A stretch of DNA of 34,447 bases from a virus, in the IMG/VR virus record IMGVR_UViG_3300026519_000039, positions 1 to 34,447 of that record; one strand, written 5' to 3'. The notes below the pieces were generated by a model. The model was not told the origin of the DNA and made no database searches. It saw only the letters and a list, made by a program, of their open reading frames with translations. Of the stretch, positions 1-34,447 are shown piece by piece. The translations under genes were made by a program, and so were the position numbers. Numbering within the stretch: position 1 is the first letter of the stretch; the number at the start of each line of letters is the position of its first letter.

Positions 1-353
1 TCATCGTATCGGCCATCCCGCACCGCGCGGAAGACGGAAGAGCGGCGGAAGTTGCCGATGCCGACGTTGTAGGCGAAGCTCACCAGCGCGCCGAACTGGT
101 TCTCGTTCAGCCGCTGCATCACGTCCTCGCCCAGGGCTTTGGCCACCTGCCGGGCAAAACTTTCCACGTCCCGGCGCAGGATTTCTTCCGCTTCCTGCTG
201 GGTGATGCGCATGCCAGGCCTCACCTTCGGCGGGCCGGCATGAGAAGTGTGGCCGTAGCCAATCGTCCACACACCAACGGCATCGCGATAGGCCTTCAGC
301 CGCAGCCCCTCGAAGCGCTTTATTGTAGCTATAGTGTTATTGTTTATGTTCAT
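1..353 (-). CDS. Endolysin (GH24 lysozyme), copy A, cut by the window edge
   Basis: N-terminal 117 residues of a phage lysozyme that cleaves peptidoglycan at the end of infection. The family catalytic pattern E-x8-D-x5-T is visible near the start (KRFEG..., YRD, VWT). The ATG at 353 lies 2 bp after the tail-fibre stop; a GGGTG sequence about 7 nt upstream may serve as ribosome site. The first 127 bases of the window are identical to 33535-33661 in the complete endolysin, and the phase matches, so joining position 1 to 33534 would give a 213-residue protein with the same C-terminus as copy B. Outside that block the N-terminal halves differ by scattered substitutions. The truncation is therefore most likely an assembly boundary, not a broken gene. 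Confidence 0.9.
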   Translation of the reverse strand, partial: MNINNNTIATIKRFEGLRLKAYRDAVGVWTIGYGHTSHAGPPKVRPGMRITQQEAEEILRRDVESFARQVAKALGEDVMQRLNENQFGALVSFAYNVGIGNFRRSSVFRAVRDGRYD

Positions 354-355
354 TT

Positions 356-1699
356 TTACACCCATGCCATCAATACAACTCTCCACGATGAATTAGTAAT
401 ATAACCAAAAGTTGCCGATGTTTTGTTTTTAATATAACATCCATTAATTCCACCACCAATATAAACATTTACAATATCTGCATAAATATAAAACCCATAG
501 TTATAATCAGTCGGAGCAATTAGAATATCTCCAGGTGAATATCCCAAATCAGCCACCTTGCAGATTAGCTTTGCTTGAACGTTTCTTGGAACTACACCTA
601 ATCCGTGAGCTATTTGCGTAACAGATTGGGCGGCAGGAACAGCCAACTCTGCACTTTCAAATGCTGTCTCTGTATTAACGAGACTTGCTATGGCAGCCAG
701 AGAGACTTTCCTGCCGTCATCGCATGGCACCTTCTCCGTGCCGGTAGGAGCTGCGTTTTCCGACAATGCAGCTATGCGGGCGGCGAAATTGCCATCATGC
801 CAAACCGTGCCTTCCAGCTTTGGCGTGGTAACGGCTCCGTCGGCAATTTTTAGTGTGGTAACGGCTCCGTCGGCAATTTTTAGTGTGGTAACGGCTCCGT
901 CGGCAATTTTTAGTGTGGTAACGGCTCCGTCGGCAAGCTTTGCTTCTATGACGTTCCCGTCTGCCAATTCCACAGATGTTATGGAGCCGGCAGAGATGAA
1001 TGTTTGCACCAGCACATCCATGACGGACTGCCATGACGCCCCAACGCCAGGTTCAGTCGCTGCGTCAGCCGTATGGGCAGCGGTAACGATATAGCTGACG
1101 TTGTTGTGGCCAATGACATCCAAAGGCTGATAAGCCACGCCAGCTTGCCACTCGCCTCGCCAACGGATCGTGTGAATTTCGCCCAGGCTGTCGATGGCAA
1201 GCCGTGTGATAGGCTTGCCTTTGTCGTCAAACTCCAGCAGAAGCCCGGCGCGTTTGGTTGCTGTGGGAAGCGTTTCCTTCTCTCCTGCAGGCAGCATCAG
1301 TGGCTGCGCTCCGGGCGTGTCGCGCTGTCCGGATGCACGCTTCAGCTCCTGAATGGCCGCCCACAGACGGCCCAGCTCGCGATTGATCTCCGTGCTGGAA
1401 ATGCGCTCCCCATACACCTGCTCAAGGCCGGGCTGCGGCAGCATGCTGCCGATCAGCAGGTATTCCTCTCCTGCCTGCACGGGCTGTTGCAGGTTGATGA
1501 CAGCGCCAGCGTCCTGCTCAAGGTTTGACACCGTGTAATCGACGCCAAGCGAAAGGCGCACCCAATCGCCACCCCCCACACGGCGCAGCACCACAACGTC
1601 ATCGCTGTCGAACACGGGAAAGTCCGTGCTCAACTGCGTGCTGCCAGCCGGCGGCTGCAGCGGGCCAGTGATGCGGTCATTGTCCGAGATCGTCGTCAT
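356..1699 (-). CDS. Tail fibre / receptor-binding protein, variant A
   Basis: 447 residues. The N-terminal part (about 1-115) resembles the T7 gp17-type virion-anchoring domain, ending in a short helical stretch (NRELGRLWAAIQELKR). Around residues 175-230 a W...Y...D.V...Y pattern resembles a small carbohydrate-binding module. Residues about 254-291 are four copies of a ten-residue repeat (TTLKIADGAV type). The C-terminal 100 residues are encoded by visibly AT-richer DNA than the rest of the genome, which suggests a receptor-binding tip acquired by exchange. It lies downstream of the ejection proteins and just upstream of the endolysin. No good Shine-Dalgarno precedes the ATG, and a candidate late promoter would start transcription almost at the ATG. 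Family assignment is inference from layout and motifs. Confidence 0.8.
   Translation of the reverse strand: MTTISDNDRITGPLQPPAGSTQLSTDFPVFDSDDVVVLRRVGGGDWVRLSLGVDYTVSNLEQDAGAVINLQQPVQAGEEYLLIGSMLPQPGLEQVYGERISSTEINRELGRLWAAIQELKRASGQRDTPGAQPLMLPAGEKETLPTATKRAGLLLEFDDKGKPITRLAIDSLGEIHTIRWRGEWQAGVAYQPLDVIGHNNVSYIVTAAHTADAATEPGVGASWQSVMDVLVQTFISAGSITSVELADGNVIEAKLADGAVTTLKIADGAVTTLKIADGAVTTLKIADGAVTTPKLEGTVWHDGNFAARIAALSENAAPTGTEKVPCDDGRKVSLAAIASLVNTETAFESAELAVPAAQSVTQIAHGLGVVPRNVQAKLICKVADLGYSPGDILIAPTDYNYGFYIYADIVNVYIGGGINGCYIKNKTSATFGYITNSSWRVVLMAWV
825..936. repeat. 30-bp tandem repeat inside tail fibre A
   Basis: Three exact copies of a 30-bp unit beginning GTGGTAACGGCTCCGTCGGC (825-854, 855-884, 885-914) and a fourth partial copy (915-936). 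They encode the ten-residue repeat of the fibre shaft. Exact DNA identity suggests recent expansion, so copy number may vary. Confidence 0.97.
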
Positions 1700-1705
1700 G
1701 CCGGC

Positions 1706-1737
1706 ATTCTATGCCAGCCGGAAAGGGTGGTGAGGTT
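1706..1737 (-). promoter_or_regulatory. Candidate late promoter, copy 1 (tail fibre and lysis)
   Basis: On the minus strand AACCTCACC (1737-1729) is followed after exactly 17 nt by TAGAAT (1711-1706). Two other sites in the late region share AACCTCACC and the 17-nt spacing (13789-13820 and 17017-17048). The -10-like hexamer would place the start of transcription near 1699, the tail-fibre ATG itself. The upstream element is not a sigma70 -35 consensus, so an activator or alternative factor is inferred. Confidence 0.6.
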
Positions 1738-1742
1738 TTGCG

Positions 1743-4316
1743 CTATTGCCCGAACGCGGCACCGAGGTCAGGCATACGCACGTCCTCGCCGCCGAACAAC
1801 GGCTGGCCGGGCGGCGCAAAGAACTCCTGCCCCGTCTCGCGCTTGAGCTTTTTCATCTGCCGCCTCCAGCGCTTCGGCGCATCCTCGTCCGCCATCAGCA
1901 GAAGCTGGTCAAGCACGTGCCGCTCCAGCGCCAGGCGCAGATACCACAGCGACGCGCCAGGCGCATAGCGCCCCACGAACCGCACCAGCTCTGCCGCAGG
2001 CTTGCCAATATCACCTTCAGCAGCCCAACCCACCGCCTTGCCAGTCGTCAGCCGCGCCACATCGCCAAGCAGGCCGAACACCGGCCCGGCCACCGTCTCG
2101 CCCATGCTGTGGCCGAACCGGTTCTGGCCAGGATCGAGCAGGAAGTCGCCGAAGATGCCAAGGCCACCACCTTGCAGCATCGCCCGCATCCAGAAGCCAG
2201 GCGTGTTCATGGGCTGCGGATCGCGCCCACGCGCGATTTGCTTCAGCTGATAGCTGAACGCCCCCATCACCGTCAGCGTCGCGAACATCGCTGCCGCATA
2301 ACGCGCGGCATTCCATCCGTTGTCCATGTATTTGATGCGTCGGAAGTGCGTGAACAGCAGCGTAACCGCGAAGCTGCGATACATGCTGGCGGAGCGCAGG
2401 ATTTCTCCGCCAACCGTGCCTGCCTTGCCGCCATACAGGAAAGCCTGCGTGCGCAGGCTCGTCGTCGGCACGGCATACTCCACTTCGCTCTGGATCATGT
2501 GCAGCATGCGAAAGGCCAGCTCTTCAGCCTGCCCTGCATCGATGTCCGTGCGCATGCGCACGTCGTCAGGCCGCAGGAATGTCGCACCTTCCTGCGGTTC
2601 GTAAAGCCTTGTGCTGCGGATAACGTCCCACTCGCCCTTGCCGATCCGATAGCGCCTCAATGTGCGCCGCAGGGCTGCCGGCAGGTCGTCGAAGCTCTTG
2701 CCGGCATGGTCTGCCAGCATCCCCATGAACTCCAGCTGAAATGCATGCCTGCCTGCCTGCGTCCACGGCGAGAGGCCGGAAAGGCGCAGCACGCCATTAG
2801 CCAGCCTTGTCGCCACCTCGTTGCTATGCGCCTCCGCGGTGAACCGGAAGTCGTTGCGTGCCACGCGCCCCCACTCCTCGGCCACCAGCCCCGCACGAAT
2901 TGCCATCGTGCGTGCCTCACGCCCACCAGCCTGCGCAGGCTGCAGCAGCAGCTTCAGCTGCTTGCCAATGACCTTGTCGTATCGCAGCCCCACGAAGCGC
3001 GACGTGATCGCGCCAAACCCCATGTCCGACAATGCCGAGAGCATGGCGCTGCCAAGCTGCGCGGCCACCAGCATGCTGCGCGTGGTCGCGGCTGCCCGTG
3101 CCAGCTTCTTGGACGCAGGCACGTGCGCCGTGCCGTTGTAGATATCCCACATGGTCTGCACGGTGTGCTGCGTGCGCGCCACGCCGTCGAGCAGATTGGT
3201 CGCCTTGCGCAACAGGCTCTTCTGCTGCTCCTTGCTGTCCGGCAAGCCGGGCGTTGGCCACTGGCGCACCTTGAACTGCTGACCTTCCTTCTCAAGCAGC
3301 TGCTTCAGCCATTCCACCGTCGAATGCGGGTTCGGCCCAAGCCGTCGCAAGGCGGCAATGTCGCGCGTCATCTCATCCACATAATGCATCATCGCCGCCC
3401 ACGGATCAGGATTGCCAAACTGCTCCTGATACTCGATCCAGCTCTTTGCATCCTTGAAGAACAGGAAACGATGCTCCTGCCGCCGGTTAGCCATTGCCGT
3501 GCCCTGCCGCTGGCCAACCGGCTGCTTGCTCGCCCAGCCATCCGTTACGATGTCGTTCCACACGCCATCGAGGACGATGCGCAATTCCTCATCCGTCATC
3601 GGCATGCCTGTATGCCGCGAGATCATGCGCTGCCGGTCAAGGCGCGGCAGCACATAATCGATCCAGGCATCCTTCCCCATGGCATAGATGCGTGTGGCAT
3701 CGTGCGCCTGCGGCAATCCCCAGCCTTCCAGCTTGCCGATGTCTCCGCCTGCCTCGTTGAACTTCTGCCGCAGCTCCTCGGCCACCTCGCGCCACGCCTT
3801 CTGCAATTCCTTGGCTGCCTGATTGCCGCTGTCCTCGCCGAAGGCCTCCCGCACCAAATCCATCAGGTCGGCCTTGTTGCGCGTCTGCCCGGCGACGTTC
3901 GTGTGAAACCGCGCCAGCAGATCGGCCAGCTTGCCGTGCGCCATTGCCAGCAGCGCCTTGCGCTCCTGCTCAACACCGCGAATGCCGAGGTGCTCCAAGC
4001 CGACGCTGTCGAACTGCGCTTCCGCGGCCAAGCGCATACCCTTTTCGCCATATTCCTGCGCTGCCCGCTGCAGATCGCGCGCGATGCGCACGCGCACCTG
4101 CAGCGTCATGAGCTCCAGCTTCTTCTTGCGCTTCGCCTCCACAAGCACGATGCGCGCCGCTTCCTGCTCTGCGCGGCGCGCAGCCTGCTCAGGCCCGCTC
4201 TGCTCGCGAAAGGCAAGCTCTAGCTGATCCACCAGCGCATCGATCTCGCGCGCCTTCTCCAGGCTGATGCGACCGGCCATCGCCAGTCGCGTCAGGCATT
4301 CACGCTTGCGGCTCAT
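1743..4316 (-). CDS. Large internal virion (DNA-ejection) protein
   Basis: 857 residues, starting at ATG 4316, which overlaps the previous stop by ATGA and has AGGAG 8 nt upstream. The first 150 residues are charged and strongly helical. A central segment with HRFLFFKDAKSW, YVDEMTRDIAAL and LGPNP motifs recalls large virion proteins of podoviruses. The C-terminal third has hydrophobic stretches (for example AARYAAAMFATLTVMGAFSY) that could cross or insert in membrane. It is last of four head-to-tail genes between the tail tube and tail fibre, where T7-like phages encode the inner-core proteins ejected with the DNA. I see no transglycosylase motif. Specific T7 equivalence (gp16-like) is inference. 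Confidence 0.7.
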   Translation of the reverse strand: MSRKRECLTRLAMAGRISLEKAREIDALVDQLELAFREQSGPEQAARRAEQEAARIVLVEAKRKKKLELMTLQVRVRIARDLQRAAQEYGEKGMRLAAEAQFDSVGLEHLGIRGVEQERKALLAMAHGKLADLLARFHTNVAGQTRNKADLMDLVREAFGEDSGNQAAKELQKAWREVAEELRQKFNEAGGDIGKLEGWGLPQAHDATRIYAMGKDAWIDYVLPRLDRQRMISRHTGMPMTDEELRIVLDGVWNDIVTDGWASKQPVGQRQGTAMANRRQEHRFLFFKDAKSWIEYQEQFGNPDPWAAMMHYVDEMTRDIAALRRLGPNPHSTVEWLKQLLEKEGQQFKVRQWPTPGLPDSKEQQKSLLRKATNLLDGVARTQHTVQTMWDIYNGTAHVPASKKLARAAATTRSMLVAAQLGSAMLSALSDMGFGAITSRFVGLRYDKVIGKQLKLLLQPAQAGGREARTMAIRAGLVAEEWGRVARNDFRFTAEAHSNEVATRLANGVLRLSGLSPWTQAGRHAFQLEFMGMLADHAGKSFDDLPAALRRTLRRYRIGKGEWDVIRSTRLYEPQEGATFLRPDDVRMRTDIDAGQAEELAFRMLHMIQSEVEYAVPTTSLRTQAFLYGGKAGTVGGEILRSASMYRSFAVTLLFTHFRRIKYMDNGWNAARYAAAMFATLTVMGAFSYQLKQIARGRDPQPMNTPGFWMRAMLQGGGLGIFGDFLLDPGQNRFGHSMGETVAGPVFGLLGDVARLTTGKAVGWAAEGDIGKPAAELVRFVGRYAPGASLWYLRLALERHVLDQLLLMADEDAPKRWRRQMKKLKRETGQEFFAPPGQPLFGGEDVRMPDLGAAFGQ

Positions 4317-6685
4317 AGCAGGCACTCCTGTATCTCGCGCGCTGCTTTCTCGTCAGCAGCAGCCTCTTCGATCAGCTCGGAAAGCTTTCGCGTGTTGCCT
4401 TCCTCTCCCCACGGCAATTCCATGTCGCCTTCCGCCTCGACAAGATCGCGCAGCTCCTTCTCGATTGCCGCAGCTTCATCCTCTTCGGGCTTGCTGGAGG
4501 GTGCCTCTAGGTTTCTTTCTTCTGCACGTTTTTCCACGCCTGCCATCTTGCCTTCAGCAGCGCGTCTGCTGCCGCGTCCTGCACGCCCATCCTTACCGCC
4601 CACTGGCGCTGCTCTTCGGACAGCGTCGAGAAAATCCCCGCCGACGTCGGCAAGCTTTTCCCCTCTTGCAAGGCGTTCTGCGGCTTTTGCGAGGGCATCT
4701 GCGACTTCGCCCTTGCGCCGCGCGAGCTTCTGGAGCGTTTCGATAAGGGCTGCGTCTTCTTCGGCTCTTCTGGCATTGGCATCCTTCCTCAGCTTGTTTC
4801 CAGCCTCCTCGATACGCCCGGCCTCGCGCACCAGCGTGCGGAATGCCTGCCGGTCGCGCTGCAGGTGGCGCACCGCCCAGCTCAGCAGCTTCGCACGTTC
4901 TGCATACAGCACCCGTGTGGATGCTTCTTCGCCGAACAGCGTCTGCTGCACCTCCTTCACCTGCCCGGCATGCAGTGCATCGCGCACCATGCTCTCGGCT
5001 TCGATGGCCGATGCAGGCTTGTGCTTGGCTAGCACCCCCATGATAGAGGCGTGCAGCTCCGGCTTGTCCGCCGCCAACCTGCCGACGATGGCGGCGTGGT
5101 TCGCCGCCACCTTGCCGTTGACAACCATCATGAAGGCATCGTCATCGAGCTGCGCCAGTCCTTTCGCATCGCGCACCAGTGCGCTGTTCGGCGGCAGGTC
5201 AACTGCCACCTCTGGCGCATCACGCAACACCTTGGCGGCATCCAGCGCCGTGCCGGTGCCCTCGGCGATGTTCTTAGCTGCCGCCCGCGCCCGCGCCATT
5301 TCGGCGCTTACGCCATCTCGTTCACGCAGCAGCGTGCCCAGCAACACCGGGCGCTGGCCATCATCCTGTTCCATGATGCGCCGCGCCAGACCAAGGCGCT
5401 GGTGGCCATCGACGATGTAGCGGCTGCCGTCCTCGGCTTCCCACACCATCACTTGCCCGGCCCGTTCCGGTATCCAGCGCTTCACGCCGGCAAGCCGGTC
5501 AGTTACGCCATACTCGTCGCCACCCTCCTTGAACTGAAACCGCTTGGCATCCACCAGCAGCTCTTCCGGATCGAACTTGTAGATGCCTTCCGTCAGCGCC
5601 TGCGTGCTGCCGGGCTTCGGCGCCACTGGCGTCATCTCATCCGGCGGCGCAACTGGTTCATCCGGAATATCCGGCTTGCGCCCTTCGGCAGCAGCCCGCT
5701 CGGCCTCTGCCGTCCGCGCCACGTGCTCAGCTTGTGCCTCCGGCTCATCGCCAATAGGATTGCTCTCGCGCAGATGCGCATCCGCCGCAACCTCTTCGAG
5801 CAAGGCCTGCTCTTCGTCCGTCTTCGCCTTGCGCTGCTCAGCCAGCAGCTCTTCGCTGCGCCGGTTGCGCCAGCGCTGAAAGAGGCGACCAGCACCATGC
5901 GTTGCCGCGGCAATGCCGGCAGATGCTACAGCGTCGGCAGCAACCTGCGCTGCCATCTCGCCAGCCGTCATCGGCTTGCCAAGCTCTTCCCGCCAGCTAC
6001 TCACCCACGGAAGAGCGGCTGTGCTTGCACCTGCGCCAATGGCAGCCTCGCGTGCCAGCATCGTGGAGAGCTGCGCCGATCCTCCGGAAAACACTCCGCT
6101 GACGATGTTCTGCGGGTCTGTCAGGTTGGCTGCCATGCCTCCCAGGAAGCCGCCGAGCCAGGCAGACCACCCATCACCACGCCGCGCCACGTCTTCCGCT
6201 TCCGCCTCGGCGTCCAGCGCCTGCTGTATGGCTGCCAGCCGCACTTCCTCCGGCGTAACCGGCAGCTTCTCGCGCCAGTCCTGGTGCTCCTGCACCAGCA
6301 GCTTCAGCGCCTCGTCATCCACCGTGTCCCACAACTTCAGCTGCGTGTCTTCAAGACGCAATCCGCGCCCCTGCCGCGCCCGCTGCTGCAACACGCGAGC
6401 ACGATACGGCTGCAGCACCTCGTCATAGGACTTGCCGGAAAGCTCCTCGATCAGCTCCTCGCGCCGCCTGCGCACGTCCTCGATCATCGCCCGGCGCGAG
6501 CGCATCAACCACCCCGCACGCTCCGCCTCGTAGCCTGCGGCGAAGTTTTCAAGGAAGCCGGTCGGCATGCCCGTGGCCGCCTGTGCCGTGGGCATGCCTT
6601 CCACCAACAGCTGCGGCAGCTCCCTATCGATCCATTCCGGAAGCTCTCCTTGCTCTTGCGGTGCGAATGGACTGACATACCTCAT
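4313..6685 (-). CDS. Internal virion protein with ParB-like domain
   Basis: 790 residues. The N-terminal 150 residues are helical; a small-residue segment around 180-260 (GGFLGGMAANLTD, AADAVASAGIAAATHGAG) may associate with membrane. Around residues 385-440 there is a ParB/sulfiredoxin-like signature: WEAEDGSRYIVDGHQRLGLA, the GHxR motif of the DdrB-type ParB superfamily. That domain is known in large 'polyvalent' proteins carried by phages and plasmids and injected with DNA. The C-terminal 200 residues are highly charged coiled coil. ATGA couplings occur at both ends (6682-6685 and 4313-4316), so it is translated with its neighbours. Role in ejection or in early protection or processing of incoming DNA is inference; whether the ParB-like domain cuts DNA cannot be told. 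Confidence 0.72.
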   Translation of the reverse strand: MRYVSPFAPQEQGELPEWIDRELPQLLVEGMPTAQAATGMPTGFLENFAAGYEAERAGWLMRSRRAMIEDVRRRREELIEELSGKSYDEVLQPYRARVLQQRARQGRGLRLEDTQLKLWDTVDDEALKLLVQEHQDWREKLPVTPEEVRLAAIQQALDAEAEAEDVARRGDGWSAWLGGFLGGMAANLTDPQNIVSGVFSGGSAQLSTMLAREAAIGAGASTAALPWVSSWREELGKPMTAGEMAAQVAADAVASAGIAAATHGAGRLFQRWRNRRSEELLAEQRKAKTDEEQALLEEVAADAHLRESNPIGDEPEAQAEHVARTAEAERAAAEGRKPDIPDEPVAPPDEMTPVAPKPGSTQALTEGIYKFDPEELLVDAKRFQFKEGGDEYGVTDRLAGVKRWIPERAGQVMVWEAEDGSRYIVDGHQRLGLARRIMEQDDGQRPVLLGTLLRERDGVSAEMARARAAAKNIAEGTGTALDAAKVLRDAPEVAVDLPPNSALVRDAKGLAQLDDDAFMMVVNGKVAANHAAIVGRLAADKPELHASIMGVLAKHKPASAIEAESMVRDALHAGQVKEVQQTLFGEEASTRVLYAERAKLLSWAVRHLQRDRQAFRTLVREAGRIEEAGNKLRKDANARRAEEDAALIETLQKLARRKGEVADALAKAAERLARGEKLADVGGDFLDAVRRAAPVGGKDGRAGRGSRRAAEGKMAGVEKRAEERNLEAPSSKPEEDEAAAIEKELRDLVEAEGDMELPWGEEGNTRKLSELIEEAAADEKAAREIQECLL

Positions 6686-8844
6686 GGCGCAGCAATCTCA
6701 TCTTCTGGCCGCGTGGGACGGCGCTTCATGGACGGGCCACTGCCAACAGCAAGGCGCTTCAGCAGTGCGGCATTGAGCACCCACGGCCTGCCCGTCTTCT
6801 CGTCCACGATGAACACCGGCGGACCATCTTCTGGATCAGTGATTGAGAACTGAAACATCCCTGCTGCGATTGGCACGACATGCAACTTGCGCAGCTGCGC
6901 CGCATTCACAGGCGCGAAACTGCCGTTCTTGCGCGCGAACACGGGCCTTCCACCGGTCTGCGAAATTTTCGCCAATGCACCATCGTTCAGCGCGGTCATG
7001 CGCGCCTCGAACTCCTCTACGCTGATGCTCGGCGGCAGCAGGATTTTCCTGCCGTTCCATTCGGCAAAGCCGCCGCCATCGCCGTTCTTGCCCAAGGCAA
7101 TCTCGATGGCCTGCCTGTAGAGGTCATCATCAAACTCTTCGGCACCCTGCTCAACGGCCAGCTTTGCGTAGATGCCGTCAGCTGCCTTCTTCACACCTTC
7201 CAGCGCGCCTATCGGCACCACACCGCTCAGCTCCTTGATGAGGATGTTGCGAGCAGAAGGCGGCACCTTCACCACACCGCCTTTCAGCAAGTCCATGCCT
7301 TCGAGCGCGTCGCGCACCTGCTCGCGGTTTCCCCATGCCTGCAGGTATCCGAGATGTGCAATCTCGGCCTTCTCCACGCCCATCTCCTGCAGCACACGCG
7401 CAAGGCGATTGCCCGTTCCCTCGCTCAGACGCGCAAGGAATGCCTCGCGCCCGGCCGCGTCCAGCGCATCCCATTCGCGCTTCAGCGTCTTGCGTTCGTC
7501 ATTGGTCAGGTAGCGCAGTGGCGTCTTCTGCGACCTCGCAACTGCTTCCGCCACCTCCATGCGCTGCCGCCATTGCGCCGCATCGCTTGATGCGCTCAGC
7601 GGCATCATCTTCTCCTCGCGGTTCTCGATGAGGCCAGCCTTCCCTGCAAAGCTCAGCGGGTCTTTCCGCTGCTGCTCCTGCATCCATGCCACCCGCGCCT
7701 GCATGGCGCTGGCCATGAGCACGTTGTCCTCCGTCGGCTCCTTTTCGGCCAGCGCCTTCGCTTCTTCGGCCATGCGCATCGCCTCCGGCAACGGCAGCCG
7801 TGTTACGCTGTCCAGCAGCCGCTTCGCCCGCTCCGCCTGCTGCAGCACTTTCGCCACCTTCTCGCTGCCGCTGTCTTCCACCGTGCGCTGTAACAGCCCA
7901 AGGTCAAGCTCCGATGGCGGCTGCCCGGAGCGAATAGCCATCATCACCCGGCGCATCGCACCACGTGCCGGCTGACTGGCTTCCGCCTCCGCCATGCGCA
8001 GCTTCGTCTCCAGCCTGGTGCGCACGTTCAGCCATTCATCCGCCGCCAGATTGCCGGCGATGCCCTTGCCTTGCTGCCATTCGGCATTGAGCTGCTCCAG
8101 CACCTGCTTCTTCGACGCCAGGTCTGGTGCCTGCTCGATCGCGCCCTCGATGCGCAATTCAAGTGCCTGCTGCCGCAGCCGCCGCATCACCTGTTGCCGC
8201 CTCAGCGGCGTGATGGCACCCTGCTCCACCGCGCGCTGGAGCTGTGCATCCGTATCCTGCAGCTCCTGCTCCAGCAGCTCTTCCCCCTCCGGGTCGTTCA
8301 GACCCGTGCTCAGCGCCAGCCTGCCAATATCCTGCTCGCGCCGCGCCAGCATCTCGTCCAGCGTCGCCAGCCGTTCCTGCCGCTGGCGCTTCTCGAAGCC
8401 CTGCCGCGCCTGCCGCGCCACCACCAGCGCCTGCCGCCGAAAGATCAGGTCTGCCTGCGGCTGCGCCTCTTGCGGCAAGGCACGCACGAACTTCTCGCGT
8501 TCCTTCTCCAGCGCGGCTGTCGCACTGGCAGGGTCGTCGGCATACTGCTGCAGCACGGCATCCGCCTTCTCGCGGATGGTAACGTCAAGGCGCTGCAGAA
8601 ACGTCTCCACCGCCGCAAGGTCATGCGCCGTGCCGCGAATGGTGCCATCGCGGCGCAACTTCATGTCGCCCTGCATGGCGTCCAGCGCCCCGCTCAGCGC
8701 GCCTTCCCGTCGTGCCTGCACATCCGCCGCCTTGCCAGCCTTGCGCGCCTGCTGCTCCAGGCGCTGCTGCTGGCGGCGCAGAAGGCGCGAAACCTCCTCG
8801 CCCGGCGCACCGCTGTTCACATCCGTGTATCGCCACGTCGCCAT
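6682..8844 (-). CDS. Internal virion protein, gp15-like
   Basis: 720 residues, almost entirely predicted helix, rich in Ala, Arg, Glu, Gln and Leu. The N-terminus carries VSRLLRRQQQRLEQQARKAG, and heptad-like segments continue through about residue 400. No enzyme motif is evident. Position (second of the four ejection-protein genes, 3 bp after the 168-residue protein) and size match the gp15-type inner-core protein of T7-like phages, which forms the periplasmic tunnel during ejection. The C-terminal 130 residues are more globular and contain a DPEDGPPVFIVDEKTGRPW segment. Identification is by position and composition. Confidence 0.65.
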   Translation of the reverse strand: MATWRYTDVNSGAPGEEVSRLLRRQQQRLEQQARKAGKAADVQARREGALSGALDAMQGDMKLRRDGTIRGTAHDLAAVETFLQRLDVTIREKADAVLQQYADDPASATAALEKEREKFVRALPQEAQPQADLIFRRQALVVARQARQGFEKRQRQERLATLDEMLARREQDIGRLALSTGLNDPEGEELLEQELQDTDAQLQRAVEQGAITPLRRQQVMRRLRQQALELRIEGAIEQAPDLASKKQVLEQLNAEWQQGKGIAGNLAADEWLNVRTRLETKLRMAEAEASQPARGAMRRVMMAIRSGQPPSELDLGLLQRTVEDSGSEKVAKVLQQAERAKRLLDSVTRLPLPEAMRMAEEAKALAEKEPTEDNVLMASAMQARVAWMQEQQRKDPLSFAGKAGLIENREEKMMPLSASSDAAQWRQRMEVAEAVARSQKTPLRYLTNDERKTLKREWDALDAAGREAFLARLSEGTGNRLARVLQEMGVEKAEIAHLGYLQAWGNREQVRDALEGMDLLKGGVVKVPPSARNILIKELSGVVPIGALEGVKKAADGIYAKLAVEQGAEEFDDDLYRQAIEIALGKNGDGGGFAEWNGRKILLPPSISVEEFEARMTALNDGALAKISQTGGRPVFARKNGSFAPVNAAQLRKLHVVPIAAGMFQFSITDPEDGPPVFIVDEKTGRPWVLNAALLKRLAVGSGPSMKRRPTRPEDEIAAP

Positions 8845-8847
8845 GCA

Positions 8848-9354
8848 TCACCCCCTGCGCGCCAGATCACCGGCGAAATCCGCGATCCCGCCGAAGAACT
8901 CCTGCCATCCGGCATCCTTCGCCAGCTGCGCAGCCACTCTACGCCTGCGCGCCCGCCGATACAGGTTGCGCGCCTGAAACAGCCTGTTGTCGCGCACCAT
9001 GCGTACATCTTCCATGCCCCTGTCTGCCGCCTGCATCAGCAGCACCTTTGGCGAGCCGCCCGCGACATCCGCGCCACCGGAGGCGAAGCCGACACGCGCG
9101 GCAGCCAGATCACGGTATAGCTTTTCCGTCAGTTGCCGCGCCTCCTGTGCGCCCTGCAGCTCCCGCTGCGCACCTTCCACCTCATGCGCCATCGCCTGCG
9201 CCTTCAGTGCCGCAGCCTCAGCCTTCGAGCGATAGATGGCCGTCAGCCCCGCGCCAATGGTGGCAACGCCCTGCAACATGTCGCCCGTGCTCAGGCGCGG
9301 CAACGATGCACCAGCACCCCCCAGACTGCTGAACAGCTGCCCGATGTATTCCAT
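8848..9354 (-). CDS. Internal virion protein, gp14-like
   Basis: 168 residues. Residues 20-45 form a small-residue hydrophobic segment (STGDMLQGVATIGAGLTAIY), followed by a long coiled coil rich in Ala, Glu and Gln and a conserved-looking AARVGFASGGADVAGGSP stretch that is common in small ejection proteins of podoviruses. The C-terminal third is very basic (YRRARRRRVAAQLAK). Start at ATG 9354 with GAGGTGAGCG just upstream. It lies between tail tube B and the large helical ejection protein, as gene 14 does in T7-like phages, where the product forms the outer-membrane part of the ejection channel. Confidence 0.68.
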   Translation of the reverse strand: MEYIGQLFSSLGGAGASLPRLSTGDMLQGVATIGAGLTAIYRSKAEAAALKAQAMAHEVEGAQRELQGAQEARQLTEKLYRDLAAARVGFASGGADVAGGSPKVLLMQAADRGMEDVRMVRDNRLFQARNLYRRARRRRVAAQLAKDAGWQEFFGGIADFAGDLARRG

Positions 9355-9357
9355 CGC

Positions 9358-11835
9358 TCACCTCACGAATTCGATATCCAGCCCCAGCACCTGCAGTGGC
9401 CCGGGCCGCGGCTGCGTGATGCGCACGACAGGTGCAAGATCGAAGCCCAGCAGCCCATCGATGCGCGCCTCGCCGGTAAACAGCCGCTGCATCATCGGCA
9501 CATCTGCAGGCATATCCATGCGCTGCAAGGACACGGGCCACGGCCCATCCGTGCCGGTGCCGACAGCCAGCGATCCGGTTTCGTGCAGGCTCACGGTTAC
9601 CGCGTGAATGCGCATCGGCGCGCTTGGTGCACCTGTCAGCTCCGCCGGACGCAACGGCAACGTCTGCACCTGCGGGGCAATCCACAGCCCGACATGCACG
9701 TCTCTGGCTGGTGCTTCCAATGCCACTTGCCCGCCCTGCACCTGCAGCGGCCCCTGCACATCCCCATCGGCAAGCACCCACACCAGCCAGCCTTCAAGAT
9801 GATCAAGGCCGGAAACCGTATCGAATGGCGTGGAAGACTGCTGACGCACCACGCCATCGAACAGCACGTCTGCCTCTGCCCGCTGCAGGTAGAGCGCACC
9901 ACCGCGCGCCACGACCACGAACAGTGCATCCTTCTCCGTCGTAACGAGAGAGCGATACTGCCCACTGGCATCCTTCCACACGGATGCGCCAAGGATGTTC
10001 TGCTCGCGCATGCCGGCAAAAGCGACGACGCTTCCATCATCGCGCAGCAGGTAGAGCATATCGGCATCTTCGCCGCGCACGTTGCGGCGCCTGTCCATGT
10101 CCAGCGCACCGCGCATCATCTCGTGCCACAGGTAGCCTATCTGGGAAACGCCGTAGCTCGCTTCCACATCCGAATAGACGTATTCCTCCAACGTGCTGCC
10201 GCTGCTGCCGATGTAGATGGTGCTGCCGCGCAAGGGTGCCACGCGAGCCCCAGGCTTCGCCCCAATGTCTGCCGCAGGTATGTAACGTCGTGGCTTCTCT
10301 CGATCGATCTCATCGTTGTCCAGATAGAACACCTGAGTGCCGCAGAAGATTTGCAACACGCGCCCAGGCTGCAGGGCGACGATCCCTTCCGGGTCATCCA
10401 TGTCGATGCGGTCATAGATGCCACCCCCGGCACCTTCGAAATCGATGTCGAAATCGAAGTATTCACCCACACGGCTCATGAGCAAGGCGCGGTGCAGGCT
10501 CTTCGGGCCGCCAAGCAGCAGACGCCCCTGAAAGAAACAGCCACATGCCGGCCAACCGCGCGCATCGGAAATCACGGCCTCGCCACCAGGCCTGCCAACT
10601 TGCGTCTTCTCCACCTCGATGAAAGCCGTGGCGCTATCCACGAACACGCCTTCCATCAGCAGAAAGTCGCGCCCCTCGTTGCCCGTGCCGGTGAAGGTTA
10701 CCGTGAAGACGGTCAGGCCGTTCTCCGTCCCATCCACCACCGTGATGCCGGGATACACGTTCGGCAGGTCTTCCAGCGCCGCCTTGATGGCTGCGGCAAT
10801 GTCGGCAGTCGTGCCCGTCCACTGGATGGGCCTCGTCGTCGTGCCCTCACACGTCAGCGTGAAGCTCTTGTTGGTCTCTGGCGAGAGCGCGAACACTTTC
10901 TGAATGCAGGCTTGTGCGTTCGTGTAGGTCTCGTCCGGGAAGCGCTCGAGCGGCACGTTCTTCAGCGGCACGGCATCGCCCTGCCACTGGTCGTCTGCGC
11001 CCTGCCGCTGGATGCGCCACGGGCGCACGTCGTGATGGAACAGCAGCACCGTGTCCGCCTTCTGCGCCCATGTGAGCTGCTGCAATTGGCTTCCTGCATG
11101 TGCGCCAGGGGCTGCCGCCAGCCAGTTTCCATTGGCATCATGCACATCAACATGGCCGTCCGTCAGCACCAGCAGATAGACGTTGCCGCTCTCGCTGGTC
11201 ATGTCCACCAGCCGCGCTGCTTGTGGCAGCGCGCCTACACCATGCATGGCGATGCCGCCAAGCTCCAGCCAGCCGAAGCCACTCGCGGGCACGTCGATGA
11301 CCAGCCGCCAGTGGCGCGCCGTCATGCTCTCTCCAGGCGGCAAGGCAACCCGCCGATGCCGCTGCAAGGTGGAAACATCCAATGGGTGGCCGAAGTCCAT
11401 CCATGTCCCATTGACCTGCGCCTGCACGCGCAACGCACGTTCTGCCTTGCCGGCATCGACGCGATAGGCCAGCACGTCGAATGCCTGCACGATCACATCC
11501 TGCCCGGCATCGATCTCCACCACAACCTGCTGCCCGGCGGCCAACGCGCCGGTCTGCGTCAGCGTCGCCACATCGCCATCCGTCAACCATTGCGGCGCGC
11601 CACCAGCAGGCATGGATACGGTCATCGCCGACATGTCGTGCGGTGCGATATTATGTCGCAGCTTTCCGCAATGCACGAAGCCGGGCCTGCGCGCCAACGC
11701 GCCAACAGGCGTAACAACCACGTTTTCCGCCTGCGCCAGCGCCTGCCGCCACAGCTTCGTATCCTCGCGGCGATACGCGACAGGGTCTATCTGTCCTCTG
11801 GAGAAGCTGTTCTGGGTGTATCTGGCGCGTGCCAT
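9358..11835 (-). CDS. Tail tubular protein B (nozzle)
   Basis: 825 residues, the size and position expected for the T7 gp12-type nozzle protein that closes the short tail and binds the fibres. The N-terminus (MARARYTQNSFSRGQIDPVA) has the typical 'NF..G..sp...R.D' opening of this family, followed by ALAQAENVVVTPVGALARRPGF, also typical. The body is beta-rich, with repeated GTTTRPIQWTG and FTGTGNEG type segments. Strong ribosome site GGAGG before ATG 11835. It follows tail tubular protein A by 3 bp and precedes the ejection proteins. Confidence 0.88.
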   Translation of the reverse strand: MARARYTQNSFSRGQIDPVAYRREDTKLWRQALAQAENVVVTPVGALARRPGFVHCGKLRHNIAPHDMSAMTVSMPAGGAPQWLTDGDVATLTQTGALAAGQQVVVEIDAGQDVIVQAFDVLAYRVDAGKAERALRVQAQVNGTWMDFGHPLDVSTLQRHRRVALPPGESMTARHWRLVIDVPASGFGWLELGGIAMHGVGALPQAARLVDMTSESGNVYLLVLTDGHVDVHDANGNWLAAAPGAHAGSQLQQLTWAQKADTVLLFHHDVRPWRIQRQGADDQWQGDAVPLKNVPLERFPDETYTNAQACIQKVFALSPETNKSFTLTCEGTTTRPIQWTGTTADIAAAIKAALEDLPNVYPGITVVDGTENGLTVFTVTFTGTGNEGRDFLLMEGVFVDSATAFIEVEKTQVGRPGGEAVISDARGWPACGCFFQGRLLLGGPKSLHRALLMSRVGEYFDFDIDFEGAGGGIYDRIDMDDPEGIVALQPGRVLQIFCGTQVFYLDNDEIDREKPRRYIPAADIGAKPGARVAPLRGSTIYIGSSGSTLEEYVYSDVEASYGVSQIGYLWHEMMRGALDMDRRRNVRGEDADMLYLLRDDGSVVAFAGMREQNILGASVWKDASGQYRSLVTTEKDALFVVVARGGALYLQRAEADVLFDGVVRQQSSTPFDTVSGLDHLEGWLVWVLADGDVQGPLQVQGGQVALEAPARDVHVGLWIAPQVQTLPLRPAELTGAPSAPMRIHAVTVSLHETGSLAVGTGTDGPWPVSLQRMDMPADVPMMQRLFTGEARIDGLLGFDLAPVVRITQPRPGPLQVLGLDIEFVR

Positions 11836-11838
11836 ACC

Positions 11839-12453
11839 TCACCTCCAGCGCGCCGCGGACAGCCAGTTATGCGGCAGCAACCGCGTCTTGGGCGGGCGCG
11901 CCTGGCTATCCAGGCCGGCAGAGATGGCAAACTGCCCTCCGGCCCCCTCCAGCCCCGGCGTCCCGAAGGCCTCCTGCCGAAGCTGCTCGCGCAGCGCCCG
12001 GTCCTCCCGCACGGAAAGCGCGTAGCGGCTCGCCAGCGTCAGCACCATCAGCCGCCTGAAATGCCCCGGCCACGCATTCACGGGCGGCATCGTGCGGATG
12101 CGCGCATACACACTCTCCGCATTTGTCAGCACCCGCGTGCCATCCGCATCGTAGCTGAAATCCCGCAGCACACCGTTCGGCAGGCTCTCATACAGCAGCA
12201 GCGGCGGCCCCACGCGATCGGCTGGAAGCTGATAGGCATAGCGCCACGGCGTCGCATCGACGCCCTCAACCCTCGCCAACGGACGCAACGTGGTGGCGCT
12301 GAAACTCCATTCGCGGCGGCTCAGAAGGTCTTCAAGCGTGGCCCCGAACTCGAGCACGCGCGGATGCGTGGCCGTGGCCGTCTCGGCCTGCAACGGAGCG
12401 GCACCAATCTCCAGCAGGGCTTCGTTGATGATCTCCAGCGCACCACCAAGCAT
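11839..12453 (-). CDS. Tail tubular protein A (head-tail adaptor)
   Basis: 204 residues, similar in length to the T7 gp11-type adaptor that bridges portal and nozzle. Visible family features are the INEALLEIGAAPLQA opening, a HPRVLEFGATLEDLLSRREW helix with the usual (R/H)-x5-(W) ending, and a YAYQLPADRV segment. Position right before the nozzle gene supports the call. ATG 12453 follows GGAGTGGCGGC. The C-terminal 40 residues, rich in Arg and Pro, look disordered. Confidence 0.85.
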   Translation of the reverse strand: MLGGALEIINEALLEIGAAPLQAETATATHPRVLEFGATLEDLLSRREWSFSATTLRPLARVEGVDATPWRYAYQLPADRVGPPLLLYESLPNGVLRDFSYDADGTRVLTNAESVYARIRTMPPVNAWPGHFRRLMVLTLASRYALSVREDRALREQLRQEAFGTPGLEGAGGQFAISAGLDSQARPPKTRLLPHNWLSAARWR

Positions 12454-12519
12454 GCCGCCACTCCGTCATGGAAATGAACAGGCGGGCGGCCCGCAACATC
12501 GGCAGGCCGCCCGTTGGCG

Positions 12520-12789
12520 TCAGATGTTCACCACCTGCGCGATGCTGACCACGCCACCGGTAACGTCGGTTACCACCAGCAGCCGAAGTTGCGGCGTGGC
12601 ATCCACGTCCACCGTGGCGATGATCTGATCGCCCTTTTCCAGGATGTCCGCGACAGAGTTGAAGTATCCTGCCGCATTCACCGTTACCCAGTCGTCGTTC
12701 GTTACCAGCGAATACACGCCCGGGCTGGTATCGTTCGCGGCCACACCGCCATTGGCGATGCGCCTCAGATTGCCCTTTGCAAGAGCCAT
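12520..12789 (-). CDS. Small virion protein after capsid, possible decoration protein
   Basis: 89 residues with alternating beta-type composition and no Cys or membrane segment. Start at ATG 12789 with a very strong AAAGGAGG ribosome site, suggesting high expression. It lies 16 bp downstream of the major capsid gene and upstream of tail tubular protein A, the place where many phages encode a head-decoration or head-fibre protein. I do not recognise the family with certainty; the role is inferred from position, size and expression signals. Confidence 0.6.
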   Translation of the reverse strand: MALAKGNLRRIANGGVAANDTSPGVYSLVTNDDWVTVNAAGYFNSVADILEKGDQIIATVDVDATPQLRLLVVTDVTGGVVSIAQVVNI

Positions 12790-12805
12790 CGCTCACCTCC
12801 TTTCA

Positions 12806-13663
12806 TCATACAAGCGGCGCATCGGCCTTGGTCTTGATCTGCACGATGCCTTCCGGCTGGATAGCCTTCACCGCACCGTTGATGGTGGCGCGATGCAGCC
12901 ACCCCTTCTTCTCAGGCACCCAGTCCACCTTGAAGATGGTCTCGCCGTATTCGCCGTAGCCAAGCGCGGCTTCGTGCCAGGCGTAAGTCGTGCGTTCGCT
13001 GACGTTCAGCGGCAGCGCATCGTCTGGGAAGGGAATCCAGATCACGCCATCCCACATGCGCGGGGTGTCCACCGCCACCTTCATGAACGGCTCGTCAGAC
13101 ACGTATTCCCGCCCGGCGAACTGCTGATAGCCCATTAGCTGCTCCCAGGCGTTGCTGTCCAGCAGGCAGAACTTGCGCCCCGGCATCAGCGACGTGAACT
13201 TCTTCAGGCTCATCGCGATTTCACGCGCCAGGTTCAGCGTCATCGGTTGCAGTGGGTCGCCGAGCTGATGATCAGGCGCATAGGTCTGCGCCCCCAGCTC
13301 GTCGATGACCATCTCATCAGCCTTGCGGCCCAGCGCAGCCATGATGATGGTCTTCAGGTTGTCCTGCATCGAAGGCGTGATGTCGCCAAGCTGCGGCAGG
13401 TCCTTCTCGTAGATGTATTCCGCCGCATCCCAGTCTTCGATGTCCTTCGACACGACGTTGAGCGGGGCGTTCATCGTCTTCACGTTGTCGCCACGCTCGG
13501 TGCGGCTGGCCTTCCCCTTGCCCAGCACACGCCAGTGGATTTTCTCCGCACTCACGCGCTCCGGCGGCATCATCGTGCCGCGCAGGCGGAAGCCGTAGTC
13601 CTGATAGGCCAGATGGATGCGCCGGCTCCACGCATCCACGTAACCGTTCGGAATGCTCTGCAT
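12806..13663 (-). CDS. Major capsid protein
   Basis: 285 residues, the only abundant-shell candidate between scaffold and tail genes. The sequence has an N-terminal NGYVDAWSRRIHLAYQD helix region, a WDAAEYIYEKDLPQLGD segment, and a C-terminal part (GYGEYGETIFKVDWVPEKKG, HRATINGAVKAIQPEGI) fitting the HK97-fold capsids of BPP-1-like podoviruses. ATG 13663 follows GAGGA at 10 nt. The gene is preceded by its own candidate promoter (13789-13820), downstream of a terminator that ends the scaffold unit, which would allow capsid to be made in excess over scaffold. Confidence 0.85.
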   Translation of the reverse strand: MQSIPNGYVDAWSRRIHLAYQDYGFRLRGTMMPPERVSAEKIHWRVLGKGKASRTERGDNVKTMNAPLNVVSKDIEDWDAAEYIYEKDLPQLGDITPSMQDNLKTIIMAALGRKADEMVIDELGAQTYAPDHQLGDPLQPMTLNLAREIAMSLKKFTSLMPGRKFCLLDSNAWEQLMGYQQFAGREYVSDEPFMKVAVDTPRMWDGVIWIPFPDDALPLNVSERTTYAWHEAALGYGEYGETIFKVDWVPEKKGWLHRATINGAVKAIQPEGIVQIKTKADAPLV

Positions 13664-13788
13664 CGTCTTTCAGTCCTCGTTCATGTTCCTTTGCATGGAC
13701 GGGGACGATGGCCACCTGTGCGCCGGGCTGACCGCTCAGATGCGGCAGAGGCCGGCACGATTGCGGCGGGTCTATCCCTCTGCCGTCA

Positions 13789-13820
13789 AGCATAACCGCA
13801 CCAAAACAGGTGGTGAGGTT
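13789..13820 (-). promoter_or_regulatory. Candidate late promoter, copy 2 (capsid and tail)
   Basis: Minus strand AACCTCACC (13820-13812), 17-nt spacer, TATGCT (13794-13789). It shares CAAAACCTCACCACC with copy 1 and TATGCT with copy 3. Predicted start near 13782 gives a roughly 120-nt leader for the capsid gene. It sits just downstream of the terminator at 13833-13856, a logical place for a fresh promoter. Confidence 0.68.
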
Positions 13821-13832
13821 TTGATAGGCAAG

Positions 13833-13856
13833 AAAAACCCCGGCCTTGGGCCGGGG
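13833..13856 (-). terminator. Rho-independent terminator after scaffold
   Basis: On the minus strand CCCCGGCC (13856-13849) pairs with GGCCGGGG (13845-13838) across a 3-nt loop and is followed by TTTTTCTT. It lies 10 bp after the scaffold stop and ends the head-assembly transcription unit before the capsid promoter. Confidence 0.93.
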
Positions 13857-13865
13857 CTACATGGT

Positions 13866-14726
13866 TTAGAGGCCCGCCTGCGAGGCGTAGAAGGCGTTGA
13901 TCTTGCGATCTGCCTCCGCTCGGTAGGCCGGATCATGCTTCGGACTGCGGGTGTCGTAGCGCTCATCACGGATCAACGCATCCACGTCCGCCTGGCTCAT
14001 CGGCTGCGGCACGAAACCGGGCGCAGCACCGGGTACGGCATTCTCGTTGTTGCGCACCATCGTCATGATCTTCTCCAGCGCGCGCACGCCTGCCGCATCC
14101 ACGGCAAGGTCGAGCATGGCATCGGCTTCGGCCTCGCCAAGCACGCCACGCGTCTTCATCTGGTTGACGAAGTCGGCCACCGCGGCAAGGCGCTTCTTGC
14201 CAGCCTGCGCCATTTCTTCCGGCGTCTGCGCTCCGGCTTCCTCGCCCAGCGCCAGAAGCTCCTTTTCCACATCAATGGGCGGCTGCAACAACCCCGCCTC
14301 CGCCGCTTTCTCCAGAAAGGCAGGCACCGCTTTCCTGAACTGCTCGGTGCCAAGACCGGCCTGGTGCGCCACCTCGCGCCACAGCTTCAGTGCCGGGTCG
14401 TCATCGCCAAGCTGCACGCCCTTCTGCTTCAGCGTATCCGGCAGCTCGAACGTGTAGGCATCCGGCTTCTCCGGCACCGGCCCGGCCTGCTTGTGGGCTT
14501 TCTGGTAGCCCTCGTATGCCTTCCACACGTTCTGCAGCGTGGCCGTCGGATCATCGGCACGCATGTGTTCTGGCAGCCAATCCGGAGGCTGCCAGGAAGG
14601 TTGCGCACCACCTGCCGGCTGCGTGTCGCCCCCTGCATTCACGCCGCCATCGCCGACAGGTGGTGCGCCGTTGCCCCCAGCCGCAACACCTTCACCAACA
14701 CCAGGATCGATCGTCTGCTCCGTCAT
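13866..14726 (-). CDS. Capsid assembly scaffolding protein
   Basis: 286 residues, acidic, helical and low in hydrophobic core, as scaffolds are. The N-terminal 50 residues are Gly/Pro/Ala-rich and probably disordered; DWLPEHMRADDP followed by a KAYEGYQKA helix and DAYTFELPD is the typical opening of podovirus scaffolds. The C-terminus is a basic-acidic helix (DPAYRAEADRKINAFYASQ), where capsid-binding helices usually lie. ATGA overlap with the upstream gene (14723-14726). It directly precedes the terminator and capsid gene. Confidence 0.87.
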   Translation of the reverse strand: MTEQTIDPGVGEGVAAGGNGAPPVGDGGVNAGGDTQPAGGAQPSWQPPDWLPEHMRADDPTATLQNVWKAYEGYQKAHKQAGPVPEKPDAYTFELPDTLKQKGVQLGDDDPALKLWREVAHQAGLGTEQFRKAVPAFLEKAAEAGLLQPPIDVEKELLALGEEAGAQTPEEMAQAGKKRLAAVADFVNQMKTRGVLGEAEADAMLDLAVDAAGVRALEKIMTMVRNNENAVPGAAPGFVPQPMSQADVDALIRDERYDTRSPKHDPAYRAEADRKINAFYASQAGL

Positions 14727-15022
14727 CTCTCGATCTCCTTTCCATCGCGCATCGCCAGGATGATGCGGGCGATGCTGTTCTGCCCTTCACGAAAGTGCCC
14801 GTAATCCACCCGCGTTTCCCTGTCCGCGCGCAATCCCAGCGGGTGCCATGTCTCACGTTCCAGCGTAACGCCCATCAACCAACGCAGAAACGTCTTGCCG
14901 TCTTCCGTGTCAAGCATCCTGCGCACGGCCATCTGGACTTCTCGATCTTCTTCCTTCGGCAGCGGCATAGCATCGCGCTCGCGCGCCTTCTCGATTGCGC
15001 TCCAGCCACGCTTTGCGCTCAT
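14723..15022 (-). CDS. Bbp19-like small protein
   Basis: 99 residues. The pattern GKTFLRWLM followed by FREGQNSIARIILAM matches the small Bbp19 family of BPP-1-like phages, encoded between portal and scaffold. Function of the family is not established. ATGA overlaps join it to portal (15019-15022) and scaffold (14723-14726), so the three are translationally coupled and probably act together in head assembly. Confidence 0.72.
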   Translation of the reverse strand: MSAKRGWSAIEKARERDAMPLPKEEDREVQMAVRRMLDTEDGKTFLRWLMGVTLERETWHPLGLRADRETRVDYGHFREGQNSIARIILAMRDGKEIER

Positions 15023-16596
15023 GCCGCACCTCCTTGCATCACCTGCAATGCAGGCCCTTCACCTTCCTGTGGCTGGCCACCTGCCTGCGCCGCCATCTGC
15101 ATGGCTTGCATCTGCGCCATCTGCCGCTGCATCTGCTCGCGCTCCTCCGGGCTGCGGATGAACCGCGCCGGCACGCCCAGCGCCTCGCCCATGTCGCCGC
15201 CAATGTCCTCCACCTTCGCCGCCAGCATCGCCATCTCCGGCCCCATCGCCTGCAGCATCTCAAGCCACTGCAGCACAGGCTCCATCGCCGAAACGCGTCG
15301 CGCCTGCCCGATCGGACTCAACACCTGCATCTTCGTGAACACGTCATCAAGCACAGGCAGGAAATCGATCACACCTGCCCGATGCAGAAGCTCCAGCGAC
15401 CGGCTCACCAGCGGGCGGATCAGCTCGCCGGTGATGCGCGCATCGATGCCGGCCCAGTCCATCGCCAGCTTCTTCTGCCGCTCCGCCACCTCCAGCGCCG
15501 TGCGCACCGTCTTCGCGCCAGTAGGCAACTGGTCATCGAACCCGGCTTGCTTGATCTGCATGCGCTCGTCCTCGATGACGAGCTGCGCAATGTCGAACTT
15601 CGACGGAATGTCCACCCGCTCCAGCGTGCTGCCGTATGCGCCGCCAGTCGCCTTCACCGCCCAGAACTCGCCAGGCGTAAACTGCACCATGTCCGGATTG
15701 AACACGCCATCCTCGCGGTAGGCCCACACGCCGTAGATTGCGAATGCCGCTGCCTTCAGCGCATATTCCCGCGCCACGTTCACCGTCTTCACGAACGGCA
15801 GCGCCAGGTGCGCAGGCCCCACCGCCTGAGCCTGTCCGGGCATCACGAACATGCGTGGCGTGATCCACATGCACGTGCGCTCGCGCGCTTCGTGGATCAC
15901 CTGCTCGCCGTTCTCCTTCGCCATCACCACCGTGCGCCACGGGCGCGCCGAATGGCCAGCCTCGTGCCGCGTGTAGACGGTAACCGTAACCGTCTTGTCC
16001 TGCTCCTTCTCGATGATCTCCTTGAGCCGGTCTGAGAACCGGCCATCAGGCCACATTTCGGGAAGCTGCTCCGCAGGCCACGCGCGCCGCCACACGATGC
16101 CGGCCACCTCGCCCCACGGGTTCAGCTCCAGCGCAATTTCACGGATGGGCACTGACACACACTTCAGCACACTGCCGGACGGCCCTGGAACAACCATCAG
16201 CGCGCCCTGCCCGGCGAACAGGTCGTAATACATCTCAGGCCCGGCCCGCCAGAAATTGCCGGCTTCCAGCGCCGCCATCACCACTGCCGGCAGCGGCTCG
16301 TGCTTCACCCGGAAATCATGCCGGGTCGCCCTGTCCGTGATCGCCGCGCCAGGCTCCAGCGCGAAGAACGTGTCATACGCCGGCGTAACGTCGCCCACCA
16401 TGCGCTGGCTGAACTGCACATTTGCCCGCATGCCGGTGCCGTCGAAAATCAGGTCCATGTCCGGCGTGCCAGGCGCAATGCCGTCCTGCGGCGCACGCCA
16501 CGGCGCAATGTAGCGGTGAATGTCATCCAGCGTCGCACGCCACCGCTCCGCCGCGTTCCATACACGCTCAGCGCGCTTGTATGCCCGCAATTCCAT
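15019..16596 (-). CDS. Portal (head-tail connector) protein
   Basis: 525 residues, the usual length of podovirus portal proteins of the 'head to tail connecting' family. N-terminal AYKRAERVWNAAERWRATLD helix, IAPW, then DLIFDGTGMRANVQFSQRMV, which is characteristic (FDgTg...a...fa). The C-terminus is Met/Gln-rich (EREQMQRQMAQMQAMQMAAQ) and is likely a helical barrel. It forms the dodecameric channel through which DNA is packaged and ejected. ATG 16596 overlaps the preceding stop as TGATG. It lies downstream of the terminase genes, as usual. Confidence 0.92.
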   Translation of the reverse strand: MELRAYKRAERVWNAAERWRATLDDIHRYIAPWRAPQDGIAPGTPDMDLIFDGTGMRANVQFSQRMVGDVTPAYDTFFALEPGAAITDRATRHDFRVKHEPLPAVVMAALEAGNFWRAGPEMYYDLFAGQGALMVVPGPSGSVLKCVSVPIREIALELNPWGEVAGIVWRRAWPAEQLPEMWPDGRFSDRLKEIIEKEQDKTVTVTVYTRHEAGHSARPWRTVVMAKENGEQVIHEARERTCMWITPRMFVMPGQAQAVGPAHLALPFVKTVNVAREYALKAAAFAIYGVWAYREDGVFNPDMVQFTPGEFWAVKATGGAYGSTLERVDIPSKFDIAQLVIEDERMQIKQAGFDDQLPTGAKTVRTALEVAERQKKLAMDWAGIDARITGELIRPLVSRSLELLHRAGVIDFLPVLDDVFTKMQVLSPIGQARRVSAMEPVLQWLEMLQAMGPEMAMLAAKVEDIGGDMGEALGVPARFIRSPEEREQMQRQMAQMQAMQMAAQAGGQPQEGEGPALQVMQGGAA

Positions 16597-16847
16597 CAAA
16601 GCTGCGAATCCATGTCATCGAGATAGCTCAACAGTCCGCGCCGTCCCGTGCTTCGCATGCCGGCGGCCATTTTCTGCTCCTTCTCCGCCTTCTTCCGCTC
16701 CTCGAAGGCCCGGCGGCGCGCCAAGGCCTCCTTTTCGGCCGCCAGGCGCGCCTGCTCTCGCGCCGCCGCCCGCCGCGCCTTCTTCGCACTGCGGATGCCA
16801 AGCACCGTGCCCACAACAGAGGCAATCGCCGAAATCACTCCTGCCAT
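16596..16847 (-). CDS. Small protein with hydrophobic N-terminus and coiled coil
   Basis: 83 residues. Residues 1-18 (MAGVISAIASVVGTVLGI) are hydrophobic, and residues 20-65 are a very basic Ala/Arg/Lys/Glu coiled coil. GGGAG lies 8 nt before ATG 16847. TGATG couplings on both sides join it to the upstream gene and the portal. Similar small helical proteins are common near the portal in short-tailed phages and are probably minor virion parts. I do not recognise a named family. Confidence 0.62.
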   Translation of the reverse strand: MAGVISAIASVVGTVLGIRSAKKARRAAAREQARLAAEKEALARRRAFEERKKAEKEQKMAAGMRSTGRRGLLSYLDDMDSQL

Positions 16848-17236
16848 CAGCTCATCTCCCAATATTCGATGCCGCTGCTGCGGCACGCCACCAGCCGATG
16901 CATGCCAAGCAGCTTCGCCAACCGCGCGCCGCTCTCAGCCGTTACCGGCACCAGCAGCGGCAACGCATCCGCCGCCGCCAATCCGCGCACGAAACGACTG
17001 CTTACCCGCACAAACGAGCATAACCACAACCGCAGCACTGGTGAGGTTACGAACCACAGCAATCGCATCTCTTCCAGCCGCGCCACGCCAATCAAGGCAA
17101 CGACACCATCAGGCGCAAGCACGACCCACAAGTCGCTGACCAGTATCTGATCATCCAGCTCCGGCCTGTCAGCCGCCAGACACTGCCGTACCTCCAGCGC
17201 CCGCGACTGACTGCACCTGATGATGTTCACCGCCAT
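16847..17236 (-). CDS. GNAT-like virion-associated protein (possible gp13-like)
   Basis: 129 residues with a mixed alpha/beta pattern reminiscent of GNAT folds: an N-terminal helix, LWVVLAPDGVVALIGVARL strands, RLLWFVTSP strand, and a helix near GARLAKLLGMHRL. A clear acetyl-CoA loop (R/Q-x-x-G-x-G/A) is not evident, so catalysis is doubtful. It overlaps TerL by 10 bp and the next gene by one base. Small GNAT-like proteins occur beside the portal in several podoviruses. A candidate late promoter (17017-17048) lies inside its coding sequence. Confidence 0.5.
   Translation of the reverse strand: MAVNIIRCSQSRALEVRQCLAADRPELDDQILVSDLWVVLAPDGVVALIGVARLEEMRLLWFVTSPVLRLWLCSFVRVSSRFVRGLAAADALPLLVPVTAESGARLAKLLGMHRLVACRSSGIEYWEMS
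17017..17048 (-). promoter_or_regulatory. Candidate late promoter, copy 3 (head assembly)
   Basis: Minus strand AACCTCACC (17048-17040), 17-nt spacer, TATGCT (17022-17017). Same spacing as copies 1 and 2, and the bases before TATGCT are similar to copy 2 (both have GCGGTT nearby). Located inside the GNAT-like gene, it would drive the small coiled-coil gene, portal, Bbp19-like gene and scaffold up to the terminator at 13833-13856. Confidence 0.62.
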
Positions 17237-18735
17237 GACCTCCCCCCTCGGCTCAAACCAAACGGGCTGAACGCACCTATCCGGCTCGCCCGGCGAACAG
17301 GCCGCACAGGCTGTCGCCGACGAGCCTTCGCACCACCCTCGATCACGCCATGCACTCCACCCTCCATCTCCAGCGCCACGTATTGCAGCGCATCGTGCGG
17401 ATCACACGTCGGATCGCTCTTGTCAGGCTTGTGCAGCACACGACGCCCCATGCCATCCTGCATCGTCTTCCATCGATACCGCGAAATAAACCCGGCACGC
17501 AGCATCTTGCACGCAGGAGACAACAAAAACGCAGGACGTCCATCCTCCGTCAGCCCCGCCGTCAACCACGAACGAACAGCCTCATGACGCGCAGATACCT
17601 CCTGTGTGCTCGCAGGAACGATCTGCTCTCCAAGCTCATGCGAAACCGTCTCCACCCACGCCATTTCGCCATCCTCGCGAACCGCCCCATAAAAACCAGC
17701 CGGATCGCACACCACCTGCGCCACCGGCAGCCCGCGCGCATGCTCGTCAAGCCACGCACGCACATGACGCCCAAAGGCACGAGCACCGCACCGCCCAGGA
17801 ACAACCTCTCCAATCACGCGAACCTGCAAATCTGGCATCCGCTGCACAAAAACCGCAGCAGGTGCACTGATCCCCTGATCAATCCCAATCCACACAGGTG
17901 CATCCGCAGCCTCCAGCGGCTCCGACGCACAGTGAAAGTCATCCCGATACTCGCGATAAATCGCAGAACCATCCAGCGACGGCCCCCACTGACCATGCAC
18001 ATCGCGCCGAACACGCCACTCCGGCAGATTGCGCGCCATGTCCTCGTAATACTTCCGGCCACCAGGAAGATTCTCCACGTTCTCAGCCTGCGGAGACAAC
18101 CCAGAAGGCTGCTGAAACAGCCGGAACCCAGGGCGCGGATTCTCAACCAACACACGATACGTCCAGTGATCCACATCAACCGGGTTCATCATCCCGGATA
18201 CGCCCTTGTAGGGAGCCTGCCCCTCAGGCAACAACCGCGCCGGAGGATAGCGACCAACACGCTCCATCGCCGTGATGAAGTGCTCCTCCGGCACCTGTGG
18301 CAGCTCGTCGAAAATCACCTGGTTCGCCTCCACACCGCGCAGGAATTGTTCCGTCGTCTCCGAACCGATGGCAATAAACCGCACGTCCAGCTCCAAACCA
18401 TCGCAATCAGGCTGCGCAAACCGGAACAAATGCTGCGCAGGACGCTCCGACCCACCCTGCCAGGTGGAACCCGCAAAGTCAGGCGGAAAGTGCTGCCACC
18501 AGGAAGGAATCAAAGAGCGGTAGAGGTTCCGATACGTGTCGCGCACAAAAAATACACGATACCGACGCCAGCCATCCAAACACACAGGTTGCTTGCTCGC
18601 GCGAAACACAGGGTCAAACAACCCGGCCGTCGTCTTCCCGCTCCCCACTGGCCCCATGATCACACGCACAAACGCGTCAGACGCCATGAACGACGCCGCA
18701 ACAGGGCCAGGAGGCTTGTAGCGATGAATGTCCAT
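17227..18735 (-). CDS. terL: Terminase large subunit
   Basis: 502 residues, full length for a phage packaging motor. Residues 28-35 are the Walker A motif GPVGSGKT. About residues 138-143 form Walker B (VIFDEL), with the catalytic Glu. The C-terminal RNase H-like nuclease shows IGIDQG near residue 290, CDPAG near 345 and DPHDALQY near 455, supplying the metal-binding acidic residues. It cuts and translocates DNA into the prohead using ATP, with TerS and portal. ATG 18735 has GGAG 10 nt upstream and lies 57 bp after TerS. Confidence 0.96.
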   Translation of the reverse strand: MDIHRYKPPGPVAASFMASDAFVRVIMGPVGSGKTTAGLFDPVFRASKQPVCLDGWRRYRVFFVRDTYRNLYRSLIPSWWQHFPPDFAGSTWQGGSERPAQHLFRFAQPDCDGLELDVRFIAIGSETTEQFLRGVEANQVIFDELPQVPEEHFITAMERVGRYPPARLLPEGQAPYKGVSGMMNPVDVDHWTYRVLVENPRPGFRLFQQPSGLSPQAENVENLPGGRKYYEDMARNLPEWRVRRDVHGQWGPSLDGSAIYREYRDDFHCASEPLEAADAPVWIGIDQGISAPAAVFVQRMPDLQVRVIGEVVPGRCGARAFGRHVRAWLDEHARGLPVAQVVCDPAGFYGAVREDGEMAWVETVSHELGEQIVPASTQEVSARHEAVRSWLTAGLTEDGRPAFLLSPACKMLRAGFISRYRWKTMQDGMGRRVLHKPDKSDPTCDPHDALQYVALEMEGGVHGVIEGGAKARRRQPVRPVRRASRIGAFSPFGLSRGGRSWR

Positions 18736-18792
18736 CCGTGAAATACTCCGTGAAACAATCTGCCGGGAAAACCAGAAAAAACTTGCGGGGGG

Positions 18793-19398
18793 CTAGCCAC
18801 CACCACCGGGGTGGTCTTTGGGGGGGGAGCCCCCCCGCGCGCCCGCACGCACGCGCGTATGGCCACCGGCGTCCGCCCCCTCAGAGCCGCCACCGCCTGC
18901 CGCCCCAGCCTCGACGGCTGCCGCGCCGCCTCCACCCTGCCTGGCCACCGTCCCCGCGCCTGCGCCCTCGCCAGCACCTCCATCGCCAGCATCTGCACCG
19001 CCAGCGTCAGCCGCCGGCAGTCCTGGCGGCGCACCGCGCGCAGGCTCCACCGGCACGTCCAGCACCTGCACCCCCTCGGCCTCCAGCGCCTGCTGCGCGG
19101 GGCTGCCGGGCCTCACATCACCGATCACCAGCAGCGGCATCTGATGACCGCCCTCAATGCGCATCTCGCGCGGCATCTGGCTGTGTAAATACGGGGCCAG
19201 CGTCCGCGCCGCCTGCACCTGTAGCGTCAGGATCGCCAGTGCGTCGTCCTGGCTGATTCCGTATTTCTCCGCGATCTCAGACGGATGCCGCGAGATGAGT
19301 TCGCCCAAGAACATCAGCGGGTCGCAGTGGCCAGACTGCTCATATAGGTCGCGGAACAGCCTGTGTTTTCGGTGCCTTTTGCCAGGAGTGCCTGCCAT
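18793..19398 (-). CDS. Terminase small subunit (TerS-like)
   Basis: 201 residues immediately upstream of TerL. Residues 10-75 are a helical region (KHRLFRDLYEQSGHCDPLMF, HPSEIAEKYGISQDD), then QVQAARTLAPYLHSQMPREM and PLLVIGD, a combination often seen in small terminases. The last 80 residues are Gly/Ala-rich low complexity, longer than usual for the family, and include G8 and C7 runs (18820-18836) that could shift frame. ATG 19398 has GGGAG 6 nt upstream and TGATG coupling to the upstream gene. TerS recognises phage DNA and loads the motor. Confidence 0.75.
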   Translation of the reverse strand: MAGTPGKRHRKHRLFRDLYEQSGHCDPLMFLGELISRHPSEIAEKYGISQDDALAILTLQVQAARTLAPYLHSQMPREMRIEGGHQMPLLVIGDVRPGSPAQQALEAEGVQVLDVPVEPARGAPPGLPAADAGGADAGDGGAGEGAGAGTVARQGGGGAAAVEAGAAGGGGSEGADAGGHTRVRAGARGGSPPKDHPGGGG

Positions 19399-20078
19399 CA
19401 CGCACTCCCACCTACGGCCTGCCGATATCGCCCGATTGCCTCGGCCCGCGCCTCCGGATCGCTACCCGCCTGCCGCAGGGCGATGGCCAGATCAATGAGA
19501 TGCTCGCGCTGCTGCGGTGTGGTTGGTGGTCTGTAGTGCACCCCTAGGGCCCGCTGGAGCTCGTGCTCGACCTCGTCCAGTCGCGGCCTGCGCTGCTGCT
19601 CGGCGCGTTGTCTGGCGGCTACCTGAGCGGCCTGCTCAGCTGCCTGTCTGCGCTGCTGCAGTCGGCTGTAGAGGACGCCTGCGACGGCTGCTGCGATCTC
19701 GATCAGGTCGTGCATGTCGGCGGCGTGCTCGGTGATCTGGCTGGCGAGATCATGGAGGCCTGCGCTGCGTGCTGTCTCAGCCCACCTGGCGGCGATTGCG
19801 TCGGGCTGATAGCTGCCGCGCTCTGCGGAGGCGGCGATTGCGACGCGGAGGGTCTGCAGCGCTGCCTGGCCGGCGAGGCCGTCATCGATGGGCATCGTGC
19901 TGTCTGCCTGAGCGGCGAGGGCTGCGTCGATGGCGGGCTGCGCGACCTCTGCGAGGACGGCTGCGTCAGCCCATCCCTCTGCGGGGGCTGCGGTCTGCTC
20001 GGTGGGTGCGGCTACCTTCCTGGGGCGCTGCCTGCGCTGCTGGCGGCGACGGGTGGTCTGTCTGCGTTTGGTGGTCAT
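19398..20078 (-). CDS. Hypothetical protein, basic N-terminus and helical body
   Basis: 226 residues, starting at ATG 20078, which has a strong AGGAGGACAG ribosome site and an ATGA overlap with the upstream gene. The first 25 residues are very basic (MTTKRRQTTRRRQQRRQRPR); the middle is Ala-rich helix; QQRRQAAEQAAQVAARQRAE suggests coiled coil. No known family recognised. Upstream of TerS and coupled to it, it may be a DNA-binding or packaging accessory protein, but that is only inference. The frame is open further upstream to 20498, but nothing there supports a start. Confidence 0.68.
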   Translation of the reverse strand: MTTKRRQTTRRRQQRRQRPRKVAAPTEQTAAPAEGWADAAVLAEVAQPAIDAALAAQADSTMPIDDGLAGQAALQTLRVAIAASAERGSYQPDAIAARWAETARSAGLHDLASQITEHAADMHDLIEIAAAVAGVLYSRLQQRRQAAEQAAQVAARQRAEQQRRPRLDEVEHELQRALGVHYRPPTTPQQREHLIDLAIALRQAGSDPEARAEAIGRYRQAVGGSA

Positions 20079-20605
20079 TGTGCTGTCCTCCTGTGTCGTG
20101 GCTGTATTTCGCGCGGCGGTGGCGGGATATCGTCGTCCTGCTCTGTAATTGCGTAGCGTCGCGATCGCAGGTGCGCTGGTTCGCGCCTGATCTGCGTGGA
20201 CAGCGACCTGGCTGCTGATGCGTAGGCGCGCTCGATCTGGTTGATCCAGCGGTCTGTAGCTGGGTCGTCGCGACTGTCCTCGATCTGCGCGCATCCGCGT
20301 GAGATGGCGGCGTGATCCAGACCGATGGCTCTGGCGACCTCGCGCATGCCGACGCCGGAGATGGTGATGACGATGTAGGCCGCGAGGTGGCGCGCTCTGC
20401 GGTGATGGCGGCGCGTGGGCTGGATGATGTCGCGCCAGGTCGTTGGCTGGTGTGGCCACCTCTCGGCGACGGCTGCGGCTGCGATGTGCAGCAGCCACCT
20501 GATGCGGCGGCTGCGATCGTGGCGGCGGAGGTGGCGGAGGCGAGCGTCCGAAATGACCGAGTCGCAGAGCAGGTCGTCAAGGCTGAGATCGATGCTGCGC
20601 GGCAT
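20075..20605 (-). CDS. DnaA domain IV-like DNA-binding protein 1
   Basis: 176 residues from ATG 20605, which has AGGAG 9 nt upstream; a GTG at 20611 is the alternative. Around residues 75-115 the run RHLAAYIVITISGVGMREVA followed by IGLDHAAISRGCAQIE resembles the helix-turn-helix of DnaA domain IV (usually ...IG..fg.rdHtTV.hA...i). The acidic Asp-His pair is kept, but the signature is weaker than in the second DnaA-like protein of this genome (25646-26335). No AAA+ domain. The N- and C-termini are Arg-rich. As first gene of the minus-strand late block it may regulate late transcription; that is inference. Confidence 0.65.
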   Translation of the reverse strand: MPRSIDLSLDDLLCDSVISDARLRHLRRHDRSRRIRWLLHIAAAAVAERWPHQPTTWRDIIQPTRRHHRRARHLAAYIVITISGVGMREVARAIGLDHAAISRGCAQIEDSRDDPATDRWINQIERAYASAARSLSTQIRREPAHLRSRRYAITEQDDDIPPPPREIQPRHRRTAQ

Positions 20606-20823
20606 GTGCACATTCTCCTGCGCTGGAGTGGTTGATAGGCCGTTGCCCCTCCCCCCCTACCCCCCCTCCCCATGCACGCGCGCGCGCGCGTGTCAAGTCC
20701 GCATATCGTCGCGAAGCTGCAAGGCATTGATATTGCGCAATTTTCGCTGTTGAAAACTCTACATTGGCGCACCCCCTGCGCGGCAACCGCGACTGACAGA
20801 TTGTCGCACTCATAAACGGTGTG
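20606..20823. other. Intergenic divide with C-run and alternating CG tract
   Basis: Separates the minus-strand late block from the plus-strand early operon. It contains CCCCTCCCCCCCTACCCCCC-type runs (about 20646-20671) and an alternating CG tract (about 20676-20690), both able to form unusual DNA structure, followed by an AT-richer stretch (20725-20765). I could not identify a convincing minus-strand promoter here; a TTGACA on the minus strand at 20696-20691 has no matching -10. Confidence 0.6.
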
Positions 20824-20851
20824 TTGACATGCCAGCCCGATTGCGTATGAT
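20824..20851 (+). promoter_or_regulatory. Sigma70-type early promoter
   Basis: TTGACA (20824-20829), 16-nt spacer, TATGAT (20846-20851). The -35 is a perfect consensus and the -10 matches 5 of 6 positions. Predicted start near 20858, giving a short leader before the GTG at 20886. The palindrome at 20847-20862 overlaps the -10 and start point, so it is probably repressed by the protein that binds it. Confidence 0.85.
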
Positions 20852-20862
20852 GACCTCATCAC
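20847..20862. promoter_or_regulatory. Operator-like palindrome, site 1
   Basis: ATGATGACCTCATCAC, a TGATGA-CC-TCATCA inverted repeat over the -10 and start of the early promoter. A nearly identical site, ATGATGAGGTCATCAT, lies at the other plus-strand promoter (29571-29586). Confidence 0.6.
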
Positions 20863-20885
20863 AAAGAAAACGCGGGAGACACACC

Positions 20886-21341
20886 GTGAAGAAAACATGG
20901 AAAGCGCATGATGAATGGCGGCGGGCGCGCAAGCGTCTCCGTCGCCTATATAGGCCGGAAAGCAGGAAGGCCGCCCACGCGGCGGCCTTCCTGGACCGCG
21001 CGGGGAGCAGCATCAGCTCCCCGCGCGGAGCGGCCAGCGACATCGCGGCAGCCAACAGGCTGCTGGATGAGCTGGCGGCAGAGGAGCGCGCTGCCCGCCG
21101 CAACGTGCGGCGGCGCAGCGACAAGATTGCGCTCGCAGCTCGCGAGCGCATGGAAATGCTGCTCGCGGGCGGTTTTCATTTCCGCACCGTCGCCAAGGGG
21201 CTGGGCAGCATTTATTTATACGTCTGGCATGGCGACCGGTGGGAAAAAATCCGTTTCGGAGACCACCGGGCTGACATATACGGCGGCCATGGCAGAAACG
21301 GCAGCGGCTACAGGCTGCCAGATGAAGACAACATTATTTAA
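20886..21341 (+). CDS. Hypothetical early protein, basic
   Basis: 151 residues if read from GTG 20886, which has GGGAG 7 nt upstream and follows the early promoter by about 28 nt. The frame is also open from an ATG at 20829, but that lies in the promoter itself. N-terminal half very basic and helical (WRRARKRLRRLYR, AAEERAARRNVRRRSDKIAL); C-terminal half Gly- and aromatic-rich. No family recognised. Its DNA carries three perfect hairpins (20963-20993, 20996-21028, 21129-21149), far stronger than codon use should need. First gene of the operon, so probably an immediate-early host-takeover or regulatory protein; that is inference. Confidence 0.72.
   Translation: MKKTWKAHDEWRRARKRLRRLYRPESRKAAHAAAFLDRAGSSISSPRGAASDIAAANRLLDELAAEERAARRNVRRRSDKIALAARERMEMLLAGGFHFRTVAKGLGSIYLYVWHGDRWEKIRFGDHRADIYGGHGRNGSGYRLPDEDNII
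20963..21149. repeat. Three perfect inverted repeats inside an early gene
   Basis: 13-bp stem with 5-nt loop (20963-20993), 13-bp stem with 7-nt loop (20996-21028, arms CCGCGCGGGGAGC and GCTCCCCGCGCGG), and 8-bp stem with 5-nt loop (21129-21149, arms GCGCTCGC and GCGAGCGC). The first two stand almost side by side. They lie in frame within coding sequence, and none has a T-run. Confidence 0.95.
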
Positions 21342-21349
21342 CCACCCCT

Positions 21350-21380
21350 CTCCCCGGCGTCTGGCTGGCGCGCCGGGGAG
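21350..21380 (+). promoter_or_regulatory. Hairpin in the leader of the next early gene
   Basis: CTCCCCGGCG pairs with CGCCGGGGAG across an 11-nt loop. It starts 9 bp after the stop at 21341. The remainder of the 166-bp gap to 21508 is also rich in short GC stems. No T-run follows, so it is not a standard terminator; it may protect or process the transcript. Confidence 0.7.
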
Positions 21381-21507
21381 GGGGATCCACAGCCAGCCCC
21401 CGGAGGTGGCCGGGGAGCAGGCCACCCGCGGCGGGCACATAGCCCCCCCATCGACAGGGGCGCGCCCGGCACCCCGCCGCGCAACAAGCCGGGCGAGGAG
21501 GACAGCC

Positions 21508-22137
21508 ATGTCGGAGAAGTCGAACTTCTCCGACATCCTCGCCGCCGCGGCGAGCGGCGGCCAGCCTGAGCGTCTGTCTCAGGACTGGTTCGATCGACTC
21601 GCCGTGGAGGAGGGCGGGAAGGTGGCCGACCTCCGGTCCTTCGCCGCGGCCTATGAGTGGCCGCACGGTGATTGGCCGGAGGTGGAGGCCGCCGCGGCCC
21701 GCGCCGGCTACGGCCTGCGGAAAATCGCAGGCCGTGGCACCGGCTACGGGATCGTCATTCTGACGGCCCGTAGCAAGCGGGCCGCCGCCCTCCTCCGGCA
21801 GGGCCGTCAGCGGGCCCTCCAGCGCGAGCTGGGATGCTCAGCTGACGAGGCTGCCGCCCTCGAACCGGTCTGCCGGGCCGGCTGGGTGCGGGAGCGCGCC
21901 GACGAGATGCTGCAGCATCTCCGGTGGCTCCGCACCGCCGACCGGCAGGCCGTTGCCGCCACGCTTGATCAAGCGTGGCGCGAGTGGCGGCAGCAGGGCC
22001 GCGGCTGGGGCCGCTGCTGCCTAGAGGCGGCGCGGCTCCTGGGGCTCGACGCCCCCAGCACGCCGCGGCTCGACGCCCTGCTGCAGGCCGCCTTCCGGCT
22101 CGCCACGCGCGAGCTGGGATGGCGGCCGCCCCGGTGA
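21508..22137 (+). CDS. Hypothetical early protein encoded by a chain of hairpins
   Basis: 209 residues from ATG 21508, with AGGAGG 7 nt upstream. Composition is helical and Ala/Arg/Leu-rich; no family recognised. The striking property is the DNA: an 11-bp perfect hairpin with a 3-nt loop begins at the G of the start codon (21510-21534); 9-bp arms at 21711-21734; 7-bp arms at 21744-21773; 10-bp arms at 21760-21810; an 18-bp palindrome at 21904-21921; and a 22-bp palindrome at 21958-21979. The hairpin at the start codon could hide or expose translation initiation. High GC alone makes short stems common, but not this many stems of 8 bp or more. Product function unknown. Confidence 0.72.
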   Translation: MSEKSNFSDILAAAASGGQPERLSQDWFDRLAVEEGGKVADLRSFAAAYEWPHGDWPEVEAAAARAGYGLRKIAGRGTGYGIVILTARSKRAAALLRQGRQRALQRELGCSADEAAALEPVCRAGWVRERADEMLQHLRWLRTADRQAVAATLDQAWREWRQQGRGWGRCCLEAARLLGLDAPSTPRLDALLQAAFRLATRELGWRPPR

Positions 22138-22156
22138 GGGTGTCGGAGCCACCGGC

Positions 22157-22258
22157 TGCCCCCGCCCCCTGCTAGCGAAGTAGGGGGGCTACACGCCCCC
22201 TGAAGCGGCCGGGGGCGGGGGCACAAGACCGGGAGCGGACAGGAAACCGTCCGCTCCC
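22157..22258 (+). ncRNA. Highly structured noncoding block before terminator
   Basis: TGCCCCCGCCCC (22157-22168) pairs with GGGGCGGGGGCA (22212-22223), enclosing two smaller GC stems, so a branched fold is possible. It is followed by a 10-bp hairpin, GGGAGCGGAC/GTCCGCTCCC (22231-22258), and then the terminator. No reading frame of note. It could be a 3' end that stabilises the early mRNA or a separate small RNA released by processing; no promoter of its own seen. Function unknown. Confidence 0.5.
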
Positions 22259-22270
22259 AAATGACGGGGA

Positions 22271-22318
22271 AAGCCCCGTCGCCCTGGACTGATGTCTGGG
22301 GCGGCGGGGCTTTTTTTT
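22271..22318 (+). terminator. Rho-independent terminator
   Basis: AAGCCCCGTCGCCC (from 22271) pairs with GGGGCGGCGGGGCTT, with a loop around GGACTGATGTCT, followed by eight T (22311-22318). A strong terminator that would end most transcripts from the early promoter before the 319-residue gene. Confidence 0.95.
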
Positions 22319-22381
22319 GCGCGCTGCTGCATCGGGGCCAGCGGCGCAGCGAAGTCAACCCGCCCCGTAGGAGGCAAGACC

Positions 22382-23341
22382 ATGACCGTCCTCCCCCTCT
22401 ACACCGCCCTGCGGGCCGGATGCCGCGGCTCCGGCCTGCTGTGCACCTGGCCCGATGCCTGCGAGGCGGGCATAGAGGCCTACCAAAATCCGCCCATCAC
22501 GGAGCGGCTGGCCACCGATGCCGCCAGCGCGTCCTGCAGGGCGCGGGATGCGCTGACGGCATTCCGTGAGGCCGTCGGCGTATTCCTGCCGCGCGCGGTA
22601 TGGCGGCAGGCGCTGGAGTGGCGCAGGGCTGACGAGGCATCCATCCGCGCGCTGATGACGCGCGAGGCGCTCTCTCCCCCCATGCGCGCGCAGCCCACGC
22701 ACCTGCTGCGCGCTGCCACGGCAGACTGGGCAGGGTATCAGACAGGCCCGCTGACGCCCGCTGAAATCGACGCGCTGGGCGGCTGGTTGCACGACACGTC
22801 CTGGTGGGTGCTCTATGACAACGGCCACGCATACTGGCTGGCCTACGCAAACGCCATGTCGCCGAGCGGCGTCATTTCGCGACTGCGCGACGCCATCGGC
22901 CTGCCGGTGCTGGACTGGCTGGATGGACGTGCGGACGAGCCGCTCACAGTCGAGGTCGGCGGCTACACCCACCGCGTCCACGGCCTGGACGAGGCCGCCC
23001 GCGTGCTGCTCGGCGAGTGGCCGCACATCGCCGACGTGCGCGCGGCTGACGACGTCATCGTGCGCACGCAGGACGGCATCGATCGCACCGCAGAGGCATG
23101 GCGGCGATACGGCAGGCTGGCCGCCGAGCGCATCGTCATCGAGGAGGATGCGGACGGCGAGCTGATCCCGTCCGACGCCACAATAGATGGATGGGCGGCA
23201 GAGACGGAGGCCCACGATGTCGCGTGGGTGGCATTCTGCCGGCACATAGACGAGCGCCTGGAGGCCGCCGCTTCCGGCCATGAGGACTGGGTGCGCTGTG
23301 GCAGGGACCCGGTCATATACTACGGGGCACCGCCCCGGTAG
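22382..23341 (+). CDS. Hypothetical early protein, 319 residues
   Basis: ATG 22382 follows TAGGAGGCAAGACC, a good ribosome site. Balanced globular composition with many Trp, Ala and Asp; contains GGWLHDTSWWVLYDNGHAYW and, near the C-terminus, SGHEDWVRCGRDP. No known motif or membrane segment recognised. It is the largest gene of the plus-strand early operon and sits 64 bp after a strong terminator, so it depends on read-through or an unseen promoter. A host-takeover or anti-defence role is possible from position only. Confidence 0.72.
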   Translation: MTVLPLYTALRAGCRGSGLLCTWPDACEAGIEAYQNPPITERLATDAASASCRARDALTAFREAVGVFLPRAVWRQALEWRRADEASIRALMTREALSPPMRAQPTHLLRAATADWAGYQTGPLTPAEIDALGGWLHDTSWWVLYDNGHAYWLAYANAMSPSGVISRLRDAIGLPVLDWLDGRADEPLTVEVGGYTHRVHGLDEAARVLLGEWPHIADVRAADDVIVRTQDGIDRTAEAWRRYGRLAAERIVIEEDADGELIPSDATIDGWAAETEAHDVAWVAFCRHIDERLEAAASGHEDWVRCGRDPVIYYGAPPR

Positions 23342-23713
23342 GAAGAACAAAGCGCGCCACATGCACGCACATACGGAGAACGTTCGTGCGTGATGGGCGG
23401 GCAGGGAGGCGGGAGAGCCGGAGAGGGGGCGTGGTGGCCCTTTCTCCAGCCCCCGATTGGATCAAGGTGCCCGATGAACTTCGGGCGCGCGACAAAATGG
23501 GGATGCACACGAGTTTGTGCACGCGCCAGCACCGTTACGATGCAGAAACGAGTTTTGGCGCGTGCGCCTGGAGACGCCTGCTGCCGCCACTCCGACCGCC
23601 TGCGCGGGCCGGGCGGCAAAGGCCGGGGATGCGGGAGGCGGCAGCGCAAGGGCATCATGTCCGCAAATCCCCGGCAGCCCGCACCTGTCAACGCAAGAAG
23701 AGGAGCAAAGACC
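23342..23713. other. Gene-poor gap with hairpin and palindrome
   Basis: 372 bp with no supported gene. A hairpin with 7-bp arms CACGCAC/GTGCGTG (23364-23392) follows the 319-residue gene, without a T-run. TGCACA-N6-TGTGCA (23504-23521) is a perfect 6-bp inverted repeat just upstream of a possible -10, TACGAT (23536-23541), but no good -35 is spaced to it. It may hold the promoter and operator for the following two small genes. Beyond that I see nothing. Confidence 0.45.
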
Positions 23714-23911
23714 ATGACCACAATTGCCGACTACGCCACCCTGCGCGAGTGGCTCTCGCTGATGGCGCTCGGTGGCTGCACGCATGCCGAAGCCACCCTG
23801 CGCCTCGCCAACCGCTACGCCAAGCGCGGCGAGATGCGTCGCGCATACCGCCTGATGCGCGGCGCACGCCGCACCATCGAAAGAGAGGAGAGACGCCATG
23901 AAGCTCGCTGA
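23714..23911 (+). CDS. Small hypothetical protein
   Basis: 65 residues from ATG 23714, with GAGGAG 8 nt upstream. Helical and basic; the second half is REMRRAYRLMRGARR-like and could bind nucleic acid. The frame is open much further upstream, but the composition there looks non-coding. It overlaps the Cro-like gene by 14 bp and is surely co-transcribed with it. No family recognised. Confidence 0.65.
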   Translation: MTTIADYATLREWLSLMALGGCTHAEATLRLANRYAKRGEMRRAYRLMRGARRTIEREERRHEAR

Positions 23912-24107
23912 ATGGCTTGATGAGCACGCCTGCATGACGGCCAAGCAGGCGGCTGAACTGCTCGGCATCAGCACCGAGCACATCTACCGCCTGAAGGCCG
24001 GCGTCCACACACCATCGCTGGAGCTGGCGCGGAAAATCCACCAGCTCACTGATGGTCGCGTGAGCTACGATGATTGGATCAAGGCGTCAGACGAGATCAC
24101 GTCTTGA
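23898..24107 (+). CDS. Cro/C1-type helix-turn-helix regulator
   Basis: 69 residues, ATG 23898 after GAGGAGAGACGCC. Residues about 13-45 form a classic Xre/Cro helix-turn-helix: MTAKQAAELLGISTEHIYRL followed by KAGVHTPSLELARKIHQLT. The size is that of a Cro-type repressor with no extra domain. Last gene of the operon; it ends convergently with the DUF1064-like gene, overlapping by 11 bp. It is a candidate for the protein that binds the ATGATGA-NN-TCATCAT palindromes at the early promoters; the HTH protein at 29241-29507 is the other candidate. Confidence 0.85.
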   Translation: MKLAEWLDEHACMTAKQAAELLGISTEHIYRLKAGVHTPSLELARKIHQLTDGRVSYDDWIKASDEITS

Positions 24108-24561
24108 TCTGCCATCCGTTGATGCGCACCTCCGCATCATCTGGAAGCTGCGCGCGCAACACTGCGTATTTGAGTTCCGACAGCGGCTCCAGGGCGACCC
24201 CTCTGGAGCCGCTGCTCTTGTAGTCCTCATACACAAGAACGCCGTCGCGCAAGTCGCGATACACGAAATCCACCGCCAGCACATACGGCCTTCCGCTCAC
24301 GAGATGCCGCAGATAGCCGTTCGCACCGCGCAGACGCACGCGCACCTGCCGACGCAGCTCGGCAATCTCTCCGGCCTGCTCCAGCAGCCGCAGCTCGCGC
24401 CAGCGCTTATGCTCGCCCTTGCTGGCGAAGTGCTCCATCACCTCGCCACACGCCGGGCATCGCTTTTTCGGAGGCTTGGCGCTTACATGATGCCCGCACA
24501 CGCAAGCCCAGAAGCGCCGCGCATTGCGGAAGGTGCTATCATATCTCTTGAGCTTGCGCAT
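24097..24561 (-). CDS. DUF1064-like PD-(D/E)XK nuclease with zinc ribbon
   Basis: 154 residues from ATG 24561 (TGATG coupling to the upstream gene). N-terminal zinc ribbon CVCGHH...RCPACGE at about residues 21-42, then KRWRELRLLEQAGEIAELRR, which is the family opening, and YVLAVDFVYRD...VLVYEDYKSS, giving the D and ExK of the nuclease core. Members are phage Holliday-junction-type or recombination nucleases. Last gene of the minus-strand replication operon, with SSB upstream, fitting a role in resolving or trimming recombination intermediates. The N-terminal zinc ribbon is an addition to the usual core. Confidence 0.78.
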   Translation of the reverse strand: MRKLKRYDSTFRNARRFWACVCGHHVSAKPPKKRCPACGEVMEHFASKGEHKRWRELRLLEQAGEIAELRRQVRVRLRGANGYLRHLVSGRPYVLAVDFVYRDLRDGVLVYEDYKSSGSRGVALEPLSELKYAVLRAQLPDDAEVRINGWQIKT

Positions 24562-24788
24562 CACTCGTCATGCCATTCATGCACACAGCGCGGAATCGGG
24601 AACACAACTTCCTTCGTGCGCCCGCACCTTTTGCAACGTTCGTGGCTAACTGCCACATAGCGCGAGCAGAAATGACGTGCTAAAACAGCATGGTAACCAT
24701 CAAGGCTGTGCGTTGTATAGCGCTCATGCAGCCATTCGTGCCACTCGAAGCGGCAGCGCAGAATGGAAAGCTTTTCCATGATTGACAT
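24561..24788 (-). CDS. Small putative zinc-binding protein
   Basis: 75 residues if started at ATG 24788 (weak AGG 6 nt upstream); ATGs at 24779, 24803 and 24806 are alternatives. Contains RCKRCGRTKEVVF and a later Cys-x-His, suggesting a single zinc site, and a Trp/His/Arg-rich N-terminal half. TGATG coupling to the nuclease gene downstream supports expression. Its 5' end overlaps the divergent gene at 24778. Function unknown. Confidence 0.58.
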   Translation of the reverse strand: MSIMEKLSILRCRFEWHEWLHERYTTHSLDGYHAVLARHFCSRYVAVSHERCKRCGRTKEVVFPIPRCVHEWHDE

Positions 24789-24969
24789 GACGCGCCTAAC
24801 CATCATTCCGCCAGATCATGATCCCCACAAGGCTGACACCTGCGCCATCGTGCGCATGAACGTCGGCCAGCAGGAGATGCGTTACGAGCTGACACCACAA
24901 CGCGCCCGGCAGCTCGCCATCATGCTGCTACAGCTCGCCGAGGAGCATGAATGCAGACGCAGCGCTTGA
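24778..24969 (+). CDS. Small hypothetical protein
   Basis: 63 residues from ATG 24778 (GGAAAG 7 nt upstream); 24763 and 24787 are other possible starts. Sequence MTRLTIIPPDHDPHKADTCA, then YELTPQRARQLAIMLLQLAE, a pattern seen in many short phage proteins with unknown function. It is the only plus-strand gene inside the minus-strand operon, and its start codon shares the CATG palindrome with a possible minus-strand start. Its stop is followed by a hairpin and terminator on the same strand. Confidence 0.6.
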   Translation: MIDMTRLTIIPPDHDPHKADTCAIVRMNVGQQEMRYELTPQRARQLAIMLLQLAEEHECRRSA

Positions 24970-24994
24970 CATGACCAGGCAATGGGCGCATCAT
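24966..24994 (+). promoter_or_regulatory. Possible promoter for a small RNA
   Basis: TTGACA (24966-24971), perfect -35, 17-nt spacer, CATCAT (24989-24994), 4 of 6 -10 matches. It overlaps the stop of the preceding small gene, and the only things downstream before the terminator are two hairpins. Predicted start near 25001. The weak -10 lowers confidence. Confidence 0.42.
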
Positions 24995-25000
24995 AATTTC

Positions 25001-25075
25001 AGCCCACGAAGGATTCCCTCCCTGAATCCTCTCAGCATTGCCCCGCGTCATCCCCCGGTGGCGCGGGGATTTTCT
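25001..25075 (+). ncRNA. Candidate small RNA or 3' UTR with CCUCC loop
   Basis: A 7-bp perfect hairpin (AGGATTC/GAATCCT, 25010-25030) presents the loop CCTCCCT, which contains CCUCC, the exact complement of a Shine-Dalgarno GGAGG. A terminator hairpin with T-rich tail follows at 25041-25075. Two-hairpin RNAs with anti-Shine-Dalgarno loops are a known sRNA architecture in alphaproteobacteria. No reading frame. It may be a free small RNA from the promoter at 24966 or only the 3' end of the preceding mRNA. Confidence 0.45.
25041..25075 (+). terminator. Rho-independent terminator
   Basis: CCCCGCG (25041-25047) pairs with CGCGGGG (25062-25068), with an inner CCCCGGTGG loop region, followed by ATTTTCTT. 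The T-run is on the plus strand only, so it ends plus-strand transcription before it runs against the SSB gene. Confidence 0.85.
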
Positions 25076-25126
25076 TGCCCATTTCATCGGCAGCCCATGT
25101 GATTACAATCATCTCAAGGCCATCCA

Positions 25127-25588
25127 TCAAAACGGCACGTCATCATCCAGCGACGCGGCAAGATTGTCTTTAGCAAACGAACCCACCGGCGTGGCATGCG
25201 GCGTGTCAACCTCGGCAGCATCACGCCGCTGCTCATCGCCCCTGCCGCCAAACATCACAAGCACCGCACCGTGCCCCTGCAAGACCACCTCGGTGCTGTA
25301 GCGCTCAGTGCCGTCCTGAGCCACCCATTTGCGCGTCTGTAACTTGCCCTCCAGATACACCTTGGAACCCTTGCGCAGATACTGCTCCGCAATGCGCGCC
25401 AGCCCCTCAGCGAAGATGACCACCCGGTGCCACTCGGTGCGCTCGCGACGCTCGCCGGTGGCCTTATCCTTCCACGTCTCGGAGGTGGCAACGCGCAGGT
25501 GCGCAATAGGTCGCCCGTCCTGCGTGTGGCGGATTTCCGGGTCGGCACCAAGATTGCCGACTAGAATGACCTTATTGACTCCTGCCAT
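25127..25588 (-). CDS. ssb: Single-stranded DNA-binding protein
   Basis: 153 residues from ATG 25588 (GGAG 8 nt upstream; ATG 25591 also possible). The N-terminal OB fold is clear: [50 protein letters not shown]. The C-terminal tip DDDVPF is the acidic tail through which bacterial SSB recruits replication and repair partners. It protects single strands in replication and RecT recombination. Located after the DnaA-like gene in the replication operon. Confidence 0.97.
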
Positions 25589-25645
25589 CATATCCACTCC
25601 TTTACTGGAAGGCCATGATAAATTACTCGCCATCCATGGAGAACA

Positions 25646-26335
25646 CTACGCTTTTTCATTCTCTTGTTCATCAGATAATGCTCCCATGATCACATCATCT
25701 ACTCCGATGGTAGAAGCTATCTGAGTAGCCATTTCTCGCAATTCATGTGATCTTCTTACCTTCTTGATTGCATGTATAACGGTGGTGTGATCCCTTCCTC
25801 CCAGCAATTCTCCGATTTGCGTCGTGCTTAGCTGCCGCAAATGATACAGCAGGAAGGCGGCAACATGGCGTGCATTGGCAATATTCTTGTGCCTTCGCGC
25901 CCCTGTAAGCAAGTTGCGGGAGATATTTGTGTGAGCACACACGGCCTCGATTATCAGCTGGGAGGATAGTTTGCTCAGCGCTGCAGCCGCACGCGTTTTT
26001 CTTACAGTTGAAGGAACATTCGAAAGCATGAGTGCTGCCTTGCGCGCATCGTATGCAGCTGAGGCGTCCTGTATGATGCGGCTTGCAGAACGCAACTCTG
26101 GAAGCAAGTGTGCCTCGAATGCCGCATAAAGCTCCCGGTGCAACATTTCTGCACGCTGCAGCTCATTTGAGATGCTCTCAAGTTTTCGCACAGCATCGGA
26201 TTGCTCTTTCTTGATGAGCTTGCGCACCTGCTCAAACCACCACTTCATGCCAGCATCTGACATATCAGCTATTTCAGGGCGGTGGTTCCCTCTCACATGC
26301 GCCTCGAGAGCGTCAATGAATGCCATGATGTCCAT
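25646..26335 (-). CDS. DnaA domain IV-containing replication protein 2
   Basis: 229 residues from ATG 26335 (AGGAGG 4 nt upstream; TGATG overlap with the upstream stop). The C-terminal 90 residues hold the DnaA domain IV helix-turn-helix: ARHVAAFLLYHLRQLSTTQI and GELLGGRDHTTVIHAIKKV, an almost perfect DnaA signature. There is no AAA+ ATPase; the N-terminal 140 residues are helical with no known motif. Such DnaA-like proteins lacking ATPase occur in phages next to replication initiators and probably bind the origin or recruit host DnaB. Coupled to the O-like gene. Confidence 0.9.
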   Translation of the reverse strand: MDIMAFIDALEAHVRGNHRPEIADMSDAGMKWWFEQVRKLIKKEQSDAVRKLESISNELQRAEMLHRELYAAFEAHLLPELRSASRIIQDASAAYDARKAALMLSNVPSTVRKTRAAAALSKLSSQLIIEAVCAHTNISRNLLTGARRHKNIANARHVAAFLLYHLRQLSTTQIGELLGGRDHTTVIHAIKKVRRSHELREMATQIASTIGVDDVIMGALSDEQENEKA

Positions 26336-27390
26336 CACACCTCCTCCCATTGAATGCCAATCTCACGCGCCACGCCCTGCGAGAGCATGACCACCATACC
26401 TCCGCGCGTCGCGCTCTCGGAAACGCCGCCATTGCGCGATCCCTTTCTCAGCAGCGCATTCCACCGCGCTGCATCTGCTTCCTTGAAGCTCTGCACCTGA
26501 TGCCATGCATCCTGATGGTCGCGCTCGAAGACGAAAACAGAACCACCCTTGTTTGCCCGTGGGAGCACCGCTGATGCGCCTTGCGGTTCTTCTGAGGCCA
26601 TACAAGCCTGCTTCCCTTTCGGAGTCACAGGGACGGCTGAAAATCGCTCTGCGAACCAGTCTGCGTTGAAGCCCTGCCAGGAATTGCCGATCATCAGCTC
26701 GACAGCATCTGTGCGATTGCTCTTCGGGATGCGCGCGAATTCGCGTGCTAGCAATTCCGCTGCTCGCTCCGTGAGCGGTTTTTTCATCTGTTGCCGATGC
26801 TCCCAGACGGCTTCGGCGTCTTCCTTGCTCAGGACGGTAGCCAGGATGTCGATGCAACGCTGCTTACGCGATGTGCGTTTCGATTTGTTGGCAGGTCGCT
26901 GCTCTTCCAGGACAAGGGTGCATGAAGGCGCGTCAGCGCCGTGGCGCGCTTGCGCGCCCTCTCTTGTTGTAGTCTCTGTCGTAATCTCTGTTGTAGTCTC
27001 TGTATTGTTTCCGCCATTTGGGCAGATTCGATTCTGCCCTTTTGGCGGATTCAATTCTGCCCTTTGGGCAGATTTGATTTGGCCAATAAGGGCGTTGTTG
27101 ATAGCATCGATGTGCACGGTGAAATGCCTGGTGGGCGGCACACCTTTCACGGCAACGTCAATGAATCCAGCCTCCTTCAGCGCCTTGATGGCCGTGCGTT
27201 GCTCCTTCTCAGTGAGGCTTGTTTCAGCCTCCATCTCATGGACTGTCTTGTAGATGGATTCTCCGTTCCTCCTGTCCCACCAGTAGAGCAATTGCTGAAG
27301 CAGGATTGCTGCTGTGATGGAGCCGGTGATTTTGCGCAATGCCGGATAGAACGCGATGGGGCGCTCTGAAAGCAGGATGTGGAGTTTCAT
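26335..27390 (-). CDS. Phage replication protein, O-like, with winged helix
   Basis: 351 residues from ATG 27390 (AAGGAGGG at 7 nt). An in-frame ATG at 27462, with its own GGAGG at 6 nt, would give 375 residues. N-terminal 100 residues form a winged-helix domain (RKITGSITAAILLQQLLYWW, TEKEQRTAIKALKEAGFIDV). A middle linker encodes tandem repeats (GQNRICPNGG, then a TE/TT-rich run) that coincide with DNA iterons at 26967-27084. The C-terminal part is Gln/Arg-rich and helical. By analogy with lambda O, the protein binds iterons within its own gene to start theta replication using host enzymes. No helicase motif is seen. Confidence 0.82.
   Translation of the reverse strand: MKLHILLSERPIAFYPALRKITGSITAAILLQQLLYWWDRRNGESIYKTVHEMEAETSLTEKEQRTAIKALKEAGFIDVAVKGVPPTRHFTVHIDAINNALIGQIKSAQRAELNPPKGQNRICPNGGNNTETTTEITTETTTREGAQARHGADAPSCTLVLEEQRPANKSKRTSRKQRCIDILATVLSKEDAEAVWEHRQQMKKPLTERAAELLAREFARIPKSNRTDAVELMIGNSWQGFNADWFAERFSAVPVTPKGKQACMASEEPQGASAVLPRANKGGSVFVFERDHQDAWHQVQSFKEADAARWNALLRKGSRNGGVSESATRGGMVVMLSQGVAREIGIQWEEV
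26967..27084. repeat. Iterons inside the replication gene, likely origin
   Basis: Three adjacent 22-23-bp units (27017-27039, 27040-27062, 27063-27084). The first is TTT followed by GGGCAGA-TTCGAT-TCTGCCC, a perfect 7-bp inverted repeat; the other two are close variants. Beside them are three 12-bp units TTGTAGTCTCTG (26967-26978, 26979-26990, 26991-27002), a T-rich stretch that may unwind. Position inside an O-like gene matches the lambda-type origin arrangement. Confidence 0.75.
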
Positions 27391-27558
27391 CAAAAAACCC
27401 TCCTTCATGGGGTTGACGGAGGGCGGTGCAGGCGTGTATCTGAGTGCAGACACACGGCACATCCAGACCCTCCGCCGTGGGTTTTGCCGGTCAGGGTCGC
27501 TCTCATTCCCCTGACCGGCATTTTGTTTGCGGCATCTCCGCTACGCAGCCATGCCGCA
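27391..27558 (-). promoter_or_regulatory. Structured leader of the replication gene
   Basis: 168 bp between the Lar-like gene and the replication start at 27390. A 12-bp perfect hairpin (arms 27485-27496 and 27509-27520, core GCCGGTCAGGG/CCCTGACCGGC, 12-nt loop) is followed on the minus strand by an A-run, not a T-run, so it is not a terminator there. Downstream of it is a GGAGG-preceded ATG (27462) in frame with the replication protein. It probably controls translation or mRNA stability. Confidence 0.55.
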
Positions 27559-28014
27559 CTAGTCGCAACTATCGCGCTTCGATGGCGATGTGTCAACGTC
27601 ATCACACCACGCCAGCAGCGCTTCAAACTCAACGATGTATTCAAACGTGCACGCTGGCTTGGCGTCGCATTCCTCAGAACAACCGCAGTTGACGCAGCGC
27701 TTGTGCATGATGGGAGGCTCGCCAAGCGCCTTGAACATGCGCTCGTCGCAGCCAAAAATTCCGTGCTCATCAACGCTCCAGCAGGCATCACCGCAGCGCC
27801 CCACGATACTCGTCTCCGTGCGCCGCGGAAGCCTGTTCCAGGCGTCCAGCGCCTGCTTGAAATGCATGTCTGTCTGCCGGTCGCGCCGCGCCATGTTCGA
27901 TACGGGGCCGCGCATCATGCAATGCGGACAAACGCACTGGATGTTGAAATCGTTGCGTTCATATCGCGTGTCAATGCTGCCGCAAGCTGGGCATGGCAAT
28001 GCGCTTGGAATCAT
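27559..28014 (-). CDS. Lar-like zinc-ribbon protein, long form
   Basis: 151 residues from ATG 28014 (ATGA overlap with upstream gene). The N-terminal half matches the restriction-alleviation (Lar) family: CPACGS, QCVCPHCMMRGP, then QALDAWNRL. The second half has further cysteines (CGDACW, CVNCGCSEEC), so it is a two-part zinc protein. Lar proteins ease host type I restriction in some phages, but the wider family is only known as small zinc-binding phage proteins. Next to another Lar-like gene. Confidence 0.75.
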   Translation of the reverse strand: MIPSALPCPACGSIDTRYERNDFNIQCVCPHCMMRGPVSNMARRDRQTDMHFKQALDAWNRLPRRTETSIVGRCGDACWSVDEHGIFGCDERMFKALGEPPIMHKRCVNCGCSEECDAKPACTFEYIVEFEALLAWCDDVDTSPSKRDSCD

Positions 28015-28202
28015 GTCGCCCTCTCGTTCCACTCTTCCATCGCTCTGACTTTGTCGCGCTCATCAGGCCTGCATTTGAGGCGCGGTCTGATGGTGGGGCC
28101 GCGTGCCTCGCATGAGCAGCATGCTATGTAAGCCCATCCTTGCATGTCTACGCCCATCTCAAGCTCCGTGCCGCCGCAGAATGGGCAAGGCTTTGCATTC
28201 AT
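28011..28202 (-). CDS. Lar-like zinc-ribbon protein, short form
   Basis: 63 residues from ATG 28202 (TGATG with the upstream stop). Classic layout for the family: KPCPFCGGTELEM, a short strand, ACCSCEARGP, then KVRAMEEWNER. Four cysteines in two CxxC pairs bind zinc. Typical Lar-family size. It sits directly upstream of the longer Lar-like gene, suggesting duplication followed by extension of one copy. Confidence 0.83.
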   Translation of the reverse strand: MNAKPCPFCGGTELEMGVDMQGWAYIACCSCEARGPTIRPRLKCRPDERDKVRAMEEWNERAT

Positions 28203-28519
28203 CACATCCTACCTTCTTCCCCACCAGCCGAAGCTTGTGAGGTGTGCTGCTCAGCAATAACCTGACCGTCGCTGTAGCCTGAGCCATAGCAATAGCCGGA
28301 GCCATCGCCGTAGCCGTATCCGTCGCCGTCGCCGTCGCCGTCGCCGTAACCTGAGCCGTAGCCGTAGCCGTATCCGTCGCCGTCGCCGTAGCCGGAGCCA
28401 TCGCCGTCGCCGTATCCTGAGCCGTAACCTGAGCCGGAGCCGGAGCCATCGCCGTCGCCGTATCCTGAGCCGTAACCTGAGCCGGAGCCGTAGCAACTAG
28501 CATCATTTCCATCACTCAT
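28202..28519 (-). CDS. Gly/Ser/Tyr/Asp tandem-repeat low-complexity protein
   Basis: 105 residues, ATG 28519 with GGAGG 7 nt upstream, overlapping the upstream gene by 8 bp. Residues 10-85 are almost only Gly alternating with Ser, Tyr or Asp (GSGYGSGYGDGDGSGS and variants). The DNA has hexamer-like periodicity and a 48-bp tandem repeat (28394-28441 and 28442-28489). Such aromatic, acidic, glycine-rich sequences are disordered and often condense. Similar short proteins occur in other phages without known function. The C-terminal 20 residues are ordinary (QVIAEQHTSQASAGGEEG). Good ribosome site and tight coupling suggest it is truly made. Confidence 0.75.
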   Translation of the reverse strand: MSDGNDASCYGSGSGYGSGYGDGDGSGSGSGYGSGYGDGDGSGYGDGDGYGYGYGSGYGDGDGDGDGYGYGDGSGYCYGSGYSDGQVIAEQHTSQASAGGEEGRM

Positions 28520-28820
28520 TTTCGTCCTCCATGATTGACTTCACGGCCGCGTCCGTGCACGGGATAACCTCAATCACGCCAGTGATGACGTGGTTTTTGG
28601 TCATACTGTCGATATTGCTCTTACTGCGGATGATGCCGTAGCGTGCCACACCTGAGAGCGCGATGCCGTCAGCAGCATGCCATTTCCACAGGCGGCGGCA
28701 TTTGTTCAGCACTACAACCTTTCCATTCTTCGACTGCTCCTTGAGCTTTCCGAAGAACACGCCCGCGCCATAGCTGCGCACGATTACGAACTTTCCTATG
28801 TTCGGGTTCTTGAAGGACAT
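28512..28820 (-). CDS. DUF6948-like phage protein
   Basis: 102 residues from ATG 28820 (GAGGAG 7 nt upstream). Pattern FVIVRSYGAGVFFGKLKEQS, VVVLNKCRRLWKWHAA, then ITGVIEVIPCTDAAVKSI, which is the usual layout of this widespread small phage family of unknown function. The frame is open upstream to 29093, but composition and the ribosome site favour 28820. It overlaps the repeat-protein gene by 8 bp. Confidence 0.8.
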   Translation of the reverse strand: MSFKNPNIGKFVIVRSYGAGVFFGKLKEQSKNGKVVVLNKCRRLWKWHAADGIALSGVARYGIIRSKSNIDSMTKNHVITGVIEVIPCTDAAVKSIMEDENE

Positions 28821-28850
28821 TTTGAGTCTCCTCTCAGTTTGTTGACAACG

Positions 28851-28967
28851 TGCCCGTGTAAGCCATAACCGCCCCTGCCACGGGCAACAGGAACGGCTGG
28901 TAGAGAGCTGGCGCTCGGCTACCGGTTCTCGCCTCAAGCGCGCCAGCAGCCAGCGCTGGGCTACCGG
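28851..28967. repeat. Structured, repeat-bearing leader before the DUF6948-like gene
   Basis: An 8-bp inverted repeat TGCCCGTG/CACGGGCA (28851-28858 and 28879-28886, 20-nt loop). Also two 20-bp direct repeats ending GGCTACCGG (28906-28925 and 28948-28967, 17 of 20 identical, 42 bp apart). They lie in the gap upstream of 28820 on the minus strand; the last few bases reach into the upstream gene. Confidence 0.7.
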
Positions 28968-29263
28968 ACACCAACCGGCTTTGATGTCCGCACGCTGGCG
29001 TCGTCTGCAATACGAGACTGGTCTTTCATCGGCGCAGTCTTCATCAGGCTGACGGTGGCGGAATGCCGCACATGCCGTTCCGGCTCCGGCCACACCATAG
29101 CAGCGCCAGCGGCAGCAAGCGCCACGCCGAGACCAAAGCCGAGCACCAGCGCGGCCAGCAGCTTGTGCAATGTTTTGCGCCTCTCACGCAGGCGACGCCG
29201 GCGCTGCTCCGCGAACCACGCCTTGCGCGCGGTCTCGAAGTCAATCGGCATCTCCATTTTCAT
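28961..29263 (-). CDS. Small single-pass membrane protein
   Basis: 100 residues from ATG 29263 (GGAAG 6 nt upstream), overlapping the HTH gene by 23 bp. N-terminal 30 residues are basic (WFAEQRRRRLRERRKTLHK), then a 24-residue hydrophobic segment LLAALVLGFGLGVALAAAGA, then a polar tail. The charge pattern suggests N-in, C-out topology. Early membrane proteins of this type are sometimes superinfection-exclusion factors; here that is only a possibility. Confidence 0.65.
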   Translation of the reverse strand: MKMEMPIDFETARKAWFAEQRRRRLRERRKTLHKLLAALVLGFGLGVALAAAGAAMVWPEPERHVRHSATVSLMKTAPMKDQSRIADDASVRTSKPVGVR

Positions 29264-29507
29264 CCCAGTCTTCCATCCCGTCATCGCTGCCACCCGGCGC
29301 GGCAAGCTCGTTCAGGTCTATGCCAATCCGTCGCATACGCCGCAGCAAATCTGCGTCGATATGAGTGTTTCTGTGCACTAGCCACCATACGCGCTGGCCA
29401 GGGTATTCAAGGCCAAGACGACGCCCAAGCTCTGCATAGCCGATGCGCTCCCGCTCCATGTAGCGCAGCAGCGCCGCGGCAAACGGTCCATGCTTTCTTT
29501 TCGCCAT
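29241..29507 (-). CDS. Putative helix-turn-helix regulator
   Basis: 88 residues, ATG 29507 after GGGGTGATAA. Residues 17-65 (RYMERERIGYAELGRRLGLE, LLRRMRRIGIDLNEL) fit an Xre-like helix-turn-helix, with an unusual WWLVHRNTHI insertion at the second helix; the C-terminus is acidic. First gene of the minus-strand replication operon and divergent from the RecE-like gene, so probably an autoregulator of this control region. Less certain than the Cro-like protein at 23898. Confidence 0.68.
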   Translation of the reverse strand: MAKRKHGPFAAALLRYMERERIGYAELGRRLGLEYPGQRVWWLVHRNTHIDADLLRRMRRIGIDLNELAAPGGSDDGMEDWDENGDAD

Positions 29508-29518
29508 TTATCACCCCG

Positions 29519-29546
29519 TTGACATATTAAACACGGCAGCTATTGT
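29519..29546 (+). promoter_or_regulatory. Sigma70-type promoter for the recombination operon
   Basis: TTGACA (29519-29524), 16-nt spacer, TATTGT (29541-29546): perfect -35 and 4 of 6 in -10. Predicted start near 29553, about 34 nt before the RecE-like ATG. Overlaps the minus-strand promoter and the GCTAT-TGT-ATAGC palindrome (29539-29551). Confidence 0.72.
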
Positions 29547-29569
29547 ATAGCAACAGCGCAATTATGCAA
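29542..29569 (-). promoter_or_regulatory. Divergent promoter for the replication operon
   Basis: Minus strand TTGCAT (29569-29564), 16-nt spacer, TACAAT (29547-29542). The -10 matches 5 of 6; the -35 is weak (TTG only). Its -10 overlaps the -10 of the plus-strand promoter, so the two should compete. Leader to ATG 29507 about 28 nt. Confidence 0.55.
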
Positions 29570-29570
29570 T

Positions 29571-29586
29571 ATGATGAGGTCATCAT
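29571..29586. promoter_or_regulatory. Operator-like palindrome, site 2
   Basis: ATGATGA-GG-TCATCAT, a perfect 7-bp inverted repeat ending at the base before the RecE-like ATG and covering its ribosome site. Nearly the same palindrome lies over the other early promoter at 20847-20862. Bound protein would block elongation or initiation; as RNA it would also form a weak hairpin over AGGT. Confidence 0.62.
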
Positions 29587-30561
29587 ATGAAGACTGGCAT
29601 ATACATCGGCCTGCCAGAAAATGAGTATCACGAGCAGCGCGACTGGCTCGGCTCCACCGACCTGAAGGCGCTCTACGAAGACCCGGTGGAGTGGCAGTGG
29701 CGGCGTCTGAATGAGCCGCGTGAGGACACGCGCGCGCTTGTGTGGGGGCAGGCGCTTCACAAGCGCGCACTGGAGGGACATGACGCGGCCATGGAATGGC
29801 TGCGTGCGCATCCGGAGAAGCTGCGCCTGCTGCTGAGTGGGCCGGAGATGACAGACGCGCTGACACGTATCGGCGTGAAGGACAATATCCCGCGCAACCT
29901 TGATGAGCGCGCGATGGTGCTGGCATCCTCGGCGCGCTTCGACGACATCCTGCCTGACATCGCCAAGGCGGTGGAGTGGATGCATGCAGACCCAACCATA
30001 TCAGCCGTGATGGGAGACGGGCACCAGTTCATGGGTGGCCTGCCTGAGGTGTCCGTGTTCGCCAGGATCAACGGCGTGCCGCGCAAGGCGCGGTTCGACT
30101 GGCTCGCGCCGCACGCCATATTCGACCTCAAGAGCTTCAGCCTGCAGCTCACCAGCAATCCACACCGCGCGGCCATCAAGGCCATCGCCAATCTCCGCTA
30201 TGACATTCAGGCTGCCGCCTACATCGAGGCATGGCATGCCGCCAAGAAGCTGCTGAAGCGCGGCCTCGTGCACGGCGGCACCAAGGAGCAGCGCGAGTTT
30301 CTCGCCGAGTGCTTCAAGCGCCGCGCGCCGCTGTGGGTTTGGATTTTCGTCAAGTCGCAGGGCGCGCCGCAGCCGCTCGTGCTGACTATGAAGAGCGGTG
30401 GCGAGGTGGTGCGTCAGGCCCGCGCCGCCGTGCACAAGGCGTGCGAGAATTACAGGACGTTCAGCGAGACGTTCGGCATCGACAAGGAATGGCATCCGCG
30501 TCATGCGCCGATGGAGGTAACGCATGACGTGCTGCCGGCATGGATGGGATACAACGAATGA
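29587..30561 (+). CDS. RecE-like exonuclease (PD-(D/E)XK)
   Basis: 324 residues. Follows the phage RecE/exodeoxyribonuclease VIII pattern: DWLGSTDLKAL opening, LVWGQALHKRALEG (the conserved G...H), then SVFARINGVPRKARFDWLAP and AIFDLKSF, giving the D...DxK catalytic core, and YDIQAAAYIEAW, the usual Q-x3-Y helix. It degrades the 5' strand of duplex ends, leaving single strands for the RecT protein encoded 11 bp downstream. ATG 29587 follows GAGGT. First gene of the operon. Confidence 0.9.
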   Translation: MKTGIYIGLPENEYHEQRDWLGSTDLKALYEDPVEWQWRRLNEPREDTRALVWGQALHKRALEGHDAAMEWLRAHPEKLRLLLSGPEMTDALTRIGVKDNIPRNLDERAMVLASSARFDDILPDIAKAVEWMHADPTISAVMGDGHQFMGGLPEVSVFARINGVPRKARFDWLAPHAIFDLKSFSLQLTSNPHRAAIKAIANLRYDIQAAAYIEAWHAAKKLLKRGLVHGGTKEQREFLAECFKRRAPLWVWIFVKSQGAPQPLVLTMKSGGEVVRQARAAVHKACENYRTFSETFGIDKEWHPRHAPMEVTHDVLPAWMGYNE

Positions 30562-30572
30562 AGGAGGACAAG

Positions 30573-31547
30573 ATGACGCATACGAAGCAGACGACCGATT
30601 TGGTGGCCGCCACGCCGATGCGCGAAGAGGCTGGCGGCTCCGTATCCATCGTGCCGCAACACATGGGCCACGTGGTGGAGTTCGCCAAGCTGATGAGCAA
30701 GGCGCGCGGGGCCATCAGGCAGGAATACATCGACAACCCCGGCGCGTGCCTCGCGGTTACGACCGCCGCCCTGCGCTTTGGAATGGACCCGTTCGCCCTG
30801 GCGCAGAAGGCGTATTTCGTCAACGGCCAGATAGCCTACGAGGCGCAGGTCATCATGGCGCTGCTGAACACGCGCGCGCCCATTAAGGGCAGGCTGCGCT
30901 ATGAATACAACGGCTCTGGCGCTGATCGCAGGTGCACATGTAAGGCGACGCTGGAAGATGGAGATGAGGTGTCTTACACCACGCCGCCACTACGGATGAT
31001 CGCCGGCAAATCGCCGTTGTGGAAACGCGATCCTGATCAGCAGCTTGCATACTACGCCGCGCGCTCGCTGGCGCGCAGGCATTTCCCAGAAGTCATCATG
31101 GGCGTCTATGCCCGCGATGAGCTTCAGGATGGTGATGCGGTAGAGCTAGATAGCAACGCAACCGCCACCGTCGTCGATGACGCCGCGCCAGGCCAGGCAA
31201 ATCCGCTGTTGGCTGAAGCGGCAGATGATGACGGCGATGACGATGACACCATCGACGTGGATGTGGAGATTGACGGCGATGACGCGGAAGAGCTGGCGCC
31301 GCAGGAAGAGGGAGCGCCCTCAGAAGAAGCAGAAGACTATGACAACACATTCATCGAGACGCTTATCAAGTGCCTTCCAGATATCACGGACATCGGCAGC
31401 TTGCGCACAATATGGAAGACACATGAAGAGCGGCTAAAGGCAATCAAGGCAGAGAAACCGGTTCTCTATGAAAGGGCGCTCCAGGCGTTTGAGGCGCGGA
31501 AGAAGAAGCTGATGGAGGATGTGAATGGCGATAATCACAAACATTGA
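30573..31547 (+). CDS. recT: RecT-family single-strand annealing protein
   Basis: 324 residues from ATG 30573 (AAGGAGG 5 nt upstream). The core (about residues 30-190) is typical RecT: NPGACLAVTTAALRFGMDPF, AYFVNGQIAYEAQVIMALLN, then DQQLAYYAARSLARRHFPEV and MGVYARDEL. After it comes a strongly acidic linker (DDDGDDDDTIDVDVEIDGDD, about residues 220-255), and a separate helical C-terminal module with LRTIWKTHEERLKAIKAEKP. Anneals complementary strands made by the RecE-like nuclease, working with SSB. Supports recombination-dependent growth and gene exchange, which may underlie the fibre mosaicism. Overlaps the methylase gene by 23 bp. Confidence 0.95.
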   Translation: MTHTKQTTDLVAATPMREEAGGSVSIVPQHMGHVVEFAKLMSKARGAIRQEYIDNPGACLAVTTAALRFGMDPFALAQKAYFVNGQIAYEAQVIMALLNTRAPIKGRLRYEYNGSGADRRCTCKATLEDGDEVSYTTPPLRMIAGKSPLWKRDPDQQLAYYAARSLARRHFPEVIMGVYARDELQDGDAVELDSNATATVVDDAAPGQANPLLAEAADDDGDDDDTIDVDVEIDGDDAEELAPQEEGAPSEEAEDYDNTFIETLIKCLPDITDIGSLRTIWKTHEERLKAIKAEKPVLYERALQAFEARKKKLMEDVNGDNHKH

Positions 31548-32085
31548 CGCGCTCTCGGTTGGCCATTACGGCGCAATCCTTGCTGATCCGCCGTGGCCAT
31601 GGCAGGCACGCAGCCCGAAAGGTGAGGGCCGCAGCGCCAAGCGCCACTATCCGGTGATGCAGCTTGATGAGATCAAGGCCCTGCCGGTGCAGCGTATCGC
31701 CGCAAATGATTGCGTGCTGTTCCTGTGGTGCATCGACTCGATGCTGCCGCAGGCCCTGGAGGTCATCGAGGCGTGGGGATTCACGTTCAAGACTGTGGCC
31801 TTCACGTGGGTCAAGAAGAACCGCGCCTCAGACGGCTTCTTTACCGGCATGGGCTACTGGACACGGGCCAATCCAGAAATGTGCCTGCTGGCCACCAGAG
31901 GCCGCCCTTGTCGTATAGCCAGAAACGTGCAGCAATTGGTTATCGCACCGCGAGGGCGGCACAGCGAGAAACCCGCTGAGGTGCACAGGCGTATCGAGCG
32001 ATTGGTGGCCGGGCCGTATCTTGAGTTGTTCGCCCGGCGGCCGGTTGCTGGATGGGACGTGTGGGGAAATGAGGTGCAACAATGA
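31525..32085 (+). CDS. MT-A70 family adenine-N6 DNA methyltransferase
   Basis: 186 residues, ATG 31525 after GGAGGATGTGA. AILADPPWPW (about residues 17-26) is the DPPW catalytic motif. LFLWCIDSMLPQALEVIEAWGF, TFKTVAFTWVKKN and the closing YLELFARRPVAGWDVWGNE are hallmarks of the MT-A70 class. It methylates the N6 of adenine, most likely to protect phage DNA from host restriction or to mark it. No partner endonuclease nearby. Overlaps RecT and the next gene (ATGA). Confidence 0.95.
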   Translation: MAIITNIDALSVGHYGAILADPPWPWQARSPKGEGRSAKRHYPVMQLDEIKALPVQRIAANDCVLFLWCIDSMLPQALEVIEAWGFTFKTVAFTWVKKNRASDGFFTGMGYWTRANPEMCLLATRGRPCRIARNVQQLVIAPRGRHSEKPAEVHRRIERLVAGPYLELFARRPVAGWDVWGNEVQQ

Positions 32086-32393
32086 CTGAACCAGCACTCT
32101 GGAAGCTCAAAAGATGGGGCAGTGCTGATGACGAGTTTCTAAAAATCATCAATAAACTTGACGAAATGCCAGGAATACATTCGTGGAAAGTTGAAATTAC
32201 AGGAGACTTTGTTCGCGCAACGTTATATGTCAAAGATGGAGACAAGTTCATAGAGGACATCTATTGGTATACGCCAAAGATTGGCGTCCCAATAATGATG
32301 CATGTCATCATGGTCATGAGGGGATTGCTGAAACGCGCAATGGAATATAACTTGCACGTCAATCCTCCAATGCCTTTCATGCAATGGAAGTGA
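32082..32393 (+). CDS. Small hypothetical protein
   Basis: 103 residues, ATGA overlap with the methylase stop. Its DNA is clearly AT-richer than its neighbours. Contains WKVEITGDFVRATLYVKDGD, a short beta-type segment, and PIMMHVIMVMRGLL, which may be a buried helix. No family recognised. It is the last gene of the operon; its stop abuts the stop of the convergent lysis-block gene with no terminator between. Confidence 0.68.
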   Translation: MTEPALWKLKRWGSADDEFLKIINKLDEMPGIHSWKVEITGDFVRATLYVKDGDKFIEDIYWYTPKIGVPIMMHVIMVMRGLLKRAMEYNLHVNPPMPFMQWK

Positions 32394-32687
32394 TCACTGA
32401 GCCTGCCGCTTGCGTTCCAGCAGGGCATCCAGCTTGGTCTCGATGCGGTCAAGGCGGCCATATAGCGCTTCCAACCGCACATCGACGCGTGCAGCCCTGT
32501 CCTCCTGCGTGCGTAGTCGCGACACGACATCGCTGAAGCGCGCCCAGTCGCGCTCCAGCGCATCGACACGAGCGGACAGTGAGGCAGCCCACCACACGGC
32601 AGCTATTGTCTGCATCATGATTGTGATGATGAGCGCCACAGGCACACGCTTGTCCAGGTGCCACCCTTCCGAAGCCGGATCCTTCAT
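32394..32687 (-). CDS. Membrane-anchored coiled-coil protein, lysis block
   Basis: 97 residues from ATG 32687 (ATGA overlap). N-terminal EGWHLDKRVPVALIITIMMQ and TIAAVWWAASL form one transmembrane segment, followed by a coiled coil (DALERDWARFSDVV, VDVRLEALYGRLDRIETKLD). This plan occurs in small phage proteins near holin genes and resembles an inner-membrane spanin or holin accessory, but no outer-membrane lipoprotein partner is evident. Last gene of the late operon. Confidence 0.65.
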   Translation of the reverse strand: MKDPASEGWHLDKRVPVALIITIMMQTIAAVWWAASLSARVDALERDWARFSDVVSRLRTQEDRAARVDVRLEALYGRLDRIETKLDALLERKRQAQ

Positions 32688-33037
32688 CTCCTGCCCCACC
32701 TCCTATCGATGATCGAAAGCCCGAAGATGCTTGCCATAGCCGCCCAGAAATAGGGCTGAAACCATTTCGGCAGCTCCAGCGGCGTCAGCCATTCCATCGG
32801 AAAGGTGCTGTCTATCATGATTGCCGCGAAATACACCGCAGCACTTACTTCCGCCAGGAACAGCGGCAATCTGCCGAGCAAATAGCCCAGCTTGACGCGG
32901 CGCACAGCGGCATCTGCCTGCAATGCAGCCTGCTGCACGCCAGCGCGCAACCGATCGCGATCATTCTGCGCGTCGATGTAGAGCTCGCCAAGTCTCACAA
33001 GCGGCGCAGCCAGCGCATTGACCAGCCACCTGATCAT
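32684..33037 (-). CDS. Membrane protein in lysis block
   Basis: 117 residues from ATG 33037 (GAGGA 6 nt upstream; ATGA overlap with the holin-like gene). Residues 1-50 are an amphipathic helix region, then hydrophobic segments LPLFLAEVSAAVYFAAIMI and WFQPYFWAAMASIFGLSII, so two membrane passes. Ends with basic residues. Similar proteins sit beside endolysins in proteobacterial phages. It could be the holin, with the 74-residue protein as partner, or an antiholin. Confidence 0.65.
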   Translation of the reverse strand: MIRWLVNALAAPLVRLGELYIDAQNDRDRLRAGVQQAALQADAAVRRVKLGYLLGRLPLFLAEVSAAVYFAAIMIDSTFPMEWLTPLELPKWFQPYFWAAMASIFGLSIIDRRWGRR

Positions 33038-33258
33038 TCGTCTTCCTCGAGCGCATCTCCACGCATAGGCGCGCCCATGCCGATCGGCGTGTCCGTGATC
33101 GCGCGCAGCGCCACGTTGGCCATTGCGATGGCAATGATCAGCCCAGCCGCCACCTTCGGATTGTCGAAGATGCGGAACATGTCCAATGTCGCCGCGGCAC
33201 CGATGCCGGCCACCAGCATGTTGAACAGCACCGTGCGCCAGCCCTTCAGAACAACCAT
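33034..33258 (-). CDS. Holin-like small membrane protein
   Basis: 74 residues, two hydrophobic segments: LFNMLVAGIGAAATLDMF and VAAGLIIAIAMANVALRAIT, then TDTPIGMGAP and an acidic tail. The KGWRTVLFN opening and N-x2-LRA-x-T-x-TP ending are common in small membrane proteins beside phage endolysins. Overlaps the endolysin end by 13 bp. It probably forms or triggers the membrane lesion that starts lysis. Confidence 0.7.
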   Translation of the reverse strand: MVVLKGWRTVLFNMLVAGIGAAATLDMFRIFDNPKVAAGLIIAIAMANVALRAITDTPIGMGAPMRGDALEEDE

Positions 33259-33884
33259 GCCACCACCTCCTGTATTTCATTCATGAATGCCGCAACCAGC
33301 GTGCCTGCTGCCACCACGAATGCCGACCATGCCGCTGCAAGCTCCTTGTAGTCGCGCGGCATGGGCGCGTTGTCGTTTGCCGCAGCTGGCGCAGGTGGCG
33401 CGTCAGGTTGCCGCAGCGCGACAGGGGCGGTGAACAACTTGCCCTCCGCACGCCGCCGCCGCACCAGCCCGCGCAGCTGCACGAGCCTGCCTTTCACCCG
33501 CGCCTTCGTCCAGCGCATCAGCAGGCGCGGCACGTCATCGTATCGGCCATCCCGCACCGCGCGGAAGACGGAAGAGCGGCGGAAGTTGCCGATGCCGACG
33601 TTGTAGGCGAAGCTCACCAGCGCGCCGAACTGGTTCTCGTTCAGCCGCTGCATCACGTCCTTGCCAAGCGCTGCCGCTACACTCTGCGCGAAGCGCTCCA
33701 CGTCCCGGCGCAGGATTTCCTCAGCCTCTGCCATGGTGATGCGCATGCCGGGCCGCACCTTCGGCGGCCCGGCACGGGAGGTGTGGCCGTAGCCGATCGT
33801 CCACACACCAACGGCATCGCGGTAGGCCTTCAGGCGCAACCCCTCGAAGCGGCGAATGAGTTCTATAGTGTTTTCATTGATCAC
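33246..33884 (-). CDS. Endolysin (GH24 lysozyme) with C-terminal membrane segment, copy B
   Basis: 212 residues from GTG 33884 (GGGGGTG upstream; GTGA overlap with tail fibre B). Catalytic triad E14, D23, T29 fits E-x8-D-x5-T; LNENQFGALVSFAYNVGIGN is the usual lysozyme core. Family members are commonly about 150-165 residues; here an Ala/Pro linker (APPAPAAANDNAPMP) is followed by SAFVVAAGTLVAAFMNEIQE and a hydrophobic end, a likely transmembrane anchor at the C-terminus. The N-terminus has no signal or SAR segment. Cleaves peptidoglycan at lysis. Confidence 0.93.
   Translation of the reverse strand: MINENTIELIRRFEGLRLKAYRDAVGVWTIGYGHTSRAGPPKVRPGMRITMAEAEEILRRDVERFAQSVAAALGKDVMQRLNENQFGALVSFAYNVGIGNFRRSSVFRAVRDGRYDDVPRLLMRWTKARVKGRLVQLRGLVRRRRAEGKLFTAPVALRQPDAPPAPAAANDNAPMPRDYKELAAAWSAFVVAAGTLVAAFMNEIQEVVAWLF
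33535..33661. repeat. 127-bp exact repeat of positions 1-127
   Basis: Identical over 127 bases to the left end of the window, then diverging at base 128 (C versus T). The block encodes the QRLNENQFGALVSFAYNVGI core of both endolysins. Length exactly 127 equals a common maximum k-mer in short-read assembly, so it probably marks a branch point in the assembly graph. Confidence 0.95.
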
Positions 33885-34447
33885 ACCAACACACCCCCAT
33901 CAACAAATCTCCAGTTCGTTCCGTCAGAATAGGCCAACTTGTCATTAACAAAAATAAGGCACCCATTCTTGTTTGTTGCATCAGGGAGACCTGAAGAAGA
34001 AAAATATCTGCCAATTCCTATGGCACCATTCACATCAAGACTCACTCTTGGAGTGAGTGTTCCCACGCCAACGTTCGTTCCATAAAAAACAAACGGAGAA
34101 GAAGATGATGATATGTATCCAATATTATCAAGACCACCCACACGCGAACGTATCTCACCTTTTGTGCCAGAACCATGTGCGTTAAATGAAAAAGATTGTG
34201 CTGTTACATTCTTGAGATAAAGAATGTCAGGCAGTCTGAAGTTCACAATCCTTATTGAAGAATTTGTCGCTGAAAATTCCTGATAGTGCGCAATGATGAG
34301 ATTTCTTTCGTCGTCAGAAGATGTGAGAACGGATGTATAACCGCCTGCGCCAACAGTGAATCCGCCTTCCAAATCGGAAGGTGTAGACCAAACAGCACCA
34401 GACAACACTACCTCAGATACAGAAGCAATCCTATATCTGAGGACACC
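33881..34447 (-). CDS. Tail fibre C-terminal part, variant B, open at the window end
   Basis: 189 residues, reading open to the last base without a start, so the N-terminus lies outside. Contains GGYTSVLTSSDDERNLIIAH, GVGTLTPRVSLDVNGAIGIG, and the ending LAYSDGTNWRFVDGG, a frequent C-terminal signature of phage receptor-binding fibres. DNA is distinctly AT-richer than the genome, as in the tip of fibre A, yet the two share no visible similarity. It occupies the same place relative to the endolysin as fibre A, so it is an alternative fibre tip from a variant or a second fibre gene. Confidence 0.8.
   Translation of the reverse strand, partial: GVLRYRIASVSEVVLSGAVWSTPSDLEGGFTVGAGGYTSVLTSSDDERNLIIAHYQEFSATNSSIRIVNFRLPDILYLKNVTAQSFSFNAHGSGTKGEIRSRVGGLDNIGYISSSSSPFVFYGTNVGVGTLTPRVSLDVNGAIGIGRYFSSSGLPDATNKNGCLIFVNDKLAYSDGTNWRFVDGGVLV

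Follow-up and report, generated by a model that had tools for sequence, protein, structure and literature searches.

Several described systems offer points of comparison for the promoters treated here. Lambda CII is a helix-turn-helix (HTH) activator that works around the −35, and its sites are TTGC direct repeats flanking that element. The middle promoters of T4 carry a MotA box and are read through sigma appropriation (PMC6755090). Phage-like structural genes of alphaproteobacterial gene transfer agents are controlled by the DnaA-like domains of GafA and GafY at promoters with a degenerate −35; GafY requires IHF and has its binding site about 115-120 bp upstream (PMC6363796, PMC11150451). 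The phages phiEco32 and 7-11 have late promoters at similar places with a changed consensus, read by diverged phage sigma factors (PMC8948821), and this consensus shift is the closest published parallel to what we describe here.

In the window, as we call the whole 34,447-base stretch of phage DNA that was analyzed, three sites on one strand are very probably conserved late promoters with a phage-specific −35, their late timing being judged from gene content. They resemble the phiEco32 and 7-11 promoters in their similar positions in distant relatives, their altered consensus and their putative use of host core polymerase. In those phages, however, a phage sigma reads the promoter, whereas here the ORFs scanned include no sigma factor, the −10 resembles that of a host promoter and only the −35 region has changed. 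As at T4 middle promoters, a good −10 would be preceded by the box of a phage activator instead of a −35, but this box would serve late rather than middle genes, is unrelated and phage-specific, and is accompanied by no MotA or AsiA match in Pfam and PHROGs scans. The candidate activator shares with GafA and GafY a DnaA-DBD-like domain (from profile and fold matches), a degenerate −35 and related hosts; it differs in its predicted placement directly at the −35 and in the absence of GafZ/DUF6456. It also has a weak CII-like profile match, but TTGC direct repeats flanking the −35 are not seen at the window sites.

Three minus-strand sites in the late region

The late genes of the window lie on the minus strand in a T7-like order: terminase large subunit (TerL), a small ORF, portal, scaffold, capsid, tail tubes, ejection proteins, fibre and lysozyme. 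The features that bear on the argument are as follows.

17227-18735, minus: terminase large subunit
16847-17236, minus: small ORF after TerL, which hosts site 3
17017-17048, minus: predicted late promoter, site 3, inside the small ORF; predicted start about 17010; portal/scaffold block
15019-16599, minus: portal (PHROGs: head-tail adaptor)
13866-14726, minus: scaffold-like protein, from position and relatives
13836-13858, minus: strong intrinsic terminator between the scaffold gene and site 2
13789-13820, minus: predicted late promoter, site 2, between the scaffold terminator and the capsid leader; capsid/tail/ejection block
13664-13787, minus: capsid mRNA leader, which keeps the GGGAUAGACCCGC element of the relatives' capsid leaders
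12806-13663, minus: major capsid protein
1706-1737, minus: predicted late promoter, site 1, in the 43-nt gap before the fibre gene; fibre/lysis block
356-1699, minus: tail fibre, the first gene past site 1
33246-33884, minus: lysozyme (PF00959) of the fibre/lysis block; a second, partial copy lies at 1-386
20075-20611, minus: candidate late activator, a DnaA-domain-IV-like HTH protein of 178 aa
20824-20851, plus: ordinary early promoter, TTGACA-N16-TATGAT, in contrast to the late sites

The small ORF has no PHROGs match; from its position and what characterizes that family, we take its product to be internal-virion-protein-like.

The word AACCTCACC has exactly three exact matches in the window, all on the minus strand and all where the earlier note had reported them (1737-1706, 13820-13789 and 17048-17017). 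A −10-like hexamer follows each after 17 nt, as that note had also described, so that sites 3 and 2 both read AACCTCACC-N17-TATGCT and site 1 reads AACCTCACC-N17-TAGAAT. The common sequence is longer between pairs of sites: GGTTATGCT is shared by sites 2 and 3 at identical spacing, and CAAAACCTCACCACC by sites 1 and 2. When up to two mismatches, a spacer of 16-18 nt and any YANNNT hexamer were allowed, a scan of the window found no additional minus-strand site. Comparable families, meaning three same-strand copies of a 9-mer of any sequence with TAnnnT at 15-19 nt, arose in 0 of 300 dinucleotide-preserving shuffles.

Relative to the predicted start, the word spans −38 to −30. Its claimed departure from a sigma70 −35 is borne out by CTCACC, the sequence at the −35 position, which agrees with TTGACA at three of six bases and so falls outside the canonical element. 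The −10 hexamers agree with TATAAT at four of six bases (TATGCT, twice) or five of six (TAGAAT) and, with the 17-nt spacer, are canonical. Early promoters with TTGACA, which the earlier note had set against the late sites, are indeed present and are confined to the early half of the window.

The three sites precede the portal/scaffold, capsid/tail/ejection and fibre/lysis blocks as had been claimed, with the correction that site 3 is not intergenic, lying as it does within ORF 17236-16847. The strong terminator said to separate the first two blocks is likewise found, at 13858-13836, ahead of site 2, which stands 126 nt from the capsid start. For site 1, transcription is predicted to begin at the A of the fibre gene's ATG (1699), seven bases past the −10, and the fibre gene has no ribosome-binding site; these two features together suggest that the fibre mRNA from site 1 may be leaderless.

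Of the three sites, site 2 alone shows a clear inverted repeat, which is imperfect (AACCTCACCA..TGGTGCGGTT), and a perfect palindromic operator was rejected for this reason. A pattern scan of IMG/VR with AACCTCACCA-N16-TATGCT returned 10 single matches, none in relatives that have the motif, and we took them to be chance. We do not claim that AACCTCACC is unique, as near records of the window genome may be missing from the collections.

Because site 3 is intragenic, its letters can be set against codon usage. The late genes seldom use its codons, GTA ACC TCA CCA .. TTA, with TTA accounting for 2 of 518 Leu codons, and the 11-codon window at this site is the 8th most unusual of 5398. By a post hoc calculation, synonymous choice alone would give the site 3 letters with a probability of about 1.3e-7. 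Such very rare codons point to selection on the DNA sequence itself, and this apparent codon-level selection is an independent line of evidence that the letters of the site are selected. The intragenic copies in relatives likewise use codons of 0-4% frequency (GTA 0-1%, TTA 0%, TTG 1-3%, CCA 2%), with the exception of the copy in phage L023, whose codons are just moderately uncommon.

Private words in distant relatives

No near-DNA relatives of the window were found in the phage collection, and scans of viral contigs with the major capsid, ejection and tail proteins gave nothing. TerL searches returned about 140 distant loci, many of them in alphaproteobacterial prophages. The closest relative by TerL and portal is L010, an incomplete, 27-kb record with about 38-39% identity. 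It carries a word of its own, GCCATGCACC, four times on the same strand, each time as GCCATGCACC-N17-TANNNN, with the hexamers TAAGAT, TATAGC, TATATT and TATTCT. One copy precedes the terminase genes, one falls within the small post-TerL ORF, one comes ahead of the capsid leader and one immediately ahead of the fibre gene; three of the four are at places homologous to the three sites of the window. No shuffle of L010 reached four copies (0 of 150). An unbiased scan of the loci found three identical 9-mers with N17 and TA only in the window and L010, two AT-rich low-complexity cases excepted.

Seven further relatives have a private 9-14-mer with YANNNT at equal spacing in both the post-TerL ORF and the pre-capsid region. 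Counted from a TTGACN-type hexamer, their spacer measures 15 nt, compared with 17 nt in the window and L010. The words of these pairs are:

L019: CGCTCGGTTGAC
L030: TCGGTTGAC
L018: ACGGTTGAC
L020: GGCGCGGGTAACG
L021: CCCACTTAACA
L023: GCAATTGACGC
L089, a prophage of Oricola cellulosilytica: CAAAAGGTAACAGC, with the −10 hexamers TAACCT and TATCGT

Across 23 relatives, the pair test gives a Fisher combination p of about 1e-6, or about 8e-6 without the window and L010; its statistic was picked after the pattern had been seen, and the scans for third copies are out of sample. In these whole-record scans, CGGTTGAC-N16-YANNNT has exactly three copies on one strand in each of L018, L019 and L030, and CACTTAACA-N15-YANNNT has three on one strand in L046. 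The opposite strand of these four records has no copies, and the reversed-pattern controls gave zero. The third copy directly precedes a tail-fibre gene in L018 and L046 and an endolysin gene in L019 and L030, functions that were assigned from N-terminal sequences. L020 and L023 have two copies only, and in five relatives (L004, L006, L007, L009 and L024) the pre-capsid promoters are of the TTGAC type but no matched word is convincing. The relatives were also scanned loosely for dyads, a search that was too permissive to be informative and was discarded. Across at least nine phages, then, one-strand copies stand at conserved places with the −10 kept, and the −35 word differs from phage to phage.

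Two arrangements in the relatives are worth recording. In phage L018 (L157:786-860), a terminator hairpin includes the −10 of the pre-fibre promoter in its left arm, so that a new transcript would begin in the loop and escape termination. In L092, an operator-like repeat, ATGACAATTTTGTATTGACAA..TTGTCAT, occurs at 4171, 4864, 4970 and 17439, upstream of the capsid gene and elsewhere.

A candidate activator and other readings of the sites

We propose that host RNA polymerase would read the three sites, with TATGCT or TAGAAT serving as a normal sigma70-family −10. The phage-specific word of 9-14 nt would replace the usual −35, and a phage-encoded activator would bind it and recruit polymerase at three places: the start of portal/scaffold, the capsid/tail/ejection block past the terminator, and the fibre/lysis block. 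A private word that covers the −35 and extends past it argues for a phage-specific binding protein, and we think it likely from these sequence patterns that a phage-encoded activator is required. Word and protein would evolve together, leaving each related phage with its own word at unchanged positions. The late regulon driven by an activator or an appropriated host factor that the earlier note envisaged gains support from the positions, the −10, the changing words in at least nine phages, the third copies and the rare codons. Its statement that no motif of this form had been described holds for Pfam, PHROGs, the PMC literature and IMG/VR, where the only matches are unrelated and due to chance.

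Such an arrangement would suggest how T7-like podovirus and prophage genomes seemingly without their own RNA polymerase time their late genes, through fixed positions and a swappable word. The nine or more phages would form a natural series of promoter/activator pairs for studying DNA-binding specificity and promoter co-evolution, and the pattern offers a route to predicting late promoters and operons of uncultured phages from one genome.

The sole early protein with widespread homologues in these relatives is that encoded at 20075-20611. A homologue is present in all eight phages that combine the motif pair with sufficient upstream sequence, compared with 2 of the 11 that lack the pair (Fisher 0.0007, a value that ignores phylogeny, which confounds the association). 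The two carriers that lack a pair, L012 and L031, have words that are plausible by eye; a search of the L010 record, which is incomplete, did not find the gene. The family matches XRE-type and DnaA-domain-IV-type HTH profiles, and the best solved-structure matches to a model of the window protein are all DnaA, the top one being the DnaA-DBD bound to its box (E 0.004, a modest score). The Asp-His of DnaA is kept in 1 of 14 family proteins, that of the window, whose box has the DnaA-box core, CAC, at its end. In a small sample, recognition helices of the (T/S)KQ type pair with TTGAC/TTTAC words and other helices with TTAAC, GTAAC or CACC. We tentatively regard this DnaA-domain-IV-like protein as the activator, a choice that has close to an even chance of being right. 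That DnaA domain IV has been converted in a phage lineage into a late activator seated at the −35, with a private box in each phage and with helix and word changing together, is a more speculative possibility.

A host sigma factor, whether the housekeeping one with a weak −35 or an alternative one, might instead read the sites directly without a phage activator. All of the −35 words have "AC" at hexamer positions 4-5, several relatives have a near-consensus TTGACG, and the 17-nt spacer of the window and L010 is canonical. Alphaproteobacterial housekeeping promoters have TTGACG-like −35s and flexible spacers, and the TTGAC-like cores of most relatives, whose spacer is 15 rather than 17 nt, might be readable by host sigma70 on its own. 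Direct reading would not explain, however, why two to three promoters per phage share a private, phage-specific 9-14-mer that includes bases upstream of the hexamer, and CTCACC and TGCACC match TTGACA at just three of six positions. We therefore consider it unlikely.

A phage-encoded sigma factor too diverged for profiles might read both elements, as in phiEco32 and 7-11, where late promoters at similar positions with differing consensus are served by diverged phage sigmas (PMC8948821). Against this precedent, no phage RNA polymerase or sigma family appears among the window proteins scanned, a set that leaves out some small ORFs; the sigma-like DUF6456 (the GafZ/GafA C-terminal domain) is found in 0 of 16 records, and the −10 resembles that of the host. 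This reading is improbable. Still less credible is a repressor operator or a replication or packaging site that precedes the gene blocks by coincidence: the word at site 2 belongs to the imperfect inverted repeat, and a DnaA-like candidate makes replication boxes conceivable, but the −10 distance is fixed at every copy, strand bias is strict, the copies lie ahead of gene blocks, and the replication region has none. A chance repeat noticed after the fact, a reading to which the 1233 nine-mers present at least three times on one strand of the window might lend weight, is in our view already refuted by the shuffles, the codon evidence, the L010 copies and the out-of-sample third sites, and its probability is close to nil.

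The capsid leader and further features of the window

The leader of the capsid gene, about 190 nt long, is far better conserved than the proteins (GGGAnnGGACCCGC .. AAGGCACTCGGCCCGA), with some compensatory pairs. It was located at:

L004: 15195-15395
L006: 14690-14881
L007: 14520-14718
L009: 5150-5347
L024: 15222-15413
window: 13664-13787

At the curated threshold, Rfam has no family for these leader loci in the window or the four relatives tested, and the conserved leader is possibly an undescribed structured RNA.

The two ends of the window (1-386 and 33535-34447) have 127 bases in common without a mismatch, within the lysozyme gene, and diverge beyond them into two lysozyme/fibre variants. 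From its sequence, the genome appears to be circular, with two haplotypes of the fibre-lysis region; an assembler k-mer of 127 is common.

Within the late genes, codon choice is at its most unusual at 4516-4790, the 3' end of gene 4313-6685, where the motif is absent. A clear Bac_DnaA_C domain (E 4.5e-23) is present in a second protein, encoded at 25646-26350 and adjoining the replication genes. Repeats occur in two further places: the fibre gene has four 30-nt tandem repeats at 819-968, and at 28202-28519 a 12/18-nt repeat array underlies an ORF for a (GDGSGY)n repeat protein.

What the first reader, a model, noticed from the sequence alone, without database searches (positions are those of the whole stretch)
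20886..22137. Early genes whose coding DNA is a chain of perfect hairpins
Two adjacent early genes contain 13-, 13-, 11-, 10-, 9- and 8-bp perfect stems plus 18- and 22-bp palindromes (20963-20993, 20996-21028, 21129-21149, 21510-21534, 21711-21734, 21760-21810, 21904-21921, 21958-21979). High GC explains short stems but hardly this number of stems of 8 bp or more. The structure must be selected in the RNA or DNA, beyond protein coding: mRNA protection, translation control, double-stranded RNA decoy, or binding sites.
Basis: seen in the sequence. Interest (0 to 1): 0.72.

Follow-up and report, generated by a model that had tools for sequence, protein, structure and literature searches.

The report
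Hyper-folded early messenger RNA of phage
Two small early genes of an uncultivated DNA phage are written with codons that make their messenger RNA fold far more tightly than chance, more than an RNA-phage genome measured the same way; why is unknown, though the second gene's start signal is locked inside a hairpin.

Summary
Every stem listed exists, four being 1-2 bp longer than stated. The block coincides with one transcription unit: promoter 20824-20851, genes g1 (20886-21341) and g2 (21508-22137), intrinsic terminator 22270-22321. Both genes carry a coding signature. Against shuffles keeping protein, codon use and dinucleotides, folding z is -6.1 (g1) and -14.1 (g2); 11 other window genes lie between +0.7 and -3.8. 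Excess stability (12.7 and 17.0 kcal/mol per 100 nt) is about twice that of MS2 coding RNA (6.6-7.8); 18 of 18 genes of two GC-rich phages show none to speak of. It is the strongest of 26,256 runs of 1.36 kb from 110 of 171 records. The excess is larger on the sense strand, pointing to RNA rather than DNA. g2's ribosome-binding site and start codon lie in a long hairpin. No relative of g1 or g2 was found, so compensatory change could not be tested. Best reading: synonymous codons selected to fold a repressor-controlled early mRNA, gating g2 and shielding the RNA. The mechanism is inferred.

The parts
20824..20851 (+). sigma-70-type promoter TTGACA-16-TATGAT (11 of 12)
20848..20861 (.). operator palindrome TGATGACCTCATCA, same site as 29572-29585
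20886..21341 (+). g1, 151 aa, GTG start, pI 10.8, no known family
   Evidence: folding z -6.1
20963..20993 (+). hairpin, 13 bp, loop 5
20996..21028 (+). hairpin, 13 bp, loop 7, 2 nt after the previous one
21128..21150 (+). hairpin, 9 bp, loop 5
21350..21380 (+). hairpin, 10 bp, loop 11, in the spacer between the genes
21492..21543 (+). extended hairpin that pairs the Shine-Dalgarno (AGGAGG 21496-21501) and start codon of g2; core 21508-21536, 13 bp, loop 3
   Evidence: opening the start region costs 25.5 kcal/mol
21508..22137 (+). g2, 209 aa, no known family
   Evidence: folding z -14.1
21710..21735 (+). hairpin, 10 bp, loop 6
21760..21810 (+). hairpin, 10 bp, loop 31
21866..21952 (+). 87-bp imperfect inverted repeat (79% identical to its own reverse complement) around the 18-nt palindrome 21904-21921
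21957..21980 (+). 24-nt perfect palindrome
22138..22262 (+). 3' untranslated region with strong hairpins (among them 22231-22258, 10 bp); z -6.9
22270..22321 (+). intrinsic terminator, 20-pair stem followed by a T-run

Best explanation
Shown by computation: a 1.46-kb unit from promoter to terminator, with two protein-coding genes whose synonymous codons give an RNA far more folded than chance, more so in the sense than in the antisense strand, with the first ~100 nt of the transcript (g1 start) not significantly structured and the g2 start closed. Inferred: selection acts on the mRNA. The fold most likely does two jobs. It gates translation of g2, whose Shine-Dalgarno and AUG are paired, so that g2 is made little, or only after a trigger such as the basic g1 protein or an unwinding ribosome. 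And it compacts the gene bodies and the 3' end, shielding the early transcript from single-strand nucleases and Rho and slowing ribosomes. A repressor shared with the exo/RecT operon probably controls the unit.
For: Promoter, terminator and folded block coincide. Folding z against protein- and codon-preserving shuffles -9.9/-11.3, with dinucleotides also kept -6.1/-14.1. Sense minus antisense excess z -4.0 (g2) and -2.5 (g1), 12 other genes -2.0 to +1.3; sense z stronger in 5 of 5 coding pieces. 18 G-U pairs in the sense fold of g2 against 5 in the antisense. Opening cost at the g2 start 25.5 kcal/mol against 6.7-14.7 at five other starts. 5' 103 nt z -1.8. Shared operator.
Against: No relatives, so no covariation. 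The antisense strand is strongly folded too (z -5.1 and -9.3). Two palindromes are loop-free, as DNA sites would be. The spacer between the genes is only weakly folded (z -2.3), which does not fit a need for the whole transcript to be folded. A start gate needs one hairpin, not 1.4 kb of them. No transcript, protein or decay data.
Confidence: 0.45

Rival explanations
1. DNA-level palindromes: a mutational process (template switching at quasi-palindromes) or sites for a DNA-binding protein made the inverted repeats, and RNA folding is a by-product.
For: Stems are perfect and both strands fold strongly; two palindromes have no loop; an 87-bp imperfect palindrome surrounds one of them.
Against: Sense-strand excess in g1 and g2 and in 5 of 5 coding pieces; restriction to one transcription unit; stem sequences share no common motif that a protein could read (my inspection of the sequences); little direct repetition.
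Confidence: 0.2
2. Dual-function RNA: the folded transcript is itself a working RNA (decoy, scaffold or regulator) that also carries two reading frames.
For: Folding above the level of MS2 coding RNA; own promoter and terminator; folded 3' untranslated region.
Against: Both frames have coding signatures; the spacer is weakly folded; no Rfam family at gathering score and only chance-level matches below it.
Confidence: 0.15
3. RNA antitermination: the tandem hairpins 20963-21028 act like HK022 put RNA, or with g1 like N and nut, to carry polymerase through the terminator at 22270 into g3 and beyond.
For: Two adjacent stem-loops (66 nt) about 105 nt after the inferred transcript start; a strong terminator separates g2 from g3; g1 is basic with an arginine-rich N-terminus.
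Against: One copy only in the window, while HK022 has putL and putR (PMC9378689, passages); perfect stems without put's bulges; it leaves the other kilobase of structure unexplained.
Confidence: 0.1
4. High G+C content alone makes the stems.
For: The unit is among the GC-richest parts of the window.
Against: All nulls keep composition; GC-rich Mx8 and BcepC6B genes, 18 of 18, lie between z +1.0 and -2.1.
Confidence: 0.01

Closest known systems
Folded coding RNA of RNA phages (MS2, Fiersviridae) and genome-scale ordered RNA structure of RNA viruses
   Same: Protein-coding RNA far more folded than its codons require; a paired start region of a downstream gene (that MS2 controls its replicase start in this way is recalled, not from a call).
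   Different: Here it is one operon of a DNA phage; excess about twice that of MS2; sense strand more folded than antisense, while MS2 shows about the same level on both.
Large ornate phage and bacterial RNAs (GOLLD, ROOL, OLE)
   Same: Long, strongly folded RNA; GOLLD and ROOL occur in phage genomes (PMC7567579, passages).
   Different: Those are noncoding with conserved folds; this RNA carries two coding frames and has no Rfam match at gathering score.
HK022 put RNA
   Same: Two adjacent stem-loops of about 70 nt downstream of an early promoter.
   Different: One copy, perfect stems, inside a coding gene, part of a much longer folded block.
Ordinary selection on mRNA folding in coding regions
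   Same: Synonymous codons shape local folding in most phyla (PMC7063772, abstract).
   Different: Far beyond the level of 18 of 18 genes of two GC-rich phages; the g2 start is closed, whereas dsDNA viruses often have open starts (PMC3072339, abstract).

Membership tests
Coding RNA under selection for global folding (as in MS2) | Folding beyond protein-, codon- and dinucleotide-preserving shuffles | tested here: met
   z -6.1 and -14.1
Coding RNA under selection for global folding (as in MS2) | Stems conserved by compensatory changes | not testable with these tools
   no relatives of g1 or g2 found
Coding RNA under selection for global folding (as in MS2) | Selection on RNA, not DNA | tested here: inconclusive
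   sense excess z -4.0 and -2.5, but the antisense is strongly folded too
GOLLD / ROOL / OLE and other Rfam families | Match to the covariance model at gathering score | tested here: not met
   0 matches in the window
GOLLD / ROOL / OLE and other Rfam families | Noncoding | tested here: not met
   coding signature z 4.6 and 6.1
HK022 put RNA | Two copies, putL and putR, of similar sequence after the two early promoters | tested here: not met
   no second tandem pair among the stems of at least 9 bp in the window
HK022 put RNA | Suppression of termination without a phage protein | not testable with these tools
   needs transcription assays
lambda N / nut antitermination | N-like protein and conserved boxA/boxB | not tested
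   g1 has no family match; boxA/boxB were not searched for

The most novel reading that the evidence does not exclude
The transcript is a functional folded RNA that also encodes two proteins: a protein-coding counterpart of the ornate phage RNAs, possibly descended from an RNA element captured by a DNA phage, folded more tightly than an RNA-phage genome so that the RNA itself survives in and acts on the infected cell.
Probability: 0.1. Interest if true: 0.88.

Novelty: new variant of a known kind. Interest (0 to 1): 0.62.

Why it matters
Strong folding of coding RNA is associated with RNA viruses. Finding it in one early operon of a DNA phage, at about twice the MS2 level and unmatched in the other records scanned, gives a natural test of what heavy mRNA folding buys: translation gating, RNA survival, escape from Rho, or an RNA function of its own. 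It can be tested on a 1.5-kb fragment in a laboratory strain.

Tried and rejected
Relatives of g2: viral contigs, phage records by tblastn at E 1, genome contigs, plasmids: none. Relatives of g1: viral contigs: none; g1 was not searched in the phage, plasmid or genome collections. g3: viral contigs and phages: none. g1, g2, g3 and two further ORFs by tblastn at E 0.5 against 171 held loci: none.

Terminase relatives were looked at for a similar block. L013 showed a few moderate windows near its terminase but no dense stems, and was dropped. L063 and L049 have 5 stems in 1.4 kb, not followed.

Eight contigs with the same promoter-operator geometry have no folded unit downstream: in 8 of 8 no 240-nt window of the next 1.6 kb was below -2.4 on the regression scale; L182 has 4 stems of at least 9 bp there.

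The regulator at 20075-20611 gave no viral relative. Structure predictions without alignments: g1 pLDDT 76, g2 pLDDT 67; PDB fold searches gave no hit at E 0.001, so no function is assigned. A winged-helix look of g2 residues 25-85 is my reading of the predicted secondary structure, not a match.

In one search the third gene was mis-framed (3 nt); that row is void and was redone. In one search the shuffles changed only 10-22% of bases, a conservative null. One search's share of excess lost on reassigning synonyms does not by itself separate RNA selection from a mutational origin. Codon-phase counts of the predicted pairs gave no clear pattern in g2 and a mild bias in g1.

Rows left out: self-match loci L001-L005 were excluded; near-duplicate L007 was also excluded. 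The scan covered 110 of 171 records before its time limit, larger ones first, and its regression was fitted on data that include this window.

Full report
What was checked. The window is a 34,447-base virus record with a podovirus-like gene set: terminase, portal, head, tail and head-tail adaptor genes on the minus strand, and SSB, O-like replication, exonuclease, RecT, methyltransferase and endolysin genes to the right. The stems sit in g1 (20886-21341) and g2 (21508-22137), and between and after them.

It is one transcription unit. A near-consensus promoter lies at 20824-20851 and a 20-pair terminator with a T-run at 22270-22321. Folding z scores in 240-nt windows on the plus strand are near background before the promoter, -2.6 to -13.0 inside, -3.7 in the window that overlaps the terminator and -2.2 in the next. 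In finer pieces: 20858-20960 z -1.8; g1 halves -10.9 and -4.6; spacer -2.3; g2 thirds -9.3, -4.3 and -6.0; 3' untranslated region -6.9; after the terminator -2.7. The excess therefore tracks the gene bodies and the 3' end, not the spacer or the first 100 nt.

The genes are real. Codon log-likelihood trained on eight structural genes favours the proposed frame of g1 and of g2 over the other five, z 4.6 and 6.1 against dinucleotide shuffles. The frame of g2 is open upstream as well (409 codons), but AGGAGG stands 6 nt before ATG 21508, so I start g2 there.

It is not composition. Synonymous shuffles give z -9.9 and -11.3; shuffles that also keep dinucleotides give -6.1 and -14.1. The same test on 11 other window genes gives +0.7 to -3.8, and on the next gene downstream, g3 (22382-23341), -4.4. 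In 12 Mx8 and 6 BcepC6B genes z runs from +1.0 to -2.1. MS2 coding segments, five of five, give -5.3 to -8.4 and 6.6-7.8 kcal/mol per 100 nt of excess; g1 and g2 give 12.7 and 17.0. In a composition-regressed scan of 110 of 171 records, the best of 26,256 runs of 1.36 kb is this unit at -5.43 (run sd 0.50); the next is -2.83, in L092. MS2's best run on that scale is -2.69 sense and -2.82 antisense. The excess per 100 nt depends partly on G+C content, but the z and regression scales rank alike.

RNA or DNA. The sense strand is more over-folded than the antisense: difference against its own null z -4.0 in g2 and -2.5 in g1; the 12 other genes tested lie between -2.0 and +1.3. Sense z is the stronger in five of five coding pieces, and g2's sense fold has 18 G-U pairs against 5 in the antisense. 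Against this, the antisense strand is itself strongly folded, two palindromes are loop-free, and the terminase gene shows a large sense/antisense G-U difference too, which I did not test with shuffles. I take RNA as likelier, not as proven.

How it may work. The Shine-Dalgarno and AUG of g2 lie in an extended hairpin (21492-21543); holding the start region open costs 25.5 kcal/mol, against 14.2 for g1, 8.6 for g3 and 6.7-14.7 for three other starts. Coupling to translation of g1 is unlikely across 166 nt (inference). Zhou and Wilke (PMC3072339, abstract) find reduced structure near starts to be common in dsDNA viruses, so g2 runs against the trend. g1 is very basic (pI 10.8) with a predicted helical, arginine-rich N-terminus; that it binds the hairpins is a guess. 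Shielding of the transcript from nucleases or Rho is an inference from general knowledge.

Control. The exact palindrome TGATGA-NN-TCATCA occurs twice in the window: at this promoter (20848-20861) and at 29572-29585, between a promoter-like site (29519-29546) and the exo gene start at 29587. With up to 2 mismatches there are 7 sites against 1.1 expected. One repressor probably controls both operons; weak CII-like and related matches lie in the minus-strand ORF 20075-20611. Eight other IMG/VR contigs carry the same promoter-operator arrangement and none has a folded unit after it.

Comparison and novelty. It works like the folded coding RNA of RNA phages but is not shown to be related to it. 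It is not GOLLD, ROOL or OLE by Rfam (only chance-level matches at lower threshold), nor put RNA by copy number. Literature searches (listings; passages or abstracts of five papers) showed no report of a DNA-phage operon folded to this degree; most subscription papers are not held, so this is weak evidence of absence. Novelty: new variant of a known kind. The lack of any relative is the main limit.

Noticed in passing
20848-20861 and 29572-29585: The same 14-bp palindrome TGATGA-NN-TCATCA at two early promoters, a likely repressor operator.
   Followed up: partly
L178-L185: Eight other viral contigs carry TTGACA, a 14-18 nt gap and TATGATGANNTCATCA: the promoter-operator module recurs in phages of quite different G+C content without the folded unit.
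   Followed up: partly
26965-27084: Three 23-bp-spaced and three 12-bp-spaced direct repeats inside the O-like replication gene: a lambda-like origin, which probably explains the second folding peak at 26881-27120.
   Followed up: partly
12481-12720: Minus-strand folding peak, z -6.7, with a 12-bp near-perfect inverted repeat at 12483-12513, between two virion genes.
   Followed up: no
24181-24214 and 27485-27520: Two further isolated 12-bp perfect stems outside the unit.
   Followed up: no
22382-23341: g3, directly after the terminator, 319 aa, acidic, no relatives, is itself mildly over-folded (z -4.4).
   Followed up: partly
L092, 961-2400: AT-rich stems of 16 and 17 bp in a Cloacimonadota contig, the second strongest folded run of the scan.
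   Followed up: no
L063, 8734-10133: Five perfect stems of 9-12 bp shortly before a terminase gene in an Albimonas genome.
   Followed up: no
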